Positions 1 to 56,003 of a DNA stretch of 56,003 nt are shown in pieces (position 1 is the stretch's first letter; every line of letters begins with the position of its first letter). The DNA comes from Pseudobacteriovorax antillogorgiicola. GTDB lineage: Bacteria > Bdellovibrionota_B > Oligoflexia > Oligoflexales > Oligoflexaceae. A program made the translations under genes and the position numbers. The notes under the pieces were generated by a model. The model saw only the letters and a list, made by a program, of their open reading frames with translations, had not been told where the DNA came from and did not search any database. The stretch covers positions 1-56,003 of the forward strand of contig NZ_FWZT01000034.1 of NCBI RefSeq assembly GCF_900177345.1. The letters are read 5' to 3'.

Positions 1-1
1 G

Positions 2-112
2 GGTGAAAAGGTCACGGGTCAGGAACTGACCTTAGGTGTGGAGTCTGGGGTTACCTGGATGTTGAAGCACGAAACTCCGCCTATACCGGAGCACGTTCGT
101 TATGGCGTGTGA
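2..112 (+). CDS. 3' end of an unidentified gene entering the window
   Basis: An open frame runs in from the left edge and ends at TGA 110-112, giving the last 36 residues of a protein (ending HVRYGV). There is no in-frame stop before that point and codon use looks ordinary. I do not recognise the family from this tail. It could also be a chance open frame, since only 36 codons are visible. Confidence 0.5.
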   Translation, partial: GEKVTGQELTLGVESGVTWMLKHETPPIPEHVRYGV

Positions 113-188
113 GGATTAGGGGGATGTAGTTCATGCTAACACTCTCGAGACATAACCAGAAAAAATACAAAACGGCAAAGCTTATAGA

Positions 189-317
189 CTAGTGCCTAGT
201 CGATTTGAAGACTCGGCGTTGTTGAAATTGTCACACACTCGTCATCGTACCCAGCACGTACTGTTCCTCGCTCGCTCCTTGTCTCCTAGCCGAGAATTCA
301 ACTTGACTAGGCACTAG
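189..317. repeat. MITE/REP-like element, copy 1, with 13-bp terminal inverted repeats
   Basis: The element starts CTAGTGCCTAGTC and ends GACTAGGCACTAG, a perfect 13-bp terminal inverted repeat enclosing about 100 bp. Read on the minus strand, the interior closely resembles a second element at 6153-6264: both carry the TAGTCAAGTT end, a CGGCTAGG.GACAAGGAGC block, a GACGAG block and a CTTCAAATCGACTAGGCAC end. No coding sequence lies inside. Size and structure suit a non-autonomous miniature element or a large REP-type palindrome. It sits just upstream of the kinase gene. Confidence 0.85.
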
Positions 318-404
318 CCTTCAAAATACCTGAATATACCCATATCACCTCGATGCTAGGCAAGGCTTACCTCTGATGAAAGCAGCTCATAACCGATAAA
401 ACAC

Positions 405-3299
405 GTGAATCCTAGTAGTCGGGGTACCGTCATTCGATACGTTCTGATCCTATGCTTTTACTGCCTGTGCTGCAAATTGCAGGCTTCGAGTTTTAGTCGG
501 CTTCCGTCTGAGTTGCTGATGCGTGCCTACGATTCCCCCACTCAGACGATCGAAGAGATGGAAGCAAAACTTCTGCTTACTACGGACCCTCAACGACGCC
601 TTGAGTTGCAAGCTGTTAGTGCTTTTGCTAGCTACATCCTCGGCATTCCTGAAGAGCTCTATCGATACCGAGAACCTGCATATGAAGAGGCTCTAGCCCA
701 TGGCAGAACCGACTTAGCAGTGATATTCTCATGCACTACCGGCTACGGCTACCAGCTTGAGCGAAAAATGGAAACCGCTAAAGGCTATATTGATCTCTGT
801 GAAAAACACGCCTATGAGGCTGAAGATAATTTTTTGCTCCCTTTTGCCCTTGAGAATAAGGCTTTTTACTATTTAGACAACGGCAAGTCCTCTCTAGCAC
901 TTTCAACAATCTTAAGTGCGGTGGAACATATTGGGCAAACCGACCTTTTTTTCTACTATCACATTCAAAATAGTAAAGCCGTCATGCTCGACACTCTAGG
1001 ATACTCGGATCAAGCCGTACCACTTCTACACGAAAGCTTAGACTTCTTCAAAAAGCAGGGTAGCCGATACTTTACATTTCTTGTTCGTTTCAATCTTTCT
1101 AAAGCCAAAGATCAAAGTAGAGACATTGAATCGCTGATTCAAAACTTTGAAGCGATGCTAAAAATCGAACTCGCAGAAGGGGACGATCGCTTGATGGCGT
1201 ACCCCTATCAAACTCTCGCGCAGCTTTATGTCGACGCAGGCCGCCTATCAGAAGCAATCAACATGGCGACGTTGTCTATTGGACATTTCAGAAAAAACCG
1301 AGAGCCTTCTATGGTCGCAGCAAGCCAAACTACCCTTATGGAAGCAAGACTCAAACAAGAAGAAACTGAAATGGCAGCTAGAATTCTGAAAACCATCGAC
1401 GTCGATGTTCTCAAAAACTACCTCTTGATAACGAATTACTACAAGGTTGCAGCAGAGGTCGAGAAAGCTTCAGGTAACCTAGAAAAAACTATAGACTACT
1501 ATAAGAAACTCGCTGAATACTCTGAAATTTCGCGTAAAAAGGACATGGAATCAGAAATAGCAAAGGTTAGAACTCAGCTCGACCTCCAAACAGAAACTCT
1601 TCGCACCCAACTAGCCCAAACCCAACTGAGTAATCAGAAAAATGCCTTTATTAGGAATCTTATCATTATCGTAGTCAGTTCGATTACTCTTATGATCGTT
1701 TACCTACTATACTTAAACCGCAAGAGCCAAAAGACCCTCGCTTTGATGGTTCAGGAACGCACTCGCGACATTCGAGCTATTCTCGATACTATCAATCAAG
1801 GGGTTGTGACCATCGAATCCCCTGAAAAACTTTCATTTGGAATTGAGCGATCCAAAGCTTTCCAAGAGTCCCTAGGCTTTCAATTTGAGACTATTCCTGA
1901 ATTGCTCAAACACAGTCAACTAAAGGCCGATGAGATCAATCAGGTGGTGGAGGCTTTACGAGCATCCATTGATCATGATGAGCTAGCTTTCGATTGCAAT
2001 GAGCACCTACTACCCCGGTCCTTGACGATCCAACATCAGGGCAAACTTATGGACTTGGAACTGGAATGGGTAAAAATGTATTCCCAAACGGGTGATAGTG
2101 TCGAGAAAATCTTGCTTAGCATCAAAGACCTCACTGAGATGCATGCTTTAGAATTGGAAAAAGAGCAGCAGAGATATGAGTCGGCATTGATCCATAGCAT
2201 AATAAAAATGGGCGATCGCTATTTTTCGACCCTCTTTCAAAAGATCTCGCTCTACATCACAGACAGTATCAAAACCTGTCTATTGCTTTCCCAGCAAACA
2301 CAAGACGATATGCAGCAAGGTTTGCGAGAAATCTTCTTAAACATTCACACCGCGAAGGGATTAGCTCGATCTGTGGGACTTGTCGAATTGTCTAGTCAGT
2401 GCCACGAGGCTGAAGAACAGCTAGACCTGCTCCTGAACCAAGAGACTAAAGACATTACTAACCTTCAAAGTAAGCTTTTAACCCTAGAACAAAGTCTTTC
2501 CGATCTACAAAGCTTCTGCGAGGCAAAACTTTCGTGGGATCTTACAGAGACAAAGATATCTTTCCCACGAGACACGATATTGGCTGGCTTACAGTTTTTG
2601 GAAAGCTACCTCGAAGAGCAAGGTGTGGTCAGCCGAAAAGTTCAATCTTTTTTAGCGACTTTAGAGCGATTCTCCCAATGTGAGCTTCGACAAATACTGT
2701 TGGGTTTTCAAGATGAGCTTGAGTCCCTGGCTAGAAAATTAAAAAAGGAAGTTCCACACCTCAAGTTTCTTGGTCCGCCTATCGCTTTTAATGAGCTTGG
2801 TGAAACCGTGATCCACTCTATATTCACTCATGTTTTCCGCAACGCCATGGATCATGGCATTGAAAGGCCTGCGATTCGTGAAAGCCAGGGTAAACCTCCT
2901 CGTGGAACCATCACAATCGACTGCCGGATCCGACTAGATATTTTATACATCGATATTTCAGACGATGGCTATGGACTACAAGTTAAGCAGATTGAGGAAA
3001 TTGCCCGGCAACGAAACCTTATCAATGAAAAACGCAAATACGCTGAGAAAGATATTGTGCAATTAATTTTTGAGGCAGGATTTAGCTCTCGTGATGAAAT
3101 CACAAGTATTTCAGGACGAGGAGTCGGCATGGCAGCCATTAGATCTTATTTGAATGAGCAGGGGGGAAGTGCATTGATTATTCTCGGTGAGAGCCAATCG
3201 GGTGACCAGTATCGGCCTTTCACTTTGCAGCTGCAGATACCTCGGGAGTTGTGGTGGGAATCTTTCCAAACAACTCAACAGCTGCAAATGCCCGCTTAG
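405..3299 (+). CDS. Periplasmic-TPR, CheA-like HPt/ATPase membrane sensor kinase
   Basis: Predicted inner-membrane signalling protein of 964 residues. A hydrophobic signal segment (residues 8-27) precedes a helical TPR-like sensor region (about 50-380). Then come a coiled coil, one membrane span (about 417-437) and a cytoplasmic part. That part has a PAS-like region (455-580), an HPt domain with phospho-acceptor His648 in an HTAKG motif, and a HATPase_c domain: N box around 808-820 (FRNAMDHG), G1 at 852-858 (SDDGYGL), G2 at 903-907 (GRGVG). The HPt-plus-ATPase arrangement is CheA-like, but the protein ends after the ATPase, so there is no CheW-like coupling domain and no receiver. It should pass phosphate to a separate receiver protein. 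The start is GTG with a weak ribosome site. The gene converges on the deacetylase-like gene with 15 bp between stops. Confidence 0.85.
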   Translation: MNPSSRGTVIRYVLILCFYCLCCKLQASSFSRLPSELLMRAYDSPTQTIEEMEAKLLLTTDPQRRLELQAVSAFASYILGIPEELYRYREPAYEEALAHGRTDLAVIFSCTTGYGYQLERKMETAKGYIDLCEKHAYEAEDNFLLPFALENKAFYYLDNGKSSLALSTILSAVEHIGQTDLFFYYHIQNSKAVMLDTLGYSDQAVPLLHESLDFFKKQGSRYFTFLVRFNLSKAKDQSRDIESLIQNFEAMLKIELAEGDDRLMAYPYQTLAQLYVDAGRLSEAINMATLSIGHFRKNREPSMVAASQTTLMEARLKQEETEMAARILKTIDVDVLKNYLLITNYYKVAAEVEKASGNLEKTIDYYKKLAEYSEISRKKDMESEIAKVRTQLDLQTETLRTQLAQTQLSNQKNAFIRNLIIIVVSSITLMIVYLLYLNRKSQKTLALMVQERTRDIRAILDTINQGVVTIESPEKLSFGIERSKAFQESLGFQFETIPELLKHSQLKADEINQVVEALRASIDHDELAFDCNEHLLPRSLTIQHQGKLMDLELEWVKMYSQTGDSVEKILLSIKDLTEMHALELEKEQQRYESALIHSIIKMGDRYFSTLFQKISLYITDSIKTCLLLSQQTQDDMQQGLREIFLNIHTAKGLARSVGLVELSSQCHEAEEQLDLLLNQETKDITNLQSKLLTLEQSLSDLQSFCEAKLSWDLTETKISFPRDTILAGLQFLESYLEEQGVVSRKVQSFLATLERFSQCELRQILLGFQDELESLARKLKKEVPHLKFLGPPIAFNELGETVIHSIFTHVFRNAMDHGIERPAIRESQGKPPRGTITIDCRIRLDILYIDISDDGYGLQVKQIEEIARQRNLINEKRKYAEKDIVQLIFEAGFSSRDEITSISGRGVGMAAIRSYLNEQGGSALIILGESQSGDQYRPFTLQLQIPRELWWESFQTTQQLQMPA

Positions 3300-3314
3300 A
3301 GCGTGGCTTCCAAG

Positions 3315-4196
3315 CTAATGAAACGGGCTCGCAACAAAGGAGAGCTTTGCCCCAGTTTTATCAGCCTTCTCCATGATGAGCCTGATACCCTTCTCTATAT
3401 TGGGTAAGAATTTGTTTGCTGTTTCCTGATGAAAACCTATTGATACATACTTAGTTTGTGCAGGATTTTTTTTCGCTTCCTGAAGATTCGCCTCAAACAC
3501 TTTTAATATATCTTTGGGACTTGTGTAGTCAGCAAGGCAGCCGTTGTTGGGCACTTGGAGGATTCGCCCTTCTTCCGATTGCTGATAATACGGTTGGCTT
3601 GTATCGGAAATATCATCCCAAAGTTCAGAAAGTCGCTTATAGAGGGGACTCGTCCCCCATCTCCGCTTAATGAAGCGACGATTGACTGCTGAAGCATCAA
3701 GCCTAAAACCATTATCGATCAGAGCTTCGATCACCGACGGCCCACTCAGCCAAGCTCCCGAGCGAAACTCCGTTGGCTGTCCAAAGCCTTGCTCATCTAA
3801 GATCTTAATGCTAGTTTGAATCACCCGAGACAGCTCGTCTCTCGTAAAAGCATCGATCGCGATCTCATGCCCCCAATCGCCGTCCACAACTCTCATGGGT
3901 CCGCCATACTCGCGAAAATTTGGCTCTCGCTTGGGTTCAACACCTGCGGCCTCAAATAAGCTTCGCCAGGCGTGGATATGTAAACCGAGAATGTCGTCCT
4001 CTAAAAGGGTTCGTCGGGTATCGATGGTAAGTTGCTCTGGGTTTGCAGAAGGTTTTGTATAGTATGCCGCATTAAGAAACTGCTGCATTGGAATAAAAGG
4101 ATAACGCTTTCGGAAAGCTTCCATGGCGTCAATGCTATCTGGGACCAGGTCGCGGCCCTCCCAATCAACACTCACAATCACTGCTACATTGGCCAT
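3315..4196 (-). CDS. Polysaccharide-deacetylase-like (NodB-fold) protein
   Basis: The 293-residue cytoplasmic protein begins with a hydrophobic beta strand followed by SVDWEG, the usual place of the catalytic/metal Asp of NodB-fold deacetylases. It ends with a beta strand and GFHQE, the position of the late conserved His in such enzymes. LHIHAW (about residue 73) and FRSGAW (about 164) fit the metal-His and Arg/Trp motifs of the family. No signal peptide is seen. The ATG follows AAAGGA with a slightly long spacing. Substrate cannot be inferred. The assignment rests on motif order, so a related TIM-barrel hydrolase is possible. Confidence 0.6.
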   Translation of the reverse strand: MANVAVIVSVDWEGRDLVPDSIDAMEAFRKRYPFIPMQQFLNAAYYTKPSANPEQLTIDTRRTLLEDDILGLHIHAWRSLFEAAGVEPKREPNFREYGGPMRVVDGDWGHEIAIDAFTRDELSRVIQTSIKILDEQGFGQPTEFRSGAWLSGPSVIEALIDNGFRLDASAVNRRFIKRRWGTSPLYKRLSELWDDISDTSQPYYQQSEEGRILQVPNNGCLADYTSPKDILKVFEANLQEAKKNPAQTKYVSIGFHQETANKFLPNIEKGIRLIMEKADKTGAKLSFVASPFH

Positions 4197-4412
4197 TTAT
4201 ATCTTTATCCTTTCGTCAACATCTTAGAAATACTGATAAACTTACGACCTCAACAACTTACTAGCAAGCGATTAAAGTGGCATCGCTCCTGCGGACAGAG
4301 TCATAACAGACTGATAATACGTATTATTTATATAATATTAATATTTTATTTGCAAACAGTTGCCTTTGTCTTTATCTTCATTAATCCGTTTTTAAAAGGA
4401 GATGAAAAATCT

Positions 4413-5530
4413 ATGAAACTAATTACGCTGTTATTGGCGGCACTGCCTATTCTGGCCATGGTAAGGCAAAAGTATCAGTAAACGATAAGCTTTCGATCGA
4501 GGAAACTCAGCAAGTTCTGAACTCTTTGGGTGCGATCTGTGGTGACACCTGGTGTGGCGGCGATCTTGGCTTCAGATTTACAAAGCTTTCATGCCCTGAA
4601 GGAGCTTGGAGTTGCGATCTAACCCTGACTGCTCAAGTGTGGGGTTATGAAGGCTATAACTTCCCAGTAGAAAATTTTCAGTGTAGGCTTGGTGGCTTTT
4701 CAAAGCGCGAAGATATTGTAGAGGAAGGCCCTTACGCTGCTCGTGCAACATCGAAACTTCAAGACCGCATCACCGATTGTATTCGCTTTGATGTCGAACC
4801 ATACATGTATCCTGTAAGTCTTCCTCCTCAATCTCTCAAAAAGACTCAGTGTCTCGACATTGTAGCTCGCAACCCTAAAGCAGGCCAGATGTTTGCGGAT
4901 TTTTTCTACGAAACTGAGAGTCATGAAGATTTTGCAGCTGAGTTCTTTGCTCAGAAGCAAGCCCAGCTTCATAGTAAAACAGGGTGTGTGATCAATGATG
5001 CTACCCCTGCTTTTTCTTGTGCTAATCCTGGAGTAAGCTATCCAGTTTGCGGCGCTAAATTAGACGGCCTCAACATCGCTGTGGTCTAGGACTACGTTGA
5101 CTCAGCTCGCATGTTTGTTAGCAAACCTTCAAATGATATTCAGGGCAAGCTTGCTCCCGTAAGATCTAACCAAAATTGGAAGACGCTCTACCTTCCAAAC
5201 TCCGGAGAGTGCTACGATAGCTTGCTTGATGGCGGTATGGATAGCCAAGTTTATAGTTATGACCTTAATCAGTACGTTAGGGCCTACGATCGACGATTTG
5301 TTATATCGATGCATATGAGAGATCTTGTAGAAAGCAAAGCTAAATACTCCTATCCTGGTAGCTGCAAATACGTTGAAACCCGCTTCGCTGCTAAAGAAAC
5401 TCGTTGCGAGACTCTTGGGGATTCAGGAGTTGATTATTGCTCACTAGCCCCTCAAGGTGCTGGCTATTTTGTCTACTTGTGGATGGAAGACAGCAGCAAA
5501 TCATTCATGGTTTTCAATCGTTGGGACTAA
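4413..5530 (+). pseudogene. Broken gene for a secreted Cys-rich protein (frameshift plus in-frame TAG)
   Basis: ATG at 4413, 10 bases after AAAAGGAG, begins a good signal peptide (MKLITLLLAALPILA). The frame then closes at 4479-4481. The other frame, open from the AKVSVND codons near 4462, continues the protein without a start of its own. One lost base near 4457 (ATGGTAAG in place of, say, ATGGGTAAG) would join the two. The long frame then meets a single TAG at 5087-5089 and carries on in the same frame, without gap, to TAA 5528-5530. Repaired, it would encode a secreted protein of about 370 residues with many Cys. Two independent lesions argue for a decaying gene rather than sequencing error. 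The family is not recognised. Confidence 0.75.
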
Positions 5531-5546
5531 GTTCCTCCTGATTTAG

Positions 5547-5568
5547 GGCTAGGGCTTTCCCCCTAGCC
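5547..5568 (+). terminator. Hairpin terminator after the pseudogene
   Basis: GGCTAGGG (5547-5554) pairs perfectly with CCCTAGCC (5561-5568) around a 6-base loop, followed by a pyrimidine-rich stretch (TACTTTCCTCCCTTT). It lies 17 bp after the last stop of the broken gene. Confidence 0.6.
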
Positions 5569-5733
5569 TACTTTCCTCCCTTTGTACTAAATCCCACACG
5601 ACTTGCCCCATATCAGCCAAACCAGGCGACTCATCTCTGGGTTTTCCCCTATCGTAGCGGATTCTCCATTAGGCACGAGCTTTGCTTTGTATCAGGTGTG
5701 AAGCAAGACAGGTTTCAAATAGGGAGAAGGAAT

Positions 5734-6114
5734 ATGACCCAGATTTCCGAATACATGACGAAAGTTCCCCATAGCATCGAGCCCAACTGCACCGTGCAAG
5801 ACGCCAAAGAACGGATGTACGAACTTGGTGTGACTCACCTCCCAGTGATGTCAGGTGGAAAGGTGATCGGCATCTTGTCCGAACGGGATATTCTTTACTT
5901 AAAAGGCATGAACGCGATCGACATCAGTCAGGTAAAGGTGGGCCATACTATGACGGAGGAGCCCGTAACAGTGCTTGAAGATCAAGATTTAAAGAGCGTT
6001 TGCTCGCTTATGGTTGAAAAGAAAATTGGCTCAACTCTGGTTCAAGGTAAAGATGGCAAGCTATCTGGGATCTTTACCTACACTGATGCCTTAAAAGCTC
6101 TTGCGGCAAGTTGA
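5734..6114 (+). CDS. Tandem CBS-domain protein
   Basis: The 126-residue soluble protein consists of two CBS motifs and nothing else. The first covers roughly residues 8-58 (MTKVPHSIEPNCTVQDA...HLPV...GILSERDIL), the second 70-124 (MTEEPVTVLEDQDL...GIFTYTDAL). Such stand-alone Bateman modules usually bind adenosine nucleotides (AMP, ATP or SAM) and regulate partner proteins. No partner is apparent here. The start is the ATG at 5734, three bases after GGGAGAAGG; an in-frame GTG 12 codons upstream has no ribosome site. The repeat element at 6153 follows. Confidence 0.88.
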   Translation: MTQISEYMTKVPHSIEPNCTVQDAKERMYELGVTHLPVMSGGKVIGILSERDILYLKGMNAIDISQVKVGHTMTEEPVTVLEDQDLKSVCSLMVEKKIGSTLVQGKDGKLSGIFTYTDALKALAAS

Positions 6115-6152
6115 AGAAAATCTGAGAACCGATAGAAGTTCTCTCCAGTAAA

Positions 6153-6264
6153 CTAGTGCCTAGTCAAGTTAAATTATCGGCTAGGCGACAAGGAGCTAGC
6201 TGGTACGGTGACGAGCGAGTGACAAAGTTAACAACATCGAGGCTTCAAATCGACTAGGCACTCG
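6153..6264. repeat. MITE/REP-like element, copy 2, inverted relative to copy 1
   Basis: The element starts CTAGTGCCTAGTC and ends GACTAGGCACTCG, a terminal inverted repeat with one mismatch. It is about 112 bp against 129 bp for copy 1, so one copy carries an internal indel near the middle. It lies between the convergent CBS gene and the gene at 6316-7107, where its palindromic ends could also act as a transcription barrier. Confidence 0.85.
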
Positions 6265-6315
6265 CAAGATATCGGGGCTCTCTACGCAGGCAAATAGTCT
6301 AATAGCAATGAATGC

Positions 6316-7107
6316 CTAAAAACTTGCTCCAGTGCTAACCGCAACGAAGTAGGCAAGCTCATTTGAAAATTCCAAATCAGATATATTTGTCCAAGCAAGC
6401 CCTACTTTTGGACTAATGTAGTAACCATCCTTAAGGTTAATTGGCAGTGCAGCAGCCAATTGAACATCGTAGTCCTTATCTTGATTCACGTTTTGATCAT
6501 CGTAGGATTTGTACCCAGCTGAAAGCAACATGTCTAAATTCTGCCCTTTTTCAACAACGAAGCTTTTACCGATGGAGCCACCCCAATAAAGGTAGCTGTA
6601 TTGCTTAATTTCTTCCTGCTGACCGCGGAAATAGCTGAGACCTATAGAGTAGTCAAAGTAATTAGAATCAGTAAGAAAAACTGACGGCTCAAGATATATC
6701 GGAGTAGAAACTCCTGCCTCATCTTCTTCAGCCAATGGATAAGAGTATACTGAAAACCCTAGGTTCAATTGAGTGTTAGAGTCAATCACTAAACTATGAT
6801 TCAAAATCAAATCCTGCTCCGCACCAACACCTCCTTTGACATTCCTAGATACGCTTTTTCCATTCGTCTGATAGGCACTAAAAAAAGTAATGCTTGTTCG
6901 GTTGTTTGGGAGATTCCATATTATGGTTGGAGCTACCATGGCATTTTGGTCTCGTTGTCTAGAATCTTGAAATAGATTATACCCCCTAAAAATGTAGGAA
7001 GAAGAGCTGGTTAGATCGATGGAAAGACCAATCGGCTCTTGAGCTCCTTGGGCATTCAAAGCTAGTATTCCGCAAAAATAAGTGGTCAGGCAGGTGCGTA
7101 GAATCAA
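6316..7107 (-). CDS. Gcw_chp/TorF-type outer-membrane beta-barrel protein
   Basis: The protein has 263 residues with an N-terminal signal peptide (cleavage likely after LNAQGA). Near residues 30-45 it has SSSSYIFRGYNLFQDSRQ, the hallmark start of the TIGR02001/Gcw_chp (TorF) family. The rest alternates polar and hydrophobic residues as in an outer-membrane barrel, ending in Phe as barrel proteins often do. The TTG start sits 8 bases after GAGGAG. The gene lies 26 bp downstream of the DMT transporter gene on the same strand, so it is probably the third gene of the acyltransferase operon and may give the exported product a route across the outer membrane. That role is inference; the family has no firmly established function. 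Confidence 0.75.
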   Translation of the reverse strand: MILRTCLTTYFCGILALNAQGAQEPIGLSIDLTSSSSYIFRGYNLFQDSRQRDQNAMVAPTIIWNLPNNRTSITFFSAYQTNGKSVSRNVKGGVGAEQDLILNHSLVIDSNTQLNLGFSVYSYPLAEEDEAGVSTPIYLEPSVFLTDSNYFDYSIGLSYFRGQQEEIKQYSYLYWGGSIGKSFVVEKGQNLDMLLSAGYKSYDDQNVNQDKDYDVQLAAALPINLKDGYYISPKVGLAWTNISDLEFSNELAYFVAVSTGASF

Positions 7108-7133
7108 TTAATAATCTCCTCGTGTCTAAAAAT

Positions 7134-8063
7134 TTATATGTTCTTAGCAGATAACTTCGTCGTTACATTTTTTTTCATGCAACTCGATGCTAATTCTTGC
7201 AAGTTACTTTCGCGAATGAGCCGAGGGGCGAGAGATACAGCTAATAGAATGATGAAAGCCCCAAGAATTTCGATAAAAATTGGCTGTTCCTTAAAGATCA
7301 TTAGCGCAAGAAGGACAGCAAGGGGCGTATCGAGAATCATGATGAATCCAAGGGTAGACGCCTTAACTTGTTGTTGAACTCTGTTTTGTAGCCAATATAC
7401 AAAGAAAGTGAGTATGGACCAGATAACGATATATCCTATGAATTTTGAATCCAAGTTCTTGACGGCAACATGATTTGAATAGTCGAATAGAAACATGACT
7501 AAGGAGAAAAAAAACCAGAAACTGGCTTGCCAAGAAAGTAAAAACGAAGGCTTGATTTGTCTGCTATATTTCTCAATCGACACGGTATAGAAACCATACA
7601 GCAAAGCGCTTCCCAATGCACAAAGATCACCATAATTGAAGTAATCTAACTCGAATCGAGCCAAGCATAGAGCACCTAATAAGGACAGACCGTAGACATA
7701 TACAAGGGAGACACTAAACCTGGACCCCATTACTATTTTTATAATAGGAATAAAAAAACAATAGAAGGTACCGTAAAAAACTGCTTTCATAACCGTAGTG
7801 CTTGTGACCGCAATACATGAAAGAAGTAGGCTACCATATAGCAGCATACTGCTTAATAATACCGGTATAAAGTATTTAGTAGGCGGAAAAACTCTCCTTG
7901 AAAGAAAAAACAGCGGGAGACAAAGCACAAAGATCATTGTATATCGAATTGAGTTAGCCACTAGAGGAGTGGCTGACTCACTACCCAGTTTAGCGAGAAT
8001 TATGGAAAATGCCCAAGTTAATGGAATCAACAATGCAGCAATACTAGATTTAGCCATGGTCAT
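7134..8063 (-). CDS. EamA/DMT-family inner-membrane transporter
   Basis: The 309-residue protein has about ten hydrophobic segments in two similar halves, the usual EamA (drug/metabolite transporter) size and layout. Family exporters carry amino acids, nucleosides and other small metabolites; the substrate cannot be read from the sequence. I start it at ATG 8063 (MTMAKSS; a second ATG lies two codons later), which overlaps the 3' end of the acyltransferase gene and suggests translational coupling. A longer open frame reaches back to 8225 but lies inside the acyltransferase gene. Context suggests it exports the product of that enzyme or imports a related metabolite. Confidence 0.85.
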   Translation of the reverse strand: MTMAKSSIAALLIPLTWAFSIILAKLGSESATPLVANSIRYTMIFVLCLPLFFLSRRVFPPTKYFIPVLLSSMLLYGSLLLSCIAVTSTTVMKAVFYGTFYCFFIPIIKIVMGSRFSVSLVYVYGLSLLGALCLARFELDYFNYGDLCALGSALLYGFYTVSIEKYSRQIKPSFLLSWQASFWFFFSLVMFLFDYSNHVAVKNLDSKFIGYIVIWSILTFFVYWLQNRVQQQVKASTLGFIMILDTPLAVLLALMIFKEQPIFIEILGAFIILLAVSLAPRLIRESNLQELASSCMKKNVTTKLSAKNI

Positions 8064-9714
8064 TGTGCCTATCTTTAATAAAACTAGAAATTTCCTCCCA
8101 GTTAGCGTGAAGAGTTTCCTTGATGCAACTGAAATATCGCGTCCACGATCCTTGCACCTTAACTTCAATCTGAAGTTTCTCACCATTAATCCCATAGCTC
8201 GCCAGTAGCTTATCACCGCTATCATTCATTGTAGCTAAAGCAATCCCGCCCCCGAAACCAGGGTTAGAGGTAGCCAGCTCTGGGTATAAGAGGCTTTCAA
8301 GTACCCTAAGGTCTCGGTTGACCTTACACTTGTAGAAAGTAAAAAATGATCTGGGTGCGAGCAAACCTTCATGTCCCTTTTTACACCTAATAACTTTTAG
8401 TTTATGGCTATCTGAAGCAGCCTGAAGACGCTGCAATATCCCAGATGCAAGTTGTTTTTGATTAGAACTTTCTATAAATTCACTCCAAGCAATTGCGAAT
8501 TCTTTACTATGTTGACTTAAAGTATTGATAGTTTCGTAGCGACCGCCTTTCGTATGACGCATGTGAATAGCTTCACTTGCTGATACCATTCTACCTGAAC
8601 AACGTAATGCTACTGTTTGCAATAAGAGCTGCAAGACAGCATCTGGAAGGATCTTCAGTCTTTGGCACAAATTTGTATCTATCGTACTGTCAAAGAAAAA
8701 GGAATGTTTCATAGCCTCTTTCGCATCGGTCTCTTTTCTCTGCACCAGTCTCACAAACTCATCAGGAACATCGATCCAATGCAAAGGCGATACGCGTTTT
8801 ATTTCAGCGTTATCAACCTCTACTTGCAATGACCTTCGATAGACTTCTCTCGCAAACTGATTAATATGATGTCCGTCAGCAAATGAGTGCTCGTATGACA
8901 ATCCAGCATCACCACTGGCAAAGCATATAAGCTGCATACTCTTATCGAAGTACCTATTTTTATAGGTATCTCTTACACACTTAACAAAATCATGAGTATT
9001 TACTATTTTGTTATTATCAAGACATAGAACAAATAATGAATTGCTAATTTCCTTAAAATTAATGCTATTTATAAAGTGTGAGTTAGATATTTTTTCTTTC
9101 CAGTACGCCCATCGAGGACGTTCCAAAATCGTTCCCAAGCCAACATAACATTCTGGAGACTGGCATTCCATGACGCCTAGTAGATAAGACATTACGTCGC
9201 CTGGATCAACGGAAAGGGGGATCTTAAAAAAGTTGCCCCGGTACATAGCCATAAAGTGAGAGTAGTATTCAGTTTTTTTATGCAGATCTTTAGATACTCC
9301 TGGAGCACGTTCAGAACCCAAGATCCTAAGAAATGGAGTCGAGTCCAGCTTTATATTTCTCTCTTCACAAGTCGATATCTGTTCCATGCTTCGGTATAAT
9401 TCATAGGTCGCCACACAAAGCTTCACCGCTCTCTCTAATTGTACAGATGTTGCTGGGTCCGCTTCAAAGTATCGCTGGCAATTTACAGCAATACCCAAAG
9501 AATCGGGGCATTCTAAATAGGCCTGGATCATGGCCTTGTCTTGCCAAGTGTCACAGTTGTATCGCGACTTAAACTCACACCAGCATTGACTCATCTCAGT
9601 TGTTATGGATTGCCAATCTTCAGGTAGATCAATATTACTTGCTTCAAATGCGCGCTGATACTGCACTATAACTTCATCAAGTGTAGGTAAGTCCCGAATA
9701 ATCGGTTCGCTCAT
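8050..9714 (-). CDS. Choline/carnitine O-acyltransferase family protein
   Basis: The 554-residue protein is a divergent member of the family that includes choline acetyltransferase (ChAT) and carnitine acetyltransferase (CrAT). Visible landmarks are NRYFDKSMQ (253-261; NRWFDKTLQ in CrAT), the catalytic motif YEHSFADG with His276, LKILPDAVLQLLLQ (354-367; family KLSPDAF.QVALQ), SASEAIHMRHTKGGR (378-392) and YETINTLS (393-400). Carnitine enzymes have an Arg in a D-R-H motif that binds the carnitine carboxylate, and ChAT has Asn there. The best-matching site here is D435-S436-H437, so Ser. The preceding YET is closer to the carnitine-type TET than to the ChAT-type VDN. The two CoA-phosphate Lys of CrAT and the STS motif are not evident. 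Start ATG 9714 follows GGAG by 8 bases. Overlap with the DMT gene and a divergent CHT-like gene suggest work on choline or a similar amine. Confidence 0.82.
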   Translation of the reverse strand: MSEPIIRDLPTLDEVIVQYQRAFEASNIDLPEDWQSITTEMSQCWCEFKSRYNCDTWQDKAMIQAYLECPDSLGIAVNCQRYFEADPATSVQLERAVKLCVATYELYRSMEQISTCEERNIKLDSTPFLRILGSERAPGVSKDLHKKTEYYSHFMAMYRGNFFKIPLSVDPGDVMSYLLGVMECQSPECYVGLGTILERPRWAYWKEKISNSHFINSINFKEISNSLFVLCLDNNKIVNTHDFVKCVRDTYKNRYFDKSMQLICFASGDAGLSYEHSFADGHHINQFAREVYRRSLQVEVDNAEIKRVSPLHWIDVPDEFVRLVQRKETDAKEAMKHSFFFDSTIDTNLCQRLKILPDAVLQLLLQTVALRCSGRMVSASEAIHMRHTKGGRYETINTLSQHSKEFAIAWSEFIESSNQKQLASGILQRLQAASDSHKLKVIRCKKGHEGLLAPRSFFTFYKCKVNRDLRVLESLLYPELATSNPGFGGGIALATMNDSGDKLLASYGINGEKLQIEVKVQGSWTRYFSCIKETLHANWEEISSFIKDRHNDHG

Positions 9715-9927
9715 GTTCTTACTCCAATGAGACAATGAAAGTTTCGGGAAATTCTCACAAGCCAAATTACTTTGTCAACTAGCAACTACACTCAGAATCA
9801 GGAAAGAAATCTTTACCTAAAAGAATCTAGATATTTTTCTCTTTTTCTAATATCTAAGCAGCTCCGCATTCAAAATAAATCTAATTTTTCGAGCCTCAGG
9901 AGTATGGCTCAGTGGGAAGGGAATCTA
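9715..9927. promoter_or_regulatory. Divergent intergenic region between the acyltransferase and the choline-type transporter
   Basis: This 213-bp AT-rich gap separates two divergent starts, so promoters for both directions should lie here and the two transcription units may be co-regulated. I see no convincing -35/-10 pair or operator palindrome by eye. The transporter ribosome site GGGAAGGG lies near its right end. Confidence 0.5.
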
Positions 9928-11436
9928 ATGACATCAGCATACATCATCGGAACTATCGTGTTCTACCTAGTCACATTTTTGTTAGGTTATTGGGTTGCAA
10001 ATAAAAAAGATAGTTCTAAAAGTGCCGAAACCATGTTCGTTGGAAATAGAAAAATTCCTTTGTTTGTCGGAGTCTTTACAATGACTGCGACTTGGGTTGG
10101 GGGTGGATATATTAACGGTACAGCGGAAGCTAGTTTCGGATCTGGCCTGCTATGGACTCAAGCTCCATGGGGTTATGCATGCTCATTGCTTTTAGGAGGT
10201 CTCTTTTTCGCTAAGAAGATGCGAGAAGAAAATTATGTGACAATGCTCGATCCGTTCGAGAAAAAATATGGTGCGAAGGTTTCTGGGCTCCTATTCATTC
10301 CTGCTCTTATCGGTGAGGTTTTCTGGTCCGCTGCGATTCTTACTGCCCTTGGCTACACTTTTAGTACGATTCTTGAGATCCCTTTTAGTGTAGCTATCCT
10401 AACTTCAGCAGCCATAGCTATTAGTTATACTTTATTAGGCGGTTTGTGGTCTGTTGCAGCTACTGATGTTGCACAATTAGTTTTTATAGGATTGGGTCTA
10501 GGCCTAGCTGTACCAGCTCTAATCAATGCAGCCGGCGGTTGGGATACTATGTGGAGTTCTTACCAAAGCGCTTTTGGCTATGCAGCAAAACTATTTCCAG
10601 ATAAAGACGCGTTGAAAGCCGCTGACTTCTCGTTATCAACATGGCTAGACTTTGGACTTCTATTGGTCTTTGGTGGAATTCCGTGGGGAGTATATTTCCA
10701 AAGAGTCTTATCAGCCAGAAGCCCTCAAGCTGCTAAAAACCTCTCTATCCTGGCAGCTGTTGGGTGCATCCTCCTTGCAATTCCCCCCATGATTATAGGA
10801 ATGGCAGCCAAACTAACAGACTGGAATAGTCTTATTGGCTTTACTCCCGAAAGCGCAATGATTCTACCGGCTGTTCTCAAGTATCTTGTACCACCTGTAG
10901 TCAGCGTTTTGGGTCTATCTGCAGTTGCTGCTGCTGTCATGTCTTCGATTGATTCTTCAATCCTATCAGCCTCATCAATGTTTGTGTGGAACGTCTACAG
11001 GCCGATCAGAGGTCATAGTGAAAAGAAACTGCTTCTGGCGTCCAAACTCACTATCCTAATTATTGGCTGTATCGCAACTGCGCTAGCTCTTTCGGTAAGA
11101 AGTGTCTATGACCTTTGGTTTTTCTGTTCAGATTTAGTTTACGTTATTCTATTCCCTCAGCTTTTGATGGTTATCTATTTCAAACAAGTCAATGTAAAAG
11201 GGGCTGTTGCTGGACTGATTTTAGGTTTTTGCCTTAGATTAACTGGCGGATTCAGCTTACTTGGTATTCCAAGTTTGAGCTTCTGGCTCGACAGTTCTGG
11301 CAACTTAGCATATCCTATGCGAACGATAGCCATGCTAGCCACCCTACTGTCGATTATACTTGTGTCACTAGCGACTAGGAGCAACGCTGGGGAAAAGTCC
11401 AAGGCCAATAGACTTGCGACAAGTTATCGAGGCTAA
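9928..11436 (+). CDS. CHT1-like sodium:choline symporter (SSS family)
   Basis: The 502-residue protein has about 13 membrane segments and belongs to the sodium/solute symporter family. It is unusually close to the animal high-affinity choline transporter CHT1 (SLC5A7). Shared blocks include FTMTATWVGGGYINGTAEA (50-68), QAPWGY, LLLGGLFFAKKMR, YVTMLDPF, GLLFIPALIGEVFW, GGIPWGVYFQRVLSA, DSSILSASSMF and SDLVYVILFPQLL. The aromatic residues that I recall forming the CHT1 choline site have equivalents here: Trp56, Tyr83, Trp133 and Trp253. It should import choline or a close analogue with Na+. The start is ATG 9928 after GGGAAGGG; the frame is open further upstream, but the family homology begins here. 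It is divergent from the acyltransferase operon. Confidence 0.9.
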   Translation: MTSAYIIGTIVFYLVTFLLGYWVANKKDSSKSAETMFVGNRKIPLFVGVFTMTATWVGGGYINGTAEASFGSGLLWTQAPWGYACSLLLGGLFFAKKMREENYVTMLDPFEKKYGAKVSGLLFIPALIGEVFWSAAILTALGYTFSTILEIPFSVAILTSAAIAISYTLLGGLWSVAATDVAQLVFIGLGLGLAVPALINAAGGWDTMWSSYQSAFGYAAKLFPDKDALKAADFSLSTWLDFGLLLVFGGIPWGVYFQRVLSARSPQAAKNLSILAAVGCILLAIPPMIIGMAAKLTDWNSLIGFTPESAMILPAVLKYLVPPVVSVLGLSAVAAAVMSSIDSSILSASSMFVWNVYRPIRGHSEKKLLLASKLTILIIGCIATALALSVRSVYDLWFFCSDLVYVILFPQLLMVIYFKQVNVKGAVAGLILGFCLRLTGGFSLLGIPSLSFWLDSSGNLAYPMRTIAMLATLLSIILVSLATRSNAGEKSKANRLATSYRG

Positions 11437-11541
11437 ATGTAAAGAAGCATAGACTAACACTCAATGTCCACTCGACCCCGTTGACTCGTCTACGTGTAAG
11501 AGTGGCTTTTTTGAACCGACAGAGCGTGCCTTTCTTTTAAA

Positions 11542-11567
11542 TACTCCCTACAGGAGTACATTTTTTT
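11542..11567 (+). terminator. Rho-independent terminator after the CHT-like gene
   Basis: TACTCC (11542-11547) pairs with GGAGTA (11553-11558) across a 5-base loop and is followed, after CA, by seven T. It ends the plus-strand transporter transcript about 105 bp after its stop codon. Confidence 0.75.
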
Positions 11568-11642
11568 CAAAAACCTCACCTCAGCCACTTTTCTTCCCAG
11601 ACGAAATCATCCAAGCTCGCCCCCAAGAAGCTAGAAACGGTC

Positions 11643-12524
11643 TCAGTTTCTCATGAAACGGTGAGACACCCTAGCGTCGTCTAAGGACAAGTATGGGGTT
11701 AACGCCTCAACAAAGTTTCGAAGAACGGGGTGTTCCAATGTGCTGATACGATGAGAATTCTCACTCGGCAGAAATCGCTTCGGGGAACTCAGAAAAAATC
11801 TTACACGATCTATGGGATGTTTTATTCCTAGCGATCGTGTTGATCTGATCCACGCTCGCAATGGGAGAGGATGTTCATGGATAGGATCGATTACAAGGAA
11901 ACCTAATTCGACGGTAGGGATCATCACCGCGACATGAAAGTTCCAATGTTGTGTAGCGTAATATAGATCACCGACGGCAAATACTTTTACAATGTGATCC
12001 TGTGAAACACCTAGACCTCTTAAATAGTGATGAACTAGAAAGGCCCTTAAAAAACAAAATCCAATCTCATTACCACGATCAAACGACGATACTCGGTGAG
12101 GACTTGCTATCGGGTGGTTCAGCATAATGCCCTGCACTGCTTGAGCCTTATCGTAATAATCATAGATTTCAAAAAGGTCGACGCGGTTTGCCGACTGACT
12201 TACCCGTAATAATTTCTGATTTAGTAAATTCATCTCTTCATGAAAAAACGTATTCTTGGCTAAAGCTTGCTTTCGCTTATTGCTGTACCTTTTTCTAAGA
12301 TCACTTAGCTGCCACCTTTGATTAATAGTGCGCAATTCACTTTGATATTGCTTCCCAAGATCTTCATATTTCCCTTTATCCATAAGGTAATTTATTCCGA
12401 ACAATGGTTCTAATTGATCTTGGTTTAAGCGATTAACAACGTCCTGTAAGTCTCGGCCAAAGCTTTTACCACTTAAGAAAAAAATAACAGTAACCACCGC
12501 CATCTTAAGTTTACTTAATCTCAC
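11643..12524 (-). CDS. Secreted protein-glutaminase-like papain-fold enzyme
   Basis: The protein has 293 residues with an N-terminal signal peptide (KMAVVTVIFFLSGKSFG). The C-terminal half has the order Cys-His-Asp expected of protein glutaminase/transglutaminase-like folds: GFCFLRAFLVHHYL (Cys near residue 165), then WNFHVAVMI (His near 203), then VIDPIHEHPL (Asp near 220). Protein glutaminases deamidate Gln side chains; related folds cross-link or hydrolyse. The N-terminal helical stretch may be a pro-region. The GTG at 12524 lies five bases after GGAAGG; a GTG at 12530 is too close to that site. Function is inferred from motif order only. Confidence 0.62.
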   Translation of the reverse strand: MRLSKLKMAVVTVIFFLSGKSFGRDLQDVVNRLNQDQLEPLFGINYLMDKGKYEDLGKQYQSELRTINQRWQLSDLRKRYSNKRKQALAKNTFFHEEMNLLNQKLLRVSQSANRVDLFEIYDYYDKAQAVQGIMLNHPIASPHRVSSFDRGNEIGFCFLRAFLVHHYLRGLGVSQDHIVKVFAVGDLYYATQHWNFHVAVMIPTVELGFLVIDPIHEHPLPLRAWIRSTRSLGIKHPIDRVRFFLSSPKRFLPSENSHRISTLEHPVLRNFVEALTPYLSLDDARVSHRFMRN

Positions 12525-12623
12525 AAGCACCTTCCATCATAAAAATTAGAAACCAATACTAGAGACCACATCTCATAAAGAGACCTATCACTTTAAAAGT
12601 TTCGTCGATAGTCATAACTTCAT

Positions 12624-12650
12624 TTGACAAGTATTCAACTTCCATATTAC
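12624..12650 (+). promoter_or_regulatory. Candidate sigma-70-type promoter for the small secreted protein
   Basis: TTGACA (12624-12629) and TATTAC (12645-12650) are separated by 15 bp, about 50 bp before the start codon at 12699. The -35 is perfect; the -10 and the short spacer make it only a candidate. Confidence 0.4.
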
Positions 12651-12698
12651 AACCACCAGGATTTTATAACGAATCCATAACACTTAATGGAGAATAGA

Positions 12699-12998
12699 AT
12701 GAAAGTACAAAAAACAATCGCCGTTATGTCTCTTGCTGTTTCTGCTTCCGCAAGCGCTTTCATGCCTGCACCACAGCCAACTAAAACAAAAACAATTTGC
12801 TTGAACAGCTATGAACTTCGCGATGGCAGCGTAAACGCTGGCACTTGTGATGAGTCTGACAACAACTACTACGATCAACGTGAAATCCTTGACAATGGTT
12901 GTGCAGAAGGTCAGATCGCTCTTAAAACTAAGCTTGTTAACGGCAAGTTTGATATCAACGTAAGAAGCTGTCTTCCTACAAACGTTGTTCAATTGTAA
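12699..12998 (+). CDS. Small secreted protein with four cysteines
   Basis: The protein has 99 residues. MKVQKTIAVMSLAVSASASA is a clear signal peptide. The mature part of about 79 residues is polar and acidic and has exactly four Cys (in ICLN, GTCD, GCAE, SCLP), suiting two disulfides. The family is not recognised. Start ATG 12699 follows GGAG by 6 bases; another ATG four codons earlier overlaps that site. A hairpin follows the stop and the diiron-type gene begins 117 bp downstream on the same strand, so a functional link is possible but unproven. Confidence 0.75.
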   Translation: MKVQKTIAVMSLAVSASASAFMPAPQPTKTKTICLNSYELRDGSVNAGTCDESDNNYYDQREILDNGCAEGQIALKTKLVNGKFDINVRSCLPTNVVQL

Positions 12999-13009
12999 TT
13001 CGAAGACAG

Positions 13010-13047
13010 AGCCTTGCTAAACTGGACCCAGGTCCAAACTTAAGGCT
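13010..13047 (+). terminator. Two-stem hairpin after the small secreted protein
   Basis: AGCCTT (13010-13015) pairs with AAGGCT (13042-13047), and inside it TGGACC pairs with GGTCCA around a two-base loop. No T tract follows, so it may be an attenuator or mRNA-stabilising 3' structure rather than a full terminator. Confidence 0.45.
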
Positions 13048-13115
13048 ATGAATTCCATTTGCGATGGAGAGTTGCTGCTTGCAGCAACTCTTTACTACTA
13101 TTGTGGGAGCATATT

Positions 13116-14201
13116 ATGTCTCAGGCAGTGTATTGGCCATATGATGAGCTTTCTTTCTCTATAAACAAGAATTCTTTTACGGCAAAAACTCCTTGGCTAA
13201 GCCTCGATCTTCCCATTGACCCCAGCAACCAAGCTTATTTCGAAAGCCTTGCTGAGAAATCGGGGCAGTTTAATCAAGATGATTTGGGTCTACTCAATCA
13301 GTTTCTGCAATTAACCCATCAATACCCAATAGCTTATACGCTTCCCTCGATCAAGCATGAAGCGCAGACTGATATACATGAGGTTCAGAAACCTAACATT
13401 CATAGCTTAGCTCTTCCTAAACTCCTCGAAGAGATTGTTGGTTCCGGTGACCAAGATCTTTTTGATCAGGTCATGAAAGTTATCGATAGAAATGAATGGG
13501 AGTGGGACACAAGTAATGCTCTAGGCTTTGCTGCGATTGACAATGGTATCGATCCGGAAAGTCTGCATTCTGTCGCCCGACGCTTTCATCTTTTGGAAGT
13601 CTTAGAGCAAGATCGTGGCAACGAAGTCTTCGCTCATATTAACAAACTTGAAGGGTCAGAGTTCCATCAGGCTGCAAGCGTGATCGTAAGACAAAATCAT
13701 TTTGTGACCCAAAAATGCCAACAAGCTCTGAAGCCTGCCCTTGATATAGCTCAATCAGCAAAGGCAACGGTCAACGAGTTTATCCAGGAAGAGAATGGCC
13801 ACGATCGCATTCTCGGTGTAGCTCTGAAGTCTATTGTAGACGAACCAGAGAATGTACCAGTCACACCATCGACCCAAGCCCTAATGATGTGTTTGGAGTA
13901 TGCCGCCAGTCGCAATCTGCTAGCATTCGCAATGTGCGTAGATTTCTTTGAACGTAGCTCTTATGAAGACATGGATCCCTTAGCTCAACTATTAGCAAGA
14001 GGAGGTCTTGACAAGGCTGCCAAGCAGATCAATCGACACATGGAGATCAATGATGCTGGCGAGCACGAGAATGTCGCTGCCAGTTTTCTTCAGTGGATGG
14101 CACCCTGTTCCCAGGATTATGGTTTGGAAGCGTTAAGGCTGGCAGAACTGACCAGTATTCTCATGTGCAGCGTGACCCGATCTTGCCAGCCTTATATCTA
14201 A
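13116..14201 (+). CDS. Heme-oxygenase-like diiron (iron-containing redox enzyme) family protein
   Basis: The 361-residue soluble protein has a helical C-terminal domain (about 200-350) with the metal-ligand pattern of heme-oxygenase-like diiron oxidases (HDO, TenA/PqqC fold). The visible ligands are EENGHD (Glu and His near 235), DFFERSSYED (near 290) and HMEINDAGEH, giving H-x5-D-x3-H near 325. HDO enzymes use O2 for N-oxygenation, fragmentation or decarboxylation; the substrate is unknown here. The N-terminal 100 residues match nothing I recognise. Start ATG 13116 follows GGGAGC. The stop overlaps the convergent DUF4360 gene by four bases. Confidence 0.65.
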   Translation: MSQAVYWPYDELSFSINKNSFTAKTPWLSLDLPIDPSNQAYFESLAEKSGQFNQDDLGLLNQFLQLTHQYPIAYTLPSIKHEAQTDIHEVQKPNIHSLALPKLLEEIVGSGDQDLFDQVMKVIDRNEWEWDTSNALGFAAIDNGIDPESLHSVARRFHLLEVLEQDRGNEVFAHINKLEGSEFHQAASVIVRQNHFVTQKCQQALKPALDIAQSAKATVNEFIQEENGHDRILGVALKSIVDEPENVPVTPSTQALMMCLEYAASRNLLAFAMCVDFFERSSYEDMDPLAQLLARGGLDKAAKQINRHMEINDAGEHENVAASFLQWMAPCSQDYGLEALRLAELTSILMCSVTRSCQPYI

Positions 14202-14821
14202 GGATTACAACTTTCCCATTTAATATCCCAGCGCTGCTCTCCAATGGTGCCATCAAGGGCATCAGTCCCCATGGCACCGCTGGCATTAGGGAATGCTGCC
14301 TTATTCGTGTTGCTTAACTTCATCACTGTTTGGATATTTAAGGCCCTCTTTTGACTGCACGACGACCAGACTTCTTCAGCTGTTGGCACAGAATCAGTAA
14401 AGTCAAAACCAAAGTTTCGCGGTCCTTGCATCACATGCTGAAACGAGCCCCCATCAATTTCCCCCTGAAAGTAGTAGTTCGTGTCATGACTACCTTCTAT
14501 GCCCTTATCTAAATCGGCAAAGCCACGATAAGTAAAGCGTGAAACAGCAAATCTCCAGCCACCTGGTGTCGCTAGGTTCACCGTAATCTGACAAGACTTT
14601 CGTTGGTCGCGCAAGCTTGTCCCAGCACCAATCTCCGCCAGGTATTCGTTGAAAAATAAGGTGAACGATCTACGGTCTCCCGAAATGGATCTCTGGACAG
14701 AGCCTTTCGGGCAACCTGTTCCATTGACCTCTAATGATTCGATGACGACATATGCCGGTGCCGATCCATAGACTCCGCTAAATGAAGTTATCAGGCCAAA
14801 GCAAGCTAGGATTAATTTCAT
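14198..14821 (-). CDS. Secreted DUF4360-family protein
   Basis: The protein has 207 residues with a signal peptide (MKLILACFGLITSFSGVYG). The mature part follows the DUF4360 pattern: a strand with NGTGCPKGS, then FTLFFNEYLAEIGAG, a RKSCQITV strand, GGWRFAVSRFTYRGFADL and late Cys residues (SSCSQKR, WESC). Four Cys probably form two disulfides. DUF4360 proteins are small secreted proteins of unknown role in fungi and some bacteria. ATG 14821 follows CGGAG. A lipoprotein with the same domain lies at 53020-53871. Confidence 0.8.
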   Translation of the reverse strand: MKLILACFGLITSFSGVYGSAPAYVVIESLEVNGTGCPKGSVQRSISGDRRSFTLFFNEYLAEIGAGTSLRDQRKSCQITVNLATPGGWRFAVSRFTYRGFADLDKGIEGSHDTNYYFQGEIDGGSFQHVMQGPRNFGFDFTDSVPTAEEVWSSCSQKRALNIQTVMKLSNTNKAAFPNASGAMGTDALDGTIGEQRWDIKWESCNP

Positions 14822-15453
14822 TACAGTCTCCGGTATCTTTAAAATCGGCCCATTGAAGGCCTTAAGGATTGGTATAAACTAACAACAAAAAAACCAAACT
14901 CACCTATTTTGTCAAATTATTAATGGTTGGTTTTACTATTTTTTCTTAATCTTTCTAGATCTTTGCAGATCTTACTTTATCTCAGCATACGAATTTATAG
15001 CTGAAACGCAGTCGCAGAAAGATTTTAAAAAGTTCGTAAGACCATTTAATGCATCCAACCATAGTGTTGCTGTTCTTGAAATTTCTAAACTGGCTTGACT
15101 ATCGAACTTATGAAATAGCAACCCATTGATAAACCTAACGCGTAGTTACTCCTAGAGGTTCCCTCCTTAATGGAAGTTCGCAGACCTTCAGACAGCACAA
15201 TGATTAGTAGGTGAATACCATATCAATACGACCTATATTTATCGAATCATTACCAATCATTTGCCTTTCGTTTTTGTAAATCAATTAGTTTTGCAGTCAA
15301 ACAACGGTCAGCAAATGAGAGTCTTAAGCGAATATGCGATCTTTGCGAAGGTCATCGCATGTCGCGCAAAACATGGTGCTTCTGCAAAGGACTCTAATTT
15401 TCGTTTTCGGCTCTTATTTCGCTGACGCTTCACACCATGAGAAGGAGAATATT
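14822..15453. other. Long AT-rich intergenic region between divergent secreted-protein genes
   Basis: These 632 bp separate two divergent starts. I see no convincing ORF, tRNA, terminator or repeat. The frame of the downstream PepSY-like gene stays open back to 15334, but no ribosome site supports an earlier start. The length leaves room for a small RNA or long leader, but nothing in the sequence shows one directly. Confidence 0.5.
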
Positions 15454-15993
15454 ATGAAGTTCACATCGATTGCAGTTCTGAGCATGATTTCAAGCATCGC
15501 GTTAGCAGACAACACGCAGACAGATTCTAGTAGTAATCTAGGCTTTGTCGAAGCACCCGCCGCAGGTTCCATGGCTATGACCCTAGAAGCCGTTCCTGGC
15601 CCGATCCTCCATGCAGCGCAAGTTGCGCTTCAAAATTATGTTGGAAAAAATGAGTTGGTGTCGGTGGAGCTCGACCGTGATGAGATCGAAGCTGTCTATG
15701 AGATTAGCGCACTCACAGCAGATGGCCGCCGTCTAGAAGCAGACATCTCTGCAAGTGGAAAGGTTCTTGAAATCGAAGAAGAGATTGCATCAAACGCAGT
15801 GCCTTTCAAAATCCGTACAGCAATCCAAACCTACTTGCCAAACTTCCTTCCTGCGAAGGAAACTCCAGCAGTCGAAAAGAGCATTCGTCCTGCTAGCAAT
15901 GGACTGCTAGAGGTTTGGTACGAGTATGCTGGAGAGCTTTTTGACGTAGAAGTTCGCAGCGATGGACTCGCTCTACTAATTGAGCCTGCATAA
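15454..15993 (+). CDS. Secreted PepSY-like domain protein
   Basis: The protein has 179 residues. The signal peptide MKFTSIAVLSMISSIALA is followed by two PepSY-like repeats, each starting with a VPG/VPF..I..A..Q.Y helix (about 50-70 and 115-135), then strands such as VYEISALTADGRRLEADISASGKVLEIEEE. This is the pattern of periplasmic PepSY-like (putative beta-lactamase-inhibitor-like) domains. The role is unknown; such domains may inhibit peptidases or bind ligands. ATG 15454 lies seven bases after AGAAGGAG. A strong hairpin follows the gene. Confidence 0.75.
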   Translation: MKFTSIAVLSMISSIALADNTQTDSSSNLGFVEAPAAGSMAMTLEAVPGPILHAAQVALQNYVGKNELVSVELDRDEIEAVYEISALTADGRRLEADISASGKVLEIEEEIASNAVPFKIRTAIQTYLPNFLPAKETPAVEKSIRPASNGLLEVWYEYAGELFDVEVRSDGLALLIEPA

Positions 15994-16000
15994 CGATCCT

Positions 16001-16026
16001 AGCTCTGAATCGTAAGATTCAGAGCT
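16001..16026. terminator. Perfect 11-bp hairpin, likely bidirectional terminator
   Basis: AGCTCTGAATC (16001-16011) and GATTCAGAGCT (16016-16026) pair without mismatch around a GTAA loop, followed by TTCCC. It lies between convergent genes ending at 15993 and 16048 and probably serves both. Confidence 0.75.
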
Positions 16027-16047
16027 TTCCCTCCTAGGTGCCATAAA

Positions 16048-16680
16048 CTACCACCGAAGCATCGCTCGGCCACTATAGTTTCCCAAAACCCAAGCTAAGA
16101 GAACTGGCGAATAATGCCAAAGAAGCAAGTGAACAAACCCCGTCGCCGGGCAACAGAGCGTCACCAAGCTCCCAGCCAACAAGATAACAAAGGTTGACGA
16201 GAAAAAATGTACCGCCCGTGGATTTACAGGAGCCAAACGGAGCACGGCCCAACGAGTTAGAACTGCTCCTAAAGAAGCTAACAAAACTGTAGGAGCTACG
16301 CATTGCCAGTGATCGATGCCAACTAAAAAATCAGACTGATGATGGGACCATGAATTGATCGCAAGGGAGCCCATAAAGATCCCAAGACTAGCCAAGAACA
16401 GAGGAAACGCGAAAATCTCTGGCTTCCGACCGGGTAGTGCACTATTGATTGCTAGCCAAAGGCTTGCAAAGGCAGCTCCTCCCCCTCCCAGCAACTCAAG
16501 CTTAAACCAGACACTCTCAACATGATACCAATATACCGTGGGCCCGAAAGCTGCCAGAGATAGACTTAGAGCCAAAGCAACAAGTATAAACGTTAGTATC
16601 GTTGGTTTTAACGGGGAGCGTATCACCTGCACCGGTTGTGCGCTTGCTGTTAACTGCTCAATCAATTTGTCATGCTTCAT
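16048..16680 (-). CDS. NrsF-type (DUF1109) membrane anti-sigma factor
   Basis: The protein has 210 residues with a short cytoplasmic N-terminus (MKHDKLIEQLTA) and about six membrane spans, as in DUF1109/NrsF anti-sigma factors. Two regions match the conserved Cys sites known in NrsF: HWQC (near 125) and TLCCPATGF (near 176), followed by HLLLWH. In Caulobacter, NrsF holds SigF inactive until metal or oxidative stress alters its Cys. ATG 16680 lies within the end of the sigma factor gene (11-bp overlap), which implies coupled translation. Confidence 0.82.
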   Translation of the reverse strand: MKHDKLIEQLTASAQPVQVIRSPLKPTILTFILVALALSLSLAAFGPTVYWYHVESVWFKLELLGGGGAAFASLWLAINSALPGRKPEIFAFPLFLASLGIFMGSLAINSWSHHQSDFLVGIDHWQCVAPTVLLASLGAVLTRWAVLRLAPVNPRAVHFFSSTFVILLAGSLVTLCCPATGFVHLLLWHYSPVLLAWVLGNYSGRAMLRW

Positions 16681-17251
16681 GAAACCACCCAATAGACTTC
16701 TTTAGTGATTTATAGGCGCGATGGGCCGAAACCTTGATTGCGCTCTGGCTAATCCCAGTTATTGTGGACGCCTCTTTAACAGAATGCCCTTCAAGTTTCA
16801 GTAATCTAAACGATTGCCTCTGCTTTTCTGGTAAGTTTTTTATGGCCTCGTTTAAAGTGTTCCCAAGCTCTGCCGCAAGAACTTCATCCTCGGTATTGCT
16901 AGGACTCAGCAATTGATCGTAACGCTCATCAATGATCTCGGCTTTTTTCACTCTTGCCCATTTTCTGATTTCATCAATAGTTCGGTGTTTAACAATCGCC
17001 ATAAGCCAGGGCATAAAAGCTCTCTCAGAATTCCACGTATGCCGAGCTTTGTGAATACTAACCAATACCTCTTGGCAAATATCATCGGCCATCTGCTGGT
17101 TTTGAACGTGTTTCACAACATAGCGTGGCAGAAAGTGGGCCAATTCTCGCAGCAATAAAGTATAGGCATTGCGCTCGCCATTCTGCGCCGCCATCATCCA
17201 GCCATGCCACTTCTCTTCAAGGCTGGGAGGGTTCCGCTGATCACTTGCCAT
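16670..17251 (-). CDS. ECF sigma factor, SigF-like
   Basis: The 193-residue protein has both ECF regions. Region 2 is about 40-105 (ADDICQEVLVSIHKARHTW...AFMPWLMAIVKHRTIDEIRK). Region 4 is about 135-187 (LPEKQRQSFRLLKLEGHSVKEAS...GISQSAIKVSAHRAYKSLKK), containing the DNA-binding helix-turn-helix. The partner gene directly downstream is an NrsF-type anti-sigma, so this is a SigF/NrsF pair. ATG 17251 lies five bases after CGGAG. A P460 lipoprotein gene precedes it by 50 bp on the same strand, and the shared upstream region has a SigF-like promoter motif, suggesting self-activation. Confidence 0.88.
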   Translation of the reverse strand: MASDQRNPPSLEEKWHGWMMAAQNGERNAYTLLLRELAHFLPRYVVKHVQNQQMADDICQEVLVSIHKARHTWNSERAFMPWLMAIVKHRTIDEIRKWARVKKAEIIDERYDQLLSPSNTEDEVLAAELGNTLNEAIKNLPEKQRQSFRLLKLEGHSVKEASTITGISQSAIKVSAHRAYKSLKKSIGWFHEA

Positions 17252-17301
17252 GAAAACTCCGGGGAAAAGCTGAGCCTTCTTAGACTCAGCCAATAAAAGG
17301 A

Positions 17302-17820
17302 TTATTCACTAAGAATGAGGAGGCCGGGTAAATAATCTTGCTCAGGCCATACTGCATGGCAACCAATGCAGGTTTGGTTGGCACCTGGGCTAGGCTGGCT
17401 TTTGATAGTACCGTCAACATCCCGATAGTCGTAGTACCAGTCATTATTGTCTGGGTCGTATCCCGCGGCTTGCTTGATCATGACTGCAATACCATCCACT
17501 TCTCCGTCACCAGATGCGTCATACTCTTTGACTGCGATGGTTCCCACTGGAGCGGTAAAGCCTGCTTGACCCACAAACCCTTGCACAGCAGTGCTATACC
17601 AGATTTGGTTTGCACCATGAGGGCTTTTTTCTGCGGCAGGTACAAGCCCTTCAGTCAGCGTAAAAAATTGGCTCGATGACTTGTAGTCACTTGGCACATC
17701 AGTAATGGTTTCCGTAAAGCCAGCATCTGCGGACGGCGCTACCTCATTATTATCGTCATCGTCATCATTTCCACAGGACGCCATGGCCAAACACAGGGAT
17801 GTCAGGATAGCTAAACGCAT
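17302..17820 (-). CDS. Cytochrome P460-like lipoprotein
   Basis: The protein has 172 residues. The signal peptide ends in LAMASC, a lipobox, followed by an Asp/Asn-rich tether. The rest follows the cytochrome P460/c'-beta pattern: SPHGANQIWYSTAV, APVGTIAVKEYDASGDGEVDG, DWYYDYRD and a C-terminal CIGCH haem site at 151-155. P460 proteins bind a Lys-crosslinked haem and oxidise hydroxylamine or bind NO; the crosslinking Lys cannot be fixed here. As first gene of the sigma/anti-sigma operon it is probably a SigF-type stress target. Confidence 0.72.
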   Translation of the reverse strand: MRLAILTSLCLAMASCGNDDDDDNNEVAPSADAGFTETITDVPSDYKSSSQFFTLTEGLVPAAEKSPHGANQIWYSTAVQGFVGQAGFTAPVGTIAVKEYDASGDGEVDGIAVMIKQAAGYDPDNNDWYYDYRDVDGTIKSQPSPGANQTCIGCHAVWPEQDYLPGLLILSE

Positions 17821-17853
17821 CGTCTTCTCCTTTGTTAAGGGTTTTAACGACGA

Positions 17854-17878
17854 TTCGTTAGCCGATAGGAATAGTTAC
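17854..17878 (-). promoter_or_regulatory. SigF-like ECF promoter of the P460-sigF-nrsF operon
   Basis: Reading on the minus strand, GTAAC (17878-17874) is followed by 16 bases and then CGAA (17857-17854). This matches the GTAACC-N16-CGAA motif I recall for Caulobacter SigF except for the last -35 base (GTAACT). A start point about 7-10 bp on would leave a short leader with the AAAGGAG ribosome site before ATG 17820. Confidence 0.65.
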
Positions 17879-17956
17879 AAGTTTTTTATGATTTTTTGAA
17901 GAAATGTGGCCAAAGCACCAAATTAGCAACTCTCGTCAAACAACACATAGGTCACT

Positions 17957-18157
17957 TTAACATCGGCCGTAATTACCCTTCTGGAGGTTGCCACCGATTA
18001 ACGCGACATCCACAAACTTGATCCACTGGAGATCATGATCTTGATTGGTCAGCCCCGCCTCTTCCAAGCTGGGAGGAACGTTATATTGATCAATCGTCCG
18101 CCGGACCTCGACAATTTTTCCTGAATTTTTTTCTTTCCAAGTATAAATTCTTTTCAC
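17957..18157 (-). CDS. Small hypothetical protein
   Basis: The 66-residue soluble protein begins KRIYTWKEKNSGKIVEVRRT and contains VPPSLEEAG. It vaguely recalls small phage/FmdB-like proteins but has no zinc-binding Cys pair, so I do not assign it. A GTG start lies nine bases after GGGGAGA, which supports translation. It is divergent from the hairpin-rich region at 18253. Confidence 0.55.
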   Translation of the reverse strand: MKRIYTWKEKNSGKIVEVRRTIDQYNVPPSLEEAGLTNQDHDLQWIKFVDVALIGGNLQKGNYGRC

Positions 18158-18252
18158 TGCAATTATCTCCCCTTAAATGGCTCGGCATAGCGCTTATCGG
18201 TCAAATAGTACGGGTAATTGATAGCTGCCGGCATCTTACTAACTTAACTCAG

Positions 18253-18308
18253 AAATTTTGCCGGTATTTTGGCAAAAATTTGCTACGAAAAGGCCTTTTA
18301 AAAAGGCC
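18253..18308. repeat. Two tandem hairpins upstream of a small ORF
   Basis: The first hairpin pairs TTTTGCC (18256-18262) with GGCAAAA (18271-18277). The second is GGCCTTTT-A-AAAAGGCC (18292-18308), almost fully palindromic. Together they precede the ribosome site of the 43-codon ORF. They could be a terminator (the second hairpin has a T run on the minus strand), an operator or part of a structured leader. Confidence 0.5.
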
Positions 18309-18318
18309 GAGGACATAT

Positions 18319-18450
18319 ATGATGGATCTCAAGATTTCTGTCAAGAAATCGGAGCTTAAGATCCTGTATCATCAGGTTTATTTCGTCGCAGCCGATATAG
18401 AAACAGCAGGGCTTACGACAGCTGGTTCCAACTGCCTACCGGCTCAATAA
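18319..18450 (+). CDS. Candidate small protein of 43 residues
   Basis: ATG at 18319 (a second ATG follows directly) lies six bases after GAGGA. The frame encodes 43 residues, starting MMDLKISVKKSELKILYHQV and ending NCLPAQ, before TAA 18448-18450. The N-terminal half is basic and amphipathic; there is no signal or membrane segment. It sits 82 bp ahead of the large conserved gene at 18533, so it could be a leader peptide or a stand-alone small protein. Support is only the ribosome site and context. Confidence 0.4.
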   Translation: MMDLKISVKKSELKILYHQVYFVAADIETAGLTTAGSNCLPAQ

Positions 18451-18486
18451 CTGGCACACAAGCGCAGTGATAACTAAGAATGATAA

Positions 18487-18508
18487 GCCGGTACCAATTG
18501 ATACCGGC
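18487..18508 (+). repeat. Hairpin in the leader of the gene at 18533
   Basis: GCCGGTA (18487-18493) pairs with TACCGGC (18502-18508) around an 8-base loop, ending 24 bp before the start codon and 7 bp before its GGGGAG ribosome site. Part of it (AATTGATA then CCGGCATC, 18496-18511) recurs at 18216-18235 with a 4-base insertion. Confidence 0.5.
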
Positions 18509-18532
18509 ATCCAGTGGGGAGAATCAGATTCC

Positions 18533-19954
18533 ATGCAGACCATCCAGCACCAGCCGCTCACGACCCGAGTCAAAGCGAAGAACCTTAACGAAGATCGAAC
18601 AATCTACGGGACATTTGCAGAGATCGGAGCAGGTCAAGAAGTTGCCTCAGCATTCTTCAAGGTGGGAGGTGCTTCCAAAACAGTCGCCAAGACTATGTCA
18701 GCTTACGATATGACATTTTCAGATACCATCTACGGCAAAGAAAAGTCTGGTCGATACGTAGTTGAAAATCGCTTGAACAAGATGCTCGATCGCGAGTTTG
18801 GACTGTTGGAGGAGCGCATTGGCGAGCAAATGTGCGAAAGGCGATTTTTCGTTTTTGCCAATACCATGGCCACAAAGTCTCCAAAGAATGGTCGACCCGG
18901 ACACGGCTGGTTAGGATGCAAGTTTCAACTTGAACCCCAAGGGCCGGTGCATAAGATTATTCTTCACGTTCACCTATACGAGTCGATGATCGAATCACAA
19001 CAAAACCTTATCGGTGTCTTGGGTGTGAATCTACTCTATGCAGCCTATCGCTATAGCGCAGACTTACCGCTCCTCCTTGAAAGCCTGAAGGATGGCCTGA
19101 TGGGCCGAAAATTCGATATCGATGTGATCAAAGTTACTGGCAAGTCCTTTGAAGATGTGGATAATCGAGCGCTCAACCTGAAGCTGATCTCTCAAGGCCT
19201 TGCAGAAGCCATCCTTTTCGATGAAAAGGGCCAGATTCAAACAGTCACGGACAAGTTCTACAATCAAGCTCTTCTCGTTGCGCGGGGTCGCTTTCGCCCG
19301 CCAACTTTACAAACAAAGGACATGCTTTGCCAAGGGGTAAAGCAATTGCAAGAACAAGCCAAAGGCTGGGTCGTTCTGCCCCTTTGTGAAATCACCTTCA
19401 ATAATATCTTCAACCAGGAAAAAGCCAACGAAGAGGACTTGATATTCAGGCTAGAGATGATATCAGCAATGAATATGCAAACCATGATTACTAACTTCGA
19501 GTATCACTACCGCTTATCTGAATATCTGAACATGTTTGCCAACTCTCATATTGCTTTCGTTCTAGGGATCGATAATCTCACAGAGCTATTTAGGGAGGAG
19601 CACTATAAAGACCTTCCGGGGGGAACGCTAGAAGCTATTGGACGACTATTTAAAAATAAGTTTCAACTTTACCTTTACCCCAAAGTGGGCGACGGCGGAA
19701 AACTTGTGAAAGGCGAAGATATCCAGTTTCCTCAACATATACAGTACTTGTTCTTAAATTTATGGTGCCAAGGCTTGATCAAGGACTTTCATAATTACGA
19801 CCCGGATGTTTTGAACATTCACTCAAAAACGGTGCTTTCAAAAATCCGAGATAAAGATGAATCTTGGGAAGCTTTGGTACCCCCTGAAATTTCCAGCAAG
19901 ATCAAAGTTTTCGTGGATCTCATCGATCGGCGCCTCGAAGAAGATAATGCTTAA
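18533..19954 (+). CDS. Large conserved protein of unknown function (often mislabelled in databases)
   Basis: The 473-residue soluble protein belongs to a widespread conserved family that I recall being labelled, without support, as a TonB-dependent receptor or NMN adenylyltransferase. Family hallmarks are RTIYGTFAEIGAGQEVASAFF, KTMSAYDMTFSDTIYG, GHGWLGCKFQ, GVLGVNLLYAA, DVIKVTGKSFEDVDNRALNLKL, LVARGRFRPPT and LPGGTLEAIGRLFKN. It has no signal peptide, barrel or nucleotidylyltransferase HxGH motif, so neither label fits. ATG 18533 follows GGGGAG by 11 bases and begins just before conserved sequence; the frame is also open from a GTG at 18467. The methyltransferase gene follows by 56 bp. Confidence 0.8.
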   Translation: MQTIQHQPLTTRVKAKNLNEDRTIYGTFAEIGAGQEVASAFFKVGGASKTVAKTMSAYDMTFSDTIYGKEKSGRYVVENRLNKMLDREFGLLEERIGEQMCERRFFVFANTMATKSPKNGRPGHGWLGCKFQLEPQGPVHKIILHVHLYESMIESQQNLIGVLGVNLLYAAYRYSADLPLLLESLKDGLMGRKFDIDVIKVTGKSFEDVDNRALNLKLISQGLAEAILFDEKGQIQTVTDKFYNQALLVARGRFRPPTLQTKDMLCQGVKQLQEQAKGWVVLPLCEITFNNIFNQEKANEEDLIFRLEMISAMNMQTMITNFEYHYRLSEYLNMFANSHIAFVLGIDNLTELFREEHYKDLPGGTLEAIGRLFKNKFQLYLYPKVGDGGKLVKGEDIQFPQHIQYLFLNLWCQGLIKDFHNYDPDVLNIHSKTVLSKIRDKDESWEALVPPEISSKIKVFVDLIDRRLEEDNA

Positions 19955-20010
19955 GGCCTGCGCCCCTTACTGCACCACTAATTTCCAGATTATTCTACCA
20001 CGGGAAAACC

Positions 20011-21093
20011 ATGCATATTGCTGAGCAAGCTCTCCTCTCCTTACTATTGAACTCTACGGAGAATCGCTTTCAAGTTTCTAAAGGTGCTCCAAATTATTTA
20101 AGCTCAGCGGAGATGGCTGAGCTTTATGCAAAGGTAGCCTTTCTTGGTGCTGCGATTGAGTTCCTGCAAGAGAAGTACTGGCTGAAGAATCGCGATGACA
20201 ACATATCAGGGATCAAAAAGACAAACGCAGAGTTTATAGCTCCATTTTTTATCGATGAATTATTGGCCCTCTCTTTCCTGAAAAGTTTTTTTGAAACTGT
20301 CGAATCCAAAGCCCTAAAGCCTCTACTCAAGAAGATACTAGTCATCGAATCAGCGCTTCTTGAATGTATCAAGATGCGATCGGACACCGATAGGAAAGAC
20401 TTTACCACCAAGTCACTGCAAGCTATGTCTCTGCTTTTTCAAGATGAAGAGCGACGACAAGGAAGCTCGGATGAGCCTATTGGTCCTAGGTTGTACCGAG
20501 CCTTTGATGGGCTCGATCTCATTTTTAATCTAGACTATAGTTGCGACAAAACCATGATCGTGGATAAAAAGAACCCTGAACGCCTTTATCAGGGCTCAGG
20601 GGTAGGGGTTCAGTCTGGGTATTCGACAATCTTGCTAGCCCTCCATTTTAGCAATCTACCTAAGAACAGTTGCGTCGTTGATCTAGGGTCTGGCTATGGT
20701 CGCGTGGGACTGGCATTTTCTCTTTTAAGGCCGGATATAAAGTTCATAGGCTACGAGTATGTTCCCCATCGGGTGGCCCTTGCAAACGATACCGGGCGAG
20801 CTTTCCAGCTAGAATCTAACCTGACTTTTATAGAACAGGACTTGTCCCTTGAGGATTTTAAAATTCCTGAGGCGGATGCCTACTACTTATACGATCCGTT
20901 CACGAAAGAAACCTATGAACATGTTCTGAGGCAGATTATAGCTGTTAGCAAACGTCGATCGATTACCGTTGTAACAAAGGGCAACGCCCGGGAGTGGCTG
21001 CTAGACATCGCACAAGCTCACTCCTGGCCTACTCCTGTATATGTCGACGGTGGCAATCTCTGTATCTTCAGATCCCAGCCCAAACCCCTATAG
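20011..21093 (+). CDS. Class I SAM-dependent methyltransferase-like protein
   Basis: The 360-residue protein has a helical N-terminal half (1-200) with no recognised motif. A Rossmann methyltransferase domain follows: motif I VDLGSGYGRVGLAF (about 222-235), an acidic second strand FIGYEYVPHR (about 246-255) and a motif-IV-like ADAYYLYDPF (about 288-297). The DPF in place of NPPY/F gives no clear substrate class. It may be co-transcribed with the preceding conserved gene. Its 3' end overlaps the convergent HDAC-family gene by six bases. Confidence 0.75.
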   Translation: MHIAEQALLSLLLNSTENRFQVSKGAPNYLSSAEMAELYAKVAFLGAAIEFLQEKYWLKNRDDNISGIKKTNAEFIAPFFIDELLALSFLKSFFETVESKALKPLLKKILVIESALLECIKMRSDTDRKDFTTKSLQAMSLLFQDEERRQGSSDEPIGPRLYRAFDGLDLIFNLDYSCDKTMIVDKKNPERLYQGSGVGVQSGYSTILLALHFSNLPKNSCVVDLGSGYGRVGLAFSLLRPDIKFIGYEYVPHRVALANDTGRAFQLESNLTFIEQDLSLEDFKIPEADAYYLYDPFTKETYEHVLRQIIAVSKRRSITVVTKGNAREWLLDIAQAHSWPTPVYVDGGNLCIFRSQPKPL

Positions 21094-22092
21094 GTGACCG
21101 CGGCTTTTAAGTTCCCCAAAAAACTGGTTGAATGGCTCGTGAGCAAACTCTCCGTAGCCGCCTGCCATCAGGTGGCAGTGGGGAACCTGAAGTTCCTTAC
21201 AAAGATCGTACACCATCATGTCCCGCTTCAGCATGGCAGCGAGATCAATTTTAATCAGATTTGCGCTGGGTAGCTGGTCTTTTTCGTATGGATCGCTACC
21301 TTGCACCACGATCACAAAATCGGGTTTTCCCAAAGACAGAAGTTTGCTCAGTCCCTCTTCTAGTTGCTGAAGGTAGCTGGAGCTTTCTCCTTCACCAATG
21401 GGAACATCCACATCGCTTGGGATAAACCAAGGATTAATATCGCCATTCTCATCTTTTTCTGGTCCATCTAAAGGCCAGCCCTTTGCCATATGGATGCTAA
21501 ATGTTCTTAAGGAATCGTCGTTAACCGCTAGCTCCGCTGTGCCATCGCCTTTATGGACATCGATATCGATGATCCAAATATTCTTGTAGTCACCAAGAGC
21601 CTGAACATGACGGGCCGCCATGACAATATCGTTAACAAAGCAGAAGCCACGACCTGCAAAAGACATTGCGTGATGAAACCCACCGCCCAGAAAGAAGCTC
21701 GCCCCCTCTCGATGGGCTAGTTCTGCTGCTGCAATCGCTCCCTTTGCTTGATCTAGTGCCTTTTTTCCAAGCTTGTGAAGAGGATAGCTGGCTCGCTCAG
21801 GGAAGAAGCGGTTAGGGTTGCCTTGCTCGTCATAGAGTTCAAATGTGCCAATCAAAGCCTTCTCTATCGAGGAGGGGTCTCCAAAGACCATTTCTACATA
21901 ATCCGGGTTATGAGCTAAACGAAGCATCTTCCGATCCATCTGCACCATTGGCAACTCGCTTATAGGAGTTACAGGAATATTGGCTTCCTTTAAGAAACGG
22001 TTGACCTGCTGAACGCGGTTATCTGTAAGCGGAATCGTAATACCGAACTTATCCAGCTCTAGATTACTATCTGGGTGGGACACAATGCGCAT
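21088..22092 (-). CDS. Histone-deacetylase/AcuC-family zinc amidohydrolase
   Basis: The 334-residue protein has the arginase-deacetylase fold of the HDAC superfamily. GGGFHHAMSFAGRGFCFVNDIVMAAR carries the tandem catalytic His and GFCFVND. IIDIDVHKGDGT carries zinc ligands Asp and His. QGSDPYEKDQL carries the last zinc Asp, and AGGYG is the family's end motif. Bacterial members deacetylate acetoin-utilisation proteins, acetylpolyamines or other small amides; the target here is unknown. I choose ATG 22092, seven bases after GAGAG. An ATG six codons upstream lacks a ribosome site. Confidence 0.88.
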   Translation of the reverse strand: MRIVSHPDSNLELDKFGITIPLTDNRVQQVNRFLKEANIPVTPISELPMVQMDRKMLRLAHNPDYVEMVFGDPSSIEKALIGTFELYDEQGNPNRFFPERASYPLHKLGKKALDQAKGAIAAAELAHREGASFFLGGGFHHAMSFAGRGFCFVNDIVMAARHVQALGDYKNIWIIDIDVHKGDGTAELAVNDDSLRTFSIHMAKGWPLDGPEKDENGDINPWFIPSDVDVPIGEGESSSYLQQLEEGLSKLLSLGKPDFVIVVQGSDPYEKDQLPSANLIKIDLAAMLKRDMMVYDLCKELQVPHCHLMAGGYGEFAHEPFNQFFGELKSRGHL

Positions 22093-22195
22093 ACTTAGAC
22101 TCTCTATCATTATGACATAGGGAAACTTTGCTCAGATTCATTCATAGATAGCAAATGATTGATGGTCAAGGCCTGAATTTGGCAGATTAGAGTGT

Positions 22196-24367
22196 TTAGG
22201 CAGCGTTGCTACTGCTCACCGTGCGCTTGAAATAGAATGATATGCGCGTACCCTTCGTGGGTTCAGAAGCAACGACGATGCGTCCTCCCATGTTGTCGCA
22301 ACATTGTTTGAGAGCGGCAAGCCCGACCCCTCGCCCCGATACATCGCTAACGCTGTCTCTGCTTGTAATTCCGTCATGAAACATAGCATCGAGCAAGTCT
22401 TTATCCGAATTATAAGGAAGATTCGCTTCCTTGGCGCGGGCACGAATCTTATCCCAATCTATACCTCGGCCATCGTCCTCCAGTCGTATCACGATCTCGT
22501 CCCCTTCAAGAGCTGAGCTGAGTGTGATTTGACCAGATTCAGGCTTATTTTGTTCCTTACGTTCCATTGGGGTTTCAAGGCCGTGATCCACGGCATTGCG
22601 AATTGCATGGATAAAATTACCCCAGAAATAAGTCCAATCTTGACGTGGCAGCCGCACGCCGCCATCTTCGATTTTGATCTCAATCTTGCCTTTCCCTAGG
22701 TTCATGGCTATCTGCTCGATCTGCACCGCTAAGTGTTTAAATCGCCGGCTTAATGGCTCTTGAACCAGCTGATCAATCGCATCCAAGATCACCGCTTCCG
22801 ATTCGCCCCCATGAACAAGCAACCTCAGATTTTCTAAGTCTTCCTCGGTGACAACAATGTCTTTATCATCCTGACTTAGGAATGGTTGAACTTTCTGCAT
22901 CAAGAGGTTCCACTTCTGGTGGAGCGCATCCAGCTCTTTCTTTGATAAACGACCACGGGATTCCATGAGCTTATCTTCTAAGCTATGGCTATAGCGCGAA
23001 ATCGAAATTAAGCCAGAAACTGCTGAACTACCTTTCAAAGTGTGGAGAAGTCGCCGTTCCGTCTCTGGCGTTGTTTCATCGCTATTAAGAGCCTTAATCA
23101 TATCTTCGATTTCAATAAGTGTTTCACGGGTAAATTCGCGATTTTGAGTAAGCTGTTCGAAGATCACAAGCAGTTCTCGTCGGGATTCTTCAGCAATCTC
23201 GGCTTTCACCCGATCTGTGATATCAGAGATCACTATTAATATATTGGCGTGATGGTTGACCTGATGCTGGCCGTCGAGAGTTTGCATGTCAAACTCTAAG
23301 TAAGAGCCATCTTTCATCTTCACATCTTTAGGAATCTGCTTGAGGCAAAGACTCGGCTCTAAAACACCATCGTTCATTTGCAACCAAGCGAGTTCCAGCC
23401 AATTAGCGAAATCCGGACATTTACGCCCAATGAAAGTCCAGAGAACATCGCCTTCTTGTGGCGCTCCAAACCATGTTTCTAGGGGCTTCGAATATTCAGG
23501 ATGAATCTTGCCATCACGGTCCACCAAGAGCAGCGCCTGGGATACATTGTCAAGCACTACCCTAGCGCTCTTATGGGCTTCCATGGCTAAGGTTTGCTGT
23601 TTTACTATTTCTCGTTTGGCATCATGAATTTCTGCAAGCATCTTGTTCTTGGCCTTTTCATAGATCCCAAATAACAATGGAATGATTGTCGAAAGACCTA
23701 GGTAACTGGTGAAGTTCGACTGGTGTCGCAAATTTTCGGGAATCACATGGATAAATTCGACACCACCAAGCTGCATGATAAAAACCCGACTCACGGCTGC
23801 GATGGATAAAGCTCCCCAAAGTATTCCTAGGCGTGGCCCGAGTAAAATCACAGCTACAGATGGGATCAGGGGAAACCAAAAAAAGGTCGAGCCATATAAA
23901 GCACCGGTAGAGTTCAAAAGAATATTCAAAAGCGTAAATGTCAAAATCAACATATAGTTGCCAGCAACGTATATTGACTTACTATATTTGAAAACAAACG
24001 GTGTGATGATAACTAAACAGGCAGATAGGTACATCTGTATCGCTTGGCGATGGGCACCATAACGGAACTCATATAGAGTCGCGTATATACCCCCAAACAG
24101 AAATAAGATCACACTGAACATGATCAGAAGTCGGGACCGACGTCTCGCATCAAAACCACCTTCCACATACTGCTTTGGTGTAAAGTAAGCGGTTAGCCGA
24201 ATCAGTGGGCTTTTGTTGCTGTCATTCTTGATCGCTCCACCCCGAACGCTCATGGTATCTCCAAAGCTTCTGTCCCATGAGTCAGATTTCGGAATTTTCG
24301 ACGATAACATAAAATAAACTTCCAAAAGACTGATCAAGAGTTTTAATCGCCTATTATTACTACTCAT
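22196..24367 (-). CDS. Multi-spanning membrane sensor with PAS, HPt and CheA-like ATPase domains
   Basis: The 723-residue protein has about six membrane spans (78-240), a coiled coil, a PAS-like domain (265-390), an HPt domain with His442 in HTLKGS, and a HATPase_c domain: N box AIRNAVDHG with Asn591, G1 EDDGRGID (630-637), G2 GRGVG (678-682). Like the kinase at 405-3299 it lacks CheW-like and receiver domains, so the two form a family of short CheA-type sensors. The start is uncertain. ATG 24367 has a poor ribosome site, ATG 24310 follows GGAAG by eight bases, and ATG 24253 follows GGAG by five. All three lie before the first span. Confidence 0.85.
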   Translation of the reverse strand: MSSNNRRLKLLISLLEVYFMLSSKIPKSDSWDRSFGDTMSVRGGAIKNDSNKSPLIRLTAYFTPKQYVEGGFDARRRSRLLIMFSVILFLFGGIYATLYEFRYGAHRQAIQMYLSACLVIITPFVFKYSKSIYVAGNYMLILTFTLLNILLNSTGALYGSTFFWFPLIPSVAVILLGPRLGILWGALSIAAVSRVFIMQLGGVEFIHVIPENLRHQSNFTSYLGLSTIIPLLFGIYEKAKNKMLAEIHDAKREIVKQQTLAMEAHKSARVVLDNVSQALLLVDRDGKIHPEYSKPLETWFGAPQEGDVLWTFIGRKCPDFANWLELAWLQMNDGVLEPSLCLKQIPKDVKMKDGSYLEFDMQTLDGQHQVNHHANILIVISDITDRVKAEIAEESRRELLVIFEQLTQNREFTRETLIEIEDMIKALNSDETTPETERRLLHTLKGSSAVSGLISISRYSHSLEDKLMESRGRLSKKELDALHQKWNLLMQKVQPFLSQDDKDIVVTEEDLENLRLLVHGGESEAVILDAIDQLVQEPLSRRFKHLAVQIEQIAMNLGKGKIEIKIEDGGVRLPRQDWTYFWGNFIHAIRNAVDHGLETPMERKEQNKPESGQITLSSALEGDEIVIRLEDDGRGIDWDKIRARAKEANLPYNSDKDLLDAMFHDGITSRDSVSDVSGRGVGLAALKQCCDNMGGRIVVASEPTKGTRISFYFKRTVSSSNAA

Positions 24368-24721
24368 TTGCTTTCGACATCAAGCCTTATCGTTTTTCAT
24401 AAAATATTGTTTAAGCCTGTTTACTTACAAAGACCCAGTAACTTCACCTGCCGTGAGTATCATCAAAGTCACATTTATATGCCCCCCGTGGCATCCAACT
24501 TTATGCTGCTACTTTTGTCTACTTTGGCAAAGCAATTAATTATTTCAGTTTACTGCCATTAAAGTAGATATTTTCAGGTAGTGAGAAGTTCAAAAATTCT
24601 TGCTCAATTGGCTAAATGGATTCGCTAAATATGACGATATAGGAGCACCAAACTCATTCTCAAACGGACCATGGTAGAATAAGGCTGGATCTTGACTTGG
24701 CCTGCTGAAAGAAGGACTGCA
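24368..24721. other. Divergent intergenic region
   Basis: These 354 bp separate the membrane kinase (minus) from the lipoprotein gene (plus). I see no credible gene, repeat or terminator. Promoters for both directions must lie here, but no -35/-10 pair stands out. Confidence 0.45.
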
Positions 24722-25765
24722 ATGAAATTAATACCTTATATTCTGATTATCGCCCTCTCTCTATCTTGTAAAAACCAGCTTTCTTTGAAACAAACTCAGG
24801 AACAACAATCCGGTGAAGCTGCTAACGGTAGTCTCGACAATCGGCAGACTCGGCCTCAAGAAACGGGAGAAGGCCTCCCAGGGTATCTTCACTGTCAGTC
24901 TTCCGCTGAGGATACCAGCGCAGAAATCGATTGCCGCCTTCAAGCAGAAAATGATGACAAGATCGATCTATCAGGCAAGAACGATCAGTGGTCGTTTGAG
25001 GGGGACCCATCTATTCAGGTGAAGACAACGCTTTTACCAGAAAATTCGCCATGGCATGCAAACTTCAAACTCACTGGTAGCAATGAAGCTATTCAAAAAA
25101 GTTTGGACAGCGGTGTTGTAACCGCAAGTTTTGATGGCAAGACCAAGTCGTCCCCGCTTGCAGAAACCTTGGATTCAACGACTCCAGATGCTGGCCCAGA
25201 AGAACCAGCCTCTGTTAGCAATAATGTAGAGGTTTTCACAGCTGCTCAGTCCGCTCGCATTCTGTTTGGTCCAGGTTCTTCGGGACGAGCTCAGCAATGG
25301 CTTGGGCTCGATCTCACGACCCCCACACCAACACCACTACCAACTCAGATGACAACACCTCTGGGATCTGTGAATTATCAGGTCATTCCCAATGACGGCA
25401 ACCTCACACCAGAGGGTCCTCGTGATCCTGCTGGTGCCACCCCTTGGCTTGAGCTAGGAGGTTCCGGAATTGGTGCTGAGAATTCTTTCGAGATTGCAGG
25501 ATCATTAACCGGAAGTTACCGCTTGGCTGTCTCTTTGGGAAATCTATTCATGTCCACAGCCACAACGGTTACTTTCGAGGTAATGACAGGCGAGGCCCAA
25601 GCCCCGATAAGTATTGCTGTCAGTCCCAACAATTCCGCGACTCCTGACGCCACGAACTTCATCGAATTCCAGGCCAAATTCACCAATGATTTCAGAGTCC
25701 GCTTACGAGCCGATCCGCCTGCGAAAATGGTGCTTCATGGGGTCGGATTTATTCCTGAAAACTAG
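24722..25765 (+). CDS. Lipoprotein with Cys-motif N-terminal domain
   Basis: The protein has 347 residues. The signal peptide ends in the lipobox LSLSC. A Gln/Glu-rich linker leads to a motif G-Y-L-x-C...EIDCRLQAENDD...IDLSG (about 55-85). A Pro/Thr-rich hinge (TPTPTPLPTQ) precedes a beta-rich C-terminal half. The Cys motif recurs in the lipoproteins at 54053-54988 and 55323-55955, marking a paralogous family I cannot name. The C-terminal half has the look of a carbohydrate-binding or jelly-roll domain, which is only an impression. ATG 24722 lies five bases after GAAGGA. Confidence 0.72.
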   Translation: MKLIPYILIIALSLSCKNQLSLKQTQEQQSGEAANGSLDNRQTRPQETGEGLPGYLHCQSSAEDTSAEIDCRLQAENDDKIDLSGKNDQWSFEGDPSIQVKTTLLPENSPWHANFKLTGSNEAIQKSLDSGVVTASFDGKTKSSPLAETLDSTTPDAGPEEPASVSNNVEVFTAAQSARILFGPGSSGRAQQWLGLDLTTPTPTPLPTQMTTPLGSVNYQVIPNDGNLTPEGPRDPAGATPWLELGGSGIGAENSFEIAGSLTGSYRLAVSLGNLFMSTATTVTFEVMTGEAQAPISIAVSPNNSATPDATNFIEFQAKFTNDFRVRLRADPPAKMVLHGVGFIPEN

Positions 25766-25854
25766 TTTAATTTTAGTATCTTGATAATGGTTATGGTAGA
25801 TTTGGACTAAATGATTCGGCGCTCCTTCCGAAGAGAAAGAAACAAGGAGTCTCC

Positions 25855-26673
25855 ATGAAGTACTTTGCGATAGCCATTTGTCTGTTATTGGCTGTTATTT
25901 ACCATGTTCAGAAGACTCAAGAAGGGCAGAATGAAGTGATCGTTCAAAGATCTAGCCCTGAGCCCGCCTATGCCGAAGAAACGAACGAGACTGAGGTAAA
26001 AGACGAAACCACCAATCGAGCTGATCCTGCTCCACCAACTGGAACACCCATGAGCGCAAAGAGGCGCCCTGTGAAGCGGATCCGTGACGCTCAGCCATCC
26101 AAGCAAGCAAAACCCACTGAGGACTTTTCTCCAACGGATCTCAATCAATTGGTAGAATTTGGTCAGTGTCCCAAATGCAATCTCCAGGGCGCTGATCTTT
26201 CAGGCTTAGACTTAGCTTTAGTAGACTTAAAGGAAGCCAATCTTAAAGGGGCTAACCTTACCGGAGCCAACCTCAAAGATGCCGATCTTGAGGGTGCGAA
26301 TTTGGAAGGTGCCGATCTCACAGAAACATCACTTGTTCAAACATCCCTCAAAGGCGCAAACCTATCGGGTGCCCGGCTTGTCTACTCCGACCTTACCTAT
26401 GGGGATGCCGCCGGGGCTAACTTCAGCGGCGCTGACTTCACTGGTACCAAGCTCATCGACCTTCATATGGATGGCACCAATCTCTCGGGAGCGAACCTTT
26501 CTGGTGTCGATGCTACTGGAGTTACACTCAAGGAAACAATATTTGATGAAACAACCAAACTACAGGGCACAATTCTCCACGACAATCGGGATTTTAACTG
26601 GAAAAGCCTAAGCCGCCGGCAGCAGTGCGAGGCAGACATCATCGCGGAAGGATTCATTCCAGAATGCCCCTAA
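25855..26673 (+). CDS. Membrane-anchored pentapeptide-repeat protein
   Basis: The 272-residue protein has one N-terminal hydrophobic segment (about 2-17, signal or anchor), a Glu/Thr/Lys-rich linker and, from about 100 to 225, consecutive pentapeptide repeats of the A(D/N)L(S/K/E)G type. These form a right-handed quadrilateral beta helix. CPKCN at the start of the repeats may be a redox or metal pair. Pentapeptide proteins often act as structural or gyrase-mimicking proteins; the anchor makes a DNA-mimic role unlikely. ATG 25855 follows AAGGAG. It lies 90 bp after the lipoprotein gene and may share its transcript. Confidence 0.85.
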   Translation: MKYFAIAICLLLAVIYHVQKTQEGQNEVIVQRSSPEPAYAEETNETEVKDETTNRADPAPPTGTPMSAKRRPVKRIRDAQPSKQAKPTEDFSPTDLNQLVEFGQCPKCNLQGADLSGLDLALVDLKEANLKGANLTGANLKDADLEGANLEGADLTETSLVQTSLKGANLSGARLVYSDLTYGDAAGANFSGADFTGTKLIDLHMDGTNLSGANLSGVDATGVTLKETIFDETTKLQGTILHDNRDFNWKSLSRRQQCEADIIAEGFIPECP

Positions 26674-26826
26674 TCTCTAATCCTGCTATTCATCGCCGAT
26701 TCTAAAACCCTAAATTTATGTTCATTTTCACATTTGGTAAATAGACAAGACCTACCAAAGCGTATTTCAATATCACCTCAATTTTGCATAAATTACCTAT
26801 GTTTTGCTTCACAAAGCCGAGTGTCT

Positions 26827-27969
26827 ATGAATCATTTACTCATCCTTCTCAGCGCCTTTATCTATGGTGGGAGCTCATTTGGGTTCTCTTTGAAGAAAAC
26901 TTGTCCCCCCAGCTTTGAGCTCCGCGATCGTGAGTGCCACCTCGCCAGCCTTTACCAACTCTATTCATCGCCTCATGGCAAGGGCGTTGGTAGTCTAAGA
27001 ACAGCGCTTCCCCAGCATCGGGGTGGCTACAGCCCAGAACAAATTGATTTGGGCCGCTATCTATTTTTTGATCCAATCTTATCAAAAGATAAATCCATGT
27101 CGTGCGCGAGCTGTCACAAACCAGAGCTAGGTTTTAGCGATGGGATGCCCCGTAGCACAGGGCTGAATGGAGAGCTGCTGCCTCGTTCTGCTCCTTCATT
27201 ATGGAATGTTGGCTTTCTTAAGAAGCTATTTTGGGATGCCCGGTCATCGTCTCTTGAGACGCAGGCTAAAGGCCCCCTGTTTCATCCTAACGAATTAGGC
27301 CACAACGCTGAAGCTCTAACCACATCCCTAGCATCCCATAAGGCTTACCGAGAGCTTTTTGAGCAAGCCTTTCCTAAAATGCAATCGATCACGATCGATC
27401 AGGTCACGACAGCTCTCGCTGCCTTCCAATCCAGCTTGATCTCCCTCAATAGTCGATACGATCGCTACGCCCATGGCTACAGTCATGCTTTGACTGAACC
27501 CGAGTTGAAGGGGTTGAATATATTCCGGTCGTTTGTAGCCCGATGTGCCGAATGCCACACGCCACCACTTTTTACCAACCAGCAAATCGCCGTGATTGGG
27601 GTTCCTCCGCCAGAGGACCTTCCTTTCGATATTGGTGCTGAGAAAACGTTTCAAAAACCAATGCTTCGAGGAGGGTTCAAAGTACCTAGCCTTCGTAATA
27701 TTGCACACACTGCCCCTTACATGCACGCTGGCCAATTTAAAACCTTGCACGAAGCGGTACGCTTCTATACCAGTGGCCGCGGCCATGCTGTCCCAGAAGG
27801 AGAGAGGCTATATATCCATTGGCATATCTGGGAACCACAGTTAAGTGATATTGAAATCGATCGCCTAGTGGATTTTTTAAAAACGCTAAGCGACGAGACT
27901 TTTATGCCAGAGATACCACAGCGGGTACCCTCTGGACTGCCTATTGGGAATCGAAAAGTTAGCCACTAA
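26827..27969 (+). CDS. Diheme cytochrome c peroxidase/MauG-family protein
   Basis: The 380-residue periplasmic protein has a signal peptide (MNHLLILLSAFIYGGSSFG) and two haem-binding sites, CASCH (93-97) and CAECH (240-244). The family blocks LGRYLFFDPILSKDKSMSC, GFSDG, RSAPSLWNVGF, FWDAR and KVPSLRNIAHTAPYMHAG are present. Members reduce hydrogen peroxide or make tryptophan-type cofactors. The start at 26827 is chosen for its signal peptide; the frame is open 31 codons further back. The next gene begins 17 bp on and also carries a haem site, so the two probably form an operon and pass electrons to each other. Confidence 0.88.
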   Translation: MNHLLILLSAFIYGGSSFGFSLKKTCPPSFELRDRECHLASLYQLYSSPHGKGVGSLRTALPQHRGGYSPEQIDLGRYLFFDPILSKDKSMSCASCHKPELGFSDGMPRSTGLNGELLPRSAPSLWNVGFLKKLFWDARSSSLETQAKGPLFHPNELGHNAEALTTSLASHKAYRELFEQAFPKMQSITIDQVTTALAAFQSSLISLNSRYDRYAHGYSHALTEPELKGLNIFRSFVARCAECHTPPLFTNQQIAVIGVPPPEDLPFDIGAEKTFQKPMLRGGFKVPSLRNIAHTAPYMHAGQFKTLHEAVRFYTSGRGHAVPEGERLYIHWHIWEPQLSDIEIDRLVDFLKTLSDETFMPEIPQRVPSGLPIGNRKVSH

Positions 27970-27986
27970 GAAAACGAGGAGTTGTC

Positions 27987-29492
27987 ATGAAATTTTGGAT
28001 CGCGGGAGTGATTTTAGGTGCTCTATCATTTACAGGAGGCATGTTTTATCAGAAATCCAGACAGAGTGAACCTGCTGCACCACTTCAAGAAGCAAGTTAC
28101 CATGGAGGATTTCAAGCTGGAAAAGCTAGTAAGGACCAGAACTTAAGAGCAGTCCCCGAAGACAGCTCACCGAGAGCCACCCATGATGTACGCAACGGTC
28201 AATCTATAATGGCTGCCATCAAGCAAGCTCAGCCCGGCGATACAGTGCGTGTATTTCCTGGTACCTACACTGAAACAGTTTATATAGACAAAGACAATAT
28301 TCGCTTGCAAGGCGTGATTCAGAAAGGTCAATGGCCCGAGCTAAACGGTGAAAAAAGGCTCAACGATGCGATCCTCTACTCGGGCAACAACATCATTGTG
28401 GAAAACTTTCGGATCACGAAATACAAGGGCAACGGCATCATGGGCCAGGCCGGTAACAACTTTGAAATCCGTAATAATATCATTGTCGACACGGGAGTCT
28501 ATGGTATCTTCCCACAGCTAGGCACCAATGGTATTGTCGAATACAATGTTTTATCGGGTATCGAAGATGCGGCAATCTATGTGGGTATGAGCGATCATAT
28601 CCATGTGGCTCACAACGAGGTTTTTGACAATGTTGCTGGTATAGAGATTGAAAACAGCAGGCATGCCATTGTCGAAAACAACATGGTCTACAACAATACG
28701 GGAGGTATTCTCGTATTCATAACCCCTGGCCTTCCCATCAAAACAACCTATGATGTGATCGTCCGCAATAATTTTGTCACTCGAAATAATCACAAGAACT
28801 TCGGTGCCCCTGGCTCGACGGTAGCAGGAATCCCCGCTGGTACTGGTATTCTAGTTATGGCCGCTGATGAGGTCATCATTGAAAATAATATTATTACCCA
28901 TAATAAGACTGCTGGGATCTTGATCACCGATCATGGGCATGCTTCTAATATTACAGTCGATGAGGAGAGTGAGCCGAATGCTGATAAGATTATGATCCTA
29001 AGCAATCTCATGGAGCACAATGGCTACGACACCATAAGCGACGTTAAAGCCCTGCTTTTAACAGAGTTCAAAAGTGGAAACCCAGACATCGTTCGCGTCG
29101 GCCCCAGCCGTGATAGCTGCATCAACTACAAAGATCGCTACATCACCGTTGGCGTAGATTCGTTCCCTAGTTGTAGTTTCACTAACACGGATAGTATCAA
29201 AACATATTTGCTCGACACACCTGCCCCGCCAAGGATCATCGATAAGACAAATCAGGGTAAGCTTACCTATTTAGGGATCTGTACCGGTTGCCATAGCTAC
29301 ACAGGACGCTTGATAGGCCCTCCTGTGGAGAAGATTCAATCGCTCTATCGCAACAACCCGAAGGCTCTAGCCGACTTTATCGCTCGACCCTACAAAAAAC
29401 GGCCAGATTATCCCGAGATGCCTCCCCAAGATTACCTCTCGGAGGAAGTTCGACTAGCGGTGGCTGAGTACTTGCTTAAGCTTGAGAATTAA
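27987..29492 (+). CDS. Parallel beta-helix protein fused to a C-terminal cytochrome c domain
   Basis: The 501-residue periplasmic protein has an N-terminal hydrophobic anchor (2-20). A right-handed beta helix follows (about 75-330) with PbH1/NosD-like repeats such as NFEIRNNIIVDTGVYG, HIHVAHNEVFDN and EVIIENNIITHNKTAG. A small class I cytochrome c ends it, with haem site CTGCH at 432-436 and a likely axial Met478 in EMPP. Beta helices of this kind bind or cleave polysaccharides (or, in NosD, serve metal-site maturation). Fusion to a cytochrome suggests redox chemistry on a bound polymer or reductase partner. ATG 27987 follows GAGGAG. It pairs with the peroxidase gene 17 bp upstream. Confidence 0.82.
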   Translation: MKFWIAGVILGALSFTGGMFYQKSRQSEPAAPLQEASYHGGFQAGKASKDQNLRAVPEDSSPRATHDVRNGQSIMAAIKQAQPGDTVRVFPGTYTETVYIDKDNIRLQGVIQKGQWPELNGEKRLNDAILYSGNNIIVENFRITKYKGNGIMGQAGNNFEIRNNIIVDTGVYGIFPQLGTNGIVEYNVLSGIEDAAIYVGMSDHIHVAHNEVFDNVAGIEIENSRHAIVENNMVYNNTGGILVFITPGLPIKTTYDVIVRNNFVTRNNHKNFGAPGSTVAGIPAGTGILVMAADEVIIENNIITHNKTAGILITDHGHASNITVDEESEPNADKIMILSNLMEHNGYDTISDVKALLLTEFKSGNPDIVRVGPSRDSCINYKDRYITVGVDSFPSCSFTNTDSIKTYLLDTPAPPRIIDKTNQGKLTYLGICTGCHSYTGRLIGPPVEKIQSLYRNNPKALADFIARPYKKRPDYPEMPPQDYLSEEVRLAVAEYLLKLEN

Positions 29493-29531
29493 GAGATGAA
29501 GGCGATAAAGAACTTGGTCTAAGCTATCATA

Positions 29532-29599
29532 TGAACTCTTTGTCCCGTATAATGGGTGCTATGGAGCACTTTGCTCCTGTAGCGTTCATTTAGAGTTCA
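29532..29599 (+). promoter_or_regulatory. Structured leader and -10 element before the glycosyltransferase gene
   Basis: TGAACTCT (29532-29539) and AGAGTTCA (29592-29599) form an 8-bp inverted repeat. They enclose a perfect TATAAT (29548-29553) and a hairpin GGAGCA-CTT-TGCTCC (29563-29577). The ribosome site AGGAG follows directly. No clear -35 lies at the right distance, so activator control is possible. Confidence 0.45.
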
Positions 29600-29612
29600 A
29601 TAGGAGACTAAC

Positions 29613-30821
29613 TTGTCACTCAAGAAGCGTATCCGTCTGGGCTATTTGGTACCCGAATTTCCCGCACAGACCCACGCTTTCTTTTGGCGAGAAGTTACCG
29701 CCCTTAGAACTCTGGGGGCTGAGGTTTGCTTAATCTCCACTCGCTCTCCAGCACTGAGCGATCAGGGCCAACATCAATTTATCGCAGAAGCAAAAAACCA
29801 AACCCACTATCTCTACCCTCCAAGGGATCTCCTGGGAGCCATAGAGTTTATCACTCGGCCTTCTTGGACCATCCGGTCGATTAGCTATATCACCAGCTTG
29901 AAAGGAGTCTCACTGAAATATCGGATGCGCCTTCTAGGCCTTCTTGTGATGGCTGCTCAGCTGACCAGGTATGTAAAACGAAATGGCATTGAGCATATTC
30001 ACGGCCATTCCTGTGCGGATGTTGCCCATGTTCTAGCCTTGGTCGGTTTAAGCCGATTGTGTTCCTACAGCTTGTCACTCCATGGCAACTTATCGGTCTA
30101 TGGAAGTCACCATCGAGAGAAAACCGCCTTCGCGAAATTTGTCGCTCCTGTGACCCGTCCCCTTCAGGAAGAGCTGCTGAAGGCAACAAACTTGAAGCGT
30201 AAACAACTACCCGTAATATGGATGGGTGTTGATCTCAAGCGGTTCTCTCCCACCACTCCACAGTGGTCAGATAAAACCCTTAAGCTGGTCACGGTTGCCC
30301 GGCTAAACCCTTCGAAGGGGCATACCTATGCACTCCAAGCCATCCAAAGGCTCAAGCTAGAAGGGCATTCCGTTTTCTATCAGATTGTCGGTGGCGGTGA
30401 GCTCCGCCAATCCTTGGAGAGGGAAGTCCGAGATCGAGACCTTGAATCCATCGTTCGATTTACGGGCTCTCTTGGCGAAGATGATGTCCAACGAGTGATA
30501 TCTCATGCTCATGTGCTCTTGCTGACAAGTTTTGGCCACGGTGAGGCCGCTCCAGTTTGTGTCATGGAAGCGATGGCATCGGCGCGACCAGTGATATCCT
30601 CACTCATTGGAGGAACTGCTGATATGATTGACAGCGGCAAGACTGGCTTTCTAGTGGAGCAGAAAAATGTGCAGCAGATATCTGATAGAATTCTCGAATT
30701 TATTAAGGACAAAAGCTTAGTGAAGCGATTGGGTGACGCCGCTCGTTCATTTGCGGAAGAGAACTTCGATTCCCAGAAACAAGCCCATAAACTATTCGAT
30801 CAGATTACCATGGAGCAGTAG
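29613..30821 (+). CDS. Family 4 glycosyltransferase (GT-B)
   Basis: The 402-residue protein has the two-Rossmann GT-B layout. The N-terminal half binds the acceptor (LGYLVPEFPAQTHAFFWREV at the start, HIHGHSCADVAHV near 130). The C-terminal half binds the nucleotide sugar (LVTVARLNPSKGHTYALQA near 228, and the E-x7-E region GEAAPVCVMEAMASARPVI near 310). It resembles WcaL-type enzymes of exopolysaccharide synthesis. TTG 29613 is the start, six bases after AGGAG. The next gene follows after six bases, so the pair is one transcript. Confidence 0.88.
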   Translation: MSLKKRIRLGYLVPEFPAQTHAFFWREVTALRTLGAEVCLISTRSPALSDQGQHQFIAEAKNQTHYLYPPRDLLGAIEFITRPSWTIRSISYITSLKGVSLKYRMRLLGLLVMAAQLTRYVKRNGIEHIHGHSCADVAHVLALVGLSRLCSYSLSLHGNLSVYGSHHREKTAFAKFVAPVTRPLQEELLKATNLKRKQLPVIWMGVDLKRFSPTTPQWSDKTLKLVTVARLNPSKGHTYALQAIQRLKLEGHSVFYQIVGGGELRQSLEREVRDRDLESIVRFTGSLGEDDVQRVISHAHVLLLTSFGHGEAAPVCVMEAMASARPVISSLIGGTADMIDSGKTGFLVEQKNVQQISDRILEFIKDKSLVKRLGDAARSFAEENFDSQKQAHKLFDQITMEQ

Positions 30822-30827
30822 CAACCT

Positions 30828-31694
30828 ATGAAGCTTGATTATGGAATCGTCACTCCTAGCTATCATGCTGATTTTGAGTCTTGTCGCATCCTCGTAGCAA
30901 GTATCGAATCATTTATTCCAAAAGAAATCCCTCACTACCTCATCATTCCAAAGGCAGACCTAGAGCAGTTTCAAGCGATTCGCCAGACGAGGACTCGATT
31001 TCTATTTCAAGAAGACTTCATGCCACCGTGGCTACACCCCATTCCATTTACCAAAAAAAGATGGTGGTATAGCTTTAAAACCCCACCCGTAAGAGGTTGG
31101 GTTCGGCAACAGCTAATCAAATTAGGAATACCTGCAAAGATAAATCATGACTACTACATTCTTATGGATTCCGATAGCTTCTTCCTTAAGCCATTTCAGC
31201 TAGAACAGTCCATAACACAGGCCAAGGTCCCTCTTTACTGTGAGCCTACCGACGAGCTACCTGAAATGTTCCAACGTTGGAACAGAGTTTCAGCAAAAAT
31301 CCTAAAGATCCCGTTAAGCAGTATTGAGCAACGTTGCTATGTGGGGATTTGTATCTTTTGGTCAAAGCAGCTTTTAAATGAGCTGCTTCAATACATCGAA
31401 AAGCAACATCGAAAACCGTGGCAGGAAGTGATCTGCTCGCAGATTCAGTTTTCAGAATATACTCTTTACGGAATATTTGCCGAGTATGTATTAGGTGAAC
31501 TTAATAGCCCCCAAGCTCTTGACCCAACAATACGAACTCTGGACTATTGGCAAGAAGTTCCACTCCAAGAGGATGAGTTAGAACAACTCACCAATAAGAT
31601 AGAGGACCATCACATCGGTGGTATGATTTCTGCTAAGTCCGGCACCAAAGCCGATGCAATTGCTAAAGCCTTTGGGATCGAACTCATGCCTTAG
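30828..31694 (+). CDS. DUF6492-family glycosyltransferase-like protein
   Basis: The 288-residue protein has a GT-A-like start (DYGIVTPSYHADFESCRILVASIESFIP) and a DxD-type site, ILMDSDSFFLKPF, near 105-117 that would bind the metal and nucleotide sugar. LYGIFAEYVLG and the final DHHIGGMIS fit the DUF6492 family, found in surface-polysaccharide loci. Donor and acceptor are unknown. It overlaps the transcript of the GT4 gene (six-base gap), so both probably act on the same glycan. Confidence 0.75.
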   Translation: MKLDYGIVTPSYHADFESCRILVASIESFIPKEIPHYLIIPKADLEQFQAIRQTRTRFLFQEDFMPPWLHPIPFTKKRWWYSFKTPPVRGWVRQQLIKLGIPAKINHDYYILMDSDSFFLKPFQLEQSITQAKVPLYCEPTDELPEMFQRWNRVSAKILKIPLSSIEQRCYVGICIFWSKQLLNELLQYIEKQHRKPWQEVICSQIQFSEYTLYGIFAEYVLGELNSPQALDPTIRTLDYWQEVPLQEDELEQLTNKIEDHHIGGMISAKSGTKADAIAKAFGIELMP

Positions 31695-31819
31695 AGCTGC
31701 AGGCCTTGTCAGCAAAGCCTTTGGGTGTATGCTAGAAAAATCCACCATTTCCATTAGACAAGACAACCAATTCCAAGCAATATGATTTTATCTTTCAAAA
31801 AACTATAGGAGTGTTCTAG

Positions 31820-32821
31820 ATGAAGAAGGCAATATGCTATCTCGCCTTGATTGCGATGCTTTCCTGTAGCGATAGCGATGACGACGATAGCTCTGATGAT
31901 ACTGGAAACGGTGGCGGTGGCTCCGGCACCACCACAGATATCACGGATGCTATTTTCACTGCGAGAGACAGCTCTTGTGCGGATTATGTGGGAACCTACA
32001 CATCCAGCGTCACTGATGTCAACAACTCGACGAGTTTTAATGGCGAACTAACGATTGCCTTGAGTGGTACTGACTGTTTATTTACCACCAACTCAATCCC
32101 CAATCACGACTTCAACGATGGAAGCACCTCATTTGTAACCGATATCGTAGAAGTTGATGATAGCTACACAGTCGAAGGCAGCCCCGTGGCGGCAAGCTCG
32201 GCGACAGAATTGAGTTTGGGTCTTCAAGCAGTAATTTTCCTTAACGGTGCAGTTCTTGATATCCTACCAGCAGCTTGCTATGGGGTGGGGAGTGAGCCCC
32301 TTGGTCAAGAGAAAATAGGCTGTGGCGACGATCAAGATTATGCATGGCGCTATGATCCCATGTACTCAGGTAATAACTTTGGAACTGATACTCATAATGC
32401 CCATGCCCAGCCATCTGGTCTTTATCATTATCATGCCACACCTTTGGCGATGTACACACAGACTGGTGCGACCGCAGCATCCCCAGTCATAGGGTTTGCA
32501 GCCGATGGCTTTCCAGTATTTGGGCCATACATCGATGACAATGGTACTATCAGAACCGTAACGTCGAGCTACGAGCTAAGAAGCGGCACCAGAAACGTTA
32601 GTGATCTTGGCTCAGGAAAAGTTGAAGGGGCGTCACCTGGGGGGACCTATGACGGCACCTACAGAGATGACTATGTCTACGTAGCTGGATCAGGAGACCT
32701 CGACGAGTGCAATGGCATGACAAAGGATGGGGTTTATGGCTACTATGTGACTGCCACCTTCCCCTGGGTCATCAATTGTCTTAAAGGAACTATCTCCTCT
32801 GACTTCGAACCTGGCCCGTAA
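31820..32821 (+). CDS. YHYH-domain lipoprotein
   Basis: The protein has 333 residues. The signal peptide ends in the lipobox AMLSC and is followed by an Asp/Ser/Gly-rich tether (DSDDDDSSDDTGNGGGG). The body contains QPSGLYHYHATP, the signature of the YHYH domain, with FAADGFPVFGPY and a C-terminal GYYVTATFPWVINCLKG, both typical of that family. Six or more Cys suggest disulfides. The family is secreted and of unknown function, possibly metal-binding through its His cluster. ATG 31820 follows AGGAG. Confidence 0.85.
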   Translation: MKKAICYLALIAMLSCSDSDDDDSSDDTGNGGGGSGTTTDITDAIFTARDSSCADYVGTYTSSVTDVNNSTSFNGELTIALSGTDCLFTTNSIPNHDFNDGSTSFVTDIVEVDDSYTVEGSPVAASSATELSLGLQAVIFLNGAVLDILPAACYGVGSEPLGQEKIGCGDDQDYAWRYDPMYSGNNFGTDTHNAHAQPSGLYHYHATPLAMYTQTGATAASPVIGFAADGFPVFGPYIDDNGTIRTVTSSYELRSGTRNVSDLGSGKVEGASPGGTYDGTYRDDYVYVAGSGDLDECNGMTKDGVYGYYVTATFPWVINCLKGTISSDFEPGP

Positions 32822-32844
32822 ATCTACTTTCAACTTGACTCAAC

Positions 32845-32877
32845 CGAGTATTGAGGTTTCATCAAAATCAATACTCG
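32845..32877 (+). terminator. 10-bp inverted repeat after the YHYH gene
   Basis: CGAGTATTGA (32845-32854) pairs perfectly with TCAATACTCG (32868-32877) around a 13-base loop. No T tract follows, so termination by it alone is doubtful. The remaining 275 bp up to the pilin-like gene at 33153 show no gene or repeat. Confidence 0.5.
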
Positions 32878-33152
32878 CGTTACATATTGTATACTACATC
32901 ATAGTACCTCCTGATCCCTATACCTCCTTCCATGAAGCCCATCCCTCACAGGAACGAACACTTAGAAAAATCTATCTTAATCAAGATATAGTAAATAAAT
33001 TAGCTAATTAAATACGAGAGAAACGACTTGAAAAATCCAGTTAGTCTGAATTGAGGGGCTGAAGATCCGATAAGGGAGTGTATTTCGGAAGTAGAGTTAA
33101 TTCAATATGGGCTAAGCTTATCGAGCGCCCGTCAGATGGGGACTAGAGACCA

Positions 33153-34046
33153 ATGAACCAGGAAGGCAATTCACTATTATCACTTCTCGTTAGCGTATCG
33201 ATCCTTGGGATTATCAGCTTGGCAGTAACCAAACTCGGCAACACGGCAAACTTCGTCGAGAGACAATCGAGATCTACGTATTCTTGGACTGCCTTGATCA
33301 GTTCGGCTCAGAAGGGCTTTTCAAATGTTAAGTTTTGCACGAAAAACTTAGGTGGTCGGATTCTGCCTGCTCTCAATGAGAGCCCTATCCTCATTCAGAA
33401 AGTCATCGACCTCAACGATCGAGATTTCATTTTCCCCGATCAAGAGCTCACGTCTGGCAAAGGGTCTATGAAGGTTTTAAGTCTGAGTCTATCTCATCAT
33501 GTGGAGTTATCGAACAACCGAGCCTTGGGCGACTTCAATATTAAACTGGCCAAGCAAGCCCCTAATGGCAAGATTCTCTCGAAAAGTCATAAGATTCCGA
33601 TTCAATTTGAAATCGACCCGACCAGTCGAGAGATCATAACTTGCAGCCGGGATATCAATTTTGCTGGTACAGATGCCAACGAACAAATATGCCATTTGTC
33701 GAGCAATGGCAAAAAAGTCTATGACCCAGCAACTGGTAAATGCGTAAGCCTCACTGAAACAGTCTGCTACCAGGGTAATCGGAGAGGAGCTTCCTGTGTG
33801 AACCCCAACGAGACAATTTCATCCTGCCGAGTAGAAGGTATCGAAGATAAATTCTCTGGTGTGAAACGTGCTATTGAGGGCGGCTTTACAACCCAACCCT
33901 CAGCCTCTGTCGTACAACTTGACTATAATAGCAACTCTTGTACCTGCCTTTACGCCTTAAGCGAAGTGGACAGCTCAAGTGCGCGATGCGTCGCATGTTG
34001 TGCTGGCCCCAGCCCATTTGCCTTAAAACAGTTCGCTGGAGGATAG
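33153..34046 (+). CDS. Type IV pilin-like (pseudopilin) protein
   Basis: The 297-residue protein has a class III signal: a short leader MNQEG ending in Gly, then a hydrophobic helix NSLLSLLVSVSILGIISLAV. Prepilin peptidase should cut after the Gly. The usual +5 Glu is missing (Ser-Leu-Leu-Ser instead), as in some minor pseudopilins. The C-terminal 100 residues hold about a dozen Cys, including CTCLYAL and CVACCAG, so the globular end is disulfide-rich. It is followed after four bases by a second pilin-like gene. Confidence 0.65.
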   Translation: MNQEGNSLLSLLVSVSILGIISLAVTKLGNTANFVERQSRSTYSWTALISSAQKGFSNVKFCTKNLGGRILPALNESPILIQKVIDLNDRDFIFPDQELTSGKGSMKVLSLSLSHHVELSNNRALGDFNIKLAKQAPNGKILSKSHKIPIQFEIDPTSREIITCSRDINFAGTDANEQICHLSSNGKKVYDPATGKCVSLTETVCYQGNRRGASCVNPNETISSCRVEGIEDKFSGVKRAIEGGFTTQPSASVVQLDYNSNSCTCLYALSEVDSSSARCVACCAGPSPFALKQFAGG

Positions 34047-34050
34047 AGCG

Positions 34051-34584
34051 TTGAAATTGAACGAACGAGGCTTTTCTACGATCACTATGCTTTTCATGGC
34101 TATGTTTTTTGGGATTATCGCTATGAAGATAGGAGCAGGGATGAATAGGACCCAACATCTCCAGACAAAGTCCTCAGAGGAAGTTCTTTTCGCGGATGCA
34201 AGTGCCTACATCAACATGATTCTTAGGCACCCAAAGCGCTGTCGCACCGAGCTTATAAAGTCTAGCATCAATCAATACCAGTTTAACCCAAATGGCCTCA
34301 TTTCTAGCAAACTAGACTCAATTGGAATCTCATTCAAGCAATTGGAGCCAGCGTCAAGCGATACCAGCAACAGCTTACAGGGATTGACCCTTAAAGTGCA
34401 AGGTCGTCGGGGCCAGCTCTATAAACAAACCTTCTATGTTTATCTCATGTCTAATAGCACAAAGATCACGGCTTGCAGAGGAACGATCGTAGATCCACGA
34501 TCAGGTTTGGCGATGGAACAAAAATATTGCCGTTTGATCCATGGGCAAGACTATGATCCAATGTCGGGGTTATGTTCGACCTAG
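34051..34584 (+). CDS. Second pilin-like (pseudopilin) protein
   Basis: The 177-residue protein has a leader MKLNERG followed by a hydrophobic helix FSTITMLFMAMFFGIIAMKIGAG, matching a prepilin cleavage site after Gly with Phe at +1. Position +5 is Thr rather than Glu. The Cys-containing end (CRLIHGQDYDPMSGLCS) resembles the DPATGKC part of the upstream protein. The TTG start lies six bases after GGAGGATA. The pair probably forms part of a pilus tip or secretion pseudopilus, though no assembly genes are nearby. Confidence 0.6.
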   Translation: MKLNERGFSTITMLFMAMFFGIIAMKIGAGMNRTQHLQTKSSEEVLFADASAYINMILRHPKRCRTELIKSSINQYQFNPNGLISSKLDSIGISFKQLEPASSDTSNSLQGLTLKVQGRRGQLYKQTFYVYLMSNSTKITACRGTIVDPRSGLAMEQKYCRLIHGQDYDPMSGLCST

Positions 34585-34747
34585 AGCTGGCCTAAAAATG
34601 ACTGGGGAGTAATACATTTATCTAACTAATATTATTTCTATATTCCCTAGGTTAAACACCATTCGATGCCAACGAAAAATCATGACTCATACATTCCCTT
34701 AACAATCCGATACCCTAGAGGTGCTGCGCAAAACCTTAGGTGATGGA

Positions 34748-35116
34748 ATGATTGGTAAATCCAAAGGAAAAACCAAGAAAAAAGGGGAAGCTAAAGAGCA
34801 ACGCCGATACTTTCGTATTGAGTACCCTCTCAGCCACAGACCCGAATTTGTTCATAAAATCGGTAAATTTCCTATATTTGATCTTTCCGAAGGTGGGCTA
34901 AGTTTCCAGGTTGCACCTGAGTACACATTCATGGAAACTGAGAAGGTCACGGCGGAAGTAAGGCTCGTTTCCGGAGTCAGTCATACTATTAAGGGTCGGG
35001 TCATCAGAGTCATTGGAAGAAAAATTATTATTGAATTCATTGATCCAGTGCCATTGTCTAAGATTATGGAAGAAGAACGATTTCTCGTGCAGCGGCAACT
35101 GCTACGTGCAGATTAA
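34748..35116 (+). CDS. PilZ-domain protein
   Basis: The 122-residue protein has a Lys-rich N-terminus followed by a PilZ domain. It keeps RRYFRIEYP (near 20) and DLSEGGLSF (near 45), the RxxxR-like and D/NxSxxG motifs that bind cyclic di-GMP; the first motif has RRYFR. It is probably a c-di-GMP-responsive adaptor for motility or pili. ATG 34748 is chosen; a GTG at 34721 abuts its ribosome site. A CheY-like gene follows by 40 bp. Confidence 0.82.
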   Translation: MIGKSKGKTKKKGEAKEQRRYFRIEYPLSHRPEFVHKIGKFPIFDLSEGGLSFQVAPEYTFMETEKVTAEVRLVSGVSHTIKGRVIRVIGRKIIIEFIDPVPLSKIMEEERFLVQRQLLRAD

Positions 35117-35156
35117 ATTTGCTGAGCATTGAATTTCTAGGGTTTTAGGAGACTGA

Positions 35157-35525
35157 ATGGCTAAGAAGGTTCTCATCGTTGAAGATTCACCCACGGTGCG
35201 TAAAAGCCTTGAGACAGTAATTCACACCGCAGGTCATAAGCCAGTATCAGCTAGCAACGGCAAGGAAGCACTAGAAATTTTAGAGCAAGAAAATCATGGT
35301 ATCCAGATCATCATCAGCGATATCAATATGCCCCACATGGATGGCATTGCGCTGATTAAAAACCTTGCGGAGAAAGACATTAAAATCCCCACCATCATGC
35401 TCACGACTGAAAGTTCAGCGGACCTTATTCGCAAGGCAAGAGAATACGGCGCTAAAGGCTGGCTTGTGAAACCATTCCTAGGAGAGCAGATTCTTGCAAC
35501 GATCGACAAACTTGCCCTCCCCTAG
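35157..35525 (+). CDS. CheY-like single-domain response regulator
   Basis: The 122-residue protein is one receiver domain. It has the acidic pair in VEDSPTVR (Glu9-Asp10), phospho-acceptor Asp near 56 in ISDINMPHMDG, the switch Thr in MLTTES and Lys in VKPF. There is no output domain, so it acts by protein contact, as CheY does. It could receive phosphate from the HPt kinases elsewhere in the window; that link is inference. ATG 35157 follows TAGGAG. Confidence 0.9.
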   Translation: MAKKVLIVEDSPTVRKSLETVIHTAGHKPVSASNGKEALEILEQENHGIQIIISDINMPHMDGIALIKNLAEKDIKIPTIMLTTESSADLIRKAREYGAKGWLVKPFLGEQILATIDKLALP

Positions 35526-35536
35526 TAAATGTCTTC

Positions 35537-36115
35537 CTAGAAATCCCGACGCGGCGAGTGAATCAATTTTAAAAATTCCTGACGGGTATCGACATTCCGA
35601 AAGCAACCGTGCATGCTACTGGTGGTGGTGTAAGACTTCTGTTTTTCTACACCACGCATCATCATGCACAAGTGATAGGCATCGATGACAACTCCGACCC
35701 CTTCAGGCTCAAGATACTCCTGTAAGCAAGCTGCAATCTGATTTGTCATTCGCTCTTGAACTTGCAGACGTCGTGCGAATACGTCTACTAATCTAGGGAT
35801 TTTAGAAAGCCCGACCACCCGCTTGCCTGGAATATAGCCCACATGCACTTGGCCATAAAATGGAATTACATGGTGTTCGCAAAGGCTGTAGAATTCGATG
35901 TTCCTGACGATGACCATGTCTTGGTATTCCACATCAAATAGAGCATCGTTCAAGATTGTTGGGATGTCCTCCTCATAGCCCGAGGTAAGAAACTGTATGC
36001 TTTGCAGGTAGCGATCAGGTGTTTTAACCAGACCGTCGCGACTAGGTTTTTCACCTAAGTCTTCAAGAAGTTTAGTGAAATTTTGCCGATGTTGATCGTA
36101 GGTTTTATCATCCAC
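35537..36115 (-). CDS. folE: GTP cyclohydrolase I
   Basis: The 192-residue enzyme converts GTP to 7,8-dihydroneopterin triphosphate, the first step of folate (and queuosine precursor) synthesis. It has DGLVKTPDR, then the zinc and catalytic region [20 protein letters not shown] (Cys, His-His), [20 protein letters not shown] and [11 protein letters not shown] with the second zinc Cys. Length and motif order are standard for FolE type I. The start is GTG 36115, six bases after GAGG. Confidence 0.95.
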
Positions 36116-36213
36116 GGATGGCCTCGTGATTGGTGAGTCTTTATACTAAGACTACCTTAGGCCAAAGGATTGTTCCAGCCTATGAAGAGCTTCGAAACCT
36201 AATCGATGTAAGC

Positions 36214-36591
36214 TTACAAAGCCCTTTCCTGAGAGGCCATTTCTTTGATAGCTTCCATAAAGCTACCGTTTTGAAGAGATGAGAATTTATTTAGTACTGA
36301 CACATGATTGGGCAGCGACTCCTTAACTTCGTCTACGGCGCAGCCAGTAAGCACCATTACCGAGGAGCTTGTGCCACTACAAAGGTGCACGATATCTGAG
36401 CCCAACTCAGGCCCAAGAAGATAGTCTGTCACGACAATTTCGAAATCGTGGTCGCTAAATAGCTCGACGGCCTCAGCAATATTGCCCGCAACGGAAATAT
36501 CGCAGTCGGGGAATTCCCGATGGATAAAGTTTTTTACCAAGAGCGAAAAGTCATCACTATCATCGACGATTAAAATCGACTTTGGAATCAT
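36214..36591 (-). CDS. Single-domain response regulator
   Basis: The 125-residue receiver-only protein has VDDSDDF at the start (acidic pocket), the phospho-acceptor Asp in VVTDYLLGPELG, the Ser/Thr switch in MVLTG and Lys in LNKF. No output domain is present. It is more divergent than the CheY-like protein at 35157 and is likely a diffusible phosphate relay. ATG 36591 lies after GGGAGG. Confidence 0.85.
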   Translation of the reverse strand: MIPKSILIVDDSDDFSLLVKNFIHREFPDCDISVAGNIAEAVELFSDHDFEIVVTDYLLGPELGSDIVHLCSGTSSSVMVLTGCAVDEVKESLPNHVSVLNKFSSLQNGSFMEAIKEMASQERAL

Positions 36592-36767
36592 GGTGTCCTC
36601 CCTCGTTAACCCCTCATCGTAACAATCGCCACAGCCTTGAGTGCCTCAAAGTGGCCTCTTGAAAGTCCTAATGAAAACCATAAGATTCAGATTGGCCTCA
36701 AACTGAAATTGGTGCTTAGGCCGCAACACTGGTGCTGGTAAACTTCTGAGATAACCTGGAGATATTA

Positions 36768-37169
36768 ATGCAAAAGCGCGATCCGAATACCATGACTGAA
36801 GAGATGTGGCGAGAAGAACTAAGTCCTGAAGAATATTATGTTTTAAGAGATAAGGGCACAGAACGCCCGTTCACTGGCGAGCATCTCGACAATTTCAAAG
36901 CTGGTAAATGGCTTTGCAGGGCCTGCGGTGCCGAATTGTTTGATGGCAGCCAAAAATTCGAGTCGAGCTGTGGTTGGCCTTCGTTCAGCGAGTCGCTAAA
37001 TTCAAAAATTGATGAGAAGGAGGATCGTAGCCACGGAATGGTCCGCACAGAAGTTCTTTGCCATAACTGCCAATCCCATCTTGGGCACGTATTTAACGAT
37101 GGGCCACCCCCATCTGGCCTACGCTACTGCATCAATTCATTGGCTCTGAGCTTTCGAGAAGAGAAGTAA
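36768..37169 (+). CDS. msrB: Peptide methionine-R-sulfoxide reductase
   Basis: The 133-residue enzyme reduces methionine-R-sulfoxide in proteins. It has two structural zinc CxxC pairs, CRAC and CHNC, the core GWPSF, HLGHVFNDGP and the catalytic Cys in RYCINS. CGWPSF carries a Cys that could be the resolving residue. No signal peptide, so cytoplasmic. ATG 36768 follows CTGGAG. No SigF-type promoter motif was found upstream, although SigF controls msr genes in Caulobacter. Confidence 0.95.
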   Translation: MQKRDPNTMTEEMWREELSPEEYYVLRDKGTERPFTGEHLDNFKAGKWLCRACGAELFDGSQKFESSCGWPSFSESLNSKIDEKEDRSHGMVRTEVLCHNCQSHLGHVFNDGPPPSGLRYCINSLALSFREEK

Positions 37170-37216
37170 TGCTTTGAGAAGCGCAGCGACCACTGGCTTC
37201 CCAAAAAATTTAGGGG

Positions 37217-38008
37217 CTATTGAACAGCAACCTGGTAGCGATTGCCCCAGTTGTCGTCAACTATCTCTTGCCCATCGACTTCGTAGATCAGGTAATACTC
37301 AAGCTGCGAACAAGGTGGAACCCTCAGGTCAAATGACCAGAACTCGACACCATAGACATTGGGGCTCGGAACGTTTGAATAGCCGTAATGCTGTTGATAT
37401 TGATAGGTGGCCTTTACTTCATCTTGGCTTTGCCAGCCGTCTCGGGAGTATATGACTTTTACGGATTTGTGAGGCGCAAGATTGCGAAGGTGAATCCGAC
37501 CCGAGAAAAATGCTGAGTCTCCATGGAGAGATGCATAAAGCTGAGCACCGTCACTCAAAAGATCGGGACCCATCATCATTCCCTCGCTTTTGAACAGTGT
37601 GTAGTTCTGCCCCCGATTATTATCCCAGAATGCCAGCTCGTTGACACGATAGTATAGTGCAAACTCCAGATCGCATATCTGCTTTTGATGATCGTTCGCA
37701 GCTTGCTCATCAATTGGAAAATCTGCCGTCAGTCCATTGATGCGCCAGATCTCCATCTGATTCCCCACACTGCGATCATATGCTGCGGGCACATCGCGCC
37801 ATTGCCCCTCGCAATCCTTCAGACGAACGCCAACGGCCTTGTCATAAGCAATATCTTTAACGAGAATTTCAAGGTAAGCGTTCTGCCAAGCAACGCCGTA
37901 CTTGGCACCTACTGAACTAAACGCTTTCAAGAGGCGAACTTCATTTGCCCCAAAGCTGACGGAAGTGGTCCAAAATACTCCTAAGATAACTAATATGAAA
38001 CGTGACAT
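37217..38008 (-). CDS. Secreted tandem CBM21 protein
   Basis: The 263-residue protein has a signal peptide (MSRFILVILGVFWTTSVSFG) followed by two CBM21-like starch/glycogen-binding modules. Module 1 (about 25-140) has LEILVKDIAYDKAVGVRL, the Trp-containing QWRDVPAAY and the ending FWDNNRGQNY. Module 2 (about 155-262) has RIHLRNLAPHKSVKVIYSRDGWQ, KATYQ and DDNWGNRYQ. CBM21 is known from amylases and eukaryotic PP1 regulatory subunits; two modules without any catalytic domain is unusual. ATG 38008 follows GAGGAG. Confidence 0.78.
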   Translation of the reverse strand: MSRFILVILGVFWTTSVSFGANEVRLLKAFSSVGAKYGVAWQNAYLEILVKDIAYDKAVGVRLKDCEGQWRDVPAAYDRSVGNQMEIWRINGLTADFPIDEQAANDHQKQICDLEFALYYRVNELAFWDNNRGQNYTLFKSEGMMMGPDLLSDGAQLYASLHGDSAFFSGRIHLRNLAPHKSVKVIYSRDGWQSQDEVKATYQYQQHYGYSNVPSPNVYGVEFWSFDLRVPPCSQLEYYLIYEVDGQEIVDDNWGNRYQVAVQ

Positions 38009-38315
38009 CCCTATCTCCTCCTCATCCTAAATCTCTGTTTCCAAGGTTTTTATGAATCAACGAAACGCTTGTGTCTAATCAATAATGTAATTTTATTTCA
38101 TCTTAACCGAGTTAATTGCATCTTATATGTAATTTTACAACACATCACGAAGCTTGTCTTCGCCAGACCTGCCAAAAACTTTAGGTCGCTCACTCTATGA
38201 CGGCACTCGCTTCAGAGCTAGCATTCGGTTTAAGCTATGGGTTTAGAGTTAATAATCCCGACACTCGGGGTTGCTCGATTGAGTTCACAATAGAAGTCCA
38301 AAAAAGGGAGAGGCA
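38009..38315. other. AT-rich divergent intergenic region
   Basis: These 307 bp separate divergent genes. The only visible structure is a direct repeat TGTAATTTTA at 38086-38095 and 38128-38137. No gene or terminator is apparent. Confidence 0.4.
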
Positions 38316-38987
38316 ATGAACTGGTTAGAGAAAATAGATTCGTACTGTGAGCGGTTAGATCCTAGCTTTTGGGCGGAACCCGTGAACTTTCTATCCAACT
38401 TGTCCTTCATAGTTGGTGGGTTATGGATTTTTCATGAAGCTAGAAAGCGCCAGATTCCATGGCATTGGACTTGGGTTACGGCTGCGGTGTTGGATATTTC
38501 CGTAGGAATTTGTTCGGGTTTGTTTCATAGCCTTGCAAACCGATGGTCAGGTGCCGCTGATGTCATATCTATTTTGATCTTTGTGGTATTCGCAAAGGCT
38601 GTTTGGATTCTAAGGATCGCCCAAAAAAGCCGTCTGTGGGCTGCTGGCTTTTTCCTAGCGTTGGGTTTATCCACGGCTTTATTTGTAAGTGTTCTTAAAG
38701 GGCTCCCTCTCAACGGTTCTCACGGTTATATGGGAATTCTATTTTCTTTGCTATTCCTAGGCTACCTTGATCGTCTTCAGGAGACATCTAAGCCATACAT
38801 ATGGTATGCAGCACTGGTTTTTCCGGTGTCACTGTTCTTTAGGACAGTTGATACGATCGTTTGTGAGTATTTTACTCTAGGCACCCACTTTATATGGCAT
38901 CTCTTAAATGGCTTAGTACTCTTTCTTGTTCTAAAAAGCCTCTTGAATCATACTAATAAATACATGGTTATGGTTAGTAATAGATAG
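38316..38987 (+). CDS. Ceramidase-like (CREST-superfamily) membrane protein
   Basis: The 223-residue inner-membrane protein has about seven spans. EPVNFLSNLSFIVGG (21-35), GICSGLFHSLANRWSGAADVISI (about 66-88) and GTHFIWHLLNGLVLF (near 190) carry the conserved Glu, Ser-x-x-x-His, Asp and His-x-x-x-His residues of alkaline-ceramidase/CREST hydrolases, which bind a catalytic zinc. It may hydrolyse an amide lipid or act as a lipid sensor. ATG 38316 follows GGGAGAGG. The 3' end overlaps the relic ORF on the other strand. Confidence 0.78.
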   Translation: MNWLEKIDSYCERLDPSFWAEPVNFLSNLSFIVGGLWIFHEARKRQIPWHWTWVTAAVLDISVGICSGLFHSLANRWSGAADVISILIFVVFAKAVWILRIAQKSRLWAAGFFLALGLSTALFVSVLKGLPLNGSHGYMGILFSLLFLGYLDRLQETSKPYIWYAALVFPVSLFFRTVDTIVCEYFTLGTHFIWHLLNGLVLFLVLKSLLNHTNKYMVMVSNR

Positions 38988-39193
38988 GAACTGAAAGGTA
39001 GCTGAGAAACCTGAGTACGAAAGGGATTTTCACCCTCCGGCATATTACCAAGGTCGAAACTCGATGTTGAATGCCCAGCTACATCCACTTTCAGCTTTAA
39101 TAGCTCTTCAATTGGCATAGCCAAAAAATCATCTGCTTTCTGAGTCATAAGGACTTTACTAACACACAGTAATGAAGCGATTGGGTACTTCAC
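38948..39193 (-). pseudogene. Fragment with TonB-receptor-type N-terminal motif (probable relic)
   Basis: An 81-codon frame starts with GTG 39193 and a weak signal-like segment (PIASLLCVSKVL). It then has ADDFLAMPIEELLKLKVDVAG, close to the D-F-L-x-M-x-x-E-E-L-L-x-x-K-V motif that opens many TonB-dependent receptors and related proteins. Nothing resembling a plug or barrel follows, and the frame runs into the end of the opposite gene. It is probably the remnant of a deleted gene, but a small protein cannot be excluded. Confidence 0.4.
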
Positions 39194-39296
39194 AAGAACG
39201 CCAAAACAAAGTAGTCGACGCCCTTACTATACAGTTCCAAAGCCAAGTTTGAACACTGCTGATCCGCACCTCAATATAAAGCCAAGAAGTCAAGTA

Positions 39297-40649
39297 CTAG
39301 GACAATTGCTTTTCTATCCAGGCTTGGGTTTCTGGCTTTGCTCGAAGCATTAGCGTGGTTCCCACCTCATCGTATGACTCTTGCAGAACTCTAGCCCGAG
39401 CCCGGATTTTCCCGATCACTCCACCTTTCTCGTAGGGAACAAGCACTTCAAAATCGTTCATCTCATCTTCAAACACCTGAAGAATGATGTCACGAAGACG
39501 ATTGAGATCATCTTTCGAGCGAGACGATACCAGGTGTGAATCCGGCAGATCGCGCTGAATTCTGGCTCGGTCGATTTCGGACAGAAGGTCTGATTTGTTA
39601 ACAATCAACCGGCTAGGATGATCCTCAGCCCCTATCTCTGCCATCACTTTACGAGTTACTTCATACTGAGATTTGAAGTTGGGATCTGAGCCATCAACAA
39701 CATAGAGCAACAGCGAAGCATTTAACGCTTCGTCTAGTGTCGATCGAAACGATGCGACTAGGTCGTGGGGCAGCTTTTTTATGAAACCCACAGTATCAGA
39801 GATTAAAATTCTCGGCGTTGTCTCTGGCTGCATGGTTCTGATGGTGGTATCTAGGGTCGCAAACAGCTTATTTTCCCCTTCCACTTCAGTCTTGGTCAGC
39901 TTACGCATCAGGGACGACTTGCCAGCATTGGTATAGCCGATAAGTGCCACTAGAGGCACATCTTTGCGATGGGAGCGTCGGTTATCTTGTTCTACCTGGA
40001 TCGCTTTCAGCTGGTTTTTAAGCTCGGCAATGCGATCGCGAATCCGGCGGCGATCCAACTCATGGGCTGACTCTCCAGCTCCCTTCGCGCCAATGCCCCC
40101 ACCTTGTCGATCTCCACCAACATGGGACAGTCGCAATCTGGGAGCCATATAGGCAAGCTTAGCAATCTCCACCTGCAATCGTGCTTCACGACTTTGCGCA
40201 TGGCGACTGAAGATCTCAAGAATGACTCCGGTTCGATCGAGTACTTCAACTCCCAGAGCTTCTTCTAAATTACTCAACTGAGTTGGGCTGAGCTCACTAT
40301 CAAAGATGACGATGGTTGCTTGATCTCTCTCAAGATCATCATCGTCTACATCCGATTCGATAAAATCATCCTCGTAGTCTTCATCATCAGAACCCTTACC
40401 AAAGCCATGAATGACACCCGTACCACCGGTCCATGATGCCAGTTCTGCAAGTTTTCCTTTACCGAAAACACCGGCAACCGAGGGTCGCTGCCGCTTTTGG
40501 GTCACCCGTCCCAGAGTTTCAAATCCCAATGTGGTGACTAGACGCTCCAGCTCATCCATTGAGGACCGGTGCTCAAATTCGCTTTCGTGGGGAAGGTGGA
40601 GGCCAGCAAGAACTGCTTTGGCTTTCTTTTTATTAAGATCTACGGGCAT
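39297..40649 (-). CDS. hflX: Ribosome-associated GTPase HflX with an acidic insertion
   Basis: The 450-residue GTPase splits or rescues stalled ribosomes. It has the HflX N-terminal domain (GRVTQKRQRPSVAGVFGKGK near 47-66, SPTQLSNLEEALGVEVLDRTGVIL near 121-144), the Gly-rich linker GGDRQGGGIGAKGAGE, a coiled coil and the G domain: P loop GYTNAGKSS (238-246), DTVGF (G3) and NKSD (G4). Residues about 86-109 (GSDDEDYEDDFIESDVDDDD...) form an acidic stretch absent from typical HflX. ATG 40649 follows AAGGA. Confidence 0.93.
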   Translation of the reverse strand: MPVDLNKKKAKAVLAGLHLPHESEFEHRSSMDELERLVTTLGFETLGRVTQKRQRPSVAGVFGKGKLAELASWTGGTGVIHGFGKGSDDEDYEDDFIESDVDDDDLERDQATIVIFDSELSPTQLSNLEEALGVEVLDRTGVILEIFSRHAQSREARLQVEIAKLAYMAPRLRLSHVGGDRQGGGIGAKGAGESAHELDRRRIRDRIAELKNQLKAIQVEQDNRRSHRKDVPLVALIGYTNAGKSSLMRKLTKTEVEGENKLFATLDTTIRTMQPETTPRILISDTVGFIKKLPHDLVASFRSTLDEALNASLLLYVVDGSDPNFKSQYEVTRKVMAEIGAEDHPSRLIVNKSDLLSEIDRARIQRDLPDSHLVSSRSKDDLNRLRDIILQVFEDEMNDFEVLVPYEKGGVIGKIRARARVLQESYDEVGTTLMLRAKPETQAWIEKQLS

Positions 40650-40897
40650 TTATGTCTTTCCTTGTAGGTTCAACTACCGAACTGCTCCTGTATATCTTAT
40701 TTTGGGCTAAAGGAACACTGAATCCATCACTTTGGCTAGCTAAATTTGGATCTTTTTGGCTTGGTTTTCGGTGTCTATGTCCCTCAGAGGGCTCTATACG
40801 TAGAAATTATGGTTATGGTCAGTTAGGTCTCCGAACCTAGGCTGGTAATTGAGATACGAAACGCATTCTCCTGGGGGAGCGCGCTTCGAATCTTCAT

Positions 40898-42166
40898 TTA
40901 ACCTACAATCGACAAAAAGCTCTGATCCCCATCCAAGGAACGAAATCTCTGTTCACCGAGGGCGTGATTCAAAATGGTCCCAGCTCGCCAAGCCATTAAA
41001 CTCACTTGAGGCTCGGAAATTCCCACACAGTGGCGGCCAAGATTAAGCCCATAAAGGGAGGAGTCCGACTCTGAAGCACTGCGAATCTGAAAGTTCTCGT
41101 CAATATCAATGCGCCCATAGCTATCCTTGACCGCATCACCAATCAAGGCCTCAGCAAAATCAGGGAGAGCTTGCCGAAAGCCAGTTGCGAAGATCACCAC
41201 ATCAGCCTCATAGCTTTCGGTCTGTTCTGTGTGTCGATTACTGATCTCTAAGCGGTAGCAATCACTGCTCTTCGATAATTTTCGAAAATCTCGATTGGGA
41301 TAGAGATGAACATGACCTTCCCTGCCGTGAAGATATCTTTGGTCATATAACTCTTGATAGAGCTCCTCCAAATATGCTGGAGTGATACCATCACTAGCAA
41401 GTTTCTGATAATCGACAATAGCCCCCTTGCGACGTTTTGGTAACTTTGCAAACTCCTTGACGTAATGAGGGATAAAATACTCATTGACGAAGGGGCTTTC
41501 ATCCAGAGGCTCTAAATTATCACGTCTTGAGAAAACGTTAATTGCTTTCGCTTGACCCCACTGACCACGGAGGCCATTGAGGAGAATTTCAATTCCAGTT
41601 TGCCCGCCACCGACGATAGCAAGCCGCTTGCCTTCCAAGTCCATTGCTTTCAGATGCGGAGATCTCGCGAAAAAGCAATCAGACCCAAGAAAAGCCTGTG
41701 CTTCCGCAGGAATGTTCGGCTGAAGCCCAGTGCCTAAACAGAGTTTTTTGGTATGATAAATATTGTCTTCAGTTCTCACGACAAAGCCATCGTCAACTTT
41801 TTGAACACCAAGCACGTGACTATTGAATTTGGTGTTACTTAGACGGTCTGCTACCCAACGACAGTAGTGTTCGAACTCAATCCGTTTGATCGTTGAACGG
41901 CTGGTATTCAAGAAAGCATAAAACTTTTTATTCTCGACGAGGTAGTTTAGGAAGCTATTGGGATTGGTTGGATCGACCGGAGTCACGAGATCCTTCAACC
42001 AAGAGGTCTGCATAAAAGCATCTTCAAACATAAGGTCTGGATGCCAAGAAAATGAGTCCTTGCTGTCGAGAAATAAGGTTTTATAGTGGGGAACCTGGCT
42101 TGCAAGGGCTGCGATACTCAAATTAAATGGCCCAATGCCAATGCCTAAAAATTCATATCTTTCCAT
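40898..42166 (-). CDS. iucD: L-lysine N6-monooxygenase of siderophore synthesis
   Basis: The 422-residue flavoprotein hydroxylates the side-chain amine of lysine, the first step of aerobactin synthesis. It has the FAD site GIGIGPFNLSIAAL (7-20), the FSWHPDLMFEDAFMQTSWLKDLVTP block shared by lysine/ornithine hydroxylases, the NADPH site IVGGGQTGIEIL (about 184-195) and late FATGFRQ. An ornithine or cadaverine substrate is not excluded by sequence. It is the last gene of the operon, three bases after iucC, with GGGGAG before ATG 42166. Confidence 0.88.
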   Translation of the reverse strand: MERYEFLGIGIGPFNLSIAALASQVPHYKTLFLDSKDSFSWHPDLMFEDAFMQTSWLKDLVTPVDPTNPNSFLNYLVENKKFYAFLNTSRSTIKRIEFEHYCRWVADRLSNTKFNSHVLGVQKVDDGFVVRTEDNIYHTKKLCLGTGLQPNIPAEAQAFLGSDCFFARSPHLKAMDLEGKRLAIVGGGQTGIEILLNGLRGQWGQAKAINVFSRRDNLEPLDESPFVNEYFIPHYVKEFAKLPKRRKGAIVDYQKLASDGITPAYLEELYQELYDQRYLHGREGHVHLYPNRDFRKLSKSSDCYRLEISNRHTEQTESYEADVVIFATGFRQALPDFAEALIGDAVKDSYGRIDIDENFQIRSASESDSSLYGLNLGRHCVGISEPQVSLMAWRAGTILNHALGEQRFRSLDGDQSFLSIVG

Positions 42167-42169
42167 TGT

Positions 42170-43918
42170 TCACTCCCCACCTAGTGGATTAGCTAGATCA
42201 TCACCAAGGGCTGGAACTGGTCGCTCTTGAAGATCTCCATACCCTAATTTAAATTTTACTTTGTTTACTAAGACTCGCTCAATTTTTGGGCGAAGCAAGT
42301 CCATTCTTTTAATTCTTTCTGGATACGAATGCCCTGCCACATAGTTTCTCACGACATCTGCCAATATTTTGTAGAATCTTCCTTCTGCAAAACCGATATC
42401 TCTCTTTAAATCCAAGGAAAGAAATCGTAGGACAGAGATAAAGTGGCCCGTGATTAGGTCATGAATTAAATATTCTGGAGGAAGCCTGGTAACAGTTGAC
42501 TTGATAGTCCCACTGACTCTATCCAACTCTGGGATCTCATCCTGAATAAACCGTAAATCACCCTGCAAATCCTTCAGCAAGAGCCGATGAGGTCGATTCT
42601 CCTTAAGCACTAAAATCGTATTTTGGCCGTGAGCTACAAGACCAACGCCATAGCTTACCTGGAGGTGATACAAGGGAAGAACCACAACCTCAAAATACAA
42701 TCGCATCCATTCAGCGGGGCTCAAGCCGGACGATTCAATGAGATGGCTGCCGAGACACTGGCGATCATCGCGAATATGAGATAGGCAGGCGGTGAGAATC
42801 GCCTCCTCATCATCATCGATAGTACTAGCGACGCTATCTCTCCAGATACAACCCAGTTGCTCTTTAAGCCGGTAGGCTCCATCTGGTAGAGTTTCGTATT
42901 GCGGGTGTTGAAAGGAACAAGCCGCTGGTTCTTTTAAAACAGCGACACGCCCCCTGAGTAAGGAATCCGAGTCTACGACAGATTGTAGCCATTGAGATAG
43001 TTCGGGTGCTATATCAATATATTTCGCCGGGATTCCCCGATAGCAAGACGTATTCATAATCGATAGAGCTAGTTTGATATCTGGGCACTCAGGGCGCGTG
43101 ATATTGGACACCGTTCGTATGGACACTTGTGGTCGATAGTCATCTCCAAATACCCCTAATGGGAAAACTTGCCCTTCCCAAATCCAGTCAATGAGTTCTG
43201 TCTGAAGAACATTTTGCCATTGCCATGGATGAACAGGTAGAAAGAAAAACTCTTCGCTACTCAAAGTCTTTTCCCGACAAACTTGATGAAAGCGCTGTGC
43301 TTCCTCATGATCCATACTGCTAGAGATCACTTTGTCCTGACTCCAGCAAGGACTCATATGAGACTTGATCAAATCATGACTCACGGCAATCCAAAACAGT
43401 TGAAAGCAAGGGTTGAATTCAGGTGCATATAAGCTCAGATCTGCCGGTTCCCAGCCTATCCTGCCTTTATTGACTAGAAGTTTCGGATGGCCATTGATCC
43501 GATTCTGACTCGCGAGATGATCTAGATCGAAGTGATCCTTGCCGCCAGCTTTGCGATCTTGAAGCAGTTTAAGATCAGAATAGAGATTGAGTTTTAGTTC
43601 TGAAATAAAATTACTTAAATTGATATCTGAGATATCGCATTCCCTTTGGCAGTCTATAAAAAATTGAGCTGCATTGATGTCGCGCCGCCATTGACCATCA
43701 GCGAAGCGCTCTAAGCTTTCAGGCTCTACTACAAAGAAGTCCCAAATGCCCTGCTCTGAGTTGAAGCGATAGTGAACTCCAGAAGACAGTTCTAAGACCC
43801 GACTGTCTTGCCCGGCTTTTTTGTCCCTTGGTCGAGCTACCAGGACCTGCTCGAAACACAACTCTCCAATGGCCTTGGCAACAAGTTCACGATTTACAAG
43901 ATCGAATTCGTGTCTCAC
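42170..43918 (-). CDS. iucC: NIS siderophore synthetase, IucC-type
   Basis: The 582-residue enzyme uses ATP to form an amide between a citrate carboxylate and an amine. Family landmarks are FLPVHPWQWQNVLQ, SIRTVSNIT, LALSIMNTSCYRGIP and AHGQNTILV. By position between iucB and iucD it corresponds to IucC, which adds the second N6-acetyl-N6-hydroxylysine to citryl-lysine. GTG 43918 lies eight bases after GGAG and overlaps the iucB stop as GTGA; a GTG six bases earlier is too close to that site. Confidence 0.88.
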   Translation of the reverse strand: MRHEFDLVNRELVAKAIGELCFEQVLVARPRDKKAGQDSRVLELSSGVHYRFNSEQGIWDFFVVEPESLERFADGQWRRDINAAQFFIDCQRECDISDINLSNFISELKLNLYSDLKLLQDRKAGGKDHFDLDHLASQNRINGHPKLLVNKGRIGWEPADLSLYAPEFNPCFQLFWIAVSHDLIKSHMSPCWSQDKVISSSMDHEEAQRFHQVCREKTLSSEEFFFLPVHPWQWQNVLQTELIDWIWEGQVFPLGVFGDDYRPQVSIRTVSNITRPECPDIKLALSIMNTSCYRGIPAKYIDIAPELSQWLQSVVDSDSLLRGRVAVLKEPAACSFQHPQYETLPDGAYRLKEQLGCIWRDSVASTIDDDEEAILTACLSHIRDDRQCLGSHLIESSGLSPAEWMRLYFEVVVLPLYHLQVSYGVGLVAHGQNTILVLKENRPHRLLLKDLQGDLRFIQDEIPELDRVSGTIKSTVTRLPPEYLIHDLITGHFISVLRFLSLDLKRDIGFAEGRFYKILADVVRNYVAGHSYPERIKRMDLLRPKIERVLVNKVKFKLGYGDLQERPVPALGDDLANPLGGE

Positions 43919-44916
43919 GTCCACGTCTCCTGGCTAAAGAACTTCTGCCTTGTGGCTTCTAGCAAAGCAGCTCGCTTATGAGGAAAATCGAACTCATAAT
44001 GTGACTGCCAGTAGCCGAGCGACTCTACATAACGCAGCATTCTCTTATTATCGGCCCGAGGTTCTCCCATGAGCCGACGGCATCGTGCTTCATCGAGAAA
44101 TGTAAAATGAGTCAACGATTCAAGAACCGCCATAGTGTTTTCTGTGCCAAGGCAATCCTCATTGCCAATCAGCAGATGGATTCCACGATCGTAGGCTTCA
44201 CACCAGTCATAGTAAGGCGCCAATCGATCTTCTGAAACCCAGTAGAACTCTAGATACCCTGCCGGCACATCATCAAACGACAGCAATACAGGATCAGTGC
44301 GCGGGTCTTCACGGAGTGAATTGATGTAAGCTTTTAGTTCGTCTTTTGTTTTATCGAGTTCCCAAAACTTAGCCACCCGATCTTGATGATGCCATTCGTA
44401 GAAGACATCCAAGTGCTTTTCCGGGGAAAGGGTCTGAAAGCTGATCGTCTTTGCAATCTTTGGCATGTATCGTCGGTAGAGTTCTCCGTCTCCGACCCTA
44501 GGTCTTTCGGGGTGACTACCATGAGGCCCTTCTACCCACGATTCGGGTCGAACACTGTAGCGACCGCGATGATGCCAAAGGTAGGGGTTCTGCATAAATT
44601 CGTGTTTATAACAAACTAGGCGGCTTCCCTCTCGAAAATACTCCATCGACCCTATCAAAACGCTTTTGAAATCATGGTGTAGCTCAATGCTTCCCACATC
44701 ATTGAAGTGGCCGAAAAGATGCTCCATGGCTGTTAAAACTACCACCTTAGGCATCTCAGCTTCCGGCGAGCCGATCCGAATCACCTGATTCTCTAAAGTA
44801 TAGCTAAGGACAAACCTGTGACCACCACAAGACGCCGTTAATACAGGGCCATCAAGGTAGACGTGGACGTGCTGGTTTTCAAATAAGTTTCGATAGGCAA
44901 CCGTTTGTTGGCTCAT
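43915..44916 (-). CDS. iucB: N6-hydroxylysine O-acetyltransferase-like (GNAT) protein
   Basis: The 333-residue protein acetylates the hydroxylamine made by IucD. Its C-terminal GNAT domain matches E. coli IucB closely: GELYRRYMPKIAKTISF, DRVAKFWE, AGYLEFYWVSEDRLAPYYDW, YDRGIHLLIG, RADNKRMLRYVESLGY and EFDFPHKRAAL. The first 130 residues are variable, as in IucB. Its ATG overlaps the iucA stop by four bases (ATGA), showing translational coupling. Confidence 0.9.
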   Translation of the reverse strand: MSQQTVAYRNLFENQHVHVYLDGPVLTASCGGHRFVLSYTLENQVIRIGSPEAEMPKVVVLTAMEHLFGHFNDVGSIELHHDFKSVLIGSMEYFREGSRLVCYKHEFMQNPYLWHHRGRYSVRPESWVEGPHGSHPERPRVGDGELYRRYMPKIAKTISFQTLSPEKHLDVFYEWHHQDRVAKFWELDKTKDELKAYINSLREDPRTDPVLLSFDDVPAGYLEFYWVSEDRLAPYYDWCEAYDRGIHLLIGNEDCLGTENTMAVLESLTHFTFLDEARCRRLMGEPRADNKRMLRYVESLGYWQSHYEFDFPHKRAALLEATRQKFFSQETWT

Positions 44917-46691
44917 TTTTGAACTCCCAATTGATAGATAGGGTTAGGAATGGCTTGATATATAGCCAGTGGGTTCTCCAAGGTATTCTCGTTAAATTGC
45001 TCTACAGTACAGATGAAATTACCCTTGTTCAGTAGCTCAGCTGAATCAATCAGATAATCAAGACAGGAGCTATCCTGTACCCCTCTTTCGCGCAATTCTA
45101 AAAGATAGTCCCGCAGCTGTTGAATCAGCGGCTCTTCACCGAGACCGCAATCCACTCCAAGTCGATTTATCACAGCAAAACTAGCATTGATCATGAGGTA
45201 GTAGCTAAGTAGAATATTTCCTTCATTGTTCTGTAGGATATTACCGTTTTCAATATCAAGACTTTTGATCGTCGGACTCAGCAGGTCATAGCCAAGTTTG
45301 CTATAGCCGGTTCCTTGGCAATCTCGAAAGTATAGCTTCTCAGGGATTCCAGTAGGATCGATTTTAACCACAATATTCTGTTGGTGAGCACCCATCAAAA
45401 TGCCGAAATCTGCTTGTGCCATCAGTAACGGCTGAACGACCACATCAAGATAGTGAGCGAACCATTCTTGAGCGGCAGACTGTAATGTTAAACTACGAGA
45501 CTTGCTCAAACGATCAATCATTCGCTTAAGAAGAGAGCCTTTTTCATCGCTGTCTGCTTGGGTCAGAGCACCAAGCACGAAGCACCGCTCATCAGAGCCT
45601 TCTGAGAAGGGATTATAGCGAACAGATAGAATGGTGTCTGGGATCAAGTCGCCATTGTGATCTTTTATAGCCAAATAACAGGGTTCTCCCATGACACTAG
45701 CCGCCGGATATTCCGATAACCACTTTTTTCCAACGTCCGATTGCAGAACATCGTCAACCTGAAGTCCCCGATCAACCTCGTGCTCGTATAGCTTTCGAAC
45801 TGAGTTTGTCAGCATGATATTAAGAGAATACTTTAGCATGTACTTATGCTTCGGATTATATAGCGTTCGCACGGAACTGGTTGGAAACCACGGAGAATCA
45901 GTTTCACCAATCTCCCGAATAAGGCCATCATCGACATACGAAGCAATGTCTACCTGTTTTTTGATTGCTTGCCACTGCCATGGGTGAAACGGCAGCAGAG
46001 AAAAGTTAGGATCTCGTTTTTCAAGGATTGTTTCACCACTTGCCCCTTCGGAAGCTAGCATGTGAACCAACCACTCATGATCACTGAAGCTTTTAGAAGT
46101 CTTTCGAACAAGAATCGACGGATGGACCTCAAGCCATAACAAGGCGAACTTCCCATTCAACTCGGGGCTGTAGAGCGCAAGCTCATGGTCTTCCCAACCC
46201 TCTCGGCTTTTGGGGGCAGGATGAAAGTTATGGCCCATCCATAGGGATTGTTCTCCCTGAACAAAATTTTCTGGTTTCATTTCAAGGTTGCCACATGTTT
46301 CTTGCTGCTCCCGCAGTGCGAGAAACATAATGCGATTGCTATTTTCTATCCTTGCTAGCAGTTCTTCTCGGTCTCTTTCAGCCAATGGCTTAGACCAAGG
46401 GGCATATCGTAGGATTTGATCCATGAGTTCTAAAGCAGACAAGGCTCTTAAGACTTTGCCTTTCTTGAGAACATATTCACCTTGATACTGGAACAGCCCT
46501 AGTTGTGAGTGATGGCTCAGGGGCAGAACTGCCTGTACATCCGGCGCTAAATCAATTAGCACAGCCTCTTTTTCTTGCCAGATCCCTACTGACCATCCAC
46601 GATACTCTCGCAAAAGGGAGTTTATGAAACAGGTAAGTCCAGCCTTTGATGCAAGGTCGTTTAAGTATTTATGAGATGTCGGGGAGTTCAT
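44913..46691 (-). CDS. iucA: NIS siderophore synthetase, IucA-type
   Basis: The 592-residue enzyme is an IucA/IucC-family synthetase, near the normal length. It has LLPFHPWQWQAIKKQ, SSVRTLYNP, MLKYSLNIMLTNSVRKL and GAHQQNIVVK, the ATP- and citrate-binding signature blocks. Order in the operon makes it IucA, which couples the first acyl-hydroxylysine to citrate. I start at ATG 46691 (MNSPTSHKY) directly after GGAGCGGAGC; the frame is open back to 46748. It overlaps the MFS gene by 23 bp. Confidence 0.88.
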   Translation of the reverse strand: MNSPTSHKYLNDLASKAGLTCFINSLLREYRGWSVGIWQEKEAVLIDLAPDVQAVLPLSHHSQLGLFQYQGEYVLKKGKVLRALSALELMDQILRYAPWSKPLAERDREELLARIENSNRIMFLALREQQETCGNLEMKPENFVQGEQSLWMGHNFHPAPKSREGWEDHELALYSPELNGKFALLWLEVHPSILVRKTSKSFSDHEWLVHMLASEGASGETILEKRDPNFSLLPFHPWQWQAIKKQVDIASYVDDGLIREIGETDSPWFPTSSVRTLYNPKHKYMLKYSLNIMLTNSVRKLYEHEVDRGLQVDDVLQSDVGKKWLSEYPAASVMGEPCYLAIKDHNGDLIPDTILSVRYNPFSEGSDERCFVLGALTQADSDEKGSLLKRMIDRLSKSRSLTLQSAAQEWFAHYLDVVVQPLLMAQADFGILMGAHQQNIVVKIDPTGIPEKLYFRDCQGTGYSKLGYDLLSPTIKSLDIENGNILQNNEGNILLSYYLMINASFAVINRLGVDCGLGEEPLIQQLRDYLLELRERGVQDSSCLDYLIDSAELLNKGNFICTVEQFNENTLENPLAIYQAIPNPIYQLGVQK

Positions 46692-47850
46692 GCTCCGCTC
46701 CTTGAGAACTGAATGATTTATCGAGAAACAGAAGGTACAAGAGACCAATGAGACTCACTAGTAAAGCGGACCAGTAGCTCGCAACAGGAAGCCAATCGAA
46801 GGCTATGGCAGCAATTAGCCCACCTAGACCATAGCCTAAAGTATGACTTACACTGAGTGACGCCGCTGCACCTCCCTGATCCGCATCAATCCTTTGGCTA
46901 TGGAGGGCAGTATAAGCAGGGACCAATATTGCAACACTAGAGCCTAGCAGTACAATACTGGCGAACACCAGAATTAGATTTTGTGCAACGAGTAAGAAGC
47001 CCGTTGCTAGCAGAAGACCGCAAACCCCACCAAAGAGTGGCCAACCTTCAGCCTTTTTAGCCCAGCGACCGAGCGCGAGCTGGTTGACAATCATGATCAA
47101 ACTACTAGCCACGATCATCTGCGCAAGCAGATGACTAGATTCTTGAGGACTCAAACCGAATCGTAATTCTAACAGCCCCCCCAAACTCGACTGAACAATG
47201 CCAACCACTGTGGTTAGTAGAAGTGCCAAGATCGGTATTCCGAGAAACCGTTGAGCATCGATGGACAACCCTCGGCTGTTCAATTCAGCTACACCAGACT
47301 CCCAGCTAAATCTCAAGGAGACTCCAAGGACGGCCAAATTTAGTATGGCTAACAAACCAAAAAAGAGTTCGAGTTGAATGCTTAGCAAACCCCAAACAAG
47401 AAGCGGACCGATTAGCCGCCCTATGTTTAGCATAAGACTATGAGTCGTCATCGCCCTGAGACGCTGCTTGCCTTGACCGCTTAAATCAGCCAAGATTGCC
47501 TGGCTCACCGGAACAATCGCAGAAGCAGTAAGACCATAGAAGATCCTGATAGCGAGCAGTAGCAACCCATTGCTATCAGCATTGCCCCGGAGCATTAGCC
47601 AAAGTGTGGCACCAAGGCTTAGAACTTGGCCTACAAGACCAATTCTTATGGCCACTAGGCGGCCCCATTGCTTGCTCTTTAGGGCCCAGAATGGTCCCCC
47701 AAACAGAAAGCAGAACGACCCTAGTGCATAAGCCCCAATTACTTGGCTGATAGACAATTGCAACGCTTCAGCAAGAGCTGGATAGAGAATGAACTGAACG
47801 GCTTGCGCCGTTCCGAACAAAATCAGTGCTGCCTTGATAAACTGAATCAC
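46669..47850 (-). CDS. MFS exporter of the siderophore operon
   Basis: The 393-residue protein has twelve hydrophobic segments of the major facilitator type, with a loop of the motif-A type (FLFGGPFWALKSKQWGR). Sitting between the receptor and iucA, it most likely exports the finished siderophore across the inner membrane, as MFS proteins do in other aerobactin loci. The start is GTG 47850, 12 bp after the receptor stop. Import of the ferric complex is the less likely alternative. Confidence 0.85.
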   Translation of the reverse strand: MIQFIKAALILFGTAQAVQFILYPALAEALQLSISQVIGAYALGSFCFLFGGPFWALKSKQWGRLVAIRIGLVGQVLSLGATLWLMLRGNADSNGLLLLAIRIFYGLTASAIVPVSQAILADLSGQGKQRLRAMTTHSLMLNIGRLIGPLLVWGLLSIQLELFFGLLAILNLAVLGVSLRFSWESGVAELNSRGLSIDAQRFLGIPILALLLTTVVGIVQSSLGGLLELRFGLSPQESSHLLAQMIVASSLIMIVNQLALGRWAKKAEGWPLFGGVCGLLLATGFLLVAQNLILVFASIVLLGSSVAILVPAYTALHSQRIDADQGGAAASLSVSHTLGYGLGGLIAAIAFDWLPVASYWSALLVSLIGLLYLLFLDKSFSSQGAEHELPDIS

Positions 47851-47862
47851 GATGATCTTACC

Positions 47863-50115
47863 CTAAAGGCTCAAGGTATAATTAAGGCTAAAGCGTCGCC
47901 CATGGCCAGGAGCACCTGATGCTTCACCGTAAGTAGCTTCCGCCCATTGATTGAACAAACTCTGATACTGAGTATTGGCTGCATTGTGAATGCCAAGTGA
48001 GAGGCTTTGAGCTGGGCTGATATCGCTTCTAAAGAAGAGATCGAGAAGAGTGTAGGCCTCACTTACAAACTCATTGTCTGCGACTTTATCAGATGCAAAT
48101 AGGTGCATGACTTGGGCTCGCACTTGGTGATTTGGAAGATAACGATAGGCAGAATAGGCTAGCACCTTCGGTGGTGTAGCTTCTATGGGGCTCACAGTAT
48201 CCCAACCATTGCCTTCCGCCTCTTCTTGCTCGACTTCACCCCTAGTATAAGAAAGGCTCAGTCCCCCTTGGACACGATCCACAATCTGACCATCGATGAA
48301 AAGATCACCACCATAGATGCGCTTGGTGGAAGATAGCAGGCTTACGGAAAAGTCTGGATTAAACTGGTAGGTTTTATCTGACTCATTGTAGAAACCATTG
48401 ATACCGTAGCTCAAGCCATTCCCACGGCCTCGCCAGCCAAGCTCTAGGCTGTTGGTCTTGATCACCTCTAGGTCCAAGTCATCGGTTCCAGTACTGGTAA
48501 GTTCTGCACCGAATAAGCGCGCTAAGGTGAGTGCCTGGCTATCTTCTGCAAGGCTATCCCGAAGGATACGAGCCGTATCAGCCAGTTCGTATCCTTGGGT
48601 GCCGTTAACGTAGATCTGTTGTGTAGGATTGATATCAAATACAAAGCCAAGATTAAATGCATTGCCATCATACTGAAGCGTGTCCCCCGATTGTCCGCTT
48701 ATTTTGTAGCTTTCAGGCAGCAAGTTCGTTGTTCCAGCCGGAATGCGATTTGCATCTTCCAACTGTTGCGCTACCGCTAAAATATTGCCCCAATTTCGAG
48801 AGAATGCTGATTCATACGGGCTAACAAAATCGTCTACCTTTTGAGTGATAGTTTCATACCGAGCACCAGCCCTCACATGCAGATCGCTGCGTGGACTCCA
48901 TTGCCCTTGTAAGAAAGCAGCGGCCTTTTCAGTTTCTACTGCCGGGCCGTAGTCATAAGTGCCTGTCTGGCCTTCAAAAGCCCTTCCGCCTGATTGCGCG
49001 TAAGCTTGAGAATCATAGGCCACGGCGGTTTGCTCTCCCTGCTCTTGCTCCCAATCCAAACCCCAGGTCAGTGAGGCACTGTCACTCACAGGACTATGTA
49101 CTGTCAACTTAGCGCCCAGAACATCTGACTTTGAAGTCGACTGGTTGGTTAGATCAAAAAGGCCGAGCACGTTAAAATTAAAAGGATAGAAGCGATACTC
49201 GCGGCTACGAGTATACAGATTCAGATCAAGTTCCTGACCTAGCAAAACGCTTTCGAGTCGAACAGACCCTTGAATCGATTTTGAAAAGGGTTGATCGTCT
49301 AAGTCCAATCCACCCTCTGAGCGATACGGTTGAGACTGAACAACTTGATCGGTGTCTTGCTGTTCGTCAAACGCTCTGGCTGCCAAGCTCAGAGTGGTTT
49401 CGGTGCTTAAATCATAGCTAAGTTTTAAGCTAGCATCAATGGAGCGGGTATCGAGGCGCCCAACTTGAGCCGGCTCAGGAGCAATGGGATCACCATTGCC
49501 GTCGAAGTTTTTCTGGCGCTGCTCGTAGTTAAAGTCGATCAGGTAGGCAGTCCGGGCAGCCTTTCCGCTTATGGTTTGGCTTGCAGAATAAGCTGCTGAA
49601 TCACCTACATTCTGTTCCGAAGCAGAAGCACCGATGCTACTGATGCTCTCTAGGCCGGCTTCGGGGCTTCGGGTAATCACATGGATGATACCACCGGTTG
49701 CTTCTGGACCATAAACAGCGTTAGCACCGGAAACAACTTCAATACGTTCGATGGCCTTAGTTTGCAAACTATTAAGCTGCCGAGAAACCTGGCGATTCTC
49801 GGTTTGAGGAACTCCGTCGATAACTAGAAGGATCTTCCGGCCCCGTAGGGTTTGACCGAAGTTAGAAACGCTGTTGGTGGGCGCACCTAGACCGGGAACC
49901 AACTTTCCAAGGACCGTGCTAAGGTTATCTCCTGGTCCCCAAATTTGCTTGATTTCATCGCCACCAAGGACCTGAATATTTGCCGGAATCCGATCGATAG
50001 ATTCCAATTGCCGAGAACCCGTGATGACCATGCGATCGGTATCCGCAGCCAATGACGCTGAAGGGATTAAAGCCGCCAGGGCTGAATATGTAAGACGTGT
50101 GGTAAGTGGACTCAT
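47863..50115 (-). CDS. iutA: TonB-dependent ferric-siderophore receptor
   Basis: The 750-residue outer-membrane protein has a signal peptide (SALAALIPSASLA), a TonB-box-like DRMVITG (27-33), a plug domain (about 35-165) with LRGRKILLVIDGVPQTENR, RIEVVSGANAVYGPEATGGIIHVIT, and a barrel to the C-terminus. The plug sequence resembles the IutA/colicin receptor group, and synteny supports ferric aerobactin as ligand. It lies one base after the PepSY-protein stop, with AGAGGT as ribosome site. Confidence 0.88.
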   Translation of the reverse strand: MSPLTTRLTYSALAALIPSASLAADTDRMVITGSRQLESIDRIPANIQVLGGDEIKQIWGPGDNLSTVLGKLVPGLGAPTNSVSNFGQTLRGRKILLVIDGVPQTENRQVSRQLNSLQTKAIERIEVVSGANAVYGPEATGGIIHVITRSPEAGLESISSIGASASEQNVGDSAAYSASQTISGKAARTAYLIDFNYEQRQKNFDGNGDPIAPEPAQVGRLDTRSIDASLKLSYDLSTETTLSLAARAFDEQQDTDQVVQSQPYRSEGGLDLDDQPFSKSIQGSVRLESVLLGQELDLNLYTRSREYRFYPFNFNVLGLFDLTNQSTSKSDVLGAKLTVHSPVSDSASLTWGLDWEQEQGEQTAVAYDSQAYAQSGGRAFEGQTGTYDYGPAVETEKAAAFLQGQWSPRSDLHVRAGARYETITQKVDDFVSPYESAFSRNWGNILAVAQQLEDANRIPAGTTNLLPESYKISGQSGDTLQYDGNAFNLGFVFDINPTQQIYVNGTQGYELADTARILRDSLAEDSQALTLARLFGAELTSTGTDDLDLEVIKTNSLELGWRGRGNGLSYGINGFYNESDKTYQFNPDFSVSLLSSTKRIYGGDLFIDGQIVDRVQGGLSLSYTRGEVEQEEAEGNGWDTVSPIEATPPKVLAYSAYRYLPNHQVRAQVMHLFASDKVADNEFVSEAYTLLDLFFRSDISPAQSLSLGIHNAANTQYQSLFNQWAEATYGEASGAPGHGRRFSLNYTLSL

Positions 50116-50116
50116 T

Positions 50117-51421
50117 CTAACCTCTGCTACGTAAAGACATTCCTAGTGAATACAAAATGAAGACGAACGGACTAGCAACAAGGGTAAGACCCAAGCCCTG
50201 CATCATCCCGCTCGATAGATACGTTAAGAAAACTCCCAGTAATCCCAATGCCAAAAGCACTGTGGGAATCAAGTATGCTGCACGGCCAATCAAAAATCCC
50301 TTTTGGACACCATGTTCTCTGGGATGTAAGCGAGTTCTTGGTCGACGCTTCAAATACCAGAACAAGAGCCCACTGAGTGGCGCAAGTAGGGACGACAAGC
50401 CTAGAATAGCCCATACAACTTTCAGGGCCGTTCCCCCATAGTTTCCAAAGTGAAGTGGCTCTGCGATCACTAAAACCCTTAGAAACCAGGGTAAGGAGCG
50501 GACCTCGTCTACCTCGCCATTTTTTCGGTCGATCAAAACCAACTTTACATCTGCTGCCCAACCATCTTGGGTTTCCATAAGGATTAAGAAGTGACCCTGG
50601 ATCGCGAATTGTGTGCCTGGCCAAGCTAGAAAGCTGAGCCTGCCGTTCGTTGCTTCTCTAGCTTTGGCAAAGGCTTCTCCCACGGATACGTCTGCTACAT
50701 CTTGAGGGTAGCTTTCTTGATGCCTTTCTTCTAAGCTTTGCAGCTCCGTTACCTGATAGTATTTGATGAGTTGATCCCCAAGACCCAAGCAAACACCGGT
50801 GAAGCCAATCAGGACTGACCAGGCGAAAATCGATGTTCCTAAAAACTTATGAAAATCCAGCCACCAAACTTTCGGTTTGCTGGGAATGCTCCGTAGATGT
50901 CCAAAGCCCAAGCGCCGCGCATACGGGCCATAAATGACAAAACCCAGGACTAAAACGATTAAGTATAGAATTCCGATCAGGGAAACATACAGCTCGCCAG
51001 TAGAGCCCATAAGAAAATTGCGATGAAGATCCAGGACCCAAGTCAACCAGCTACTGTCCTCCTGGGATGAGGTACTGGACAAAAGCGTCTCCTGGCTTAG
51101 ACTGTACGCGACTCGATGGGCACCGCGAAACTTTGTAGAGCCATCCTTCCCCAAGCGTAGGGACAGGCGATCTGGGTCATGGTCATCTAAGAAAACAGCT
51201 AGAGCATTGCCTTTTGGAAAGGTCTCATGACCTAGGGCCAAGGCGTGTTCCAAATGCTCTGGCTGTAGTTGAGGTGCTTGGCTAGGGCTCGCAGCTTGGC
51301 CTTCAATCTCTGATCGAAACACCAAGACAGTGCCGGTTAAGATCATAACCAGCATATTAAGAGCAACAAATAACCCTAATCCACGATGAATTTTAATCGC
51401 AGAACTCCGAACTCGATTCAT
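50117..51421 (-). CDS. PepSY-associated membrane protein (PiuB-like)
   Basis: The 434-residue inner-membrane protein has four main spans and two periplasmic PepSY-type regions, the layout of PepSY_TM (PiuB, FsrB-type) proteins. It begins KIHRGLGLFVALNMLVMILTG and has the HKFLGTSIFAWSVLIGFTG and PLHFGNYGGTALKVVWAILG blocks with conserved His. These proteins accompany siderophore receptors and probably reduce or release iron from ferric-siderophores in the periplasm or membrane. First gene of the operon, directly behind the Fur-box promoter. Confidence 0.85.
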   Translation of the reverse strand: MNRVRSSAIKIHRGLGLFVALNMLVMILTGTVLVFRSEIEGQAASPSQAPQLQPEHLEHALALGHETFPKGNALAVFLDDHDPDRLSLRLGKDGSTKFRGAHRVAYSLSQETLLSSTSSQEDSSWLTWVLDLHRNFLMGSTGELYVSLIGILYLIVLVLGFVIYGPYARRLGFGHLRSIPSKPKVWWLDFHKFLGTSIFAWSVLIGFTGVCLGLGDQLIKYYQVTELQSLEERHQESYPQDVADVSVGEAFAKAREATNGRLSFLAWPGTQFAIQGHFLILMETQDGWAADVKLVLIDRKNGEVDEVRSLPWFLRVLVIAEPLHFGNYGGTALKVVWAILGLSSLLAPLSGLLFWYLKRRPRTRLHPREHGVQKGFLIGRAAYLIPTVLLALGLLGVFLTYLSSGMMQGLGLTLVASPFVFILYSLGMSLRSRG

Positions 51422-51452
51422 GGATACCCCTAGTCAAGTTGAACAGGTATTC

Positions 51453-51480
51453 AATAATGAATATCGTTATCATTTTCAAG
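51453..51480 (-). promoter_or_regulatory. Fur box and promoter of the siderophore operon
   Basis: Read on the minus strand, TTGAAA (-35) is followed by a 17-base spacer and TATTGA (-10). The stretch 51453-51474 contains TGATAACGATATTCATTATT, a good match to the Fur consensus GATAATGATAATCATTATC and overlapping the promoter. It lies 32 bp before the ATG at 51421, so Fe-Fur should block transcription when iron is plentiful. Confidence 0.8.
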
Positions 51481-51764
51481 TTTATTTTCCGCTTTCATAG
51501 AAAATTTATCTATTTTTAGAAATATTCTATGAGATTCTCTGATCAAAAGAAAACCAAGCAAGACTAATATGCTATTGTTATTACTACATTAACTGGCCAA
51601 GTCAAGGCTCTTGTGGGAGCAGAATATGCGAACTCCCCTCATTCGCATTTTAAAAATCGAACTTGCCACTTTCTAGGAAGCTCCAATCTCATCGGGAATT
51701 TCCTGCCTAGTTAAGCCATGCTAAAATTACTTGAAGTGAACCTCCACCCAGCGAAAGCCGATCC
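51481..51764. other. Upstream intergenic region with one palindrome
   Basis: TCATAGAA (51495-51502) and TTCTATGA (51525-51532) form an 8-bp inverted repeat with a 22-base AT-rich centre, a possible regulator site between the divergent genes. The rest of the region up to 51764 has no gene or terminator visible. Confidence 0.4.
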
Positions 51765-53000
51765 ATGCAATACCTTGTTGGGCTATTACTGCTATTAGCC
51801 TGGTCATCCGGCGCATCAGCTAAAAACTTGGTCCTTAGGTCAGACGAATCCAAGTTCGCGATTCCCCTCGATCAGTTCTCCATCGATATTCAGTGGCTAG
51901 GACCAGACACCATTCCGATGTTTATTTCGATCTCCCAAGGCTCATTAACCTGGAAGAAACTCGATGATGGCAATAAATTGCCACAACTCATCATTTCAAT
52001 TCATATGGAAGAATCTGAAGCCACACATTTTGTTTATCAGGGCCGATCGTTTATCCCTGAGAAAAAAGAGAGCCACCATATTTACATCACCGTTGATGTT
52101 TTTTCTTTAGATGCCGTTGATATTGTACAAGAGGGGCGGAAAATCGGAGAGATCAAAGTTTCCCCTGACATTGAGTTCTTCACCCAGCGTTATGTCTATA
52201 TCGATCATTCATGTTCGCCTTTTCAATTGGAGCTGGATCATACCCTAGATTTGTTTACATCGATCAGCTGCCATTTCTACCCCAATCACACAAGGCGGGG
52301 AGTCTTGGATGTTTTCTACCTACCCGCAGAAAGTCGACTGCCTGATCGCAGCCCCCCACCCTATCAGTTACAGCTCACTGGTCAGGGTGAAACCGACATA
52401 AATCTACTCCGCTATAAAAAGCCTTTTAAGGTAAAGCTTAAGGCAAAAGTACCAACTTACGTTGCTAAACTGAAGACAGCCCTGGGATTTGGACCATATT
52501 ATTTTAAGGCCCAGGACGGCGATGAGGATGTCCCTGAGCACCTTACCGCAGCGTACATGATCTATGGGCGCTATGACCTAACACCCACCACATCGATTCG
52601 CTTCTTTGATGCCCTTCTTAATTCCGGCCCTGTATTCAACAATTTCGGTGCTTACTTCGCTTATGAGTTAGGCTCCACCAACAATCGTCGCCTTAGCTTC
52701 GTACCCTTACTTGGCTTCCAAGAGATTTCGTTTCGATATCGAGAACAGGGAAAGCTGCTCCATCAGGGAATCTTCCCTCAAGGAGGTGAAGTGGTGTATC
52801 GCCATGCATTTGACATGAAGAACTATCACTTGATCTATGGTATGTTTTTGTCGACGTCCTCAACGGTGAGCTATGAGAATATCTGGCTTCGTTTTGGAAG
52901 AAAGATCTTTTGGGAGCTGAATTGGATCGGTTGGAAATTTGACGAGCGTAGTGCTCAGATGTGGGGACTTTCTGTAGGAGTCCCCTTTTTATCCTTCTAA
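51765..53000 (+). CDS. Predicted secreted/outer-membrane protein, family unknown
   Basis: The protein has 411 residues with a signal peptide (MQYLVGLLLLLAWSSGASA). The first half is beta-rich and contains two Cys (SCSPF, SCHFY). The last 170 residues alternate hydrophobic and polar residues and end in LSVGVPFLSF, with a terminal Phe, which suits an outer-membrane barrel. I recognise no family. It is divergent from the siderophore operon, which could mean shared control but shows no Fur box of its own. The ribosome site before ATG 51765 is weak. Confidence 0.65.
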   Translation: MQYLVGLLLLLAWSSGASAKNLVLRSDESKFAIPLDQFSIDIQWLGPDTIPMFISISQGSLTWKKLDDGNKLPQLIISIHMEESEATHFVYQGRSFIPEKKESHHIYITVDVFSLDAVDIVQEGRKIGEIKVSPDIEFFTQRYVYIDHSCSPFQLELDHTLDLFTSISCHFYPNHTRRGVLDVFYLPAESRLPDRSPPPYQLQLTGQGETDINLLRYKKPFKVKLKAKVPTYVAKLKTALGFGPYYFKAQDGDEDVPEHLTAAYMIYGRYDLTPTTSIRFFDALLNSGPVFNNFGAYFAYELGSTNNRRLSFVPLLGFQEISFRYREQGKLLHQGIFPQGGEVVYRHAFDMKNYHLIYGMFLSTSSTVSYENIWLRFGRKIFWELNWIGWKFDERSAQMWGLSVGVPFLSF

Positions 53001-53019
53001 ACCGGAAGCATATCTTGAT

Positions 53020-53871
53020 TTAGTCTGATTGAGAGCTATCATCACAGCGACTCCACAGAATCTCTGTGGTACTTTCCAGTTGCCCAGTGAGTGAATCAAC
53101 GGTAAAAAAGCCTTCTCGATCCAACCCGCCATTGAGTCCAATCTCGGTATGAATCACCAGTTCTTCAGTGCCGTCGCAAGATGATTTAAAAGAATCTTGC
53201 CAATCAAAAGGTGCAGTATACGACTCATCGATTGGTCCTGGGATAACAAGCTCTGCTGATCCAAAGTTACTACCGTTAGTCCCATAGCTCGCTAATATCT
53301 GAGCAGATACACCTTCCTCTAGAAACACTGCTCCTCGATAAGCCGTATTCAGAAGCGTAAACGACCATCCCTGAGGATATTTTAAGGTTAGGGAAACTTC
53401 ACAGTCCCGTAATTGGCCTTGTTCACCTTGTACTTTCTCAACGATAAACTCGGAATATACCACATCGAAAGCCATGCCATCCTCTGCAAGATTTACGAGT
53501 GTGCTCCCTGCTGGACAGCCATCGCCTTCAAAGGTGATAGAATCTATGCTTACTCCATTCATGATTCCATTCTGCCCCGGATCATTGCCTTGGGTGGGAT
53601 CTTGATCATCAACATCCTCATATGGATCTTCGTTGAGGTCAGCATCGTCATCGTTAGAAAGGTCTTGCTCTTGCCCTTGCTCATCTCCTAGCTGGTCATC
53701 AATTATTAGGTCGGGTTCTTCAATAACACCTTTATCGATAGGATCTTCAACAGTCCCAGTATCGAGTGAGTTGAGATCTTCCACAACTTCACTTGTATTT
53801 TGTAAGTCTTGTTTAGTCTTTTCTGGAGAACAAGAGATAATCAAAATGGCTAGAAATAGATAGCGTAACAT
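53020..53871 (-). CDS. DUF4360-domain lipoprotein with acidic linker
   Basis: The protein has 283 residues. The lipobox AILIISC is followed by an unusually acidic tether of about 85 residues (for example DDQLGDEQGQEQDLSNDDD). A DUF4360-like domain follows: FEGDGCPAGST, FDVVYSEFIVEK, LRDCEVSLTLKYPQGWSFTLLNTAYRGAVFLEEG, FKSSCDGTEELVIHT and WSRCDD. The four Cys line up with those of the protein at 14198-14821. ATG 53871 follows CGGAG. Confidence 0.78.
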   Translation of the reverse strand: MLRYLFLAILIISCSPEKTKQDLQNTSEVVEDLNSLDTGTVEDPIDKGVIEEPDLIIDDQLGDEQGQEQDLSNDDDADLNEDPYEDVDDQDPTQGNDPGQNGIMNGVSIDSITFEGDGCPAGSTLVNLAEDGMAFDVVYSEFIVEKVQGEQGQLRDCEVSLTLKYPQGWSFTLLNTAYRGAVFLEEGVSAQILASYGTNGSNFGSAELVIPGPIDESYTAPFDWQDSFKSSCDGTEELVIHTEIGLNGGLDREGFFTVDSLTGQLESTTEILWSRCDDSSQSD

Positions 53872-54052
53872 CAGCGCAACTCCGGGTAATCAGCGGTCGT
53901 CATGAACCAAATTGCAAAACCTTACCCAAAGGAATTTCTACCCTAAATACCCTAATTTCATTCATATTTTAGTGTCTGGAGCTGGATGAGTCGGCCAGGC
54001 TATTGAAAGCTACGTGAACAGGTGCTCAGGTCATGAACACCTGATGAGGTGA

Positions 54053-54988
54053 TCAAGGACTTACAACCTCCAGATCATAGTTAGATGTAACCTGGATCGC
54101 CCCAATCAAGAAATTATCAATGCTATTTCCAGAAGGCATTCCAGCCACAACTTGAATTTCAAGCTCTTGTTGATCGAGTTCTATCGCTTCCATAGCCATA
54201 AACTCTGTCGCGGACGGTGGAATCGTGACCGTTCGAACAAGTTCACCGTCTATCCTAATTTCCACACGATTGAGAGGACCGGCACTGGAAGCTGATAGAC
54301 CGCAGATATTAACGAGCTTGATTTGGTTGATAAATGTTGGTCGGGTTGCCTTCACAGTGGCGATTGACGTTGTGCCAACAGCAGTAGAAAGGATCTGCAA
54401 TTGAGCTTGGCTACAGTTTGCATTAGCAGCGGCATTAAAATTACCGCCATCGCCAAAAGCAGCATTAGTATTAAGCATGGCAGTACTGGCTAACTCAAGG
54501 CTTGAATCAGCATCTGCACCGACAGCGCTAAGATCAGCCTCGTAGTTTGGCATATAAGCTGGCAAGACATATTCTAAAACAAGGTCCTTTTCAAGCTTCA
54601 TCGCTACCAATATAGGCTTTCCCTTATCAAAGTTTCGACTCGACAGTTCGAGCTGATATGGCAATCCCTGATCACGATCGACATAAAATGAAAGCTCCTG
54701 TGAAACCCCACCTTGGTTTGCCACGAACTTTGCGTCTAGGTCTAAAATTTCTGTTTCATCATTGGCAGCCAAACACTGAACTCGCATGGTATCGGCAGGA
54801 CTATCTGATTCTCCATACACACAGCTGAGAAAGGCTCCTCCAACCATCACAGGCTCCGTGACTCCCGCTTGGTCAGCCGAGCTGGAATCACCTGGTTGGC
54901 TCTTGATGTCACCAGAAAGCTGACTGCTTTCGTTACAGGCCGTTACCAAAGTTATGATCACCATTAATATAAAGTACGACTGCCTCAT
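54053..54988 (-). CDS. Lipoprotein sharing the Cys motif of the 24.7-kb protein
   Basis: The protein has 311 residues with lipobox LVTAC. A short linker leads to GAFLSCVYGESDSPADTM, then RVQCLAANDETEILDLDAKF, the same G-x-L-x-C...C-x-x-x-N-D-E pattern as in the lipoproteins at 24722 and 55323. The C-terminal half is beta-rich with two more Cys (ANCSQAQ, NICGL). The function is unknown. ATG 54988 follows GGGGCGCAGA directly; the frame is open four codons further. Confidence 0.72.
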   Translation of the reverse strand: MRQSYFILMVIITLVTACNESSQLSGDIKSQPGDSSSADQAGVTEPVMVGGAFLSCVYGESDSPADTMRVQCLAANDETEILDLDAKFVANQGGVSQELSFYVDRDQGLPYQLELSSRNFDKGKPILVAMKLEKDLVLEYVLPAYMPNYEADLSAVGADADSSLELASTAMLNTNAAFGDGGNFNAAANANCSQAQLQILSTAVGTTSIATVKATRPTFINQIKLVNICGLSASSAGPLNRVEIRIDGELVRTVTIPPSATEFMAMEAIELDQQELEIQVVAGMPSGNSIDNFLIGAIQVTSNYDLEVVSP

Positions 54989-55322
54989 TCTGCGCCCCAA
55001 ATTCGATTGAACGATGTCCTTATTTCTGATCGGCTCAGCAGATTTCTTTCTCGACTTCTAGTTTCTAATTCGAATTTCAGCGGTGGAGTTGAACGCTTAC
55101 AATCGCTAATGCTTTCTATTTAGCAGGGAAGACTTATTTTTTAGAGCGATTTTAGGAGGCTGATCATTACGCCAGATCATAATTGAAGACTAGAAAATAT
55201 TTCCTTTCAAGTGTTGAAACAGAGATATCAACGGAGTATTTCCAAAGGCATTCAAGCTATTTAACAACATTTTTCAACTATTACAGCGCCGTAACCGATC
55301 CGGAAAACAGGAGGCCATGACC
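54989..55322. other. Intergenic region between divergent lipoprotein genes
   Basis: These 334 bp hold no recognisable gene. An AGGAGG-like site near 55155 has no open frame after it. Promoters for both paralogous lipoproteins should lie here. Confidence 0.4.
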
Positions 55323-55955
55323 ATGAATCAATTCATACAAAACCTTTTCTGGGCACTAGCATTTGCACCGTTTACTGTGTCATGCAATAGCGCAGGTAGC
55401 TGGACGCAGAAGCAAGATAAAGATGAGCAAATCGAAGCCAGTGTTGATCATGGTGCGGAAGCCAGTATAGAAATCGAGCTGGATGCCGAACAGGCCGAAG
55501 CAATACAACCTCCTCAAAATGTAACAGGCTCCTATCTCGCTTGCCAAATCATCTCAACAGACGCAGCCAATAACAGTGACATCGGTTGCCAGATCGCCGA
55601 CGAGCAAGGGCAGTTGGATCTTAGTCGGGCTGCTTCCGCAGAGTGGTCTGTAATACCTTCTAGTAATACGACCGCTACAATTATAGGGAATCTACCCGTT
55701 AGTAGCAGCTTGCATCACTATCGATTTAGTATTCAAACCACTCAAACCCTTGCTGACATTCAATCCCAAGTTCTTATCAGCGCTAGCTACACGAAGAATA
55801 TAGAGGCTGAAGCCCAAGCAATAGAAGCCAAACTAGGGGATGCCATCAGCCGAGAATTAAAGCCCATACCCGACCGGGTTTGCTTCTATGAGCACGAGGA
55901 CTATCTTGTTACTATGAGAACTATTGTTTTCAACGATTTTAAAACCATAGCCTAG
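55323..55955 (+). CDS. Short lipoprotein of the Cys-motif family
   Basis: The protein has 210 residues. The lipobox is TVSC in FAPFTVSCNSAG. After a charged linker it has GSYLACQIISTDAANNSD, then IGCQIADEQGQLDLS, matching the shared motif. It is shorter than its two relatives and ends after about 140 residues of that domain, lacking their C-terminal beta-rich half. It may be the minimal form or a truncated copy. ATG 55323 lies eight bases after GGAGG; an ATG two codons earlier is too close to that site. It is divergent from its paralogue at 54053. Confidence 0.68.
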   Translation: MNQFIQNLFWALAFAPFTVSCNSAGSWTQKQDKDEQIEASVDHGAEASIEIELDAEQAEAIQPPQNVTGSYLACQIISTDAANNSDIGCQIADEQGQLDLSRAASAEWSVIPSSNTTATIIGNLPVSSSLHHYRFSIQTTQTLADIQSQVLISASYTKNIEAEAQAIEAKLGDAISRELKPIPDRVCFYEHEDYLVTMRTIVFNDFKTIA

Positions 55956-56003
55956 TAAATACATAATTGCAGCAGGATACGAGATATTTCAAAGCTTGAT
56001 ATA

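What the first reader, a model, noticed from the sequence alone, without database searches (positions are those of the whole stretch)
6316..11436. Bacterial choline-type uptake, acyl-transfer and export locus resembling the animal cholinergic gene pair
A ChAT/CrAT-family acyltransferase gene overlaps a DMT exporter gene, is followed by a Gcw_chp/TorF-type outer-membrane protein gene, and is divergent from a transporter very close to CHT1. In animals ChAT and CHT1 together make acetylcholine at nerve endings. Seen: motifs, overlap and divergent layout. Known: the CHT1 and ChAT families. Inferred: a system that imports choline (or a similar amine), acylates it and sends the ester out through two membranes, as a signal, osmolyte or modified head group.
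Basis: partly seen in the sequence, partly recalled or inferred. Interest (0 to 1): 0.9.

Follow-up and report, generated by a model that had tools for sequence, protein, structure and literature searches.

The report
Bacterial choline importer beside unusual acyltransferase
A bacterium carries a choline importer closely related to the one in animal nerve endings, back to back with a gene trio for making and possibly exporting an ester, but the ester-making enzyme is not the animal acetylcholine enzyme, the pairing was not found in any other genome searched, and what it esterifies is unknown.

Summary
The four genes are real. The transporter is a true member of the CHT (SLC5A7) family: about 52% identical to human CHT1 over the shared region, with every choline- and sodium-site residue that was checked conserved, and its nearest solved structure is a bacterial Na+/choline transporter. 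The acyltransferase is a genuine PF00755 protein with its catalytic histidine, but it falls outside the eukaryotic ChAT/CrAT/CPT2 group. It carries neither the ChAT (GRVDN) nor the carnitine (GRTDT) acceptor signature, but GRYET. The EamA exporter is sound. The long gene overlap is probably only 8-14 bases. The outer-membrane protein looks like a beta-barrel but matches no Gcw_chp/TorF model.

In 383 genomes, CHT occurs in 5 and PF00755 in 8, and only this genome has both. No neighbourhood is shared elsewhere. So the animal-like pair looks like a one-off juxtaposition of two separate lineages, not a conserved cholinergic module.

Choline import is well supported. Acylation of choline is possible but unproven (about 0.3), and export is inference. 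It is worth an assay because the acetylcholine-making enzymes of bacteria are still reported as unknown.

The parts
9928..11436 (+). CHT-family Na+/choline symporter, 502 aa (the ORF opens at TTG 9772; ATG 9928 with GGAAGGG upstream preferred)
   Evidence: SSF E 2e-37; 456 bits to bacterial sfCHT 9rws, 424 to human CHT1; about 52% identity to human CHT1; W62, G64-G66, Y67, Y91, W141, W254, W406, D188, D349, S350 and sfCHT Q303/R304/S307 equivalents conserved
8050..9714 (-). PF00755-type acyl-CoA O-acyltransferase, 554 aa, acceptor unknown (ORF opens at TTG 9765; ATG 9714 with GGAGT upstream preferred)
   Evidence: PF00755 E 2e-57; EHSFADG catalytic His and ATS motif kept; acceptor motif GRYET, neither ChAT GRVDN nor CrAT GRTDT; outside the ChAT/CrAT/CPT2 group
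7134..8063 (-). EamA/DMT-type inner-membrane transporter, 309 aa, likely start ATG 8063 (or 8057), overlapping the acyltransferase stop by 14 (or 8) bases
   Evidence: EamA E 3e-20, two repeats; TIGR00950 match below its cut-off; 9 hydrophobic segments by a simple window
6316..7107 (-). Probable outer-membrane beta-barrel protein, 263 aa, 26 bp after the EamA stop
   Evidence: Signal-like N-terminus and C-terminal Phe; weak sub-threshold DUF2715/TDE1717 matches, no Gcw_chp; no homologue in 57 other genomes of the phylum
9715..9927 (.). 213-bp divergent intergenic region; promoter-like site TTGACA-16-GAGAAT with TG at 9778-9751 (-) ahead of the acyltransferase
   Evidence: promoter-like sites in the region do not exceed chance (10 found, 12.9 expected), so weak evidence

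Best explanation
A CHT-type Na+/choline symporter lies back to back with a predicted three-gene operon: acyltransferase, EamA exporter, outer-membrane beta-barrel. The symporter brings choline into the cell (strongly supported by homology and conserved site residues). The operon makes an O-acyl ester from acyl-CoA and a small alcohol in the cytosol, and the EamA protein and the outer-membrane protein move it out (inferred from gene order and families). The acyltransferase is a bacterial side-branch of PF00755 with a remodelled acceptor pocket, so it is neither ChAT nor a carnitine enzyme. Choline is the single likeliest acceptor because of the neighbour (about 0.3), but another small alcohol is as likely or likelier. 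The likeness to the animal ChAT/CHT1 pair is a juxtaposition in this lineage, not shared descent of the pair.
For: CHT; sfCHT is an experimentally shown Na+/choline transporter (PMC13220886). Acyltransferase family and catalytic His. Not ChAT or carnitine enzyme: tree; acceptor motif GRYET, with Tyr where CrAT has Thr465 and ChAT Val459. Operon: 8-14 bp overlap and 26 bp gap on one strand. The four genes are all among the seven lowest-GC3 genes of 42 in the window (0.37-0.39 against mean 0.45, sd 0.04), which suggests a shared history. No canonical choline dehydrogenase, betaine aldehyde dehydrogenase or choline kinase above cut-off in the genome, so a non-standard use of choline is possible.
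Against: The PF00755 relatives in three genomes of the same order have no CHT gene, and the four other CHT genomes have no PF00755 gene. No neighbourhood is shared. Divergent genes need not share a function. The shared low GC3 also extends to the next gene, 11643-12530. Export by EamA and the barrel protein rests on family and order only.
Confidence: 0.6

Rival explanations
1. Unrelated neighbours. The CHT protein supplies choline for ordinary use (glycine betaine osmoprotection or catabolism), and the acyltransferase operon makes and exports something that has nothing to do with choline.
For: CHT and PF00755 each occur without the other in every other genome searched. The Priestia megaterium plasmid CHT homologue lies next to betB and an iron-containing alcohol dehydrogenase. 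Relatives of the acyltransferase in other genomes have unrelated neighbours.
Against: Divergent start-to-start layout and shared low GC3. No above-cut-off BetA, BADH or choline kinase in this genome, although sub-cut-off dehydrogenases could serve.
Confidence: 0.45
2. A bacterial cholinergic module: choline in through CHT, acetyl- or acylcholine made by the acyltransferase, ester out through EamA and the barrel protein.
For: CHT family and intact choline site. PF00755 enzyme with catalytic His. Carnitine-carboxylate pocket apparently lost (Thr465 to Tyr; Arg518 not seen in register), as a choline enzyme would also need. Exporter genes alongside.
Against: ChAT acceptor residues absent (V459 to Tyr, N461 to Thr; N514 not seen); outside the ChAT clade. 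The same GRY motif occurs in relatives whose genomes lack CHT. No recurrence of the pair.
Confidence: 0.2
3. The acyltransferase is a carnitine-type enzyme for carnitine or another imported betaine alcohol, and the CHT-like protein carries that compound.
For: Best single-sequence PDB hit is CPT2. An Arg lies a few residues from the Arg518 position and could be in register with a small gap.
Against: Arg518 is Leu in the three nearest relatives, and in the window Leu or Ala by the alignments made here. CrAT Tyr452 and Thr465 are replaced by Ser and Tyr. The transporter's choline site is fully conserved.
Confidence: 0.08

Closest known systems
sfCHT, bacterial Na+/choline transporter (PDB 9rws, PMC13220886), and human CHT1/SLC5A7
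   Same: Same family: 47% identity to sfCHT and about 52% to human CHT1; choline, Na+ and gating residues conserved
   Different: No transport data for this protein; different genomic setting
Choline O-acetyltransferase (ChAT)
   Same: Same Pfam family, catalytic His in EHS..DG, overall fold by model and profile
   Different: About 19% identity in the profile alignment; GRYET in place of GRVDN; no Asn514 match; falls outside ChAT+CrAT
Carnitine acyltransferases (CrAT, CPT2, CROT)
   Same: Same Pfam family; best single-sequence PDB hit is CPT2, E 7e-17
   Different: Thr465 replaced by Tyr, Tyr452 by Ser, Arg518 not found in register; outside the eukaryotic clade
Unnamed PF00755 proteins in three genomes of the same order (L004/L009, L005/L010, L006)
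   Same: Share E-A-[VI]-H-M-R-H-T..GRY and D/EHSF.DGH motifs; nearest branch (84/93)
   Different: Only 23-24% identity, different neighbours, no CHT gene in those genomes
Choline-to-glycine-betaine loci with a CHT-like carrier (Priestia megaterium plasmid)
   Same: CHT-like carrier beside genes of choline use
   Different: Partners there are betB and an alcohol dehydrogenase, not an acyltransferase

Membership tests
CHT / SLC5A7 choline transporters | Sequence closer to CHT than to other SSF carriers | tested here: met
   456 and 424 bits to sfCHT and CHT1, under 60 bits to SGLT-type; own SSF paralogue only 24%
CHT / SLC5A7 choline transporters | Aromatic choline cage, Cl- loop VGGGY, Na+ residues | tested here: met
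   W62, VGGGY, Y91, W141, W254, W406, D188, D349, S350 all conserved (residues from PMC11589582)
CHT / SLC5A7 choline transporters | Na+-dependent choline uptake blocked by hemicholinium-3 | not testable with these tools
   needs a transport assay
Choline/carnitine acyltransferase family (PF00755) | Profile match over the curated cut-off | tested here: met
   195 bits against 22.3
Choline/carnitine acyltransferase family (PF00755) | Catalytic His in [ED]H[SA]..[DE]G | tested here: met
   EHSFADG
Choline O-acetyltransferase | Choline-type acceptor residues V459/N461/N514 (positions from own knowledge of ChAT/CrAT engineering work) | tested here: not met
   Y and T at the V459 and N461 positions; no Asn at the N514 position
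Choline O-acetyltransferase | Groups with ChAT in a tree | tested here: not met
   ChAT pairs with CrAT 100/99; eukaryotic set separated 99/98
Carnitine acyltransferases | Thr465 and Arg518 of the carboxylate site (positions from own knowledge) | tested here: not met
   Thr465 is Tyr, firmly aligned. Arg518 is Leu or Ala by MAFFT, but the profile alignment stops just before it, so that part is less firm
Gcw_chp / TorF-type outer-membrane proteins | Match to the family model | tested here: not met
   no hit in Pfam or NCBIfam at E<=10
EamA / DMT exporters | Two EamA repeats, 9-10 membrane helices | tested here: met
   two stretches, 73 bits; 9 hydrophobic segments
EamA / DMT exporters | Exports the ester made next door | not testable with these tools
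   needs a transport or secretion assay

The most novel reading that the evidence does not exclude
A bacterial cholinergic module: choline is imported by a CHT-type carrier, converted to acetyl- or acylcholine by a PF00755 enzyme that evolved choline use independently of animal ChAT, and secreted through EamA and an outer-membrane channel. It would be a first identified gene for bacterial acylcholine synthesis.
Probability: 0.15. Interest if true: 0.85.

Novelty: new variant of a known kind. Interest (0 to 1): 0.42.

Why it matters
Acetylcholine and its synthesis have been reported in bacteria and archaea for decades, yet a 2024 review says the enzymes remain unknown (PMC11050324). This locus offers a concrete candidate: a choline carrier with an intact choline site beside a PF00755 enzyme that has apparently lost the carnitine-carboxylate site. 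If choline is accepted, it would be an independent origin of acylcholine synthesis. If not, the enzyme still represents a little-studied bacterial branch of the choline/carnitine acyltransferase family with an unknown acceptor.

Tried and rejected
Recurrence of the pair: not found in 58 genomes of the phylum, 383 sampled genomes or the genome-contig scan. The genome-contig scan uses two short peptide patterns and finds only near relatives, so it is not exhaustive. Plasmids: no relative of the acyltransferase. Viral contigs: none. Gcw_chp/TorF label for the outer-membrane protein: rejected for lack of any profile match. Structure of the outer-membrane protein: single-sequence model useless, pLDDT 30. 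Structure of the acyltransferase: four-sequence model weak, pLDDT 54, usable only to show that all 16 significant PDB matches are PF00755 enzymes. Synteny with the nearest large-genome relative: uninformative, because the flanking kinase is a many-copy family and nothing else matched. Canonical choline oxidation or phosphorylation genes in the genome: none above cut-off. Literature on bacterial PF00755 enzymes: nothing directly relevant found. For ChAT, two query stretches recalled from memory served only as bait; the letters used for the alignment are those printed by the PDB search, and that chain is an engineered ChAT with a few surface changes.

Full report
What is there. The window is one whole contig of a 7.28-Mb bacterial genome. 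Those starts come from ATG codons with good ribosome-binding sequences for the acyltransferase (GGAGT) and the transporter (GGAAGGG), and from the family's usual N-terminus for EamA. They shrink the acyltransferase/EamA overlap from 176 to 14 (or 8) bases, the usual spacing of translationally coupled genes, and leave 213 bp between the divergent starts. A promoter-like site lies ahead of the acyltransferase, but such sites are no commoner here than in shuffled sequence.

Transporter. Its best solved relatives are the bacterial Na+/choline transporter sfCHT (456 bits) and human CHT1 (424 bits); sugar carriers of the same superfamily score under 60 bits. sfCHT has been shown to carry choline with Na+ and to be blocked by hemicholinium-3 (PMC13220886). 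Identity is 47% to sfCHT and about 52% to human CHT1 over the shared region. Every residue of the choline cage, the chloride loop and the sodium sites checked is conserved, as are the gate residues Q303, R304 and S307 of sfCHT. In a small tree human CHT1 sits among the bacterial proteins without strong resolution, so the closeness to the animal protein is a property of the whole bacterial CHT group, not of this gene. Choline (or a near analogue) as substrate is the best-founded claim here, though untested.

Acyltransferase. The family assignment is solid: PF00755 E 2e-57; profile-profile probability 99.9% to ChAT+CrAT; and all 16 significant matches of a low-confidence model are PF00755 enzymes. 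The catalytic His (EHSFADG) and most of the STS motif (ATS) are kept. But it is neither ChAT nor a carnitine enzyme. In the tree ChAT and CrAT are sisters (100/99), and ChAT, CrAT and CPT2 are set apart from all bacterial proteins (99/98); the window protein joins three proteins of its own order with moderate support (84/93) and a long branch. The acceptor segment reads GRYET, against GRVDN in ChAT and GRTDT in CrAT. The position of CrAT Arg518 / ChAT Asn514 holds Leu in the three relatives, and Leu or Ala in the window protein by the alignments made; the profile alignment ends just before it, so this last point is less firm. A Tyr in place of Thr465 and loss of Arg518 would remove the carboxylate pocket, which argues against carnitine but does not by itself argue for choline. 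The role of these residues is from general knowledge of the family, not tested here.

Rest of the operon. EamA is certain as a family; its substrate is not. The outer-membrane protein ends in Phe and has a signal-like N-terminus, but no Gcw_chp or TorF model matches it at any threshold tried, no homologue was found in 57 other genomes of the phylum, and its model is useless.

Does the pair recur? PF00755 occurs in 8 and CHT in 5 of the same 383 genomes, and only this genome has both. Within the phylum, apart from this genome, CHT lies in one family of the order and PF00755 in another. Neighbourhoods fetched around the other CHT and PF00755 genes share none of the four genes beyond the query itself. 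A scan of genome contigs of about 85,000 species with two peptide patterns found only three PF00755 relatives, none beside a CHT gene. A Priestia plasmid CHT homologue sits beside betB and an alcohol dehydrogenase, an ordinary choline-use setting. In the window's own genome no BetA, betaine aldehyde dehydrogenase or choline kinase passes its cut-off, so the fate of choline here is open.

A hint of unity. The four genes are all among the seven lowest-GC3 genes of 42 in the window (0.37-0.39 against a mean of 0.45, sd 0.04). This fits a block with its own history, though the next gene (11643-12530) shares the bias.

Verdict. Shown: the families, the layout, the intact choline site, the non-ChAT non-carnitine acceptor motif, and the lack of recurrence in what was searched. 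Inferred: choline import, an active acyltransferase, operon, export. Unknown: the acceptor. The locus is worth an enzyme assay because the acetylcholine-making enzymes of bacteria are still reported as unknown (PMC11050324).

Noticed in passing
window 191-315 and 6155-6262: Two copies in opposite orientation of a roughly 110-bp element with terminal inverted repeats AGTGCCTAGTC...GACTAGGCACT, resembling a MITE or REP-type repeat; 4 end matches found where 0.16 are expected. One copy lies just beyond the outer-membrane protein gene.
   Followed up: partly
L022:8346-10157 and L023 (G273, G131): A PF00755-like gene; in L022 it lacks the catalytic His and lies between NRPS/PKS megasynthase genes. 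Possibly a natural-product release partner, or a degenerate enzyme.
   Followed up: partly
L011:8986-10758: A PF00755 relative in a Chromatiaceae MAG with Arg in place of the catalytic His (FERAAVDG).
   Followed up: no
window 40898-51421: An NRPS-independent siderophore cluster on the minus strand: Lys/Orn monooxygenase, two IucA/IucC synthetases, GNAT acetyltransferase, MFS-like protein, TonB-dependent receptor.
   Followed up: partly
window 38316-38987: A ceramidase-family (PF05875) membrane protein in a bacterium, just over the curated cut-off.
   Followed up: no
window 11643-12530: A secreted-looking protein with a weak match to Gln_deamidase_2 (PF18626, below cut-off), sharing the low GC3 of the focal genes.
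   Followed up: no
window 405-3299: An Hpt/HATPase sensor kinase with about 40 relatives in this genome and about 60 in the nearest large-genome relative, a large kinase expansion in this family.
   Followed up: no
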